Notes under the pieces: model-generated | Told to the model about the DNA's origin: nothing | The model's input: the letters and a program-made list of their open reading frames with translations, nothing else | Databases searched by the model: none | Program-made: the position numbers and the translations under genes | Assembly: GCA_905250025.1 (NCBI GenBank) | Contig: CAJNOJ010000053.1 | Coordinates: 248,001 to 312,000 of the forward strand | Direction: 5' to 3' | Length of the DNA stretch: 64,000 nucleotides | DNA from: Adineta ricciae | Taxonomy: Eukaryota > Rotifera > Eurotatoria > Adinetida > Adinetidae | Shown: positions 1 to 64,000 of the stretch, piece after piece | Layout: each line of letters starts with the position of its first letter | Numbering within the stretch: position 1 is the first letter of the stretch

Positions 1-753
1 CTTTTACAAAAATCAAAAGTTATCTTACATAGATTGATAAATAGTAATTATCATGCAGCATTTCAATTTGGCATTCCTGGCTATCCGTTATATGGTAACT
101 AAAAACTCGTATTTCGTTCAGAGTATCACATCTGTCTACAGATTGTCAAGGTAAAGTTTGTCTCTATAATGGTACTCTGAACTTACAAACATGTCAATGC
201 GAATGCTCGGCATTTGCCAGCGGAGTTTACTGTGAAAAATGTAAAGTAACTTGTCATTTAGTTTATTCATCGTAGAATCAAATTTTTATTTTAGTAAATT
301 GTTCAATGCTACCGGACTGTCCTTATCATTCATCAGTATCGTGTCTTGCGGTCAACGTTCCTTTGGAATGTCCTCGACTTTGTGGTTTATGTGAGAGATA
401 TGAAATGTTGAGAAATGTATACGGTGATGAAAATCTAGCACCCAATGCACCGATTATTAGTTCAATTACAACGTAGGCGATAGAATCACGTATTTCTTTT
501 TATTAAATGATGCTTCATTTTAGTTCAAACGAGATGAACGAAACAATATCTGAAGAATTTGAACTTGTCACAACGTAAATTTCGATTTGTTTAACTAAAC
601 CAAGTCTTTACTTTTCACTTTAGTACTGAGTTCGACACGACATCGAGCTTCGATACCACAATCCACGAAAACATCTCTTCAGTTTCATCCACAATGAATA
701 TCTCATCACAGATGCTATTTTATTTGTGTATTAAATATTTATTTGTTGTTTAA
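1..753 (+). CDS. CAP-superfamily secreted/GPI-anchored protein, C-terminal part (5' end outside window)
   Basis: Only the C-terminal exons are inside the window. Spliced exons near 38-101, 144-239, 295-473, 524-575 and 624-753 stay in one frame. They encode a Cys-rich module (DCQGKVCLYNG, then CQCEC, CEKL, PDCPYH, CPRLCGLC). This matches the C-terminal module of the CAP gene at 38964-40350 nearly cysteine for cysteine, so the missing N-terminus is probably a CAP (CRISP/antigen 5/PR-1) domain. After the module comes a Thr/Ser-rich stalk (TTSSFDTT) and a hydrophobic end (MLFYLCIKYLFVV). That layout suggests a GPI-anchor signal and cell-surface location. A poly(A) signal AATAAA lies at 811-816. 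Function is unknown. Paralogy to the second CAP gene is seen directly; the CAP domain of this gene is inferred. Confidence 0.7.
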
Positions 754-1003
754 TATTATTCTCATCAACGATTTCCCTTCACAAAAGAAAGAAACCATAA
801 CATATTTCTAAATAAATATATCACATAAGAAAGAGTAGAACCCCAGCAGAAAAAGAAAACAAAGATAAAACGCGCACACGACCAATTCGCTTGAGCCAAT
901 CGGATTTATAGCGTTTGATAAGTATAAATATTATTCTTAAAATGCGATAACTGTCGAAGACAAAACCAGATTTGGATTTGGATGAAAATGTTTATTAATG
1001 AAT

Positions 1004-3230
<2,227 letters not shown>

Positions 3231-4049
3231 CTTTCACTAAAATGAACCTATGAAAAGAAAGAGAAAGGGTAAATGTAACAAGAGAGAACAATGAAACAAA
3301 GCTTCAAAGCTTTGTGCAAATAAAGAAGATAAGTTTTGTTGACTCGACTTGATCGATTATGCAAGAGAATTTAATTAACCTGGACAGATAAGTTTTCTTC
3401 TCTCTGCATTGCCCTTTAATATTGGTAAAGAAAAGTAAACACAGTTTTCAACATACTGTCAGAAAGATCGCGCGAAATGAGCTGACTGAAACATCTACCT
3501 ACTCCGACAACTCCATTCTTATGCAAAGAGGAAAAATGAATATCGATATGCTTCCTTAATTTGAATAGCGTATTTGCATTACTACCGAAAAATAAATGTC
3601 AGGCTCCTCTCTTCTCCTTTGCGACAGTGAGTACATGAATCATAACTCAGAACTTTTGCAGAAATGATGATGATTGATTGATCAATAAGGAAACTCGTCG
3701 ATACACGTAATCTTATATTGATTCGCGCGAAAAAATGCGGAGTTTACGTGAAAAATAATGTTTGAAAAAGAAAACTCAAATAAGAAAAAAAAATCTTCAA
3801 TCAATTTGAGTCATTCGGAGAAAATAGATGGCGCTAAATGCTAGTTCCTTACCAATACACCGACACGAATATTTTCATAAACTTATTTTGTCAAAACAGT
3901 ATTTTCAAATCAGACCATTGAATACAATTTTCCCTTCTATCTAAATTTCCAACGATTTCCAATGGATGTTCAATGGTAACCAATCGAAACATATCAAAAT
4001 AGCATTCATTCATTCACTGCGTTTTTTTTGCATACGATATTGTTTCGTC
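3231..4049. other. Intergenic, divergent promoter region UAP1/ZMAT2
   Basis: About 820 bases separate the two divergent start codons and probably hold both promoters. It is AT-rich with A-runs near 3785. No ORF, RNA gene or clear TATA box is supported. Confidence 0.5.
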
Positions 4050-4973
4050 ATGTCTGTTCCGGGTGTAGTAAGTAATCAACAATTATCAAATTGAATAGAA
4101 TCTTATTTTTTGTTTAGCGTTGCGATGATCATCGTCGTCGATGGGATATACGTGAATATGAGAAGAAAGCCAGCAATCGCATAGAAAATCTTCGAAGTGT
4201 AAAGAAGCAATCAGCAGAAGACGAAGAGAGTGGTGATGAAGCAGAAATCGAACGAAAAGCTGTTGAGAAGAAAATCGCTCGAACACTTCTTCAAGCTCGA
4301 GAATTTAAAGTTTGTACATAATAGAAAAAATCAACTCAAGTTAGCCTTCAACTGTTCGTTTTAGGTCGACTTAGAGTCTCGTCTAGGAAAATCCGTCATT
4401 GTAACAAAGGCAACAGCGCCATCCGATGCCGGAGGGTAAATAATACTTACCTTTATCCATTGAATCAGTTGAATTTTTATTTTAGATATTATTGTAACGT
4501 ATGTGATTGCATTGTCAAAGATTCGATTAATTTTCTGGATCATATTAATGGAAAAAAGCGTAAGTGAAATTCATTCAAATGATTTGTACAGGAAAACAGG
4601 TGAATCTATGGTCTAGATCAACGAAATATGGGTATGTCCATGCGTGTCGAACGATCGAACGTCGATCAAGTTCGAAAACGTATTGAGATGAACAAAGCCA
4701 AACAAAATCAAGTCGTAAAGGAATACAATTTCGAAGAACGTCTGAAAGAAGCCAAGGAAGAAGTAAGTTTAGAGAACTTTATCCAGATGTTTCGATGTAA
4801 ATCTTCAATCTTAGGAAGAGAAAATTAGAGCACAACGGCGCGATAAGAAGAAAGAAAGTAAAAAACGTAAATTAGAAGAATATCAATCATTGCAAGACGA
4901 CGATGACGCGGGTAATGAAGATGCTATGGCTGCAGTCATGGGATTTAGTGGTTTTGGAGGATCGAAGAAATAA
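4050..4973 (+). CDS. ZMAT2: Zinc finger matrin-type protein 2 (ZMAT2/Snu23), U4/U6.U5 tri-snRNP component
   Basis: Spliceosomal B-complex protein of the tri-snRNP, active in the nucleus in pre-mRNA splicing. The spliced product has, in order, [13 protein letters not shown], the [17 protein letters not shown] segment, a U1-type/matrin C2H2 zinc finger ([20 protein letters not shown] with NGKKHQRN), [14 protein letters not shown], an acidic/basic coiled region, and the family end [10 protein letters not shown]. These run collinear with animal ZMAT2. The first coding exon is only 18 bases (4050-4067, MSVPGV) and is followed by gtaagt. The poly(A) signal AATAAA is at 5010-5015. Length (about 220 residues) is close to the usual 199. 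Confidence 0.95.
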
Positions 4974-5939
4974 TCATTGATTTTTCTGTACATACATGCT
5001 ATCTTATGAAATAAAAACGGCTGATCTCTTTGCTAAAAACATCGGATTCATGAAAATGAATGTTGTGTAGGATTAAGATTTTTCTAAACCTCAGTTTACA
5101 TGTTGGAATTTCGACTAAGACTTTCGATAACGGACATAATACGCTGAATCCATCATCGTTGTGCTTTTAATGACAAGTCGGACTAATTTGTTAAACAGCG
5201 GGAATGTTTTTTTAATCTCTTTTAGACTGTGTTTGTTGTGAACTCGGATTAGTTCATTAAATTGTCAGAAATGATTTTCCGGTCGAATAGCAGTACCATA
5301 ATTACTACATCATACTTGTGAACAGGATACTATCCAGGCTTCTTCGAGTGTCGAAGTAATATCAGACTTGATCTTTGTAGTCATCTATGTGAATTATGAT
5401 TACATTTTTGAATTCATCTTGTTATTCTGTAGAAAACGGTCGATATTATCCTTGATACGAACTTATTTGAATTCTTGATTACTGATCTACGTAAAATGAG
5501 ATGTTCTAGATTTTGGTAATGAGTAACATCTATACGAGATGTTCGGTGCATCAAAACTGAATGTAATTTCCTTTCGATTTCCCAAAATATTCTGTTTATG
5601 ATTATGAAGATCAAAAGAAATCATAGTAGCGTAAAGATGAAAAACCACGTCAAAACTTGTTGTGTTGGGTGAAGTTTGCGTACGATTCTAATACTTATCT
5701 TAATTTTATATAATAACTGTAAATATGAATCAATTAATCATAATAGTTGAGTTAGAGAAAATATAAGAAGGAAAAAGTATTGCTTATCCACTCTTTTCTT
5801 GACGATGACTATAAATATCGATGTGAAATTTTTTTCTACTTGAAGTCATCAATTATTTAACGATTTGGACCAATAAGTAAATAACATTGTCTAGAATTTC
5901 CATATGGTTCTCTTTCATTTCTAGATAGTCCATACGAAA

Positions 5940-5975
<36 letters not shown>

Positions 5976-6667
5976 TTCTTATCATATAAAAATTATCGTA
6001 ATTAATCCCTCTGAACCCGCGATATAACCCCATCTTCACACTAGTCGTTGTAGACACTGCAAAACAAACATTGATTAACATCAACTAATATATTCAATGC
6101 ATCAAATAGTTGTGTTTTCATTCTTTACATTTATATTCTATCCACTGTGTATTAAACATTAATCAATCATTAATATTTAGTCAATGAGAGACGCAAACCT
6201 AACTGCAGATGTCGATCGCCGAAAGAATTGCTTTCAATGCGTAATTGCTTGATTGTCTATTTTGACAAAGCAATATTATGACGAGTGACACTTCGATTAG
6301 ACATACATTTCTCACGCGATACCAATGATGAGAGAAACTAGAGGCAATAATAGAGGAAAAAACGAGGAAAGCGGCGAGTGCAAACGTTGGTATTTCTCGA
6401 ACGTGGCATTGTCATTTCTTGCTCTCTGTTCTCTCGGCTTTTTCTCGTTTTTTTTTCTTTCTCGAACTCGCGCAGTTTCCTGCTTCACAAGTAACTACCT
6501 CGTGTACTATCGTTAGTATTCTATTACGTTCTAGCAGCGAGGTTAACAGAAATAATTACCTGAAAGGAAAAGAAACACAACAGAAAACCATTCATTTAGT
6601 AGTTTCAGTAGATAACAGTTAGAAAACACCTGTCGCTATTCATCGTTGTTTTTTCTTGCTAGTTTGG
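4974..6667. other. Intergenic, 1.7 kb
   Basis: Holds the ZMAT2 3' end and the upstream region of the ERK gene. No coding signal beyond short chance ORFs. A TC dinucleotide run lies at 5944-5973. A pyrimidine-rich acceptor (ttttttcttgctag) ends at 6660, eight bases before the ERK start, so a 5' UTR intron or a trans-splice site lies here. Confidence 0.5.
5944..5973. repeat. (TC)n microsatellite
   Basis: About 14-15 perfect TC repeats, seen directly. On the minus strand it produces an RERERERER run in a chance ORF. Confidence 0.95.
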
Positions 6668-7961
<1,294 letters not shown>

Positions 7962-8690
7962 TCGGAATAAAGAAAAAGTTTCGTCTCTTGTTATTTTACT
8001 CTTAATATACCATAAATAGAACAAATATTCTCATAAGTTTTTCTCTAGTTTCATTTTCTGCTCAGAGAATTCATTTTCAAAATATCACCGTTCAGTTAAA
8101 AATAACTTGCAATGTTGACTGATATAGTATATTATTTAACACTTGCTGTCATGTGAATAGGTCGTGGAATAACATGTTTTTCTCTTGTTATTTAGTTGTC
8201 TTACCTAAATCGATAACAGAACAAAAATAGAATTTAATATTGATTCACGTAATTACAATAAGTTCTGTTAATTTAAAATAAAAAAAATGATTTTCATTAT
8301 GACTGGGCTCTCGGCTGGTCTTTCAAGTACATATAGTCGATCTAGACACAACAGGGAGATGAAATGAATTGTTGTCATTTGACTAGATCGTTTTATTATC
8401 GGAAATGCTCGTCTATAACTGTTGGTGAAGTATTTTTCGAAGGAAACACTCAGAAATAGATTGATGTATTCATTTAGCATTTGATAACGAATAGAAGAAG
8501 AATGATGAAAAACATATAAATGACAGACGTTGAGCAAGGAGACACTCTATATTGCAAATACTGCTCTCAGTTTGTAGACTAAGAAAATTTGATTGTTATC
8601 AAGAAAGACGGAACGAAAAAAGCAGACCGATTATGAATTGAGTACGCGCGTATACACATTGCACAGGATCACATAGAAAGCAACTGACAC
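7962..8690. other. Intergenic
   Basis: Poly(A) site of the ERK gene, then AT-rich sequence with no ORF resembling a protein family. Confidence 0.45.
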
Positions 8691-9031
8691 GAACAGCTGA
8701 ATGTATTTTACGCATCGATGACGCAGTTTTATACAAAAGTGAAAGTAGAAGGCGATACCAGTAGGACTAACGGTTGCTGTTGACTGTTCACAATTGATTC
8801 CATGAAGATTTGAGGCTAAATGATAAAACAGTACTGTGGTCAATACGCTCAACAAGAACGATATTCAGTGAATTAGAAGACACATGCAAAGATTAGAGAC
8901 GAACAAAAAGTCATGAATCAAGTAATGGACACTACAATAAGAATATAGTCACCTTGCTTGCACGACGTTCAAAGCCTTTTGCCTAGTATAAATAGAATAT
9001 TGATATTTTTGTAAAAGATTTCTTTAGCAAC
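8691..9031 (-). pseudogene. Broken duplicate of the 3' part of the KCC cotransporter gene
   Basis: Positions 8691-8745 match 12368-12422, and 8765-9031 match about 12535-12808 of the KCC gene at 12178-17328. The second stretch includes intron sequence and differs by about one base over the 220 positions I compared from 8812. About 110 bases present in KCC between the two stretches (around 12423-12534) are missing here. No start, membrane segments or complete exon set remain, so it cannot make a transporter. Intron sequence is kept, so it arose by DNA duplication, not retrocopying. The first stretch is visibly more diverged than the second. Confidence 0.85.
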
Positions 9032-12000
9032 CGACGAAGAACGGTCGTTGCAGCTTCTGGATCTGAATGGAAGCAGTGATCCGGACGGAAATGGGTTGAA
9101 CACGGATGTTGTTCATTCTCCGTCAGACCGTTTCCAAACGAACTATCAAAATAAGCGAGAGGACTTTGTCGGAGTTAAATCAGTCGAATTTTTTCGTCTG
9201 ATTTCAGGTTGTTTCATTATTTATTGCAACTATTTTTCTGCTGAACGACTGGATCTGTTTATGTCTTAGACGTCACACTACGAAATGCATTATCAATGGG
9301 GTTGTCTGTTTCAGAAACTGGGTTTATAGTTCTATAGAGCTGATCGAAGACTTCAACGTGCACTAGTTTGGTTTCCAGTTACGGCGAGTTAAGTGTTAAA
9401 AATCTCTTCTTGAATACGATGCACTACAAAACTCTAAAAATTTCACAATAAAATCCGTATTCTTTTTTTCAAAATCTTTTCACAGCGCTTCTAAATCTCT
9501 GAGGCACCCCCGACAGTTTCCCTGAGAGGCATGGAAATTTGAAATTCACATCTTTCGATTGTCACCGCTGTAGATTGTCCGTCCTATGAAATGGCGCATG
9601 TGGCTGTTAAAATATCCTTCTTTTCTTCAAGAAGACAATAAAGTACTTTGGTCAAAATTGGTGAACCATCCTAAAAATGGACGCTCTGCAAACCGGTGGA
9701 AACCCTATGTTTCACAGCTGCAGTAAAACAGTAGTTGCATGAATTTTTAGATCAACCTGATATTGACTGAAGATGGAAGCTATTGTACAACATGTCGTGA
9801 GTTGGGGTACTGTGTAGGGAAACAGAGATAGTACGTTATTGTGAACTGATGATATGGCAAGAATAGGACACAATGTTCAGAAAATTATAGATTATAAGTG
9901 AGATAACTCTTCTGAAAAATGCATGCTAGTGTGAAAAGATTCGAGTCGTCATTGGTGAACGGAATGCGTTCGTCATAGGTACAGTTGTGATATCGTAGTC
10001 GTCGCTTTGTGTTCCTATGTCTTACTTTGTGAATGTGAGTTGCTTAAATATTCTTCTGGGATATTTACTTCGTATACCGAAGAAAATGGTTCTTTTGCTT
10101 TGGTAGAGCTGTCTATACGTTTAGTTAACAGGTTATCACTGTCTTCTTTTGAGGAAATTCGTGATATCAAATATTATTAAAGTCATATGTAACACGGGCG
10201 ACAAGAGAATGAAAGTGTCAAGCTAACTTACTTGGTATCGTTCAGAAGTATTCAGAATCTGGTTGACCCATCGACAAATATTTTGCATGGAACAAAACAG
10301 CGTCAGTTAATCTTGATGACCCATAAACGAGTTCGACAGGTAACGTGGAAAACGTGTGCATCTTATTTTCCAACCGTGTAATAGACGGAAGGGATTATAA
10401 GTAATAAAAAAATGTTTGACTTCGTTTGTTATACGAAGTAAATCATCATGTCGATGTAGTTGTATATTCATAATTTATTGCCAAAAACAAATGATGTGTG
10501 AATAGTTTGACTAATAACGAATCGCTGGTGAGCGCAGGAGAATGGCATTAATACATATATGCCTAATGAATTCTACTCTATCATCTGCGATGATGAATTC
10601 ATGAATTGAAACACAAGAAGACTTTTTATGTTTTTTAAGTTCTTTCCAAAGCGATCCGATTTTCATCAAAAGGACTAAACATCTGTAAATTTATTATTTT
10701 GAAATAAAACATCTATGAAGATAAAATCCATGAATTGTAGAGCGAGACCACCAGTGATTCACATGGTCTCGAAAGGATTCAGTAGGCTTCCATACAACAC
10801 ACATAATATAACGACAATTATTAACTTTTCTCAAGCATAAATATCATATAAACGAAATTTTCTTAAAATTCTTCACTGCTTTGATTTTGGTAGAAAATCA
10901 CTGAAAAATTTTGCTTCATCATTCAGTATTACATGTTTAGTTGTCAGATAACACATGCGTTCATCTCAGAATACTTCTTTACAGGTTTATTGTTCGAATC
11001 TCATCGTCTTACTCGTAGACAAAAGAGTGCTATCACACCAGACATTACGTTAGTGTCCATAATTATATATAAAAGCGCGCTTTTCACTCGTTGCACCTCT
11101 TTCCTTGCCACACAATAACAAGAGTTTAGAATATATGAGGTAAGCGAAGAAACAATATCAGAATGGATCATTTCGTTTCTTGAATTAATGTCTTAGCAAC
11201 AACGAATGCTGATCCGTGTATACATTTCCTTGTAATATCAGATCAAGTCCAACTACAAGTAGTATACCCTCTGTTATCGATTTGAATGCTATTTGTACAC
11301 ATTTTTAAAGTGTAGTTTATCCTATTTTCATCATATTACCAATTAGACTCATATCAATTCATTGAAAAGTTATAAAAAGCATGTTAATTGACTCTTTAGT
11401 TCTCAAAAAAAGTAAAAGAACTTGAACATAACGAGAAATCGAACATAACTTTGCTTCTTCTCATGAAAGGCAGTTTCAATTTTCTTTCAGAAAAAAGATT
11501 AACGAATCTGTAGGATGAGCTCTACTTGTGAATTAATTTCAATCAAATAAAACAGTAATCAATGCATTTGTGTCTTAATTAACTTTACGTATACTACGTT
11601 GATGATATATTCCAAAAGACGTACAAAAATGCAATCATAAGCGAACTAAATTGAGATGAACACCGAAGTCAAAATCTTCATAGTTGAAAGGAACTACTCA
11701 AACTATTGTTTTGGACAACCTTTAACATTTTTTCACTAAGGTAAATAGTAATACTTGAAATAAGGTTTTCGTATCTATCTTTGATTTCAATCCTTTCGTC
11801 TCGTTGTTTTCAACCACAAACATTTCAATAATGTTTTTGAATTCTCGATACTTTCACGATCAATCGTGCTCAGATATTAAACCAAATAATTGCTTCTATT
11901 GCTTATTAATGATGTTTTATGGTCGATAGTTTCCTGTCAACTTTGAATTGATCGATTGACGTACATCGGAAAAGAGCACAGACATCGAATTTGTATTAAA

Positions 12001-12177
12001 TGAAGTGATTTGTTTTATTACTTGCATACACACACTGAACGGGATTTAAGTTACCAATCACTACAAGATCAGATAAGAAGAAATTGAAACGAGAGAGAAA
12101 GAGTGAGAAAAAAAAACTCGTAAGATTCAGTACACCGATGAAATGATTGAGAACAAAAAAGAAATACTAGGTAAGAA
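9032..12177. other. Intergenic, 3.1 kb, no gene recognised
   Basis: No ORF here resembles a protein family; the longest (about 60-73 codons) look like chance. A TATATATAAAA element at 11064-11074 followed by an ATG at 11134 is discussed separately. A minus-strand AATAAA candidate for KCC lies near 12014-12019. No terminal inverted repeats or transposase remnants were recognised. Confidence 0.4.
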
Positions 12178-15100
12178 TTAAGAAAATATTGTTATCACCT
12201 CACGTCCACTGCCACGCATTAAGATTAATCTATCAAGACCTTCGGTCAGTGCATCGACATACTCCATATAAGAATATGCAGCTAAACTTGAATGTTTCGC
12301 CGGTGGAGATGGAAGATTGATAAGAACAAGCTTCGCATCGCTTGAACGCTCTCGAATTTGTTGATTTAGACGAACAGCTGAATGCATTTTACGCATCGAC
12401 GAGGCAGTTCTACACAAGAGTACAAGTATAAAACGAGCACACGCGCATTGTCTTTCTTACATTGAATTTTTCAAGTTTTCGAGCTGATTCGGTGTGAATG
12501 TATATTGATACTGATCATTGGATTCTTCGGGAGCTGTCAGTCGTTGTTGACTATTCACAATTGATTCCATGAAGATTTGAGGCTAAATGATAAAACAGTA
12601 CTGTGGTCAATACGCTCAACAAGAACGATATTCAGTGAATTAGAAGACACATGCAAAGATTAGAGACGAACAAAAAGTCATGAATCAAGTGATGGACACT
12701 ACAATAAGAATATAGTCACCTTGCTTGCACGACGTTCAAAGCCTTTTGCCTAGTATAAATAGAATATTGATATTTTTGTAAAAGATTTCTTTAGCAAACA
12801 ACGAAGAACACTGAAAGGAGAATGACTTACTTGAAGTTGTAATTCTTTGTCAGGTAATTTCAAACCTTTTAGCAGTTTGACACGTTCCGCTAGTTTTAAG
12901 GTTCTTTCATAAGCATATGCAGATATTTCCTGATCTTCCTAGAAAACCAAACAGCCTTGAATGTTGAACAAACAAAACAATGATGGTCAAATCGAACCAT
13001 TTCTACAACGTTGACTTCTGCTTCGATACGTAATTGATACATATATTGTTCTAAATCTTTTTTCATTTCAACGGAATTGTCTTCGAGTTGTGCAACAGTA
13101 AACAAACGAATTCGACAACGTGCCCAGACTTTATTACGTTTCAGTAAGAATGCAATGAGAAATAGAAGGCCGCCATCATGAATGATCCACCAGATATCGA
13201 TAGTGCCCTCTTGAATCTGTTTGTGGTCGGGAAAATTGTCAATATTTTTTGGAACTATAACAGCACATTGACGTGCTTCGGCAATAGCAATTGTTCCTGA
13301 ATGAAAAGCAAGATGTAAATAGAGAACAAAAACCAGCTTCCTTAGATTTACGTATAAAAGCATCAGCTGTATAACTTTCAAAATCTTTTTTCCAATGTAT
13401 TGGCCAACATAGAACGATCGTATTAGGTCTTAAACCACCTAAGCCTTCTGTTTGTATTCTAAAATAGAAATGTTACACAATGTAGAAGTCACATCTTCAA
13501 TTTCGTGTACATACAATGCACTAATACCGTCCTCAGCGTCTTTCGCAGCCAGAACTTCCACAAAGCCTTGAACCTTTGCTTGAGCTAAGCTTGCTTTCAA
13601 TAACTAAACATGCATTAAAACAAACATTGCTAACGATTTATTCGACAGAATACTTACGGAACGAACCGGATCGATGTATTGGTGTTTGTCGAGATAATCA
13701 CCTTCCAGAATACTTGCAGCAACAACGAAACCTCGTCCTGGAAAAAATCGACACTTCATCTTCTTGAATTTTCCTTTGAAACTATATACCAGCTTTGAGT
13801 TGATATAGAAAATTGAGAACTTTTGGGTGACGAATGATATATGCTTCATCATCATCAGCTTTGTGAGCATTAATAAATGCTAATAATTGTGGTCGCCAAT
13901 TTTTTGTATGTGGTTGAGCTTCATCAACTCGAAATAAAGCGTAACGAGCTGCCGACATTGATAAACCACGAATTCCATCGCCCCATTCCTTTTCTGCTCT
14001 ATTTAAATTTAAAAACAAAACACAACATTGAGCCACTAAAACCAAATCAATTCCTTTCTACCCTTTGTATTCAATGAATTTATAGATGACTATAGCAATA
14101 AGCATTGCTACTAGAGCGAAATACCACGAAGCGATAAACATTATTGCGATACAAAGACAAACACCAGCGAATGACAAACTCCTAAAATGAAAGCATTGTT
14201 CACGAAAACAATCAATGGTCGTTTTCTTACCAGTGATAATAGCGAAAGCGTGGTCGCCAACTTGGCGCTTTCAGAACGGTTTGTAAGGCGCATGCTAAGT
14301 TGACAAATCCATAACATAATAAAAAGAACCTAGAAAACGTAACAAACGTTAATATCAACTTTTTTTCGAGCTGCGCAGCCACTTTACATCGATAAAAGTG
14401 CTGTTAACTTGTCGACATCAGCAATGAGAATTCCACATTCACAAATTAATAATGTCAGAAATAGAGCGGGTACTGGTTCACCACGGTAAGACTTGGCTAA
14501 TGGGCCAAGAATTGGTATTAGATCATCTCTAGCTACAGCTTGTAAAAGACGCGGTGCTCCTTGAAAAATTCAATCAATCCAATTAGATTTATTCTTCATC
14601 TTTCATTACCTGTTAAAGTCTGTAAGCCGGCTCCAACAGTCGAACAGAATGCACCGATCATAATCACCCACTTATTCGGCCAAGCCAGTACCGCGACAAC
14701 TAACTGTTTATTAATACTATCCCCAAATTTATCTCGTAATAATGTACTATGTGTACAAGCTGCCAAGAAGATTACGTTGGATAAATCTACAAGCATTCAA
14801 TATAACTTGTTGCAATCTTTTCAAATTGGTCTTATACATATGATTGATGTTGTTATAATGGCAGCAATTGTACCACGTGGAATACTCCGACTAGGATCAC
14901 GTAAATCTCCACTACGATTTGAGCCAGCCATAATACCTGTACGACAAATGATTTATGTCAATGATGCCATTGAACAATCTAGATCGTTTATTACCAGTTA
15001 CGGATGGAAAGTAAATTCCCACCAAAATTAGGAATGTCGTTACTTCTTGTGCCACAACTTCATAGGACGAATCACCTTTGATATCTCGTTCGATTTCACC

Positions 15101-17328
15101 TTCCCGACGAAAATGTGAAAAGAGATTTTCTACAACAAATATCCAGGCATTTTATCATCTTTCCGCATATGTCAAATGTAACCTGATAATTGCCAATCTT
15201 TCAGACCAGGAACTGCAGGCACAGCTTGAACTGATTCCGTGATACGTTCGAAAGAACAAAATGTATTCGTAGATTTATTACATATTGCTGAATAAAGTGG
15301 ACAGAGAATCGTTTCGTTGTTCCTGGAACACCATTTATCAGGATGACAATAGCGTTTAATATCATTGTAGAGTACATTTGATTTAATTAAATGTGACGGA
15401 TTCGATCCCACGAGACAAATCCTAAGTACAAGATAAAAAACATCTCGAAATATGGATTCATTTCGAAAGTGTTCTTCTAAGATTCCAAAGGAAATCATGC
15501 CAGACATGAGTCCAAATTATTCGGCCTTGAGGACTTCCTCAAATTAACATGTAATGTTATTCTCAATTTACTATAAAAATAGAAATCAATTACATGAATG
15601 AATCTATTTCTTCACGCATTCTAATCGGCTTTTATTTCATACTCGTTGTTAAGAACATACATAAATGATCTCAAATTCCTTTCAGCCGATGCAAAGAAAT
15701 ATTTTTTTTTCTTTGAAGCGTTTTAATTAAGCAATAAAAAGAAAGATGAAGTTCGGAGTGTTTTATGCATTCCTCCGAGAACTAAGAAAACACAGTCGAA
15801 CGCAGATTAAGATCAATGCTGACATATTTCATTGCTGAAGAATTTCCCTCTTCAAAATAATTCAATTATTCTAATGTAAACGATTTCACTCTAGCATGAA
15901 AGGCAGACTTACTGTAGATCAGGTGGACTAAATGAACTTTTGACGACACCGATATAGATGGCTAAAATTGAGAGAAGAACTGCACATAAAGATATTGGTG
16001 CAATTTTCGTCACAAATTTAATTCCAATCAAAACACATGCTCCAATAATCAATAGTAGAATGGTGCCGTAGATACGGTAATGATTGAATGCTACAAAGGG
16101 AATTTCCACGTCATCGCCGAAAAGTCGACATTTTTCTGGACACATGTATTTCTACGAAATAGAGATAAATGGAACCTTTTCCTTTTTGGTAAACGACATA
16201 CGACTACGATTTCGACTGCGCCGACAATGTACATCGATGCAGCAAATGTATTACCAAGATAGAATAAGATACCGACAGCGCCACCGAATTCCGGTCCGAG
16301 TGAACGGGAGATCATGAAATAAGCTCCACCCGCCGGTACTATTCCGTTCGTTGCAATAGCTGCCATTGAGATCGCAGTTAAAAGAGTCTAAATCGAAATC
16401 AAATCAGATAAGCAAATCTTGGCAAACCATATTCATACGCATAAGCTGCAAATAATAACAATTAACAGCGTTTGTAAGACACCAGCAATGCCAATTAACC
16501 AGAAAAGACGAATGAAGACAATGACACCTTGAAAATAAACGAATAGTATCTTCTCACTCGCCGAACAAATGAGATCATACCGAAGATGTTCTGCACACAT
16601 GGAAGGTAAACACCGAAAATCGTACCAAGATTTGCTGAACTCTACATCATACACGCAATGACTTGCCCTTCTCCTTCAAAACGAATTCCAACTAACCTGC
16701 TGCACAGCAGCTGGTTGTTTTTCGGCTTCAGCTGCATTTGGAACAATCCCACCTGTATAATTGTACAACTGATCAAGTACTGTTCTCGGTCGATGGTCAT
16801 GTTCCTATGTATAAATCATAATAAACACTCGAAAAGTTTATTCGTTTTCATACTTCGAAAATACTTTCATTGAAATCTACAGAAATATCGCCTTTCGCCT
16901 GCAATGGCGTTCGTTCATTTTCGCCATGATCATTTGAATTTTCACTCGTATCTAAATTCTCGCACAATGCTTGATTGCATCTAACACTGTTCATGCTCAT
17001 ACCATGCTCATCGATGTCCGGTACATCAGCAGCTGGTTTAACTACAAGAAAGCGACCACTTTTTTCCACCGATGATAGTGAACCTAGAACCGAAACAGAA
17101 ACCATTATCTTCTGCTCATGAAATAAATACATGAGAAATGCTTATTGATAAAAGTGCTTGAAACTCACCGTGTCTCGAGGATGACGGCAATGGTTCGTCA
17201 GGATTAACACTATTGTGACGTTGCTGTTTTTGATCATCATTAAATGAGACATGATAAGGTAATCGATCTGACGGATTTGACATCTGCTGCTCTTGTTCGC
17301 AGTCTTTATTATCTATTGATGTTGTCAT
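12178..17328 (-). CDS. SLC12A: K-Cl cotransporter (SLC12A4-7 / KCC family)
   Basis: Electroneutral potassium-chloride symporter of the plasma membrane, used in cell-volume and chloride control. The N-terminus (about residues 64-67) carries RFLV, an RFxV docking motif for SPAK/OSR1 kinases. The membrane core follows: [20 protein letters not shown], then [40 protein letters not shown], a long Cys-containing extracellular loop typical of KCCs (about 15172-15507), [37 protein letters not shown] and LACALQTVL...NWRPRF-like TM11-12. The cytosolic end reaches [16 protein letters not shown] and GREVITIFS, the KCC C-terminal signature. The ATG at 17328 begins MTTSIDNK. There are many exons; the largest intron is about 400 bases (near 15520-15910). 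Which of KCC1-4 it equals cannot be said. Confidence 0.93.
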
Positions 17329-20300
17329 TGCCTGCAAAAATAGACACAATATAATAAATAAATCGAACAAATTCGTTTGATCCTTTGTTTTTATCGTTTG
17401 ATCTACCTGAATGGAAGTGTTACACGGGAAAAAAGTGAGAGAAGATTTAATATTAATAAATGAAAGAGTAATGATGACACTACAAAGTATCGCTGTTGTT
17501 CATGTTGCTTTTTCTCTTAATCTGATCGTTCGTTTCTCTTTTTTTCCCTCATGTTGGAAAGCAATTGGTTGCCGTTTTAACCGTCATTTCTATTGCGTTA
17601 GTTCTTAATAACATTTGAATAGCTGATGAACATCGGAGGATATAACAAAAAGGACCAAGGAGATGAAGAAGAAAAGAACACACGACAGCAAAACAAGGTT
17701 ACTCGTCAACTCGAATGAAAAAAGAAAAGGAAACCCCTAGCTAGCAAACATGAGATGGATGATTACTTATTCAGTCATTTTGACTCCATCATATGGTAGC
17801 ATGAAAAAAGGAAACAAGTAACGTAACGATAAAGATGTGTATCTGATTTTTGTTCCTTAAGTTTGATACAAATCTCAAGAGAATCGTCGTGGAAGATGAC
17901 GTAGGAATTGTGTTTTGCCTGAAGCAATCAATGCATGCATAGGACGAAGCGACAGCAAGAAAATTCACACATGAAGAATGATGCTTCTAAATCTTAATCA
18001 GACTCGTCAGAAAGAATACTTCAGACATCTTTTTCTTACATATAGATATATGTCATCTTTCTACGCATTTTCTTGATTGAAAACATTGTCTTCCTTTCGC
18101 AGCTGAACTTGGTGAGACGCAGATTTTCTTTGCATTTACGATTTCTCTTTCAACTCAGTATTAGACAAACATATTATTCCTAATCAGATTGACATAACTG
18201 TTCGGATATTTCGATGAAATCAAGATACCTGATTGAAATTTCATCGTCGAGTGATGAGTACAAGTCGTTCTTGTCAAATCCTGTTGTTTTGTTATTTTAT
18301 CAAATCAGATTAGTTTCGGAATAGTGATTCAACTTCGAGGACGTACATGTTAATGCATTCTCTCATGCAAACTAGTCTACAAGTTGATCGAATAAAGTAA
18401 TCAAGATGTCGATAGAAGACGTTTTTCTCCTTTTCTCCTAATGATTTCGAGATTTTAACAGAAATCTTCCGCTCAATCATTCGGTCAAGTGATGCGCCAT
18501 ACAAGAAATATCATTGAACAATCGAAGAAAGAAAGCGAGAGTGCGAATAAAGAACAAGTTAGATCTCAAGTTCAATCATTTATTGCAAGTGCCTATTACT
18601 ATTATTCAGAAGATTGATTTCTAAGAGATTTTTTGCAAAAGTCTTACTCTTTCTTTTTCTTTTTCCGCCGGCATCTCATGTCAATGACATCCGGCACTAC
18701 CTATAATGATTTCTCTTTTTGTTTTTCATATTCAAATCATTCCTGATGATTAGAGAAACAACTGAGGAAAATTTTCAATAGACGCCAATCACAAAATCTT
18801 TCCTTCATTGTTAATTGTTCTCTTTTTGCAATCTTCTATTTACCCTAACTATGTACTTCTTATCGACATGGGTATATCATTCGATAGCACAGCTGTAGCT
18901 AATTGCCGACATAACTTCCTCTCACCGCATCGACAATCTTCAACTATTCCTTCACTTATCCTCAAATTGATAGAAAACTCCAAAGAAAAAAAATATATCC
19001 TGTACTTACTGAAACGTAAATGTTAATTATATTCTGTCTTAAGACGTTTTTATATCTATATATTGCAATGAGACAGTGTTTGTCAGCACTTCTCTTTCTT
19101 TTCTGTTCTGTTATCTACGCGTTTGGTTTTCTTTCTCTCCCTCTCCCTCGCTCCGTTTTCTTCTATATATATAAATGTATTCATGAGACCTGAATAGTAT
19201 GCGTAAGTAAGTGAGATAATCGCCTTAAGATATGGTGATAATAAACACCCGTTCAAACCCACATAGAACTATCTATAATAAAGTTCACTTGCTTGACTAC
19301 ACTTGCCTCTGTATGAATGATTACACAAGAGAGATAACGTTAATAATTTAATAAGAAAATTTTCGTTTTTCTCGAGGAAAATCCGGGTAAAATAAAACAA
19401 AGCAAAGCAAACCTTATCGATCAGCATGATCATAGTTTCTACGCATACTTGATTTCGATGCACCTATCTAAATGAAAAAAGTCGATCGGTGCGCTCAGAA
19501 ACATGCCGTGTAAAGATTATTGATCGTTCTTTCGACGTTTTTTTTTATTCACGCCGTCCCTTTTTTGTCTATCGATCGATCATTGATTAAATTTTCATAG
19601 AAGACGCTCTTTTCTTTCCTTCGTCTTAATTTTAAAGAATATGATTCATGCAGCCATCTGCTACAATTTTTTTAATCCGTAACAAAACATGACCGAATGT
19701 ACCGGGGCAATTAATTTGAAAAGTTTTCGTCTTTTTTTCTATTTGAAATTGAATTTGTGTCTGACATTTCAATAATCCAAAACATCGAAAGGGGTCGCTC
19801 ATTTAAAGGGTACGCGAAGTTGATCGCGTTACAAAACCGTTCAGAACTACACAATTTCCTTAAATGAAACAATACAGAAGATCTTAATCAGATGAAAAGA
19901 CAATTCCTGAGCTTCACCATAACAGCATGTTATATTACGTGTGTCTTCCACACTTCGCCACTGAATCGTACGTGATCGAAAGCTGTATTTAACAAAGGAT
20001 GGATGCTAGTATAGATATGGCATATCCTAACGTAGTTTTGTTACATTCATTAGTTTAATGATGATATAATTAAGTGAAAAAAAACACAGCTTGCCTTGTT
20101 GATTTGAATCTCGATGTCCTGTCATGTAGATACAAAAAAGTATAATGACGTCAAACGAGATGGTTAGATCGAATGAGATCTCAAATGTAGCTATTAATTA
20201 ATCAAAAACAGAAAATGGTGCAAGTGTTTGGTTTCGCAAGAACAAGGAGATGGCGAAATTTCCGAAGTTTCCCCCTTGAGTAGTATAAACGAAAGTAGTT

Positions 20301-20649
20301 CCTGCTGCCAGGGACAATTCCTATCAAAAAAATAAGGAGACTTGACATAATCTTAACGGAGTAGATAATTCATAACAGAAAACACTCGAGAATAACTTTA
20401 ATATTATGGCAAGACGTTTTTCGCTACAATTAACACGTTATCAAAGTTCTTCCTTCACCCAAAGCTCCTATGTCTAATTACATTATCTTAAAAACTAAAC
20501 TCGATCCAATTTCGTATCTACTACATGAATTAGTTTTATCAATAAGCGCCATCTATTCCTTGTATTTGATTGCTGGACACATTGACTTCCAAAGAATATT
20601 CATTTTCTGCATTTTCCATTCATTCTTACGAAATACCTTGCATTGAATA
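17329..20649. other. Intergenic, 3.3 kb between divergent KCC and HSPA14-DNAJC2 genes
   Basis: Contains the two upstream regions. Many T- and TC-rich stretches (19100-19160, 19540-19570). No ORF beyond chance length, no tRNA-like or repeat structure recognised. Confidence 0.4.
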
Positions 20650-23600
20650 ATGACTTCAGCGCTTGTTGGTATACGGCTAGGTGCGAGCAACATTGTTGTC
20701 GCATATTTCAAAGTAATATTTATTATATTGTTTTCTCTCATGTATTCGACGTGGAATTCATCTAGGATGGACGAAGTGAAACAATTGTCAATGAATTAGG
20801 TGATCGTGTAACTCCGACGTTTATTACATTCGGTGAAGGAAATGATATCGTATGAAATGAGATATCTGCGTTGTCAAATGTGAATTTTTCTTCTTTGTAG
20901 TCCATAGGGCTTCCGGCAAAACAAGGTTTTGTTCGTAACCAACAAAACACTATCGTTTGGTCACCGCATTTTCTACTGAAACACGACGGTGCTGATGCAT
21001 TCAACAAGTATTATAAACAAAGATCGCCGGTTGCTGTAAAGATTTTCCAGACCCTACTTAAACAGATGACACGATGTGTCTTTATTTAGATAATGGAAAA
21101 AGACGATCGGATAGAATTCTCTGTGATGATCGATGGCAAAGCGAAATCGATTCCTCTCGAAACTGTTCTAATCCATTTACTGACTTATGTTCGACGTAAG
21201 TCCAATGAAAAGGGACGCATATATCTATCTCATTGAAACACGATTCTTTTAGAACTTGTTCTATCTGTGACTGGTGCACGTGAAATTCAAGCTGTACTCT
21301 CAGTATCTTACAAAATGATCGAAACCGGTAAACAAGATCTAATTCGGTACGAAAGAAGTAGATTTCTCAGAAATTTCTATTGGCATCCTACCATTTATTG
21401 TAGAGCTTGTATGAAGAAAAGTGGCATTGAACTTCATTCCATTGTTCCGGATGCATGTTCAGCTTGTTTAGCTTATGAATTAGATAAAGATGGTGGCCAT
21501 GCTGAAAGGTTTGAATTTGAAATCCATTAAATACATTCAGAAGAAAAACAACCTTTTTCGATTTAGCAACGTATTGGTTTATCGACTCGGTGGTTCAACG
21601 TATGAGTGTTCAATTGTTCGAACAGTTGGCGGCTGCTTCAAAACGATTGCGACTGCCAATGGAGTTGAGAACAGTGGTGATGCTTTTACAGACTTAGTTA
21701 TAGATATTATAGCGGACGAATTTCAAAAGTAAACTTTCTTCTACCATTCTTTCAAAATTCTCTCTGATGATTTTAGAAAAACGAAGAATGATCCAAGGAC
21801 TGCACCGAGATCGTTATTGAAACTTCGTGCTTGTGCGGAACAAGCTAAGCATATCTTATCAACTACAGCTAGCACTCAATGTTCGATCGACGCGCTACAT
21901 GATGGTATCGATTTAGATTCCAATGTTAGCAGGTTGGATACAATGGATTTTTCTTATGTAATCATACATGTTTTCGATTAGACTTCGTTTTGAAGGTGCA
22001 GCAAATACTCTAATCAATGAATGTTTAAAATCTGTTGATAATATTCTTAACAAAGCACAATTGCAGGCAGATGATATCAAATTGGTATGATTAGACGTTG
22101 TTGTTGTTGTTGTCGTTGTCAAAAAATATCTCATTCGTTTAGATCGTACTGTGTGGTGGTGGTACCAAAGTACCTAAGCTACGTGATGCTATACAGAGTA
22201 AATTACCGAATGCTGATATGCTTTCATCAATCAATGGTGATGAAGTTATTGCGCTCGGTGCAGCCAGACAAGTAACGTTTCTCATTTGTAATATTTGAAT
22301 GAAATAATCGTCTGTTTAGTGTTATATTGAAAGCAAATATGCTAAAGTTCAACTATCGACAGTATGTATCGAATCCATGAGTTAAATTAACCGTCTGACT
22401 ACGGTGTGAATATCTTGTAGGATGCTCAGCAGTACGAACGTGTTGGTGTTCGTTATTTTCGTTCACATATGATCGCGACAGATGACGCAAAAGGTGAAAT
22501 CAGTGACAGTGATGCGGAGGATGACAATAACGATGATGAAAAAGAAAATGATCAGTTAGATCTCGATTGGGACAAACATGAATCCTATTTACGAAAACTC
22601 AATCTCACTGAATGGAAAGATCAAGATCATTACAAAGTCTTAGGTCTCGGAAAGTTACGTTACAAAGCAACACACAAACAAGTTCGTAACGCACATAAAC
22701 AAATGATTTTACGCTACCATCCGGACAAATCTAAGCGAATTGAAAGTGAACGATTCTCTCTGATCACTCATGCTTTTGAACTTCTATCAAATCCAGCACT
22801 ACGACGATCTTACGATAGTGTTGATCCAAAATTTGATGATGCGATACCAAATCCAACGACAGCGGATGGTTTCTATCAGACCTTTGGGCCTGTATTCGAG
22901 CGCAATGCACGTTGGTCCGTACATCAACATGTACCTTTGCTAGGAAATGACGAAACATCGTTTGAACAAGTGAACAAATTCTATCGATTCTGGTACGATT
23001 TCGAATCATGGCGTGAATATTCTTATTTAGGTGAGTCATTTCAAGAAGAACTCCTTTCCCACTTCTAGTTTTTCCTTTAACATAGACGAGGAAGATAAAT
23101 CTCAAGGTCAGGATCGTGATGAACGGCGTTACATTGAAAAAATGAATCGTGCAGAGAGACAAAAACGAAAGAAAACAGAAATGACACGCATCCGTAATTT
23201 GGTCGATCGTGCTTATGCACTCGATCCACGAATAAAACGTCAGAAGAAAGAAGAACAACAACGAAAAGACGATGAGAAGCAACGTCGCAAGCAAGAAATT
23301 GATAAACGACGACAAGACCAAAAGCAAAAAGAACTGGACGAAGCAAAACGTATTGCAGATGAAAAACAGCGAGTGGAAGAAGAAGCGAAACGAAAACAAG
23401 ACGAAGCTAAACGGGAAAAAGAAGCACAGAAGAAGTTAATGAAGTAATTTACATCTATCGTCGCTACAAAACTTTTTACTTTTTGAAAATCATTTGTAGA
23501 AAAGAAAAAAAACAACTGCGTGACTTGTGCAAAGAAGCGAATTATTTCAACGAATCAGGTTCACCGCCCAATTTAAAACAAGTCGAACAGATCGAAACTT

Positions 23601-24280
23601 TGGTTGAGTACTTACCGTACGACGATTTGAAAGCGTTGAACGAGAAATTACAAGAAGAAAATGCAGACAAACGTGCAATTGTTCTTGTCGAAGTTAAGAG
23701 AATGGATGAACAAATGCAACAATCCCGTCTAGAATTGTCTCAACCATCCTCATCATCCTCAACAGCGTCATCTTCAAACTCATCATCAGCGATCAAATGG
23801 ACGCCCGAGGAAATTGAAATTCTTGTCAAAGCGCTTCGTGTCTACCCCGCTGGTGTCCAAAATCGATGGTTAGTTGTTCAAGAGTATCTCAAACGTTGCG
23901 GCGGCAACCCCAGCCGTACTGTACAAGATATTATGCAAAAAGCTAAAGATATTGCCAGTGGAAAGAAAGAAGTCGAAGAAACAACAGCGTCGTTAGATCA
24001 CATTGCGTTGAATTCACATAAACAATCAACTATGCTGGAAAATCAAGTTAAATTAAGTCAGCTCACTGTCACTGAACGCGACCCGGACACGACAGTTGCA
24101 TGGACAGTCGATGAACAGCGCATTTTTGAACAAGCATTACGAACATACCCAGCAGCATTAGGATCCTCGCGATGGGATCAAATATCAGAATGTTTACCAA
24201 GTAGAACGAAAAAGGAATGCTTAGAACGCTACAAAGAATTAGCTAAAATGGTTCAAGCTAAGAAAGCAGTCAACAAATAA
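20650..24280 (+). CDS. HSPA14-DNAJC2: HSPA14 (Hsp70L1) - DNAJC2 (MPP11/Zuotin) fusion: single-chain ribosome-associated complex
   Basis: Fourteen exons give one frame of about 975 residues. Exons 1-10 (20650-20712, 20766-20849, 20901-21035, 21090-21195, 21253-21346, 21404-21508, 21567-21728, 21777-21932, 21982-22084, 22143-22271) encode a 379-residue Hsp70 nucleotide-binding domain of HSPA14 type: [61 protein letters not shown]. Exon 11 (22320-22361) is a 14-residue linker. Exons 12-14 (22421-23030, 23086-23443, 23500-24280) encode DNAJC2: VGVRYF segment, J domain with HPD at about 493-495, zuotin-homology segment, charged ribosome-binding helix, and two SANT/Myb domains ([26 protein letters not shown]). 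In yeast and mammals these are two proteins forming the RAC chaperone at the ribosome exit. The HSPA14 C-terminal substrate-binding part is absent. The last AATAAA overlaps the stop (24276-24281). The fusion is read from splice phases, not transcripts. Confidence 0.85.
22272..22420 (+). other. Junction of the HSPA14 and DNAJC2 halves (intron, 42-base exon, intron)
   Basis: Intron 22272-22319 (gtaacg...tttag), exon 22320-22361 and intron 22362-22420 (gtatgt...cttgtag). All junctions here are phase 0. There is no AATAAA between the halves and no in-frame ATG before residue MIATDD (22469); a TAG stop lies in frame directly before 22421. So DNAJC2 on its own would need a start that drops the conserved VGVRYF segment, or a separate trans-spliced message. 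Confidence 0.75.
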
Positions 24281-24887
24281 ATCAAAAGAATGAATGCGTT
24301 ACAAAAAAAAAACATCGAGTGAATGACAATTTTTGTCGGTGAATTCTTTTTTTTTTTTGTCACTTCGTTTGTTACTGTGTTTTTGAATGCACTCGTTGAT
24401 GAAACAGCAAGATTCATATAAACTAGGCAATCATTAAACGAATTCTCCAGAAAAAATACTGACTAAAGGAACGAAACTATTCATATAGTCTCCATAGTTG
24501 ATACAGGTAGAAACTTAAAAAGACTAAAATGCTTCGTATGACTCGACAGCGTTTGCTTTACTTGTTTCTTATTATATAGTTCGAAGAAATGACTTGTGAT
24601 GATTGCATTGAGCATCTACTGACATCTATGAACAAATCATCCTTCTCAAGATGAAAACTCAATCGAAAAATCTGTTGTAATTAGAATTATTTTTTAAAAT
24701 TCATCTGTATTATTGAATATATTGTTGTTGAGTGACAAATGTAAACCGAGGTGGTTGTCAAAGAAGTATCTTTAGAAATGGAGAAAACGTTTCTTTCTCG
24801 TTGAAGTTGTCGAGTGAAACAAAAGACATAGCGAATGCAAAACTAATATCTCGGTTACTTTGAGTAAATTAGTTGATTTCCAGAACA
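24281..24887. other. Intergenic, HSPA14-DNAJC2 to MNS1
   Basis: About 600 AT-rich bases with no coding signal. An acceptor (ttgatttccag) ends at 24883, five bases from the MNS1 start. Confidence 0.45.
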
Positions 24888-26739
24888 ATGGTAATTTTCC
24901 TTTTTGCCTGAAGTATTTTTATCGATTAAACTTCCTCTAGGCTTTAACTCGTCAATTACAAAAACAACAAGGAGGTGGTTCCAACAATGCCAATAACTGG
25001 TATGCCAATCAATACGCTCGTCGTGAAGAAGAAGCGCAACGAACGGTTCAACAGCGACAATTGAATCAAGCTCGAATCGATACCGAAATGCAAGAATTTG
25101 AAGCGAAAGCAGCAAACAAACGTTTGATACGCGAACAAGCACGTGCGGATCGTGATCGGGCTATGGAACAAGCAATTATCAAAGCACAGTGCGAAAAACA
25201 ACTCGCTACCGAAGCGCGAAGCCAAGAAGAACGATTAGCTGCGGAACTTGAACGAATCAAACATGAGAAAACACGCGATGAAAAAATGCGACAGCAAATT
25301 CGGTATGAAAAGATGATTTTTATTCTCTCCATATTCATAAATACTGATGATTTAGTGAGACGAGTTATGAATTACGAGATTTAGAATCCAAGCTACGTGC
25401 TGCGTATGTTCAAAAAGAACGTATTGGTCAAATGGCCGAAAAAGAAGCCCTGAAATTCGACTCCTATTTGGAAGATGCGGAAATTGCTCGTCGTATGCGT
25501 ACGGAAACTGACAAAGCTGAAGCAGATCGTCGTCAGCAAGAAATTGTTCGACAACAAGAAATGGTTCGCTATAAACAAGATCTTCAACGGCAACTCGAAG
25601 AACGCGAATTAGGCAAGCAACGAGCGTATGAAGAATTTCTTCGTGAAAAACTGGCCATTGATGAAATTGTTCGCAAGATCTATGAAGAAGATCAACGGTA
25701 GGTCGAAGTTGCTTTCCAGTCGTTGTCTTCGCATGGTTGTTTTTTTTTATCTTGCAGAGAAATGGAACGTAAATTCGAACGTCAACGTGCTACACGGGAA
25801 TTTATTACTGAATTCCAACGTAAACGTGAAGAATGGAAGATAATGGAACGTCAACGTATGGAAGAAGAGAATCGTCGTATAAGAGAATATGCTCGAACTC
25901 AAGAACAACGACAAGAAGTTGCCAAAGCTGAGAAACGTGCACGTGAAGAAGCTTTAGATAAAGTTCAGCGAGCACTAGCTGAACAAATCAAACGTGATCG
26001 CGAAGATCGCGAAGAACAAGAACTAGTTCGACAAGAATTATACTTAGAAGAACAGGAACAGGCCATACGAAAACGTGAACGTGAAGAAATGGAACTACGT
26101 ATAAAACAACGATTAGAACTACAACGTGAACGAGACGAACAACTGGAATTCAAACGTGTACGTGATATTGAAGTCAAACAAGAAGAAGAACGATTCCGAC
26201 AACAAGTAAAATTGAACAAGAATGATTAAGTTCTAATCGATCATTGATATTTTCTTAGTTAATGGCGAAATTTGCTGAAGATGACCGTATCGAACAAATG
26301 AATGGTCAGAAACGTCGTATGAAACAAATTGAACACAAACGAGCAGTCGATGCTCTTCTCGAAGAACGTCGGCGTCAAATGGCCGTTGATAAAGTTTGTA
26401 TTTTCGAAAGATTACTCTCAGAATCTATTCGTCATCTTCTCTAGCAACGTGAAGTCGATGAACGTGCTGAAGCCGAACGTATTTCTCAACTTCGTAAACA
26501 GATCATTGAAGAAGAACGTATTAAATTACTTCGTGAACATGCTCATCGTTTGTTGGGCTACTTACCAAAGGTAAAAACCTGCTTATTCCCTGTGTCAGTC
26601 TGATCGTTATTCTCTCTTCTATTTTCAGGGTGTCATTCGTGATGAGAAAGATCTCGATGACTTGGGTATTGACTTCAAGAATGAATTCAAACGACGACAT
26701 GCGAATATGCAAAATCCGAATGGATGGGACAATATGTGA
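24888..26739 (+). CDS. MNS1: MNS1-like axonemal coiled-coil protein (TPH domain)
   Basis: A predicted almost wholly alpha-helical, Arg/Glu-rich protein of about 490 residues. Helices carry strings such as RQQEIVRQQEMVRYKQDLQR and REREEMELRIKQRLELQRER, typical of the trichohyalin-plectin-homology (TPH) domain. The C-terminus has EERIKLLREHAHRLLGYLPK followed by GVIRDEKDLDDLG, closely like MNS1, a protein inside ciliary doublet microtubules needed for motile cilia and sperm tails. That role suits an animal with ciliated feeding organs. The first coding exon appears to be the ATG alone (24888-24890, then gtaatt), and exon 2 begins ALTRQLQKQQ. Six introns. AATAAA at 26774-26779. CFAP45 or trichoplein are less likely because of the C-terminal motif. 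Confidence 0.8.
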
Positions 26740-27042
26740 TTGTTTTCTTTCTCATTTTCGACAGAACATGTCAAATAAACATATTCATTTATCGTACAAA
26801 ATAATTCCCGCAGTATCATCTCCGTTTTCCTAAAATAATTACTTTTTACGAAATATCATCATACATTATCGAATGTTCGCGATGCAGCGAGCGACTTCAA
26901 GATTTTGACTCATCATGGTCAAGTAAACAACATAATCATCCATTGTTTTTCTTTCTATAAACATAACGAATCACTCAAGCATAGTCAAAAATACATCCAT
27001 CTATCTCATTTCGAATATACTTTCATTTCACATACAAAAACA

Positions 27043-27387
27043 ATGTCGACTGTTCCTTACGCAGATCCACAACTCGCTAATTTTCCGCCATCATTTGATA
27101 TTGCTCGTCGCGATGACTTCTTCGGCTTTAGCAATGCAATGGAAGCTATTAACTCCATCACCCCACAGCAAACTAATCCGGATGGGACTGCTCAACACCC
27201 CACACAAATTGTAACTGTTAGTGGCGGAGCCATTCCACTTGAAGTGGCCCTCGAGTCATCCGGAGGAACATTCTTTGACCTACGTGCTCCGAACGACATT
27301 TTCGCCGATATGGACGCAAGATTGAACCGACAGCGCGAACATGTCTTGAATTCTCCTCAATTATCAAACATGCTTCGAAATATTTAA
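27043..27387 (+). CDS. Orphan single-exon protein, 114 residues
   Basis: Intronless ORF beginning MSTVPYADPQLANFPPSFDI. It contains ITPQQTNPDGT and a segment VTVSGGAIPLEVALESSGG, then a charged end (DMDARLNRQREHVLN). No signal peptide, membrane segment or known motif is seen. Codon use is GC-richer at third positions than surrounding DNA, and AATAAA follows at 27432-27437, which supports a real gene. ATG 27043 is chosen over the upstream 26905 ATG because the sequence before it is AT-rich and protein-unlike. Function unknown. Confidence 0.6.
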   Translation: MSTVPYADPQLANFPPSFDIARRDDFFGFSNAMEAINSITPQQTNPDGTAQHPTQIVTVSGGAIPLEVALESSGGTFFDLRAPNDIFADMDARLNRQREHVLNSPQLSNMLRNI

Positions 27388-28885
27388 CCGATGAAGCATT
27401 TCTTGTAGACAGTGTCTGGTGCTTTTTTAGAAATAAATCTCGCCTTGCACTTGTTTTAACTGCTTCCTTTTAGATTACAGTAAAATAGAATCTTAGAAAA
27501 TACCATGTCCTAAATTTTTTTACGAGAGATATGTGAGAAAGACATCGTTATCATGAGGTGACACTGAGTATAGACATCGATTTTTATTTCACATTCCAGC
27601 TGACGCTTCGACGATAATTGTGCGCGTGATACAGAAATAATTAATATATTTCGTCAAAGCCTTTAGTCAAATCCAAAAGCATAAAGTCAACCGAGTTTCA
27701 TGCTCAGTCATTTACGTTAGTACGTTGTCATCGTCATCGCCACTTTTTGTAATAGGTTCTGCATACGACCACGCGTGTGTGTAAGGATAATTGTGTAAGG
27801 ATAATTACTCGATTAGGATAAGATTCATCATAGCATAAATGAACTCGAGAAGAACGTTTAGTGGATAATCATGGTTTAAAACTGTTCTTCATTGTCATTA
27901 AAAGGAGCTATCTCGACGAATAAATGAATTCAACTTATCATAAGTTTGAAATGCTTAAGTGTGTCTACTCGAAGGAAATTTCTCTTCGCTATACGTTCGT
28001 GTTTTTTTTTTCCTCGGAGTAAAACCTTATTTACAAGTATTTTCTTTTGTTGATGTGACCAAAGTTCTAAGTATTCGCTTTTATCTCATTTAATGTTGCA
28101 GCAAGAGATTATAAAACGTTGCATCTTCTACCTCATCATTTAGTCAATGTAGCAAATGTTTGGTTGAATTATTTCCGACATTCGAGGTTCTCTTTTACAG
28201 AAGTCTTCTTTTATTCGGAGCTCTTGCAGTTATTGAGTGACATTAACTACTTTTGTTTAGATTCTCCGACGGGAATAAAGGTATTAATAGAGATGTTTCT
28301 GAACGTGAGAAAGTTTGTCGGGTAAAAGCAGCAAATATAGCGTTTAGTTATCTGAAAACTTGTTCGATTGCATGTTAGACAACAGATAATACAAAATAGA
28401 ACTTGAATTCCTTTCAAAATACCTGTTGCGTGAGTGCACTTTCATAAACCTACACACTTGTTTTGCGCTTGGAAGTTCAGAACATCCCTTTTTTGTCGAA
28501 AGTGACACGACACTGACTGTCAACTATATGGATCAATCTAGGAGCATTTGACTCGAGCGTATATTTTTATTCCGTGTGTGTGGAAATATCTAGGTAGTGT
28601 CTAGTTCGTTGTGAACTTTCTTTTTTTCAAAATCGAATACGTTTATCCCTAAGGGAAGACTCATAATAATGTTGCATGACAACTGAATACAGTGGTTTAA
28701 CTTTGTTTGTTCTCAACTGATTCGCCGTCATTTTACGCTCGAATGTATAGAAGCAAAATCGAGCAAACACTGAGTGTATATATATTAGCGAGATGAAAAA
28801 CGTTAATTCAGTATAAACTTTGTTGAAAATCAGGTTCTTTTGTAGACGAGATTGATTCTTATTAAAAGGGATAATTTGATTCTCA
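27388..28885. other. Intergenic, 1.5 kb
   Basis: Upstream region of the GPCR. A 68-codon ORF near 28119-28325 looks like chance. A 14-base direct repeat (gtgtaaggataatt) is found twice at about 27779-27806. Confidence 0.4.
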
Positions 28886-30348
28886 ATGACAAATTCAATT
28901 CAGCTGAATATTTCCAATGGAACAATACTGTTTGATCACAAATTACAACTTGTTGAACAGATTGTTCTAGGAAGTATGTTCGTATCGGCGTTAATCGGCA
29001 ATTTTATCGTCTTATTTATCATGTTAAATAAAAAACATCGACATATCACACGGATGGCATTCTTTATTCTACATTTAACTATTGCTGATCTTTTGGTAGC
29101 ATTTTTCAGCGTTCTACCAATGTTCATCTGGAAATCAACGACGACATTCCTTGGGGGCGATTTCCTGTGTCGAATTGTTTCGTTTCTTATGTTAACAGTT
29201 TCCTACATCTCAGTTTATACGTAAGTGATGTGTCTCAGTACTAACCAACCTACCTGATATGAAATGCTGTGCGAGCGTTGACAAAAAGGTTTCTTTTTTT
29301 CTCCGCAGACTTATTGCTATGGCTTATGATCGTTATCAAGCAATCGTTCATCCCTTGTCCAGTTATACATGGTCGAATCGATCCGGAACGATACACATGA
29401 TTGGCGTTTGGTGCTTAAGTCTGCTTATTGCATCGCCTCAAATATTCATATTTCGAATTGCTTATCATGAAGCGTATCAAACAGAAACATGTGTGGCTGG
29501 GTTTTCCACTTCCGATCGTACGTGGGAATTGATTTACATCGCGTGGACAATTCTTATGCAGTTTATTCTGCCCATTGGCATCTTAATATTTTGTTACAGT
29601 TCTATTTATATCATAGTGAACAGAAATCTTCTGATGTATTGTCCAAATGAAGCAGTAAAACATTCGTCGAATTTTTTGACTTTGCCTACAAAACAAATCA
29701 TCGGTGGCCGTATTCATATTCAATATCCTCTTCAGTGTCCAGATATGACACTGTTAAAAACAGTATCGAATCCAGATGTACGTAAAGGAGTGTATCCAGC
29801 AGTGCATTATTTCCGACGTGCATCGGTTACTGTGGTGACAATGTCGAGCACAAATAGTATTGATAGACAAACGTTTCAACAGCGTCATGGTGCTAATGAT
29901 TTTCTTTTACGGGCACGATTGAAAACAATTAAATTAACGTTTATTGTTGTTGTTACATATATACTCTGTTCAACGCCATTCTATATCGGATCGATTATAA
30001 TGACTTTACATGAGAAATTTATAACTCAGAAAACAATGAGTATAAGAAAGAAAAGGTTTTTTCAACTATTGACTTAGATGTGTGTTGTTTTTAGATTGGT
30101 TAATGACAATATTTAGCCTTTTATTCAATTTGAATAGTTGTTCAAATCCAATTATATGTCTCACACTGAGTAGATCTCTTCTTCGGTACGTACTAAGTAA
30201 TCTTGAAACAGAAATATTTGATTATTTTTGTACATTCATTTGCTACAGATGTGAAAAGAAATGTTCTCAACGAGCGGCATCACCCTCGAGATATCGCATA
30301 AATACTTACAATAAAAAAGGAAATTCGAACATTTTCATCCCACTGTAA
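28886..30348 (+). CDS. Class A (rhodopsin-like) GPCR, neuropeptide-receptor type
   Basis: Seven hydrophobic segments in three exons. The N-terminus has N-glycosylation sites (NISNGT). TM1 contains GNFIVLFIML, TM2 LTIADLLVAFFSVLPMF, and the TM3 start carries the conserved Cys (FLCRIVSF). TM3 ends in DRY (AMAYDRYQAIVHPL), TM4 contains W and P (IGVWCLSLLIASPQI), and EL2 has the partner Cys (ETCVAGF). ICL3 is long (about 100 residues), and TM6 and TM7 follow. The TM2-TM4 segments resemble the vasopressin/GnRH/CCAP receptor group, but the ligand cannot be named. Two motif changes stand out: CSTPF replaces CWxPF in TM6, and NPIIC replaces NPxxY in TM7. Introns after VYT and after KTM keep frame. 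AATAAA at 30400-30405. Confidence 0.85.
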
Positions 30349-30587
30349 ATCTGGAATTTTTGTTCGCCTTTATAGTTATGTTACATTGTGTTGTTTTGAA
30401 ATAAACATAAATGTCATGTCTTTGCACTGCTCCATTACATTTGACTTGTTAACAAAAAGAAGCCGACTGAGGAATTTTTAAAGAACACTATCATTTCATT
30501 TTCTCATATGCTTTCTATGCAACAATCCGTAATATAAGTGCTTTTGTCCTCAGTTTGTTATGATTGCTTTCAATAGATTTTCTCGTT

Positions 30588-30811
30588 TCGATAACGATGA
30601 CCGATATATTTTTGGATCGAAATTTCGTTTTCACTGCGTACAAATATCGTCATTTGACGTCAATCTTACCTATATCATTCTTGCGTAATTACATTTTTCA
30701 TCTATCTCCCTGCATACATATTCTATCTTTCTAATAACATCATTCGCTCATCACTATTTCAAGGCATCGTTTGACGTCAATTCTTCATCGACTAACTACT
30801 ATAAAACTCCA
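30588..30811 (-). repeat. Inverted copy of 44197-44425
   Basis: Reads, in reverse complement, almost the same as 44197-44425, including two TGACGTCA sites. It ends at the N at 30812, as its partner begins just after the N at 44196. No coding content. Confidence 0.85.
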
Positions 30812-31064
30812 NCGACTAAGAGATCACTCTTGTTCCTCAAACAGAACCATCGGTTGATTATTCTCTAGTCAGTCAATGTAGTTCAAGGCTGACGTCACAT
30901 CCAGGAACAGTGCTAGTTATGTTTTCATCATGAGTCATCACCTTGGACGGTAATGGCGCATCTCTATTTTCATCATTATCGATATTATCCTGTTGTCAAC
31001 CATGACATTCGCTTACTCACTCACTCACTGCAGCAGCGACGTCATCATTCATCGTCTGACGTCA
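30655..31064. promoter_or_regulatory. Cluster of four perfect TGACGTCA (CRE/ATF) palindromes
   Basis: TGACGTCA occurs at 30655-30662, 30772-30779, 30890-30897 and 31057-31064, with a near match CGACGTCA at 31037-31044. All lie upstream of the EF-hand-like gene at 31192. A given 8-base site is expected about once per 65 kb in even-composition DNA, so four in 410 bases is striking. Such sites bind CREB/ATF bZIP factors in animals; use here is inference. Confidence 0.6.
30812..30812. other. Assembly ambiguity/gap (single N)
   Basis: An undefined base exactly where the inverted repeat 30588-30811 ends. Probably a contig join. Confidence 0.7.
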
Positions 31065-31114
31065 CACCTATACGTATTTCCTTCGTTCTCTTACTCGACT
31101 CAGTAGACCATCAC

Positions 31115-31120
31115 TATAAA
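31115..31120 (+). promoter_or_regulatory. TATA box of EF-hand-like gene 1
   Basis: TATAAA, 77 bases before the ATG at 31192, with no other ATG between. Spacing matches that of the paralogue at 34143. Confidence 0.65.
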
Positions 31121-31191
31121 TACAGGCACATCTCGCCTAGAAACCCTATTCAACTCAACTCTCTACTTACTACATCAACTCAACTATCGAA

Positions 31192-31504
31192 ATGAGTAAG
31201 TGTCTCACATTGATGAGAACATCTTCAGAGTGATCTCATCGTTTCGCGTTTAGATATGCTCGTGAACCGTTTTGAACGTAACGTTGGTATGGATTTGAAT
31301 AATGATGGGTATATCGGTGGTGAAGGATTCACTAGCCGACTAGAACGAGCCACTCATATTGACTTCAATGGCGACAATATCATTGGTCGTCGTCCCGACG
31401 TGTTCTATGGATATCCATCGATGTATGGTGGTTATGGAGGAGCCACGATGTTTCCATCACCACGACCATATGGATATGGAGGTAGTTTGTATGGCTACTA
31501 TTAA
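31192..31504 (+). CDS. Small EF-hand-like protein, paralogue 1
   Basis: Exon 1 holds only ATGA (31192-31195), then gtaagt; exon 2 is 31254-31504. The product (about 84 residues) begins MNMLVNRFERNVGMDLNNDG. It has two repeats of about 21 residues, R-[FL]-E-R-x3-[GI]-x-D-x-N-x-D-[GN]-x-I-G. The loops DLNNDGYIGGEG and DFNGDNIIGRRP have the D-x-N-x-D pattern of EF-hand or dockerin calcium loops, but lack Glu at position 12. The end is Gly/Tyr-rich (GYPSMYGGYGG, YGYGGSLYGYY). No signal peptide. A strong TATA box, CRE cluster and AATAAA at 31567-31572 flank it. Calcium binding and role are inference. Confidence 0.8.
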
Positions 31505-31653
31505 CTGTTAGAAGAAAAAAGTGTTTTTCTAAGTATAAATATTGTATAGCTGAAAGAATTTTGATCAATAAATACAATGACAAAAGATGAAAATGTTTAA
31601 GAGAAGAGCGAGACATGTTCGATGTCAAATGATTGAGTGGAGAAGTCGAATGA

Positions 31654-32299
31654 TCATGCAGGTGGTCGTTTCGTTGCTGTCATGTTCATCATTGTTTTAC
31701 ATGTTGGACATGCGAGTTCAGTAACGCGATTTTCGCCATTGATCAGTAGTGCTGGTGGTGGATAGATACTCGTAGGAAAAGGATAACCAGGTAACGTGGA
31801 AGGGTAGTGAGGGAACTGTGTAGGATATGTGGGCATTGGCTGAGTGGGTAAAGCCGTGTTTAGAACAGCACCTGGTGTCATCAGTTGATTTTGTATTTGT
31901 GGATAAACGAGTTTGGGATATTTAGCCCGATGAACTCGTGCGCTGGTCACTATGTAGATTATCACATACGCGACACACAAGAGAAACATGAGCACACCAA
32001 CTGCTAACTGTGCTTTGATTAGTGGTATTTTGATATAGGTAAAATTATAATCAGAATAGAAGAGACCACGTGTCGATGCCGAACTGTTGCATACGCTCGA
32101 TGGAAAAAAGCATGTCGATGGAGAGACGATATAATATGCATCGAAGCCAATGACACACAGTGCGAAAACCATCGAGATCAGCTGACTTATCAATGTATAC
32201 GTTGCACATCCGCGTGCACGACAGCAACATGCTAAAACAATAGTAGCAGACAATCAGCATGAGCAATACTACAGTTAATCGTATCGTAATTACATGAAA
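31654..32299 (-). CDS. Four-transmembrane (tetraspan) membrane protein, copy a, 5' cut by N
   Basis: Contains the last two membrane segments (LISQLISMVFALCVIGFDAY; AQLAVGVLMFLLCVAYVIIY), with an extracellular loop between them carrying Cys (STCFFPSSVC) and glycosylation sites. A cytosolic tail follows, rich in Pro/Tyr/Gln (PMPTYPTQFPHYPSTLPGYP) and ending with CPTCKTMMNM. An intron of 41 bases (32272-32232) joins to a short 5' exon piece that stops at the N at 32300. The N-terminal half is seen only in the inverted copy at 43639-44195. The topology resembles MARVEL/CD20-like four-pass proteins; no family is claimed. Confidence 0.7.
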
Positions 32300-32300
32300 N
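32300..32300. other. Assembly ambiguity/gap (single N) between direct repeats
   Basis: The 200 or so bases on each side (about 32088-32286 and 32301-32499) are direct repeats of each other, so this is most likely an unmerged contig or allele join. Confidence 0.8.
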
Positions 32301-32514
32301 CCGAACTGTTGCATACGCTCGATGGAAAAAAGCATGTCGATGGAGAGACGATATAATATGCATCGAAGCCAATGACACACAGTGCGAAAACCATCGAGAT
32401 CAGCTGACTTATCAATGTATAGGTTGCACATCCGCGTGCACGACAGCAACATGCTAAAACAATAGTAGCAGACAATCAGCATGAGCAATACTACAGTTAA
32501 TCCTATCGTCTATA
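32301..32514 (-). repeat. Second, partial copy (b) of the tetraspan gene fragment
   Basis: Repeats about 32088-32286 with only a few substitutions (for example tatacg versus tatagg), covering part of the third membrane segment. Beyond about 32500 it departs from copies a and c. It cannot encode a complete protein. Confidence 0.8.
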
Positions 32515-34142
32515 AAACCGTAAAAAGTAAATTCATCCAAAGATCGAGATAAGTCGGCGAAGCATTCGTAATCATGTTTCTACCTTCAAGTTTTGTTATG
32601 TACGTGTATATTTCTCCTTAGGATTTTCTCGTCCACCAAAGTACATTCATCATGAAACGGTGAGCTTTACAGCGTTACGTATGCCAAGACATGTGTCTTT
32701 CTGTCTTTTCCCATGCTGAAAGAGACGCATGGTATTCGTAAATGAAGAGTTGTGTATTAGTCTCTAAAAAAACCTGAGTAATACAGAACTATATAAGATT
32801 TCAGTGGAGAGCGAAAACCATTTAGAGACCAAGTGCTTTTCACTCGAATCTAATAAGAGTTCAATGTGATAACTTGTTTTAGCACAGCCATATGACTCTA
32901 ACTTGACATACAGATGGTATTAAGTGAATTTGAGCGATGAAGCCGTTGTTCCAACCGATAAACGTAGAAAAGTGATCGACGAGCTATTAATTTTGTTAGC
33001 GGAAGTAATTTTCAGTATTTTTCTAGTCAACACTTATAACTTTAAACTAAACGATTGTCAATTGGAGGAAATTTTACACAACAAATATCAATTTAATTTA
33101 TTTCAACAACCTTTGATATACGGTTTATTTGCTATCTTTGTGCTAGTGGAAGATTTTGGTCATGTCGAAACGCAAATGGTGAAAATGGATAGAAAGATAG
33201 TTTATGTATCGTTTTTATGTGAAATCAATTATAAAATAGAACTTCCGAGACGTTTAGTCTCATGTTCGGTGTAAAAAAGCTCAATAGACGTCACTTCAGC
33301 AATTGATTTGACTTGACTTCGCTTCGAAAAGGGCAAGGCTGTTCTCGCTAAAGAGTTCTATACTAACATGGAACGACTTTCTTCATCTGTTATGCAATTC
33401 TCTCTCAGTCTCATACTCGTTTGCTCCAGATTAATGATACGATCGTAATCTCTACAAAGTACAGCATGGTAATATCCTTGCCGAAAACCGATCTCCAGTA
33501 GTTATGTCTGTTTCATTAGTCGTGTGTTATCAAAATTTGATAAGTGCATCTCTAACCATTTCCTATTTTATCGATGTTTTTACCAACTTTGAATCACCTA
33601 CTTATTCAAGTGAAACGAAAAAAGCACAAGAACACCACTTGTGAGAATATATCAGATTCTCTTCACAAAACACAATACTTGTTAAGATATTTTTTAATTG
33701 ATAATGTTAAGCATAGTATAGCAAACAATGAGATTCTATGTTTTGACAATGGCGAACGAAATCTGTGACATTCTTTGTAAAATTGTTGCAATCATATAAA
33801 TCAAGTGTTCTTGTGTCGAACTTTGCCCCGTAAACAGATCATATTTTGTTTCTTAAGTTCGATTTAATGAAAAAGGGAAGTAGACGGACAGGTGAGATAA
33901 AAATATAACTTTGTATCTCATACCTAAAAGCCTGATTACTTGAATCGATCAATTACTCAGGGTAAAATCCTAATGAAACGATGAAAACAAAATTTACGCA
34001 ACCGTGACCAATATTAAGCAAATCGAATCATGAGATAGCGCAAAGGTCGCCTGGAAATATACTATATAAGGGGATTGTTGATCGAAAAACATTATTACAA
34101 ATATTCAGTATATCGCTTACCTTCAACAAGCAAGCAATACAA
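32515..34142. other. Intergenic, 1.6 kb
   Basis: No recognised gene. An open frame of 116 codons (32924-33274) lacks an early ATG and resembles no family; frames of that length are expected by chance in this window. The 3' end holds the EF-hand-like gene 2 promoter. Confidence 0.4.
34074..34079 (+). promoter_or_regulatory. TATA box of EF-hand-like gene 2
   Basis: TATAAG inside actatataagggg, about 70 bases before the ATG at 34143, like the TATA of paralogue 1. Confidence 0.6.
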
Positions 34143-34479
34143 ATGAGTAAGCTTTTTCTTATAATATGTTTCTCGTTTTCGAAGATATCTACGAATTGAT
34201 TCTAATTAGATAACTTCATCAACGGTATGGAACGTAGATATGGTTTTGATCTTAATGGCGATGGTTATATCGGAGGAGAAGGTAAGAAGATCAATTTCGC
34301 CTTAGAGTATTTTTACAAATTTTTATTATTTAGGATTTATGGGCAGAATGGAAAGATGGACTGGCATAGATATTAATCGAGATGGTATACTAGGACAACC
34401 GTATGATGTGCATCCTACCTTTGTAACAGGGTATGGATATGGCCAAACTAATACGTATTATCCTCGTACTACTATGTAG
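34143..34479 (+). CDS. Small EF-hand-like protein, paralogue 2
   Basis: Exons 34143-34146 (ATGA), 34210-34281 and 34334-34479 give about 73 residues starting MNNFINGMERRYGFDLNGDG. The same two repeats as paralogue 1 are present (loops DLNGDGYIGGEG and DINRDGILGQPY) with a Tyr/Gly/Thr end. The first intron is at the identical place, after four coding bases. A second intron interrupts GGEG|F and is absent from paralogue 1. AATAAA at 34539-34544. A calcium-binding role is inferred from the D-x-N-x-D-G loops only. Confidence 0.8.
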
Positions 34480-34703
34480 TTTTCCAGAAGATTCTTATTC
34501 TTCTACATTTGAACCCACTCCAGAGAATATTTTCATCTAATAAAGATATCGAGCGAAACGCTCGTGTATTTACAAAAATCGTATAGATAAACCGACACAT
34601 TGATCAATAGGATGTGATGAATTGATGTTCTTCATTCGTATTATTATATTTCGCGATAATCAACAGAATAACAAAAAAAAACAGAGAGGAGAAAGAAATC
34701 AAA

Positions 34704-35585
34704 TTATATCTTATGATGATGATCAGATTTGATATAAAAATAAGCGAAAATAAGTGGTATAAGAGCAATGAATACGATAATCAGAATAATATGCCAAAGA
34801 TGACAACCACAATCAGCACCATCACAGTTCAGTTCACTAGTTGCCGTTTTTGTTGGTTTTAGCATTCGCTCTGATGTTGAATAGGATGTTAAAGCATTGG
34901 AGATAGCTGCTGGAGTTGTTGTTGCTGTTGATGGTGCATCGAGTAACTGTTCAACTTTGGTACGCATTAATGCCAGATCTTGATCCATAGCACTGAGAAA
35001 CGCATGGTGATTTTGCTGAGATAGATGTGTAACAGGTAATGAGATGGACGACTGTTCGTTCACATCAACAATCGTCGATGACGATGCATCATGAAGTAAT
35101 CCGAAACGTTGGACTGGTATTCGACAATGTGTCAAAGCATAAAAGTCTTGGTCACTTTGCAGATTGTTTAAACGTCGCAATTGCGAAATCTAAATAAGAA
35201 TGATATTCAAGACACTGTCTTTTTTATGTAAATAGTTGTCGAGTTGACATACGGGTACACGATATCGAATAGAGAATGCTTGAATGGTTTCGTTGGGTAA
35301 TATCGGTTTTTCGACAATGACAATCGATCCACCACCGTGTGCGGCTGGTTTATATGTTTGCCGAGAATGTCGAGTGCGTAAAATCTGTTGATTAGCTGCT
35401 TGAGATTCTTCATCGGAATCGATTGTACCGAGTTCAATATCATTATTATCGAATGTGTATAATAGTGGATCTGTTAATGAATTATTTGCTTGCCGAAATT
35501 CATAACTATTCGAACGATTTTGACCAGATCTTTTCGCTTTTCGCGAATTTGACGAAGAAAATAGAGAATCTTTGAGGATATTCAT
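34704..35585 (-). CDS. LYSMD3: LysM domain membrane protein, LYSMD3/LYSMD4-like
   Basis: One intron. The N-terminal half is disordered and basic/acidic. A LysM domain follows (VEKPILPNETIQAFSIRYRV, with VP-ISQLRRLNNLQSDQDFY across the intron, then RIPVQRFG), and after a Ser/Thr-rich linker comes a single C-terminal membrane helix (WHIILIIVFIALIPLIFAYF) with a short tail. This is the layout of animal LYSMD3/4, single-pass proteins of the Golgi or surface; LYSMD3 has been reported to bind chitin. Length about 270 residues, near the family's size. Start ATG 35585 is the first in frame. Confidence 0.85.
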
Positions 35586-36366
35586 TGGCGTAAAAGACAG
35601 AATAATGATATATAACTCCGAAAAAAGTCAACAACATAATCTGTTAGAAACCAAGCATAAAAAATCAAATAAACAATCACTAATAAACATAATTCGAATC
35701 AAGTTACGAAATTTAAGTATAAGAACATCTTGATTTGAAGATAGAAAGGATCAAATTGAGTTCGAATAGACATAGTAGTTAAGATTTGAAGGCGAGAAAA
35801 AGAGTAGACGTCACTTAATCAATGATTGGCTTTGTACTTTCAAGGCATTTCTAGATGAATAGATGTTAGCGACATCTTTTTGTAAACTGTATACTTATGA
35901 GAATTGTTTGTTCAAAATGTTCGAGATAATGAAAATCAATGTTATTCAGCTTTACAGTCGAGCAAGACATGGAAGGTATATGTGGTCAATACCGATGCTG
36001 AAATCTGGATTCCTCTGGTAAGTATTCGGAGTGAGATTGAAGAATAGGTTTTCTTCGTAATTAAATGAGTAAAGAATTAAACTGTTTCGAACATGACATT
36101 CATCCTGTTACTTAGGCATTGGCCGAAATGCACTCAAGAGTCTTAGCAGTATAAACCGCAAGGTTCTCTCGCCAGAACCATCCTTGTTGTTCACTCACGA
36201 CATCTATATAATTCTCAGCGCAAGAGGCAAGTAAGAGTATGCATTTTGTTACTCCATATATCATCCGGTAATTTACGGAATAAGTTAAATGTTTGTTATT
36301 TATTTTTTCCTATAAAAATACTGGCATAATGATCAGTTTTTCACATGGATATTGGTTGTTGACACA
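35586..36366. other. Intergenic, divergent LYSMD/ARMC promoter region
   Basis: About 780 AT-rich bases with no ORF of interest. No TATA box assigned. Confidence 0.4.
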
Positions 36367-37921
36367 ATGTTCAATCGACAAAAGATCTATATTGGTCTAG
36401 CAGTCTCCGCCGGTGTTTGTACCACTGTAGGTCTCTATCTCTTATATCGCCAGCAAAAACAAATATCATGTTCGTACTGAAAATCCAAGTTTCAATGTCT
36501 TCATTGTTCGGGGTTTTTTTAATTTAGTGTCGAAAACAAGTCGTTGTCTCACACCGATATCAACGTTGCCATCATCGCCATCGCGTCATGATTATCCATC
36601 AATTGATATCGATTCTCCGATTGACGTAGACAATGATGAATCAGATTCAGCACTCACTCCAAGTAAGATTGCACCGGTTTTTCCGAGTCTATCCGAAATG
36701 AAAATTCCCATTTTTTGTCTAGACAAAATTCACATACCAAGCGGTAGTGTCCCATTAACACCAGATCAAGCATCGATACTAACTCATTTTCTTTACGAAA
36801 GCCACGATAATGAAGAACAGTTACATTATGGTTTAAAAAGTATTGCCAATACATCTGTATTCAAAGAAAGTAATGAAAATATTTCATTTCAATATCAGAA
36901 AGTTCGTATGTTCTACAACTTAGGTCAAATAAATCTCGCGAACGCTGGTTGTATCGCTCGCTTACGAGAATTATTATTGACCTCTGATAATGATACAACA
37001 AAATGTCACATTCTTCTCGCATTAAACAATCTTGCTTTGAATGATTTTGCAATTACTCAATTTTCGGTAGGAACGCATCGTTTATCAGCTGAAAGGTGAA
37101 CACTCATCTGTTCTATTTTAGAATATTGTTTCTATTGTTATCAATTTATGTCGCAATAGTCCATCGAGTTCATCCATACGTCTGTATGGACTTAGTTTGC
37201 TTATAAACATGTCTGTTCTCGATTATCTACACGAAGAATACATGAGTAATGTTTGCGATTTGGGATTGTTGATTGAGTCAACAATTGTGTCTGATGATGA
37301 AGCGTTATCGTCAGGAAAAGTCCTTGTGAATCTATCTGTGAATAGCTCAAATCTTGAGAATTTGTTGAAACTAACCGTAAGATCAATATTGTCTCTTCTC
37401 GCAAAGCCACTCTTTTGTTTCAGGGTTTGGAATTGAAATTGATTGTAAATCTATTCACTTCGAGAATCGACCAATCAAAGAAATCTGAAGATATTCTTAT
37501 TCGATTTTTGATCTTCTATTGTAATGTGGCGGAGAGAATTCTCAGTGAAATACAAAACGAAGGCGATGCAAATAATAACACATCATGGTTAACGAATCCA
37601 ACACCGCAACGGCGAGGGGCACTTTACTTCGAATTTTTCGATCAAGTACGAAGAGAACTAGTCAGCGATCTAATGTAACGAATCTTTTGTTATTTCTAGG
37701 ATAAACAAATGTTAGCTAAATCTCTTCTTCGTCCTCACTATACATCTACTTTGGTCAATAGTCATATGAAACGTTTGTACCAGTTGATGAATAAGATACA
37801 TCAGAATCAAATGGATTTATTGAGCAAAATGAATCAGTTGACGACTCTTGTCAATAATAATACAAATTCTTCTAATGATTTTATAGAGAAATTTGTTATG
37901 GAATCTTCCTCGATTAATTGA
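36367..37921 (+). CDS. Armadillo-repeat protein with N-terminal membrane anchor (ARMC10/ARMCX-like)
   Basis: Begins MFNRQKIYIGLAVSAGVCTT with one hydrophobic helix followed by RQQK, the pattern of a mitochondrial-outer-membrane or ER signal anchor. A Ser/Pro-rich linker follows, then helical armadillo-type repeats (for example ARLRELLLTSDNDTTKCHIL, LLINMSVLDYLHEEYM, GKVLVNLSVNSSNLENLL). The tail (from LYQLMNKIHQNQMDL) is helical. The anchor plus single armadillo array resembles animal ARMC10/ARMCX, which act in mitochondrial traffic, but family membership rests on layout and weak similarity. Exon 1 ends at about 36472 and the next coding base is 36528. Two further introns separate the repeats, and one probably begins at gtacga near 37647. 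Confidence 0.65.
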
Positions 37922-38092
37922 TCATAGGCTAGTTGCCATTATCCAATCAAATTGCTTTCATTTCGAGTGATACATATACATATTTAGTATTTCTTTCCAC
38001 GTTTTCAACTTTTAAACAGGCTTTCATCTCCTATTGTTCTTTGATAATGATTTTCTTTCAGATTAGTTTCTTCATAAGATTCGATCGGTGAA

Positions 38093-38768
38093 ATGGGTGT
38101 TGATCTCGACCATCGTTTTGATCGCAAGGCAGTACGCCGCGCACCACGATCAAAAAATTTATATTTACTTTTATTGGTTAAACTCTACCGCTTTTTGGCA
38201 CGTCGTACAAGTTCCAAATTCAATAAAATCATCTTAAAACGCTTATTCATGTCGAACACCAACCGACCACCATTGTCTCTCTCACGTCTTGTTCGACACA
38301 TGAAAAAGAAAGGTTGATTGACCGATGCAAAAGAATTCAATGTAACTATTTTTCTCTGCGATAGGTCGTGAAAACAAAACTGCCGTCGTCGTCGGTTCAA
38401 TTACTGATGATACTCGACTTTATGAAGTTCCTAAATTAACAGTTTGTGCTTTACATCTTACTGAACGCGTTCGAGCTAGAATTCTTGCTGCCGGAGGTGA
38501 GATCTTAACATTCGATCAATTGGCACTTCGTTCACCCAAAGGTAAAGGCACAGTCTTATTACAAGGTCCACGAAAAGCTCGTAAAGCCAATCGATTCTTC
38601 GGTACGTGAATCCACTTCGCATTAGACAAAACTTCATTTCTTGATTTTCTCTTCTCAGGTCGACCACCTGGTGCTCGTCATAGCACAACGAAACCAAAAG
38701 TTCGCGCCAAAGGTCGTAAATTCGAGAAAGCTCGTGGCCGACGAGCTAGCCGTGCTTACAAGAACTAA
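38093..38768 (+). CDS. RPL18: 60S ribosomal protein L18 (eL18)
   Basis: Three exons encode exactly 188 residues, the usual eL18 size. Signatures: [83 protein letters not shown], and the end [20 protein letters not shown]. Structural protein of the large cytosolic ribosomal subunit. A pyrimidine-rich acceptor (ttttctttcag) lies about 30 bases before the ATG. AATAAA at 38878-38883. Confidence 0.97.
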
Positions 38769-38963
38769 GCTGTCTAAATTTGGTATTCTTGCCATCATTA
38801 CCATCGATATTCTCCATCATAACTTTGTTTTTCTTCTTGTGTACAACAACATAAGAGTATAATTGAAAAAAAGAAAGAATAAAAGAAAACAAAAAACTAC
38901 CGATGCTCTATATCTTTCTATGAAATTAATTCGCGCGAAACATTAGGCAGAAACATTTGTATA

Positions 38964-40350
38964 ATGAAGATCGTACATACTGTCGAGTTCATGGTTTTAT
39001 TTAAGTTATATTTTGGTATGTGAACCGAAAGAATCAGTCTCATACCGTGCCAATCATTTGTGCCATAGTTTGTAGTACTTGCCCATCGGTATATAGAATG
39101 ATTGATCAACAGCACTCGTATTGTCTTGATAAAATATCGTTGTATAGCTCACCGCCGACCGAGAACGAAATAGGACAAATCTTAAAATTGCACAATCAAG
39201 AACGCATTGATGTTCAGGGTGAAAATATGCAGCAGATGGTAAGATGATGTTTAGTCCAAGATACGAAAGATTTATTTGATCTATATTGTCATAGTACTGG
39301 AGTAGAGATTTAGCTGAAATTGCCCAACGTTACGGTATGGCTTTGTACGAATAATTAGCCGAAAGAAAACCTTACATCGATTATCCTTAGCTGAGCGTTG
39401 CGTATTTCATCATGATAAATCTATTCAAAGAGAAGCACCTCGAATACCAATGCCAACTGGTCAAAACCTTGGTATATTCTTCTTATATCACTGAGTGAAA
39501 GATCTTTGTATGGGTGTGAGGGTGGGCAAATGAAAAGAAAGATTTTAACTATGGCAGTCAAGTTCAGAACGGCCCTGTTGGACATTACACACAGGTTAAT
39601 CACGAGTCATATTCGCTTTTTCGCTAAAGTCCTATCGGTAGATGGTAAAAGACACGGCAGCTTTAGTTGGCTGTGGAGTAGTCATGTGTCCTAAAGGTCA
39701 ATACAATTCGTATCATGATTGGTTACATCATGTTTGCAGTAAGTACTACAATTACGTTTCGCATCAAGCCTTATCAATTGCACGACTCGTTTAGATTATG
39801 TGACAGGGTATATCAGTTCTTCACATGGTATTTAGCCATTCGTGCATTGCTGTTCATAACAAGGCAATTGGGCGACAACAAACCGTACATGCTCGGACAC
39901 TCGTCCTCATCAAATAAGCGACTATACGGTTAAGATTTGTATAAAATAGTTCGCATTTTACAGATAAACAAGCATATCATAGATTGTAACGGTTTGGTCA
40001 GTCTCTATGGTGGGACAATTGATCTGAACTCGTGTGAATGTCGATGTACATCATATGCAAGGGGTAAACTGTGTGAAAAACTCGGCTGTGCATCGTTACC
40101 CAATACTTGTCCATACGGATCAGACAAATCATGGTGTATTAAATATGCCAATGTGCCTGCTGAGTGTCCAAAATTTTGCGGTCTGTGTGATCGATACGAA
40201 GAAATGCAAAAATATTACTCCATCCTTGAAATACAAACAGATATCGGCATCGGCGAAGCTGACATTGCTCTGTCTGTTAGATCGGATACACGAATTTCAG
40301 TTTCTTTTGTTTTTATTCAAATAATCATCGTACGTCGGCTGATTAAATAA
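38964..40350 (+). CDS. CAP-domain (CRISP/antigen 5/PR-1) secreted protein with Cys-rich C-terminal module
   Basis: Starts MKIVHTVEFMVLFKLYF, a short hydrophobic leader whose last codon is split by an intron, then CSTCPSVYRM. The CAP domain has ILKLHNQERIDV, YWSRDLAEIAQRYAERCVFH, IPMPTGQNLG, GHYTQ-MVKDTAALVGCGVVMC. The usual Trp of the HYTQMVW motif is missing. After NSYHDWLHHVC the frame crosses small introns to a Cys-rich module (CNGLVSLYGG, CECRCTSYARGKLCEKLGC, CPKFCGLC) that matches the gene at 1-753. The end is hydrophobic (VSFVFIQIIIV), possibly a GPI signal. Exon borders in 39480-39960 are the least sure. Secreted or surface protein of unknown role. Confidence 0.75.
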
Positions 40351-40397
40351 TATAAGTACAAATATACAAAGCAAAAGTAAAAGCAAAATCACTCGGT

Positions 40398-42767
40398 TTA
40401 ATCATCGTCATCATCATCGAATTCCGGCATGTCGTCAGCATGTCTTAAACGGTAAATTGATGTTAACATGCGAAATATGAAGTTCGCGGGAACAGTTATT
40501 GTACTGGATGATTCTTCTGTCATTTCACGGTTACGTTTGACCGTTTGTTTGATAAGTTCAGTATCATCGACTGGTATTTGAGCCAATGGAGAAAAGATTT
40601 TGATATTACTAGAATGAAAGTATCCTGTTTTTCTCAAGAGAATCTGCTTAAATAACCTACTAGTCGATTCCGCTCGATGCCAATATTGGATAATCGAGAG
40701 GATGAGGTTGAACACAATTCACAACATGTTCATCGGCTTCAATGATTCGAACAATATCTCCTGTAAATTTATTCCATATGAAGATATGTCTAGCAGAAAG
40801 GAAAAACTTTCGTATGGAGAAACTTTTTTTCGGTGATTTCCTCACCCGCAATCTGAACCGGACATGACATAACTGTCCGACCAAAAGTTAGCTTCTTTGA
40901 TCATTGTTCGAGCATTACGATGGCCAACATAGGAGTTGAGTAAACCTAAACTAGGAATATTCTTCAAAAGATGATCTTCGTAAGTACGATCGGCTTCTCG
41001 ACGTTTTCTTAAACGGTCCCATTTGGTCGAGACGGATCGCGCTGATTCTCTATATGAATGGGAATAATTGTTCTCTGCTGGCTGATGTTCCTATATGACA
41101 CATATGCACAAGCAATGTTGTTTGCAATGATACTCTTACGTGATCGTCGTCGTCATCGTCAAGGTCATCATCCTCATCGTCTTCATCTAGTCTTAAGCCA
41201 AAGGCATTGTTTGTCTGAGAAAAAACCAAAGCAGTATCAAGTAGATTAACTTCAGCGTTCGAATTATATTTACGTCGGATTCGTTATCATTAGTTTCATG
41301 TTGATTTGCAGATGGGGCTGTGGTAGAATTTGAAACGCTAGTTGATGATTGAACAGTGGTAGAATTTTCAGTTTGAGAAGAAGATGAAGTTGCATCGGTT
41401 GTAGTACTTTGTGTTTGATCAGTATCTGTTTGAGAACCGGTGACTAATTGTGTTAATATATCACTCATTCGTTGCATAAAAAAGTTTTGTAGATTACGTC
41501 CCGATGGTTGTTGACTGGATTCGTCAGACGGATTACTTACAGGTGTCGATTCTTCTTCATTGGACGGACGAGAATCTGGACCTAGAGAATTATCTGCAAA
41601 TGACGAGCTTCTGTCAAATGAAGGACATCTACCAGTATCACTCCAATCACCACGAAGACGTAGTCGTTTCGTGCGAGTTAATTTTGACTCTTGATGATCT
41701 GCTGCATTGCTTGCGACTGACTGTGCTACTCTCTCATTTAATTTATTTTGTTTCTTGTTTATATGTTCTTGCAATTGTTCTCGAATTTGTTCTTGAGAAG
41801 TCGTTTGTTTCGGATTAAGTAGATAGATCGAATCTGATGAATAAGATGCTAAGACTTCTGTTCCATGTGGATTGAAAACAGCAGAGGTAATACGCGATCG
41901 ACGTTGGTCTTTCGCATCAGTTAGACTAAAATATGCTAGAAGACCTTTTGTTGATAGATCACATCGTTCGCGCAAGGATGTGGTTAGCGATGATGATTGT
42001 GTAGACAGTTTTCGTTGATCATATAGACGAATTGACTAGAAGGAAAAATGCATGAAGAGAAGAATGACTGTAAGAGTTGATCTAGTCATTTACTCACTGA
42101 ATCGGCACAAGCACAAATAATTTCATTGGAATTCATCGGATTCACATCGATCGATGTTATTCCCCAATTACTTCGAATCAAGATATCATCATTACATGGA
42201 TCCTTCAGACAGTGACTCTTTGTTCTCAAATCATACAAGCGAATGGTACAATCGTCTAAATCCAAACGAAACCTGCAATGACATTACATGTTTTGTAAAT
42301 GTCTTACCAGAACATGATAAAAATAAATTTGGCGTATGTGGAAAGGTACGAACTTCATATGCGGTTGATGATCCATGGCATGTAAAACATCCTTCATGCG
42401 AGTAAGTGTTTGGCGGACGATCAAAGTTCGTCTGAAAGATGACACCATCGCCTGAACAGGAAACAACGCGTCTATCGTTTGATTCAGGAAGAAACTTCGC
42501 TGAGAAAATATTTTCCCGATGACCACTTCGAACTTTGACTAATTCCTTTCGTGTATAGGGATTTGTAACAACAAGGTTTTGGTCGTCGGAACCGGAAAGA
42601 ATGGTTGTACCAAGCTCATTCCACCAAATCGTATTAACACAACCACGATGAACATTTAATGTACAATCGAGAGTCAATCGTTTAGTTATTGACGAAGAGT
42701 TTTTCAATTTCAACAAAAATGACCGATGAGACAAACGACCGTATTGACGATCTGATAAATAAGACAT
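40398..42767 (-). CDS. DCAF6: DDB1- and CUL4-associated factor 6 (DCAF6/IQWD1-like WD40 protein)
   Basis: Substrate receptor of the CUL4-DDB1 ubiquitin ligase; also known as a nuclear-receptor cofactor in mammals. WD repeats include [20 protein letters not shown] with [46 protein letters not shown], and [16 protein letters not shown]. The diagnostic [20 protein letters not shown] and [13 protein letters not shown] precede an acidic/Ser/Thr-rich linker. The last WD part has [30 protein letters not shown] and [20 protein letters not shown], then an acidic end. ATG 42767 ([10 protein letters not shown]) sits directly after an acceptor (ccctttcag). An in-frame open stretch continues 148 codons upstream to 43211. 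The minus-strand AATAAA at 40317-40312 lies inside the last exon of the CAP gene. Confidence 0.93.
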
Positions 42768-43638
42768 CTGAAAGGGAATATATTTACTTCGTAGGATGAG
42801 AAAAGTGTACTTCCGTGGAAAATGACATTTCTTCACATGTGACAGTCTATCAGATAAGAATAATACTTGCTCTGAACAGGCAGTTGATAGCTGTCGAGGT
42901 TCTTGGTGAATCTGTTCCTGCTTTGAAGATACAAAAAACAATCCGTTCTGAGATGAACAAAATGGTTCAAGATCAAATGTAGCTAAGTTCGTAGTGATCA
43001 CGTATAGAGTTTGGTGAGTCAGCGAATCATCATCAAACAAAACACACTTCAGAGGGCGCTGGAAACAGAGCCCAGTTAAGAACGATGTTGTTTGCTCTTT
43101 TTTCATGGGACTGGTGGTAGAAATTTTCGCACAACGTGTCGCTTGTATTTTAGGTCGGAGAAAAAAATCTAGTGATTTTATAGAGCATATTCTTAGCAAA
43201 TATTTAAACATTTTTGAATATGCAAAATTTGTTTCGAAAGTTCGTAACGTGTCTGATCAACATGACGAATGAAGCGATGTAGAATTTTAATTAGATGGAC
43301 ACGTCTCTTTTATCTTGTATTCTGTTCTATTCGCATCTAATGTGGAGTTATTGGCCAAATGGCTTGATATGCGATTTTTAGAGCAAGAATTAATGAACCT
43401 CACGTTGGTCGACTTAGAAAAGGATGAATTTGTCAGGTGTGGCTTTCTGTTCCTTTATTTTAAAAAGCAGTAGGTGTATGTAAATGAGACAAAAGAAATC
43501 GCTATTCAATCAAAAGAAATGAAGAGAAACCATATTGATTTTGGCAAAAACAAATAAATTGATTAGCATTCGAGTTGTATAAAACACGTAGCAAAAGAAA
43601 GAATTGTGAAATATATAACAAAATTTCAAAGTAGAAAG
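42768..43638. other. Intergenic, divergent DCAF6/tetraspan region
   Basis: 870 bases between start codons. The first 444 keep an open minus-strand frame continuous with DCAF6. No TATA box assigned. Confidence 0.4.
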
Positions 43639-44195
43639 ATGATTACGGACACTCCGGCTGCTATTCAACCACCGATAATAACACCAAGAGCACCACCAAT
43701 AGTACCATTATGGCGACAAAAATTTCCATCGATTGCTTCTGGAGCATTATCGTCTGTTCAGTTTTTGATCACGATCATCATCATTGGTTGTGAAGTGGGC
43801 AGTATGCTGATCGATATTGTGACTGCAACAGTATATGTTGGCCTTTGGGCGAGTTTATTCTTTTTGACTTCATGTGTTTCGCAATGGATTTCATGTAATT
43901 ACGATACGATTAACTGTAGTATTGCTCATGCTGATTGTCTGCTACTATTGTTTTAGCATGTTGCTGTCGTGCACGCGGATGTGCAACGTATACATTGATA
44001 AGTCAGCTGATCTCGATGGTTTTCGCACTGTGTGTCATTGGCTTCGATGCATATTATATCGTCTCTCCATCGACATGCTTTTTTCCATCGAGCGTATGCA
44101 ACAGTTCGGCATCGACACGTGGTCTCTTCTATTCTGATTATAATTTTACCTATATCAAAATACCACTAATCAAAGCACAGTTAGCAGTTGGTGTG
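43639..44195 (+). CDS. Four-transmembrane (tetraspan) membrane protein, copy c, 3' cut by N
   Basis: Starts MITDTPAAIQPPIITPRAPP. Membrane segments are LSSVQFLITIIIIGCEVGSM, VYVGLWASLFFLTSC, and, after a 41-base intron (gtagta...ttttag), LISQLISMVFALCVIGFDAY. The fourth begins at AQLAVGV, where the N at 44196 cuts it. Copy a (31654-32299, opposite strand) supplies the missing end and is nearly identical where they overlap. Function unknown. Confidence 0.7.
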
Positions 44196-44196
44196 N
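44196..44196. other. Assembly ambiguity/gap (single N) inside a gene
   Basis: Cuts the tetraspan gene in its fourth membrane segment; the next base begins the inverted-repeat partner of 30588-30811. Confidence 0.8.
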
Positions 44197-44425
44197 GGGA
44201 ATGTATGGAGTTTTATAGTAGTTAGTCGATGAAGAATTGACGTCAAACGATGCCTTGAAATAGTGATGAGCGAATGATGTTATTAGAAAGATAGAATATG
44301 TATGCAGGGAGATAGATGAAAAATGTAATTATGCAAGAATGATATAGGTAAGATTGACGTCAAATGACGATATTTGTACGCAGTGAAAACGAAACTTCGA
44401 TCAAAATATATATAGATCGGTCATC
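44197..44425 (+). repeat. Inverted partner of 30588-30811
   Basis: Near-identical in reverse complement to 30588-30811. It runs into the start of duplicated block copy 1 (44278 on), so 44278-44425 has a third, direct copy at 57279-57425. Confidence 0.85.
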
Positions 44426-45099
44426 GTAGTCGGGAAACGTAATGTAAATCTCTCTTATGTATACGCTTAGACATGGATTAAAAGGATTAAACTGGAAAGA
44501 ATCGTACAAATGTTTGTAGATGAACAGGCGAACGTGTATCAGGACATCAAAGAATAATTGATTATAAGTTAGAATGTCACACAATCGAAAAAGGGTCTTA
44601 ACTTTCGTGAACATTCTGATTGTGCCAAATCTTTCAACAACACCGATTAAACGCTTTTTCTCCGAATTATCGAAATTCTTAGCATATTGTAAAGGCATAT
44701 CATGAACTCTGCAAAATGAAATTATAATCTGTATTTGATGTTGTACTTACACACCTGTACAAAGAACGTCAGTAGAATCTTTACTCATTTTGCCTGACAT
44801 CTATTGTACTCATCTGTGATAATTCTACTATAGCCAATAATATTCATTACTATCGTCAATTCACTCACATGCATTTGAAAAAATGAATGATAATGATTAT
44901 ACATGCATTCTGCTCCCTCAAACGTCGAAATGAAGACATTATCCATTTAGCGTTAAAAAAACTTCAAATTCGGTCAAATGATTCGATTCAATTTTGTCGA
45001 CGTATGCATATTTCGTTTTGATGTAGAAATATTTTTTTAAAATATCTTAACAGAAATTCACTATTTCGTTTTAATTTTTTAGAAAACTCTCAACTTCTA

Positions 45100-45873
45100 C
45101 TATCTCGGATTTCTCCGTCCTTTTCTTGAGTTGTAACGCAGAATAATTGGGTGGCTTGTCTCTGTATGTGGAGAAAAACCAAACGGCCCAACATTCATTC
45201 CATGGAAACGATACTTCAAGAAATCTTGTCCGTGATACACAGCAAGATCGGGATCATTATAAATGTCATTTGGGTCGAATCCATGTGCTTCCATTTGGAA
45301 CCAAGTTGATCCATCAGTTGCTGTCTTACCGAAAAGTAATTGATGATCTCGAAAATTGAGTCCATATTGCTGAACAGGAACCTGACGATAGTGTGATGAA
45401 AAACGTGGTAGAGCGTTGGGTAATTGCGACCATGTGTTATATAAATACCCATTATCAAGAATAATTACATGTGAACCTTGCCAGAGATCCACCTTGAAAG
45501 AAACAAATCATAAAAGAAATCAATTATTGTCTGCGAGGAAAGAAAAAGTTAAATGCACACTCACCAAACTAATACCAGTTTCGACCAGTAATCGTTGAAG
45601 AAATCTTCTCTGTTGTGACGGTAGATTTAGGTCTCGAACATTCTGTTCAATTTCTAGCGTACGTCGAGAAAATTCTTCACGTGTCGATGGGTACGGGTGG
45701 TCATCAAGAACCAATGACACAACACTATACAGACGTCGTAGAAATGGATCATTTAATGCAATTGTTGTTGGTAAATGAAAGAATCTGTCATTATTCGATG
45801 GGAATCTTCGTCGCGCTTTCGTCGGACTAGCTGACTTGTGCAGAAATTGCCTATGATGACGGTGGTGTATCAT
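45100..45873 (-). CDS. Unrecognised conserved protein, block copy 1
   Basis: Two exons (45873-45555 and 45492-45100; the intron begins gtgagt and ends caag) give about 235 residues. It starts MIHHRHHRQFLHKSASPTKA. The middle has LDDHPYPSTREEFSRRTLEI and VETGISLVDLWQGSHVIILD; the C-terminal half is rich in aromatic and Gly/Asp residues (HQLLFGKTATDGSTWFQMEA, GFDPNDIYNDPDLAVYHG, FHGMNVGPFGFSPHTE) with a basic end (KGRRNPR). No signal peptide, membrane helix or known motif was recognised. The copy at 58096-58855 keeps frame with mostly conservative or silent changes, which argues for a real protein. It diverges from the SLC15A gene 478 bases away. Confidence 0.75.
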
Positions 45874-46350
45874 TGTTTTGTAGTTCGGTTAGTGAAACGA
45901 ATGTTTTTTTTCTCGTTACCAAAACATTGAATACAACGATAAAAACTATCCATGCGAAGCATGAGTCGTGCAATTGTGTAGGACATTTGTTGTAGTAGGA
46001 GAGAAGCGGACAAGAATCGATTTTTTTCCTTGCGTAATTGTTGTTTTCTCATTCTTTGACGTGAATCACAATTGATTGAGTGTAGATTTTCGTTGACAAG
46101 TAAATGTGCGTGACATTTCAAGGATATATCTGATTTCTACAATAGTTTAGAATCCTGATAACATCAAGTGATAATTAATATCGAAATATCAACTGATTTT
46201 AGATAAAGTTTCAAATTTATTTTCATGTCGATTAATATGATTAAGGCTTCTTGTGTATGTTGGTGTTATTCGAGTTCAAGCTGTCAATAATAGATCAAAG
46301 TAAGACTTCGCGGTTAAGCGTGATCGTCATTTGGGTATGAGTGGTTTTAG

Positions 46351-48478
46351 ATGAGTGAAACAACTGTAGATGAAGCCACTCCATTAGTACTGACGTCGCA
46401 ACGAACGTTGCTAAGAAGTGATCAAAGAACTACATTTCAACGAAATCTCGCCGTTTATTTGATTCTATTCAGCGCAGGTTTCGAACGCTTGGCATTTTAT
46501 TCATTAGCAGGTAATTTGACATTCTTTCTCGACTCAAAATTAATCAGCTGGCGATTTCCACACACAATCATTGCTCCACTCATTTTTCTCGGTAAAGGAT
46601 GGCCGATACGACCGAAAAACGCTAATTAAATTATCCATTTTTCGTCAAAGGAACAAGTTACATTTCGGCCATAGTGTTTTCGTGGATTAGCGATGGAAGA
46701 TTGGGCAGAGCGAAAACAATTCTGATCGGTAATTGAAGATCTCTTCACAACTATTCAATTTACATTCATTTCAAATAGGATTTACCATCTATTGCATCGG
46801 GTATACATTCATGATTCTATTCGCCAATGAGCATATGCATCAAAATTGGTGTCCGCTACGAAATAGTACAACGGAAGCAACAGCACCAGATTTCTTTCAT
46901 GAACTTTGCATTCAATACATTCTTCCGACGTTGATTATAACGTAAAAACTTCTCTTTTCCTTTCATTTAAGGCAGAACATTGATCTTTATAGTGCCATCG
47001 GTGTTGGTGCAGTTCAGGCTAATATGGCTGTATTTGGTGCGGAACAAGTCAGAGAACAAAGAAGTAGAATGCGCTATTTTGATATCTACTATGCTGCAGT
47101 GAACACTGGTGGACTTCTCGCATTTGGCGCTATTGCATATTTACAAATCAATAAAGGTTACTTCGTCGGATACTTAATTCCTGGTGTTTTGCTCTTCTTA
47201 GCATTTATACTTTTCGTACTCGGTTGTAAATGTTACGTTCACATTAAACCACAAGATGCTGTCATTACAGCTTTTCTTCCGGTAGTTATCAATGCGTTTC
47301 AATCATGGCGAACTCGACGTAGAAGTCAGTCGGGAGCGATCAATCGAAATGAACTCCATCGTGAACAACCTATCGTAGAAACTGAAGCCGACAGTACAGA
47401 TTATTTATCGTTTACTGTCAGCAGACCCTCGTGGTCATTTCTGGATCACGCCAAAGTGGAAAATAATGGTCGATTTCCTGATCGAATCGTAAATGATATC
47501 AAATCATTGAGGCGTATTATGGTTGTTTTCTTATTGCTAACACCATACTGGCTACTTTATGTTCAAGTCGGATACAAACCTTTTTCTTTCGTTAATATGA
47601 AACATATATTTGTGTAGGTTGAAACAACATTCATTGTTCAAGGTGCACACATGAAACTACCCACATCGTTCAAACGAATGCCAGTTGTTTGGCTTTCGCT
47701 TGCTAATCAAATGATCATTATTGGTACGTAATCAATTCTGTTTACCTTCAGCTGACTGATATCTTGCTTCATTTAAGTTACTATCTTTGTTCTCAACACC
47801 TTCGTTTACAAACGTCTCCAAGCCAGTGGTCGATCATTTCCTATTAATACTCGTATTGTCATCGGAATGACATCCGCTGCACTCTCCATGTGCATGGCTG
47901 GTACAGTGGAAATCTTTCGTCAGAATATTTGCAAGACTCAAAACTTCACGCAGATCATCGGTACACACACTTGCATTCTAAAACCATATGAAATTTGTAC
48001 ATTTAGCTGACAAAGAATACGTTGCTGCAAATATGAGTGTCTTCTTTCAATTTCCTCAATATGTTGGTATTGGTCTTTCGGAAGTTTTTACATCTGTTGC
48101 CAGTCTCGAATTTGCGTACTTGGCTGCGCCACAATCAGCTCAATCGTTGATAATGAGTCTTCGATTTTGTTCTGCTGGTTTGTCATCATTTTTCGGGTCA
48201 GGCATAGTTGGCCTCATGTCAATCGAGGTGAGATTTGAAAGAATGTTTGGAAATGAATTATTCGCACTGATATTTTCTAGAATGGAAATCATACTACTGA
48301 GCATTATCGTAACAATGATCGCTACTACATATATTTCTTTATCTTGGCTGGTCTTCAAATAGTTTTTATCTTAATTTTTCTCGAATGCAATCGAAAATTT
48401 AAGATTTTGAAAGTGCCCAATCATCATCTGAGCGCCCGTCATTTTCTAACGTCGAATTCTGAACAAAGAACTTCTTGA
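46351..48478 (+). CDS. Proton-coupled oligopeptide transporter, SLC15A3/4-like, gene A copy 1
   Basis: POT/PTR family membrane transporter, probably lysosomal as for SLC15A3/4. Starts MSETTVDEATPLVLTSQ; EATPLV resembles an acidic dileucine sorting signal. TM1 is AVYLILFSAGFERLAFYSLA, then TSYISAIVFSWISDGRLGRA, FTIYCIGYTFMILFA, and AVQANMAVFGAEQVREQR, equivalent to the FGADQ signature of the family. Later helices include YFVGYLIPGVLLFLAFILFV, IMVVFLLLTPYWLLYVQ, NMSVFFQFPQYVGIGLSEVF and YYIYFFILAGLQIVFILIFL. Eight or so short introns. The first Glu of the POT motif ExxER is Ala here (AGFER). Stop at 48476-48478. Substrates (peptides or histidine) are inferred from family only. Confidence 0.88.
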
Positions 48479-48917
48479 TTTGTTTAATTCTGTGTTTTTG
48501 TATTAAATTATGGAAAGATTGTCTTTTCAAAACATGTCCGTGTGATAATTATTATTCATGTGTTTGGATAAAAAAGAAAAACGAACAAATTTTTCTTGCA
48601 CTTCAACAATCACCTTTGCATATCAAGGCTTATCTACAAAATCAGAACCGAAACAACTGATGTTTCTTATCTAAACGTCATCTCATCGGTAAACTATCAT
48701 GAACGTAGTGTATTTTACCCACTACCATTGCTTCCTTCTCGTCTATTCTTTTGAAAACAAAAACAACAAATGGTTTCATATCTTATCTATATCGAATTGA
48801 CAGCATCATAGACAATTATCGAGTTTTACTTACATCTGATATCATAAACAACGTGCAAGTGTGTTTCATTGTGTTTCTTATCCTGCATATAGTTATTCGT
48901 CATTTGTATTTATTTAG

Positions 48918-51102
48918 ATGACAGAGGCGAGCATTGATGAGGGTTCCCCACTCATTTTCCATACTTCGAGTATTCCGAGTACGCCAGATCATCGAACAGA
49001 TTTTCAACGCAAACTTTCTGTTTGGCTAATTCTAATCAGTGCTGGTTTAGAGCGCTTAGCCTTCTATTCGTTAGCAGGAAATCTTGTTCTGTTTCTTACA
49101 TCCGATGTTATCAACTGGACGCCGTTACACAGCGTCACTGCTTCATTCATATTTCTTGGTACGTCTTACATGGATATTTTCCTTAAAAATACCCTTTTCT
49201 CAACTTCCAGGTACAAGCTACATATCGGCTCTTATCTTTGCTTGGATCAGCGACGGGAAATTAGGTCGGGCGAAGACAATTATCATCGGTAACTCATTTT
49301 CCTGATTCTATTCAAATAGTTATAAGTTCGACACATAGGATTTCTATTGTACATCATTGGTTATGCATTCATTTCCTTATTTTCGGACAATGATCAATAT
49401 AAATTATATAGTACATTCTGTGGTAGAAGCAATCTGACGGTATTGGACACAGTTGGATTTTTTCAAGAACAGTGCATTGCTCAGATTCTCTCGACATTGA
49501 TTCTCACGTGTGTAAAGCGAATGACTTGTCTAGCCGAATTTTCTTTTTGATCTATAGAGCTATCGGTGTCGGTGCAGTTCAAGCAAATATGGCTGTGTTC
49601 GGTGCTGAACAAGTTCGAGAACAAAGAGCAACGACACAATACTTTGATAAATATTACGCTGCAGTGAATATCGGTGGATTGATTGCATTTGCGTTTATTG
49701 CCTATGGACAACAAAATGATAGTTATTTCATCGGGTATATCATTCCATCGGGCCTATTGATTATTGCGTTGATTTTGTTTCTGATCGGTTATCGATTTTG
49801 CATTCATATTGTACCACATGATTCTGTAATTAGTAATATCATTCCGGTACTGATCAACGCTTTTCAGACGTGGAGAAAACATCGACGAAATTCGCAGATC
49901 TTAACGAATAACCGAAGACAGAATAGTTCAACTGTGTTATTAGATGATCCTGTTGACTACAGTGATCAATTTTCGATAACGACAAGCGGACAAACATGGT
50001 CATTTCTAGATTATGCAAAAATATCGAACCAAGGAAAATTTATCGATCGAACCGTAGATGACATCAAATCGCTCCGACGTATCATTGTTGTTTTTCTTCT
50101 TCTCATACCCTATTGGCTTCTATATTTCCAAGTAAACTTAGTTTTAATATTGGAGAGAGAGAGAGAGTTCTATATCAGTGTTTCGTGATTTAGATTGAAA
50201 CAACATTTCTTGTCCAAGGTGTGCATATGAAAGTAATGAAATTCTTTCGCACGGATCAAGGCGATCATTATATGCCTGTCATTTGGCTATCACTTGGTGA
50301 TCAAATCATCATTATTGGTAAATATAATCACATTATTCAGAACAAATGTGTCATAGAATTGTTTCTCATTTAGTTGCAATCTTTTTTCTGAACACTTTCG
50401 TTTACAAACGTCTTCGAGCAAGTGGACGTTCGATTTCAATACGTTTTCGAATTACTATCGGTATGATGTCAGCTGCGCTTGCAATGTGTATGGCAGGCAC
50501 TGTGGAGATATTTCGTCAAAAACTTTGCGATTCTCCACCAACTATCGAACAAATTATTGGTAAACGACATATACTTCTATCGCTCTTTTAATTTTGAATA
50601 TGATTTTCTAGGAAAAACGAATTATACTGCTGCTGACATGTCGATATTTTATCAATTTCCACAGTACATCGGAATTGGTCTGTCAGAAGTATTCGCTTCA
50701 GTGGCCAGCTTAGAATTCGCGTATTTAGCCGCGCCACGTTCTGCTCAATCGTTAATTATGAGTCTTCGATTTTGTTCTGCTGGTCTGTCATCGTTCTTCG
50801 GCTCGTTCTATATTGGTATATTCGTCAAAATAAAACAAGATCTTGCCTTTGAAAACTCTTCCGTAAGCAAAATCTCTTGTTTTTTTTCTTGATGATAAGC
50901 TTTATTTTATCTTCAGTGCAAAGCTGCAGATGAGCCCGAGTTATTCTTTGTTTATTTCTTTGTATTGGCTGCTTTTCAAGTATTCTTCATACTGGTATTT
51001 CTCGCCTGTGATCGAAAATTTCACATACTGAAAGTTTCCAAACAACGATTCAACACCAGATTATTTGTTGCACCGACATCTCGATCATCTACTCGCTGTT
51101 GA
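48918..51102 (+). CDS. Proton-coupled oligopeptide transporter, SLC15A3/4-like, gene B copy 1
   Basis: Tandem paralogue of gene A, clearly more diverged from it than the two block copies are from each other. Starts MTEASIDEGSPLIFHTSS with EGSPLI as acidic dileucine-like signal. TM1 is VWLILISAGLERLAFYSLAG (again Ala for the first Glu of ExxER). AVQANMAVFGAEQVREQRAT, FIGYIIPSGLLIIALILFLI, IIVVFLLLIPYWLLYFQ, SIFYQFPQYIGIGLSEVFAS and YFFVLAAFQVFFILVFLACD follow. Exon borders match gene A. AATAAA at 51163-51168 lies within the 101 bases that separate its stop from the convergent gene at 51204. Confidence 0.88.
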
Positions 51103-51203
51103 CATCTGTAGATAATAATCAAAAGAAGGGGAACATCCTCTGAATGGTGCTTTATTAATAATAATAAAAAAGTATTCTTTTGCTTTCGAATCTAATCTGT
51201 ATT

Positions 51204-52900
51204 TTAAATCAGAGTAACCTTGCCTTGCTCTGTTGATTGATGTAAACTTTTACGAGTTGTTCCGGGATAGCTTGGCATAGAGAATAATGATGCTTTTGGG
51301 GAGCTAAACTGTACAGTACGGGAAAGAAGTGATGAGTGTGGTTGCGCTGAAGAAGTGATTGACGATAAAGGATCACTACGCTGATCAATAGTTGACGACG
51401 ATGACGTCATGTGGTTAAATGATTCAACGGTTGGTATTGCATTTGGATCAGTTTCGAGTTGACGAAGTGCTTTATGAATACGATAAATTTCGGATTCAGT
51501 TAAGACAGTAGCAGAATTGGATAGAGAAGGAATATCATAGTGAACGGAAGATGATGGATAGTCACTAGCTTTCGGGAACAGAGTAGATAAGACATTATTC
51601 AAGGAGGGTGGGTTATTAATGTTTGCGGCTGACGAATATCCGGAAGTGTTAGGGTTAGGTTTAGATGAAAGTGGATACTGCACATTTAGTACGGTTGGGG
51701 CAGAATTGAATACTTTATTTGTACCATTGGGCGCCGCATACGGTGCGCGATAACGAACGACATTTGGATTATCAAATGTGTAAGGTAAATCGTCATTATC
51801 GTCTTGCATATTCACGTCAGATTTCTTTGTCGATGGTGTTATTTCATGTTGTATATTTGCTCGAGACGATGTTGGACTAGGTGGCGGATAGATACGCTCG
51901 TAAAAGTATGGAACAGTTGACGACGATGACGATGATGATGATTTCATTGATAAACTATTCTCATTGGTTGTATTATTATCTACCCAGTAAGGATTCTCCC
52001 ATGTATCACTTGCCATGGTTGTTTTCGGTGAAGCATTGACGTAGTGATGAGAAGAATTTTCGAGAGTTGGTTTGAAATCGCCACTTTGACTGCGGTCAGT
52101 ATTATTTTGATCTTTTTGCGGCCAATAGGGATTGACCCAGGGCTGAGTTGTACTATTAGTCGTATTTTCGGGAGTTTGTTGTGGTTGAGTCAACGAACTT
52201 CGGTTTCCAGATTGGACTGTTTGTCCTGATGATGCAGGTGCAGTTCGACGTTGAATATGTGTGGGTGCAAGATAACCACCGGCTCCACCACTTTCATCCG
52301 AAATGTATTCACCACCTGGAGTAAACGATGCACTAGATGTACTTGAATGCAAACCGGAATTCTTCTTCCATTGAGCATCATCTATTTCGCCCTGATCATT
52401 GATTAGAATCGAACCGGGAATAAGTTGTTTGACATGATTTTGCGCTGTAGAACTTTATAAACAATAGAAAAACAGGGAAATACCTTACTATCAACGAAAT
52501 GTATTGGTACTTACACTCCCACACCATTGGCACTATGATCCGCATCTGACGGAGATGTTATTATTCCTGAACCGGGTGTTGGTCCCCAGTATGGATTAAC
52601 CCATGGCTGCTGTTGGTTTTGTCCATTCATATTGTTCGGTTGAATGATATTGTTTCTCTGCATGTCATTACTTTTACTGTTGACAGACATCGCTCCTTCA
52701 GGTGTGTCTGATGAATTTGATGAATGATCGTCGTCATCATCATCAACCGGTCGAATATTGTAATGACCTAATTGCTTCAATTTGTCTTGTAAAGTTGTTG
52801 CACTCCACGAGTTAGGTATCGTTGTCGCCCGAGATGTCTCATTCGATGTTGCAGAGGACACCGAGTCGATATCCGAGGGACGACGATCAGGATTAAACAT
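51204..52900 (-). CDS. Large Ser/Asn/Thr-rich disordered protein with PWVNPYW repeats
   Basis: Two exons, about 550 residues, starting MFNPDRRPSDIDSVSSATSN. Near the start is LQDKLKQLGHYNIRPVDDDD, then PWVNPYWGPTPG; after the intron come HVKQLIPGSILINDQGEIDD, a second PWVNPYWPQ and a variant WENPYWVD. Later motifs are FYERIYPPPSP, DDLPYTFDNPNVVRYRAPYA, a short helix LTESEIYRIHKALRQLETD and a basic Ser-rich end (SPKASLFSMPSYPGTTRKSL). Most of the chain is low complexity and predicted disordered. No family recognised. The three NPYW motifs may be short linear binding sites. A minus-strand AATAAA at 51156-51151 is close to that of the convergent transporter. Confidence 0.75.
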
Positions 52901-53254
52901 GCTATTTGTCTCGTATAAAACAACACAACGTGTTGATTTGTGCTCTGTATTGATACATACAAAAGTAGAGAAGAACGTTGAAGGTTACACGAAAATAAAC
53001 GCTAGTGTACGTTAATAATTGATGAAAAAAAAACCGAGTCATACTTCGTTTGCGAACACAAGACCATGAAAAAAGAGAGAAAAACATCTACACACAGGCA
53101 AACCAAGCATGACAAATAATCGATGTGAATATGTGACAATTATGTTATTCGTTCACAAGTGAATAATCAACGGAAATGTTTATTGTTTTTAGCAAAATTA
53201 ACTGTTTTCTGTCGAAGAGGAAAAAACAAATTTATTTAGTCTATTAGTTAGAAT

Positions 53255-54585
53255 TTATTTCGATCGATCCAAGAGAGAGATAATTGGAACTTCATCGAAT
53301 GATACTTTTAACGGTGTTGATTCCTTTAATTTCATGTACCAGTAGACATTGTTGTAGTAGAAGTAGAAACGGCGAGTTAAGTAGAATGTTTCGTAGATTT
53401 GCACTAATGATTTCAGCCAATCACCGGTTGTCGGTTTTTTCGAATCGAATTCTCGAAAGAAACTAATGAAATCACTGTGAAGCGTTTGGTTTTGAACAAT
53501 TTGATCATATGTACCAAGCAACTCAGGTTCATGTGTGTAAATGTTCAAACGCGTATAATTTAAATGAACATCAGGCAAAATTCGTGCACCCGACGCTAGC
53601 AGATGATTCAACCCACGAATGACAAAACTTGCGCAGTCATACGAATCAAAGTACATTATAGCACTTGGACCTGAATTCCTCAAATGACAAAACTAATGTG
53701 AAATACTTCTATATCGATAATATCTACCAGGATCTGAATATGCTGACCAGGTTTCGTAATAGACACCGGTATTGTTATCATCTACTGCCCATGTTGCCCA
53801 TTTATTGTAATCCTTACCTAGAAAGGAAAAGTACTGCTTGTAGATGACGTTGCAATGACGAGATAATCATCTTACCATAAATTTCACCGACCTTCTTCAA
53901 CATACTCAAATCAGATGAACCATTCCACATCGAATCAACGATACCATCATAGACACATAATGCACCTATAAGACATGATCAAGAACATACACTAATTACT
54001 AAAATAAAAACTATCGCTGACCTTGATCACACCATATGAACGTATCATTTTTCAGTACATGAGGAAATGTACAATTGAATAATTGATCTAATTCATACCT
54101 ACATGAAAATGTGTTAACTAACTCAATGTTTTTCTCTATTACATAAACTATTTGTTACCATTCCATAGTCCAATTTCGGCCAGTCTTCTGACTACGAAAA
54201 CCTAATGCATCATGCATGATTTTCTATAAGTAGAAGATGAAGCTATGTTTTGATGACGAAACAGGATACTCACAAATTTGGCCATTAGATCGCCGAATTT
54301 GAATGACCAGACCGGTTTTTTCAATGCAAAAATCTCCACTGTATCATTGTCATCATCAACATAAATCATCGCATCTTCTGTTTTGCCAGGCGCACAAAAC
54401 GGAATCAATCCTGCTTGACAATATGCATTATTCGTTGGTCGACTACTAACACGTTCATACGGAACAGGCCACTGCGTTCCATAGACAAAAATAAAACTGA
54501 ATAGCACAATTAGCAAATATTGAATTATCATCGCACACGAATCGTTTTTTTCTTTGTACTGAGATAAAAATCGGTTAACTCTCAC
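53255..54585 (-). CDS. CLN5: CLN5, lysosomal bis(monoacylglycero)phosphate synthase
   Basis: Soluble lysosomal glycoprotein; human CLN5 is mutated in Batten disease and has been reported to be the BMP synthase. Spliced product: hydrophobic leader (IIQYLLIVLFSFIFVYGTQW), WPVPYERVSSRPTNNAYCQA, DTVEIFALKKPVWSFKFGDL, then IMHDALGFRSQKTGRNWTME, WYELDQLFNCTFPH, FIWCDQGALC, NTGVYYETW, FDSYDCASFVIRGLNHL, LNYTRLNIYTHEPELLGTY, TRRFYFYYNNVYWYMKLKES. The Cys pattern and many NxS/T sites match the family throughout. Start may be ATG 54585 or the Met 18 residues later (54531), which gives a cleaner leader. A minus-strand AATAAA is at 53236-53231, 18 bases after the stop. Confidence 0.95.
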
Positions 54586-55632
54586 AATTTAACCCATTTA
54601 CAAATTTCTCGACTCCTGGGAATCTAATCAGCTGTTTTCGTCTCTTACTATTCATAAAGGAAATTTTGCATATCATCCTACCGACATCTTTCAACCATTA
54701 AATCAAATGTGTGAATAACACTTTTCGATTTGCACTAATTGACTGAACAGATAGAGAAATATTTCTATACAATTCATTTTCTTATTCTTCATTTTAATTG
54801 AAGAGACCAAAGTCTGAAAGGTCAACACGGTGATTTAATATACGAAATATAAAACCGTCATCTGTTTGCGTTCGTTCATGGTGTGACATTCTTTTTGCGT
54901 ATGCATTCTGCCAACGAAGCTTTTCCTGCTGTTCAAATTCAATCGACGAAGAACAAAGAGAAATGAGTAGTGTTCAATGCATCCTTGAAATAGCCAGCTG
55001 ATTATTAATTTCGATAAAATTACTTTTGTTTGAATCGAACCATGAAATTTGAACAAATTACAATGGTGTTCAGTATCTGCTGTCTCGATTTCATTTGACA
55101 CTCGTCGTGCGGCACTTATTCTCTTCACATTTACTTCCGTTTTGCATTAGTGATCATTTGCACTAATGAAGATTTACCATCGATTAATCTCTTTTCTTCG
55201 AGTGGACACGATCATCACCCGACGGCGAATGACCCGTCCTTCTTTCTCACTTCCTGTTCTTTGTTTATACGATAGATTTCATTGTGCCGTGTAACAAACA
55301 AAGTTTTGCTCAATTGAATCAAATGATCCATCTGGTTAATGGACATTTGATAACGACAGTCTGCCAACGTCGCGCTATCTTACGAATAATTTAAAAGAAG
55401 AAAGAAGATTCACGTTATGCAATCAAATGAAAATGACTTTTTCTTTCTTTTCTCGTAATGCTAAATTTTACTGACACCAAATTAACAATTAAAAAATGAA
55501 CAATACACACACACACACACACGACAAATATACAAAATTGATTTCTCTCTCTCCTCTATGTCTTTCTTTTTGTTCGATGTTCTGCGGAATGATAATCTAT
55601 ATTTGACTTGAAATCTATTGCTTTATTTTCTT
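54586..55632. other. Intergenic, CLN5 to netrin
   Basis: About 1 kb; an (AC)n run at 55505-55522. No gene seen. Netrin's minus-strand AATAAA is at 55627-55622, five bases past its stop. Confidence 0.45.
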
Positions 55633-57261
55633 TCAGCATTTCTTGTTTAATTCATATCTTCGAAAACGATTCATACGATGTTCCATTCGTGGTCGCCATT
55701 CGATGACGACAGATGTACGATCAAGACTTAACGACGTTTGCATTTGATCATAGAAACCCATCAGTAAATATTGTTTATCAAGTTTCAAACGAGGACATCC
55801 ACATTGAACATCTTTGCGTGATACCCATACCCATTGCTCGCTTTCCTGTATGCGATTGAGACGATCTTTGTAAACTCGAACAATTGTTAATAGATATGAC
55901 ACCCATTGACCAGCATCGTGTCGATTAGTCACTCGTGCATGAATCGCTAAAAGAAGTCGAAAATTTCTATGCACAAAATCATTTCCTTGTTTCTTACTGT
56001 AATCTCGTTTACAATATTTTTTAATATGTAAACGACGGCTGTAGTACCGACATGCACCACAGTATTGTCCAAGATCAATTGATGGATTGTAATCTGTTTC
56101 TAAAGGAGAAATAGTTGTAGTAGTTGTTGTACTGATCGCTGTGGAAGTCGACATATCGTCATTGTCGACGGCATCTTGTTCTCGATATTGTTGCATATTG
56201 TCATCTTGATCATAGACATTATATGATTGCACATTGACTTTTCCTGATACAAAGCAATTGACGTTGGTGAGACAGACAAATTGATTGACACTTACTTATA
56301 CATGGTGCAATCTGTGATTTCGTTTGTTGATAACCTTTGAGACATCGATCGCATCTCAAACCAGTCACACCATCTTTACACGGACATTGACCACTTGTTT
56401 GATTGCAAACTTTGCCACGTGAACCCACCGGATGACAATTACATGCTGAAAGGCAAATTCAAATTGAAGGTCTCATTCCGTACTTGTTAATTCAAAACGT
56501 CTACAGATATATGTATGTATGCGCATGTCTTAGTGCTAATATTTATTTATCTAGACATAGTATAAATAGATAGTCTGTCTATTCGGTTAATGGATACTAA
56601 ATTAATCGAGAAAAAAAAAGGAAATACAAAAGATATTTCTTAACAATTATCATTGTTGATGTTCAGTCTAGCTCATCAAAAGAACTGAATCTTCGCGCAA
56701 CCTTGAATGAACGCTCGACGCTACCTTCTTCGTTTCCACTCATAAAAAGACCATCGATCGTTTCCTTTCTATACAAATATATTTATATATGTTTCCGTTA
56801 ATCGACACATACTTTCAAACAATAGGCAGGATGTATGCTATCATTCTATACTTAGCACTAACGAGTCATACATACATATATCTACATTAAAATAAGACAT
56901 GCACAAAGCGACTACGAATACATGCAAGGTTAGTGCAATAAAAAAAAGCGAAGAACACACATTCACAGAGCGGAAAAAGAAGGCAAACTAAGAGATTAAG
57001 GAAGATATTCAAGCAAAAGAAAATGATTAATTTCTTTCATGCATTTCTAGTTGATGTTTTCTCTCTGATTACCTTTACAGATTTGCGGATGTGTGATTGG
57101 CAAGTTTGGATCCCGATAAAACGTTTCTTTGCAATAACTACAATGTCGACCCACGGTATTATGTTTGCATTGAATACAAATTCCACCTGATTTTCTTCCC
57201 GAAAGAAGATAGAGTTCTTTATTGAAGCGACATTGTCGAGAATGATTGTTACAATTGCACG
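55633..57261 (-). CDS. NTN1: Netrin-1-like axon guidance protein, C-terminal part (5' lost at N)
   Basis: Secreted guidance cue. Exon 57261 to about 57072 encodes a laminin-type EGF repeat: [60 protein letters not shown]. Exon about 56445-56304 is the next repeat ([20 protein letters not shown] with [20 protein letters not shown]), and the last exon is the NTR/C345C domain ([47 protein letters not shown]) with a basic tail. All are diagnostic of the netrin-1/UNC-6 class. A Thr-rich stretch ([14 protein letters not shown]) between EGF and NTR is extra. The laminin N-terminal domain and first EGF repeat are missing: the N at 57278, 17 bases upstream, joins unrelated duplicated sequence. Confidence 0.95.
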
Positions 57262-57277
57262 CTGTAAAATATAGAAT

Positions 57278-57278
57278 N
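57278..57278. other. Assembly ambiguity/gap (single N)
   Basis: Between the truncated netrin gene and the left edge of block copy 2. Probably a scaffold join. Confidence 0.8.
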
Positions 57279-58095
57279 TGTTATTAGAAAGATAGAATAT
57301 GTACGCAGAGAGATAGATGAAAAAAATGTAATTATGCAAGAATGATATAGGTAAGATTGACGTCAAATGACGATATTTGTACGCAGTGAAAACGAAATTA
57401 CGAACATAATATACATCGGTCATCGTAATCGGGAAATGTAAATTTCAATCTTTCTTATGTGTACGCTCAGACATGGATTAAAGGATTGAATTGGAAAGAA
57501 TCGTAAAAATGTTTGTAGATGAACTGGCGTACGTGTATGAGGACATCAAATAATAACTGATTATAGCTTAGAATGTCACACAATCGAAAAGGAGTCTTGC
57601 TCGTGAACATTCTAATTCTGCCAAACCTTCCAACAACATCGGTTAAAGGTTTTTTTCTCCGAATTATCGAAATTCTTATCATATTGTAACGATATGTGAT
57701 GAATTCTGCAAAATGAAATTATAATCTGTATTTAATCTTGTACTTGCACACCTGTACAGAGAACGTCAGTAGAATCTCTACTCATTTTGCCTGACATCTA
57801 TTGTACTCATCTGTGATAATTCTACTATAGCCAATAATATTCATTACTATCGTCAATTCACTCACATGCATTTGAAAAAATGAATGATAATGATTAGACA
57901 TACATTCCGTCCCCTCAAACATCGAATTAAGATATTGTTCGTTTACTGTAAAAAAAACTTCAAATTCAGTCAAATGATTCGATTCAATTTTGTCGACGTA
58001 TGTATATTTCGTTTTGATATATAAATATTTTTCTCAAAAATATCTTAACAGAAATTCACTATTTCGTTTTAATTTTAGAAAACTCTCAACTTCTA

Positions 58096-58855
58096 CTATC
58101 TTCGATTTCTTCGTCCTTTTCTTGAGTCGTAACGCAGAATAATTGGACGAGTTGTCTCTGTATGTGGAGAAAAACCAAACGGTCCAACATTCATTCCATG
58201 GAAACGATATTTCAAGAAATCTTGTCCGTGATAGACAGCAAGATCGGGATCATTATAAATGTCATTTGGATCAAATCCATGTGCTTCCATTTGAAACCAA
58301 GTTGATCCATCAGTTGCTGTCTTACCGAAAAGTAATTGATGATCTCGAAAATTAAGTCCATATTGTTGAACAGGAACCTGACGATAATGTGACGAAAAAC
58401 GTGGTAGAGCAGTGGGTAATTGTGACCATGTGTTATATAAATACCCATTATCAAGAATAATTACATGTGAACCTTGCCAGAGATCCACCTTGAAAGAAAG
58501 AAATCAATTATTGTCTGCAAGAAAGAAATGTTAAATGTACACTCACCAAACTAATACCAGTTTCGACCTGTAATCGTTGAAGAAATTTTCTCTGTTGTGA
58601 CGGTAGATGTAGATCTCGAACATTCTGTTCAATTTCGAGCGTACGTCGAGAAAATTCTTCACGTGTCGATGGGTACGGATGGTCATCAAGAACCAATGAC
58701 ACGACACTATACAAACGTCGTAGAAATGGATCATTTAATGCAATTGTTGTTGGTAAATGAAAAAATCTATCATTATTCGATGGGAATCGTTGTCGCGATT
58801 TCGTTGGACTAGCTGATTTGTGAAGCAATTGCCTATGATGACGGTGGTGCATCAT
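58096..58855 (-). CDS. Unrecognised conserved protein, block copy 2
   Basis: Same two-exon structure and product as the gene at 45100-45873, starting MMHHRHHRQLLHKSASPTKS. Coding differences are few and mostly conservative (for example R to K or Q, N to T, S to T), and the frame is kept, which suggests both copies are under constraint. Diverges from the SLC15A gene at 59335. Function unknown. Confidence 0.75.
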
Positions 58856-59334
58856 TGTTTTGAAGTTCGGTTAGTGAAACGAATGTTTGTTCTCGTCACC
58901 AAAACATTGAATGCAACGACGAAAACTAACCATGCGAAGCATGAGTCGTGCAATTGTGTAGGACATTCGCTGTAGTAGGAGAGAAGCGGACAAGAATCGA
59001 TTTTTTTTTTCTTTGCATAATTATTGTTTTCTCATTCTTTGACGTGAATCACAATTGATTGAGTGTAGATTTTCGTTGACAAGTAAATGTGCGTGACATT
59101 TCAAGGATATCTCTGATTTCGACAATAGTTTAGAACCCCTGATAACATCAAGTGATAATTAATATCGAAATATCAACTGATTTTAGATAAAATTTCAAAT
59201 TTGTTTTCATGTCGATTAATATGATTAAGGTTTCTTGTGTATGCTGGTGTTATTCGAGTTCAAGCTGTCAATAATAGATCAAAGTAAAGCTTTGCGGTTA
59301 AACTTGATCATCATTTAGGGTGAGGCGGTTTTAG

Positions 59335-61463
59335 ATGAGCGAAACAACTGTAGATGAAGCCACTCCGTTAGTACTAACGCCGCAACGAACGTCGCTAAGA
59401 AGTGATCAAAGAACTACATTTCAACGAAATCTCGCCGTTTATTTGATTTTATTCAGTGCAGGTTTCGAACGCTTAGCATTTTATTCATTAGCAGGTAATT
59501 TGACATTCTTTCTCGATTCAAAACTAATCAATTGGCGATTTCCACATACAATCATTGCTCCACTCATTTTTCTCGGTAAAGAATGGTCAATTCGACCGAA
59601 AAAAAGCTAATTAAATTATCGATTTTTCGTCAAAGGAACAAGTTATATTTCGGCTATAGTGTTTTCATGGATTAGCGATGGAAGATTGGGTAGAGCGAAA
59701 ACAATTCTGATCGGTAATTGAAGATCTCTTTACAACTATCTAATCTGAATTGATTTTAAATAGGATTTACCATCTATTGCATCGGGTACACATTCATGGT
59801 TCTATTCGCCAATGAGCATATGCATCAAAATTGGTGTCCGGTACGCAATAGTACAACGGAAGCAACATCACCAGATTTTTTTGATGAACTTTGTATTCAA
59901 TACATTCTTCCGACGTTGATTATAACGTAAAAACTTCTCTTTTCTTTTCATCTGAAGCGCAACATCAACTTTTATAGTGCCATCGGTGTTGGTGCAGTTC
60001 AGGCGAATATGGCTGTATTTGGCGCTGAACAAGTCCGAGAGCAAAGAAGTCGAATGCGCTATTTTGATATCTACTATGCTGCAGTGAATACTGGTGGACT
60101 TCTTGCATTTGGTGCTATTGCATATTTACAAATCAATAAAGGTTACTTCGTTGGATACTTAATTCCTGGTGTTTTGCTATTCTTAGCATTTATACTTTTC
60201 GTACTCGGTTATAAATGTTACGTTCACGTTAAACCACAAGATGCTGTCATTACAGTTTTTGTTCCGGTGGTTATCAATGCATTTCAATCGTGGCGAACTC
60301 GACGAAGAACTCAGTCGGGAGCGATCAATCGAAATGAACTTCATCATGAACAACCTATCGTAGAAACTGAAGCCGATAGTACAGATTATTTATCATTTAC
60401 TGTTAGTAGACCCTCGTGGTCATTTTTGGATCACGCCAAAGTGCAAAATAATGGTCGATTTCCTGATCGAATTGTAAATGATATCAAATCACTGAGGCGC
60501 ATTATGGTTGTTTTCTTATTGCTAACACCATACTGGCTACTTTATGTTCAAGTCGGATACAAATCTTTTTCTTTCGTTGATATGAAAGATATATTTGTGT
60601 AGGTTGAAACAACATTCATTGTTCAAGGTGCACACATGAAACTACCCACATCATTCAAACGCATGCCAGTTGTTTGGCTTTCGCTTGCTAATCAAATGAT
60701 TATTATTGGTGCGTGATGAATTCTGTTTACCTTTAGTTGACTGATATCTTGTTTCATTTAAGTTACCATCTTTCTTCTCAATACTTTCGTTTACAAACGT
60801 CTCCAAGCCAGTGGTCGATCATTTCCTATTAATACTCGTATTGTCATCGGAATGACATCCGCTGCACTCTCCATGTGCATGGCCGGTACAGTGGAAATCT
60901 TTCGTCAGAATATTTGCAAGACTCAAAACTTCACGCAGATCATCGGTACGCACACTTGCATCCTAAAACCATATGAAATTTGTACATTTAGCTGACAAAG
61001 AGTACGTTGCCGCGAATATGAGTGTCTTCTTTCAATTTCCTCAATATGTCGGTATTGGTCTTTCGGAAGTTTTTACGTCTGTTGCTAGTCTCGAATTCGC
61101 GTACTTGGCTGCGCCACAATCAGCTCAATCGTTGATAATGAGTCTTCGATTTTGCTCTGCTGGTTTGTCATCATTTTTCGGGTCAGGTATAGTTGGCCTC
61201 ATGTCGATCGAAGTGAGATTTGAAGGAATGCTTGGAAATGAATAATTCGCACTGATATTTTCTAGAATGGAAATCATACTACTGAGCATTATCGTAACAA
61301 TGATCGCTACTACATATATTTCTTTATTTTGGCTGGTCTTCAAATAGTTTTTATCTTAATTTTTCTCGAATGCAATCGAAAATTTAAGATTTTGAAAGTA
61401 CCCAATCATCATCTGAGTGCCCGTCATTTTCTAACGTCGGATTCTGAGCCAAGAACTTCTTGA
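59335..61463 (+). CDS. Proton-coupled oligopeptide transporter, SLC15A3/4-like, gene A copy 2
   Basis: Near-identical duplicate of 46351-48478, with the same exon layout and AGFER in TM1. Differences include S to N in the TM1-TM2 loop (SKLINW), V for A in VITVFVPVVINAF, and N-terminal changes (TPQRTSLRSD). Stop at 61461-61463. No frame break seen. Confidence 0.88.
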
Positions 61464-61901
61464 TTTGTTTCATTCTGTGTTTTTGTGTGAAATTATGGAA
61501 AGATTGTCTTTTCAAAACATGTCCGTGTGATAATTATTATTCATGTGTTTGTATAAAAGAAAAACGAACAAATTTTTCTTGCAATTCCACAATCTTCTTT
61601 GCTTATCAAGCCTTGTGTACAAAATCAGAGCTGAAATAGCTGATTTTTCTTATCTAAACATTCATCTCATTGGTAAACTACCATGAACGTAGTGTATTCG
61701 ACTCACTACCGTTTCTTTCTTCTCGTTTATTCTTATGAAAATAAAAACAACAAATGGTTTCATATCTTATCTATATCGAATTGACAGCATCATAGACAAT
61801 TATCGAGTTTTACTTACATCTGATATCATAAACAACGTGCAAGTGTGTTTCATTGTGTTTCTTATTCTGCACACAGTTATTCGTCATTTGTATTTATTTA
61901 G

Positions 61902-64000
61902 ATGACAGAGTCGAGCGTTGATGAGGGTTCTCCACTAATTTTCCATACTTCGAGTATTCCAAATACACCAGATCATCGAACAGATTTTCAACGCAAACTT
62001 TCTGTTTGGCTAATTCTAATCAGCGCTGGTTTAGAGCGCTTAGCCTTCTATTCGTTAGCAGGAAATCTTGTTCTGTTTCTTACATCCGATGTTATTAATT
62101 GGACACCGGTACACAGTGTCACTGCTTCATTCATATTTCTTGGTACGCCTCACATAGATATTTTTCTTGAAAATACCCTCTTCTCAACTTCTAGGTACAA
62201 GTTACATATCGGCTCTTATTTTTGCTTGGATCAGCGACGGCAAATTAGGTCGAGCGAAGACAATTATTATCGGTAACTCATTTTCATGATTCCATTCACA
62301 TAATTATAAGTTTGATACATAGGATTTCTATTGTACATCATTGGTTATGCATTCATTTCCTTATTTTCTGACAATGATCAATATGAATTATATAGTACAT
62401 TCTGTGGTAGAAGCAATCTGACAGTATTGGACACAGTTGGATTTTTTCAAGAACAATGCATTCCTCAGATTCTCTCGACATTGATTCTCACGTGTGTAGA
62501 GCGAATGACTTGTCTAGCGGAGTTTTCTTTCCGATGTATAGAGCTATCGGCGTCGGCGCAGTTCAAGCAAATATGGCTGTATTCGGTGCTGAACAAGTTC
62601 GAGAACAAAGAGCAACGACACAATACTTTGATAAATATTACGCTGCAGTGAATATCGGTGGATTGATTGCTTTTGCATTTATTGCCTATGGACAACAAAA
62701 TGATAGTTATTTCATCGGGTATATCATTCCATTGGGTCTATTGATTATTGCGTTGATTTTGTTTCTGATCGGTTATCGATTTTGCATTCATATTGTACCA
62801 CATGATTCTGTAATTAGTAATATCATTCCAGTACTGATCAACGCTTTTCAAACGTGGAGGAAACATCGACGAAATGCGCAAATCTTAACGAATAATCGAA
62901 GACAAAATAGTTCAACGGTGTTATTAGATGATCGTGTTGACTACAGTGATCAATTTTCGATAACGACAAGCGGGCAAACATGGTCATTTCTAGATTATGC
63001 AAAAATATCGAACCAAGGAAAATTTATCGATCGAATCGTAGATGATATCAAATCGCTCCGACGTATCATTGTTGTTTTCCTTCTTCTTATGCCCTATTGG
63101 CTTCTATACTTCCAAGTAAACTTAGTTTTCATATTGGGAAGAGAGAGAGTTCTATATCAGCGTTTCATGATTTAGATTGAAACAACATTTCTTGTCCAAG
63201 GTGTGCATATGAAAGTAATGAAATTCTTTCGTACGGATCAAGGCGATCATTATATGCCTGTCATTTGGCTATCGCTCGGTGATCAAATCATCATTATTGG
63301 TAGATATAATCATATGATTCAGGACAAATTTGTCATAGGATTGTTTTTCATTTAGTTGCAATCTATTTTCTCAACACTTTCGTTTACAAACGTCTTCGAG
63401 CAAGTGGACGTTCGATTTCAATACGTTTTCGAATTACTATTGGTATGATGTCAGCTGCTCTAGCAATGTGTATGGCAGGCACTGTGGAGATATTTCGTCA
63501 AAAACTTTGCGATTCTCCACCAACGATTGCACAAGTTATTGGTAAGCGAGATTTACTTTCATCGCTCTTTTAGTTTTGAATATGATTTTCTAGGAAAAAT
63601 GAATTATACTGCTGCTGACATGTCGATATTTTATCAATTTCCACAGTACATTGGAATTGGTCTGTCAGAAGTATTCGCTTCAGTTGCCAGCTTAGAATTC
63701 GCGTATTTAGCCGCTCCACGTTCTGCTCAATCGTTAATTATGAGTCTTCGATTTTGTTCTGCTGGCCTGTCATCGTTCTTCGGCTCGTTCTATATTGGTA
63801 TATTCGTTAAAATAAAACACGATCTTGCCTTTGAAAACTCTTCCGTAAGCAAAATCTCTTGTTGTTTCTTGATTATAGGCTTTATTTTATCTTCAGTGCA
63901 AAGCAACAGATGAGCCTGAGTTATTCTATGTTTATTTCTTTGTATTGGCTGCTTTTCAAGTATTCTTCATACTGGTATTTCTCGCCTGTGATCGAAAATT
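61902..64000 (+). CDS. Proton-coupled oligopeptide transporter, SLC15A3/4-like, gene B copy 2 (3' end outside window)
   Basis: Near-identical duplicate of 48918-51102, starting MTESSVDEGSPLIFHTSS. All exons present up to the last helix (YFFVLAAFQVFFILVFLACD); the window ends 23 codons or so before the expected stop. Same AGLER motif and dileucine-like signal. Frame intact. Confidence 0.87.

Follow-up and report, generated by a model that had tools for sequence, protein, structure and literature searches.

A single gene on the plus strand of the 64-kb stretch of Adineta ricciae DNA analysed here (the window) joins the two subunits of the ribosome-associated complex (RAC) in one reading frame, an HSPA14/Ssz1-type Hsp70 nucleotide-binding domain being followed by DNAJC2/Zuotin. 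At the level of the DNA and the predicted protein, this fusion is confirmed. The initial annotation had interpreted it as two fused RAC subunits that have lost the HSPA14 substrate-binding part, a reading that the comparisons presented below support. Judging from these sequence data, we consider it very probable that one gene encodes one protein of ~111 kDa, a single-chain RAC that lacks the substrate cleft and would act by capping and docking. The features of the gene are as follows.

20650..24280, plus strand: HSPA14-DNAJC2 fusion gene, coding span (gene model, 14 exons, 975 aa; full-length homologues)
20650..22271, plus strand: exons 1-10, HSPA14/Ssz1-type Hsp70 nucleotide-binding domain, residues 1-379 (PF00012 at 6-387, tree, catalytic residues replaced)
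22272..22319, plus strand: intron 10, 48 nt (gene model)
22320..22361, plus strand: exon 11, 14 residues, the end of the last HSPA14 ATPase-domain helix and a short linker (alignment to intact HSPA14; A. steineri model)
22362..22420, plus strand: intron 11, 59 nt (gene model)
22421..24280, plus strand: exons 12-14, DNAJC2/Zuotin from just before the EPVG-like motif, residues 394-975 (gene model, Pfam, alignment, tree)
22469..22471, plus strand: sole in-frame ATG between the junction and the J domain, not present in the seven named relatives (DNA and relatives' proteins)

The coding sequence (2928 nt) runs from an ATG at 20650 to a TAA stop at 24278-24280 and keeps one frame through all 14 exons. 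The calculated mass of the 975-residue product, 111.5 kDa, agrees as a prediction with the protein of about 110 kDa expected earlier; two separate proteins would instead have masses of ~43 and ~69 kDa. In the model built from the DNA, all 13 introns are GT-AG and 48-59 nt long. Pfam domains are ordered along the fusion as HSP70 (residues 6-387, 3.5e-66), DnaJ (462-525, 4.6e-13), ZUO1-like ZHD (Zuotin homology; 544-647, 8.3e-43), RAC_head (705-792, 7.2e-15) and, in the C-terminal part, Myb/SANT (916-962, 1.6e-15). DNA and Pfam together reproduce the 14 exons in one frame, from an Hsp70L1-type ATPase domain into DNAJC2, that had been described, along with the exon boundaries (379 residues in exons 1-10, 14 in exon 11 and an exon 12 start at 22421).

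Downstream of the fusion on the same strand lie a trichohyalin-plectin-homology ORF (25723-26229) and two adjacent ORFs (28886-30077) that apparently make up one rhodopsin-type receptor. Elsewhere, a 6.7-kb duplication in the same orientation (44278-51020 and 57279-64000, 93.5% identity) extends to the window's last position. Two ORFs for PTR2, a POT-family peptide transporter, lie in each copy; they are about 66% alike, so this family may have grown in two steps. Near-identical short repeats of 209-310 bp (98.5-99.7%) are present at 31993-32509, 43886-44195, 8778-9042 and 12545-12809, among them a tandem copy (32079-32509) and an inverted copy (43886-44195); these are possibly small mobile elements. 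Rfam gave no match anywhere in the 64 kb at gathering scores.

When the whole fusion sequence was searched against 5.8 billion proteins, 144 matched, and the best 120 of these were examined. HSP70 and DnaJ domains occur together in seven of these, which are 66-84% identical to the query over 99-100% of its length. All seven are bdelloid, from Adineta vaga, A. steineri, Rotaria sp. Silwood1, Rotaria sp. Silwood2, R. sordida, R. magnacalcarata and Didymodactylos carnosus; like the other relatives used here, they are predicted proteins from public records. The check for the same arrangement in other bdelloids, proposed in the initial annotation, has thus returned co-linear predicted fusions in seven more by protein search. 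These seven relatives and the conserved junction rule out a gene-prediction artefact of one genome. No fusion outside the bdelloids was found among the matches listed (best 120 of 144 for the whole sequence, best 120 of 813 for the DNAJC2 half).

The six named bdelloids among the best 120 of the 813 DNAJC2-half matches are all fusions; the Didymodactylos record was too long for the length limits of this search. Three further matches, P0121-P0123, are incomplete proteins of bdelloid type, and two of them appear to run into introns. The Hsp70-half query returned 20 matches, namely 16 HSPA14 proteins of 472-529 residues, three other Hsp70s and one partial Rotaria Silwood1 record of 401 residues, which has the same sequence as the N-terminal part of the Silwood1 fusion and stops exactly where exon 11 does. 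The window sequence groups with the two Adineta rows in the DNAJC2 tree (96/95), and Didymodactylos forms the deepest bdelloid branch there; two DNAJC2 rows (P0124 and P0008) branch beside the bdelloids under midpoint rooting. Full-length HSPA14 rows P0215-P0220 cluster with the bdelloid rows in the Hsp70 tree (99/97, with a long-branch warning). If P0215-P0220, P0124 and P0008 are monogonont, HSPA14 and DNAJC2 are still separate genes in that group. Rows named Brachionus were absent from the best 120 of 144 whole-sequence matches, the best 120 of 813 for the DNAJC2 half and the 20 for the Hsp70 half.

The Didymodactylos record (P0007) has an additional N-terminus of 667 residues ahead of the fusion, for which there is no match in the window. 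The extra Pfam domains of this record, which we take to be BRCT-type, must lie in these residues. For this reason BRCT was considered as a third fusion part, but the 667 residues are unmatched in the window, and we regard them as coming from either a merged neighbour or an event particular to that lineage. Merged neighbours may therefore occur in bdelloid annotations.

The Hsp70 half belongs to the HSPA14 class. In the tree, seven bdelloid rows and 16 HSPA14 rows (five named heat shock 70 kDa protein 14, 11 without a name) are set apart with 100/100 support, with long branches flagged, from three other Hsp70s: one whose sequence resembles BiP, a protein of a Polyangia bacterium and a close relative of the latter. 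Residues D10, K71, E175 and D199, to which we assign catalytic roles in the ATPase site, are replaced in all seven bdelloid rows tested (P0004 lay outside this set). D199 is also replaced in 16/16 HSPA14 rows and D10 in 15 of the 16, the remaining row having a gap. Tree placement and these shared replacements identify the half as HSPA14 and rule out a canonical Hsp70; its ATPase-domain sequence is likewise of the HSPA14/Ssz1 type. Unlike HSPA14/Ssz1, however, the Hsp70 part of the fusion ends just past the ATPase domain, without the rudimentary substrate-binding beta-domain, and all 14 aligned HSPA14 rows continue for 103-153 residues beyond that point, which bears out the loss of the C-terminal substrate-binding part claimed before. 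Structure comparison returned generic Hsp70 ATPase domains only, and no RAC entry, among the 50 matches listed.

This half could conceivably be a decaying passenger without function in a fusion that is itself real. Such a reading draws on the replacement of all four catalytic residues, including K71, which 14 of the 16 HSPA14 rows keep, on the missing substrate-binding part, and on the lower conservation of the ATPase half in the fusion alignment (69-83%, vs 77-94% for the J and zuotin-homology domains). We judge it very unlikely, and continue with a single-chain RAC in which the ATPase domain would have a role.

The DNAJC2 half had been described as complete, with two SANT domains. Its J domain (with HPDK at residue 493 of the window fusion), zuotin homology, RAC head and C-terminal SANT are all present by Pfam, and the tree agrees with a DNAJC2/Zuotin identity. 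The first SANT, which we place at about 818-885, gave no Pfam stretch at 1e-3, though this region is conserved in the fusion alignment. The half is not complete at its N-terminus. Exon 12 begins four residues before a motif that reads EPVG-(R/K)WF in most DNAJC2 proteins and YERVGVRYF in the window. In 16 of 20 other DNAJC2 rows this motif starts at residues 21-30; two more have it nearer the N-terminus, at residues 3 and 6, and in two it was not found, so that the fusion lacks the about 20-29 residues preceding it in most of them. From the EPVG-like motif as far as the C-terminal SANT, the domains are otherwise those of DNAJC2/Zuotin/MPP11. Loss has therefore occurred on both sides of the join, of the HSPA14 substrate-binding part and of the outer DNAJC2 N-terminus. 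In fungal Zuo1, unlike in the fusion, this stretch contains the LP-motif that fills the Ssz1 cleft, and the N-terminal extension that embraces Ssz1 is absent here. None of the 8 fusions has a literal LP in the segment leading from the junction to the J domain; it occurs in the first 14 residues of only eight of 20 other DNAJC2 rows and is a weak marker outside fungi.

DNAJC2 also has a ZRF1-like nuclear or chromatin role through its SANT domains, and the fusion might mainly be such a form, its Hsp70 half being accessory. The SANT/Myb domain at 916-962 and the conserved, presumed first one at ~818-885 would fit, but Myb domains are common in other animal DNAJC2 rows by Pfam annotation and the fusion has kept zuotin homology and RAC_head, regions of the ribosome-bound RAC part. 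We consider a mainly nuclear form extremely improbable, and a ribosome-bound RAC remains the preferred reading.

The junction itself is conserved as protein. A peptide diagnostic of the junction would cover ALGAARQCYIENK, and ALGAARQCYI is invariant at the join in 8/8 fusions. Across the alignment of these eight, exon 11 of the others is 50-93% identical to that of the window. Its first ~9 residues align to intact HSPA14 as the continuation of the last ATPase-domain helix, which rules out a foreign linker. The predicted A. steineri structure has a single helix at 378-394 followed by disorder; the relative placement of the two halves in this model (pTM 0.47) is not reliable. The window and five relatives have 18 residues from GAARQ to the EPVG-like motif, A. 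vaga has 13 and Didymodactylos 32. The A. vaga protein is without five residues, VQLST, at the junction, and the window has two in-frame GT donors 15 nt apart (22347 and 22362) at the end of exon 11, the first sitting exactly where VQLST is missing. Read from the window DNA, use of the earlier donor would explain the A. vaga sequence; it would vary the linker by five residues, and the A. vaga protein looks as if this had happened.

One challenge to a continuous protein is the idea that the locus comprises two trans-spliced operon genes, in which HSPA14 would be cut short in intron 10, DNAJC2 would receive a spliced leader at 22421, and gene predictors would have merged the two. Spliced leaders are carried by more than half of bdelloid transcripts (PMC1925144), and the Didymodactylos record suggests that mergers happen. 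The partial Rotaria record ending at the end of exon 11 would also suit this arrangement. The initial annotation had stated that there is no stop or usable start between the halves. The spliced frame is indeed open, but retention of intron 10 brings an in-frame stop at 22296, 125 nt 5′ of exon 12, and the ATG at 22469 of the window is in frame; the fragment P0123 starts with Met at apparently the same place. An out-of-frame ATG (22422) comes earlier in exon 12, however, and the seven named relatives all lack a Met in the segment that leads from the junction to the J domain. The first Met of the A. vaga DNAJC2 half falls past the J domain, inside the zuotin-homology region. As predicted, the gene in the named relatives would thus give no separate DNAJC2 protein; DNAJC2/Zuotin/MPP11 differs in having its own start codon before the J domain. 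The reported lack of a poly(A) signal between the halves holds for the four variants searched (AATAAA, ATTAAA, AGTAAA and TATAAA), none of which occurs in 22272-22468. Exon 11, moreover, keeps both its frame and a conserved protein sequence in 8/8 fusions, and the introns flanking the join (48 and 59 nt) are sized like the other 11; introns of about 60 nt are given for several bdelloids in PMC1925144. We therefore think an operon very improbable and retain the single-chain reading.

Like the RAC of yeast (Ssz1-Zuo1) and mammals (HSPA14/HSP70L1-DNAJC2/MPP11), the predicted protein unites the same two families 1:1 and retains the J domain, zuotin homology, head and SANT together with an HSPA14-class Hsp70 whose catalytic residues are replaced. 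Unlike RAC, it is one polypeptide rather than two by the gene models, both subunits being joined in one frame, with K71 replaced and with neither the substrate-binding part of HSPA14 nor the outer N-terminus of DNAJC2. Fungal work suggests what these losses might entail. Residues 1-72 of Zuo1, its N-terminus, provide 80% of the Ssz1-Zuo1 interface in Chaetomium RAC, mainly on the substrate-binding part and linker of Ssz1; the HPD is covered by the Ssz1 ATPase domain, which has been proposed to swing away once the chain and Ssb arrive (PMC10191838). ATP-bound Ssb docks on the Ssz1 ATPase domain in yeast (PMC8476630). The Zuo1 LP-motif fills the Ssz1 cleft, which also contacts nascent chains; Zuo1 shortened by 16 residues at its N-terminus nevertheless retains Ssz1 binding and complements a zuo1 deletion, and a yeast strain without zuo1 and ssz1 is rescued by mammalian RAC (PMC7083937).

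By analogy, the zuotin-homology and head domains of DNAJC2 would anchor the chain at the ribosome, and the tethered ATPase domain would cap the HPD of the J domain, as the fungal Ssz1 ATPase domain does, and offer a docking surface for canonical cytosolic Hsp70. The nascent chain or cytosolic Hsp70 would then displace the cap, allowing the J domain to stimulate that Hsp70. The peptide bond would replace the subunit interface and fix a 1:1 stoichiometry, which follows only if the predicted protein is made. The predicted protein keeps the cap, dock and anchor parts; of the clamp, it has lost what Ssz1 contributes and the outer portion that comes from Zuo1. With the substrate-binding part absent, nascent-chain binding of the kind seen in the Ssz1 cleft could not occur. 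The peptide-binding domain is reportedly not required for Ssz1 function (Hundley 2002, by its title). On balance we lean towards a catalytically dead, possibly nucleotide-free Hsp70 serving as a cap and docking module tied to its J partner, with cleft and plug gone and the relay dispensable in bdelloids.

Among CC-licensed PubMed Central papers matched for an HSPA14-DNAJC2 fusion or for these genes in rotifers, none of the titles and opening parts of abstracts listed describes the fusion; the match in PMC4736243 is DNAJC27, which is irrelevant as a prior report. Whether Ssz1/HSPA14 is a mere support for Zuo1 or handles nascent chains itself is a long-standing question, as PMC7083937 puts it, and bdelloids, with welded subunits and a lost cleft, would offer a natural experiment on it. 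The fusion illustrates a route from a stable chaperone heterodimer to one protein, the non-covalent interface apparently having been trimmed on both sides, and would provide a stoichiometrically fixed RAC for structural work. If this reading is true, the proposed relay of nascent chains from Ssz1 to Hsp70 would be dispensable in a whole animal lineage.
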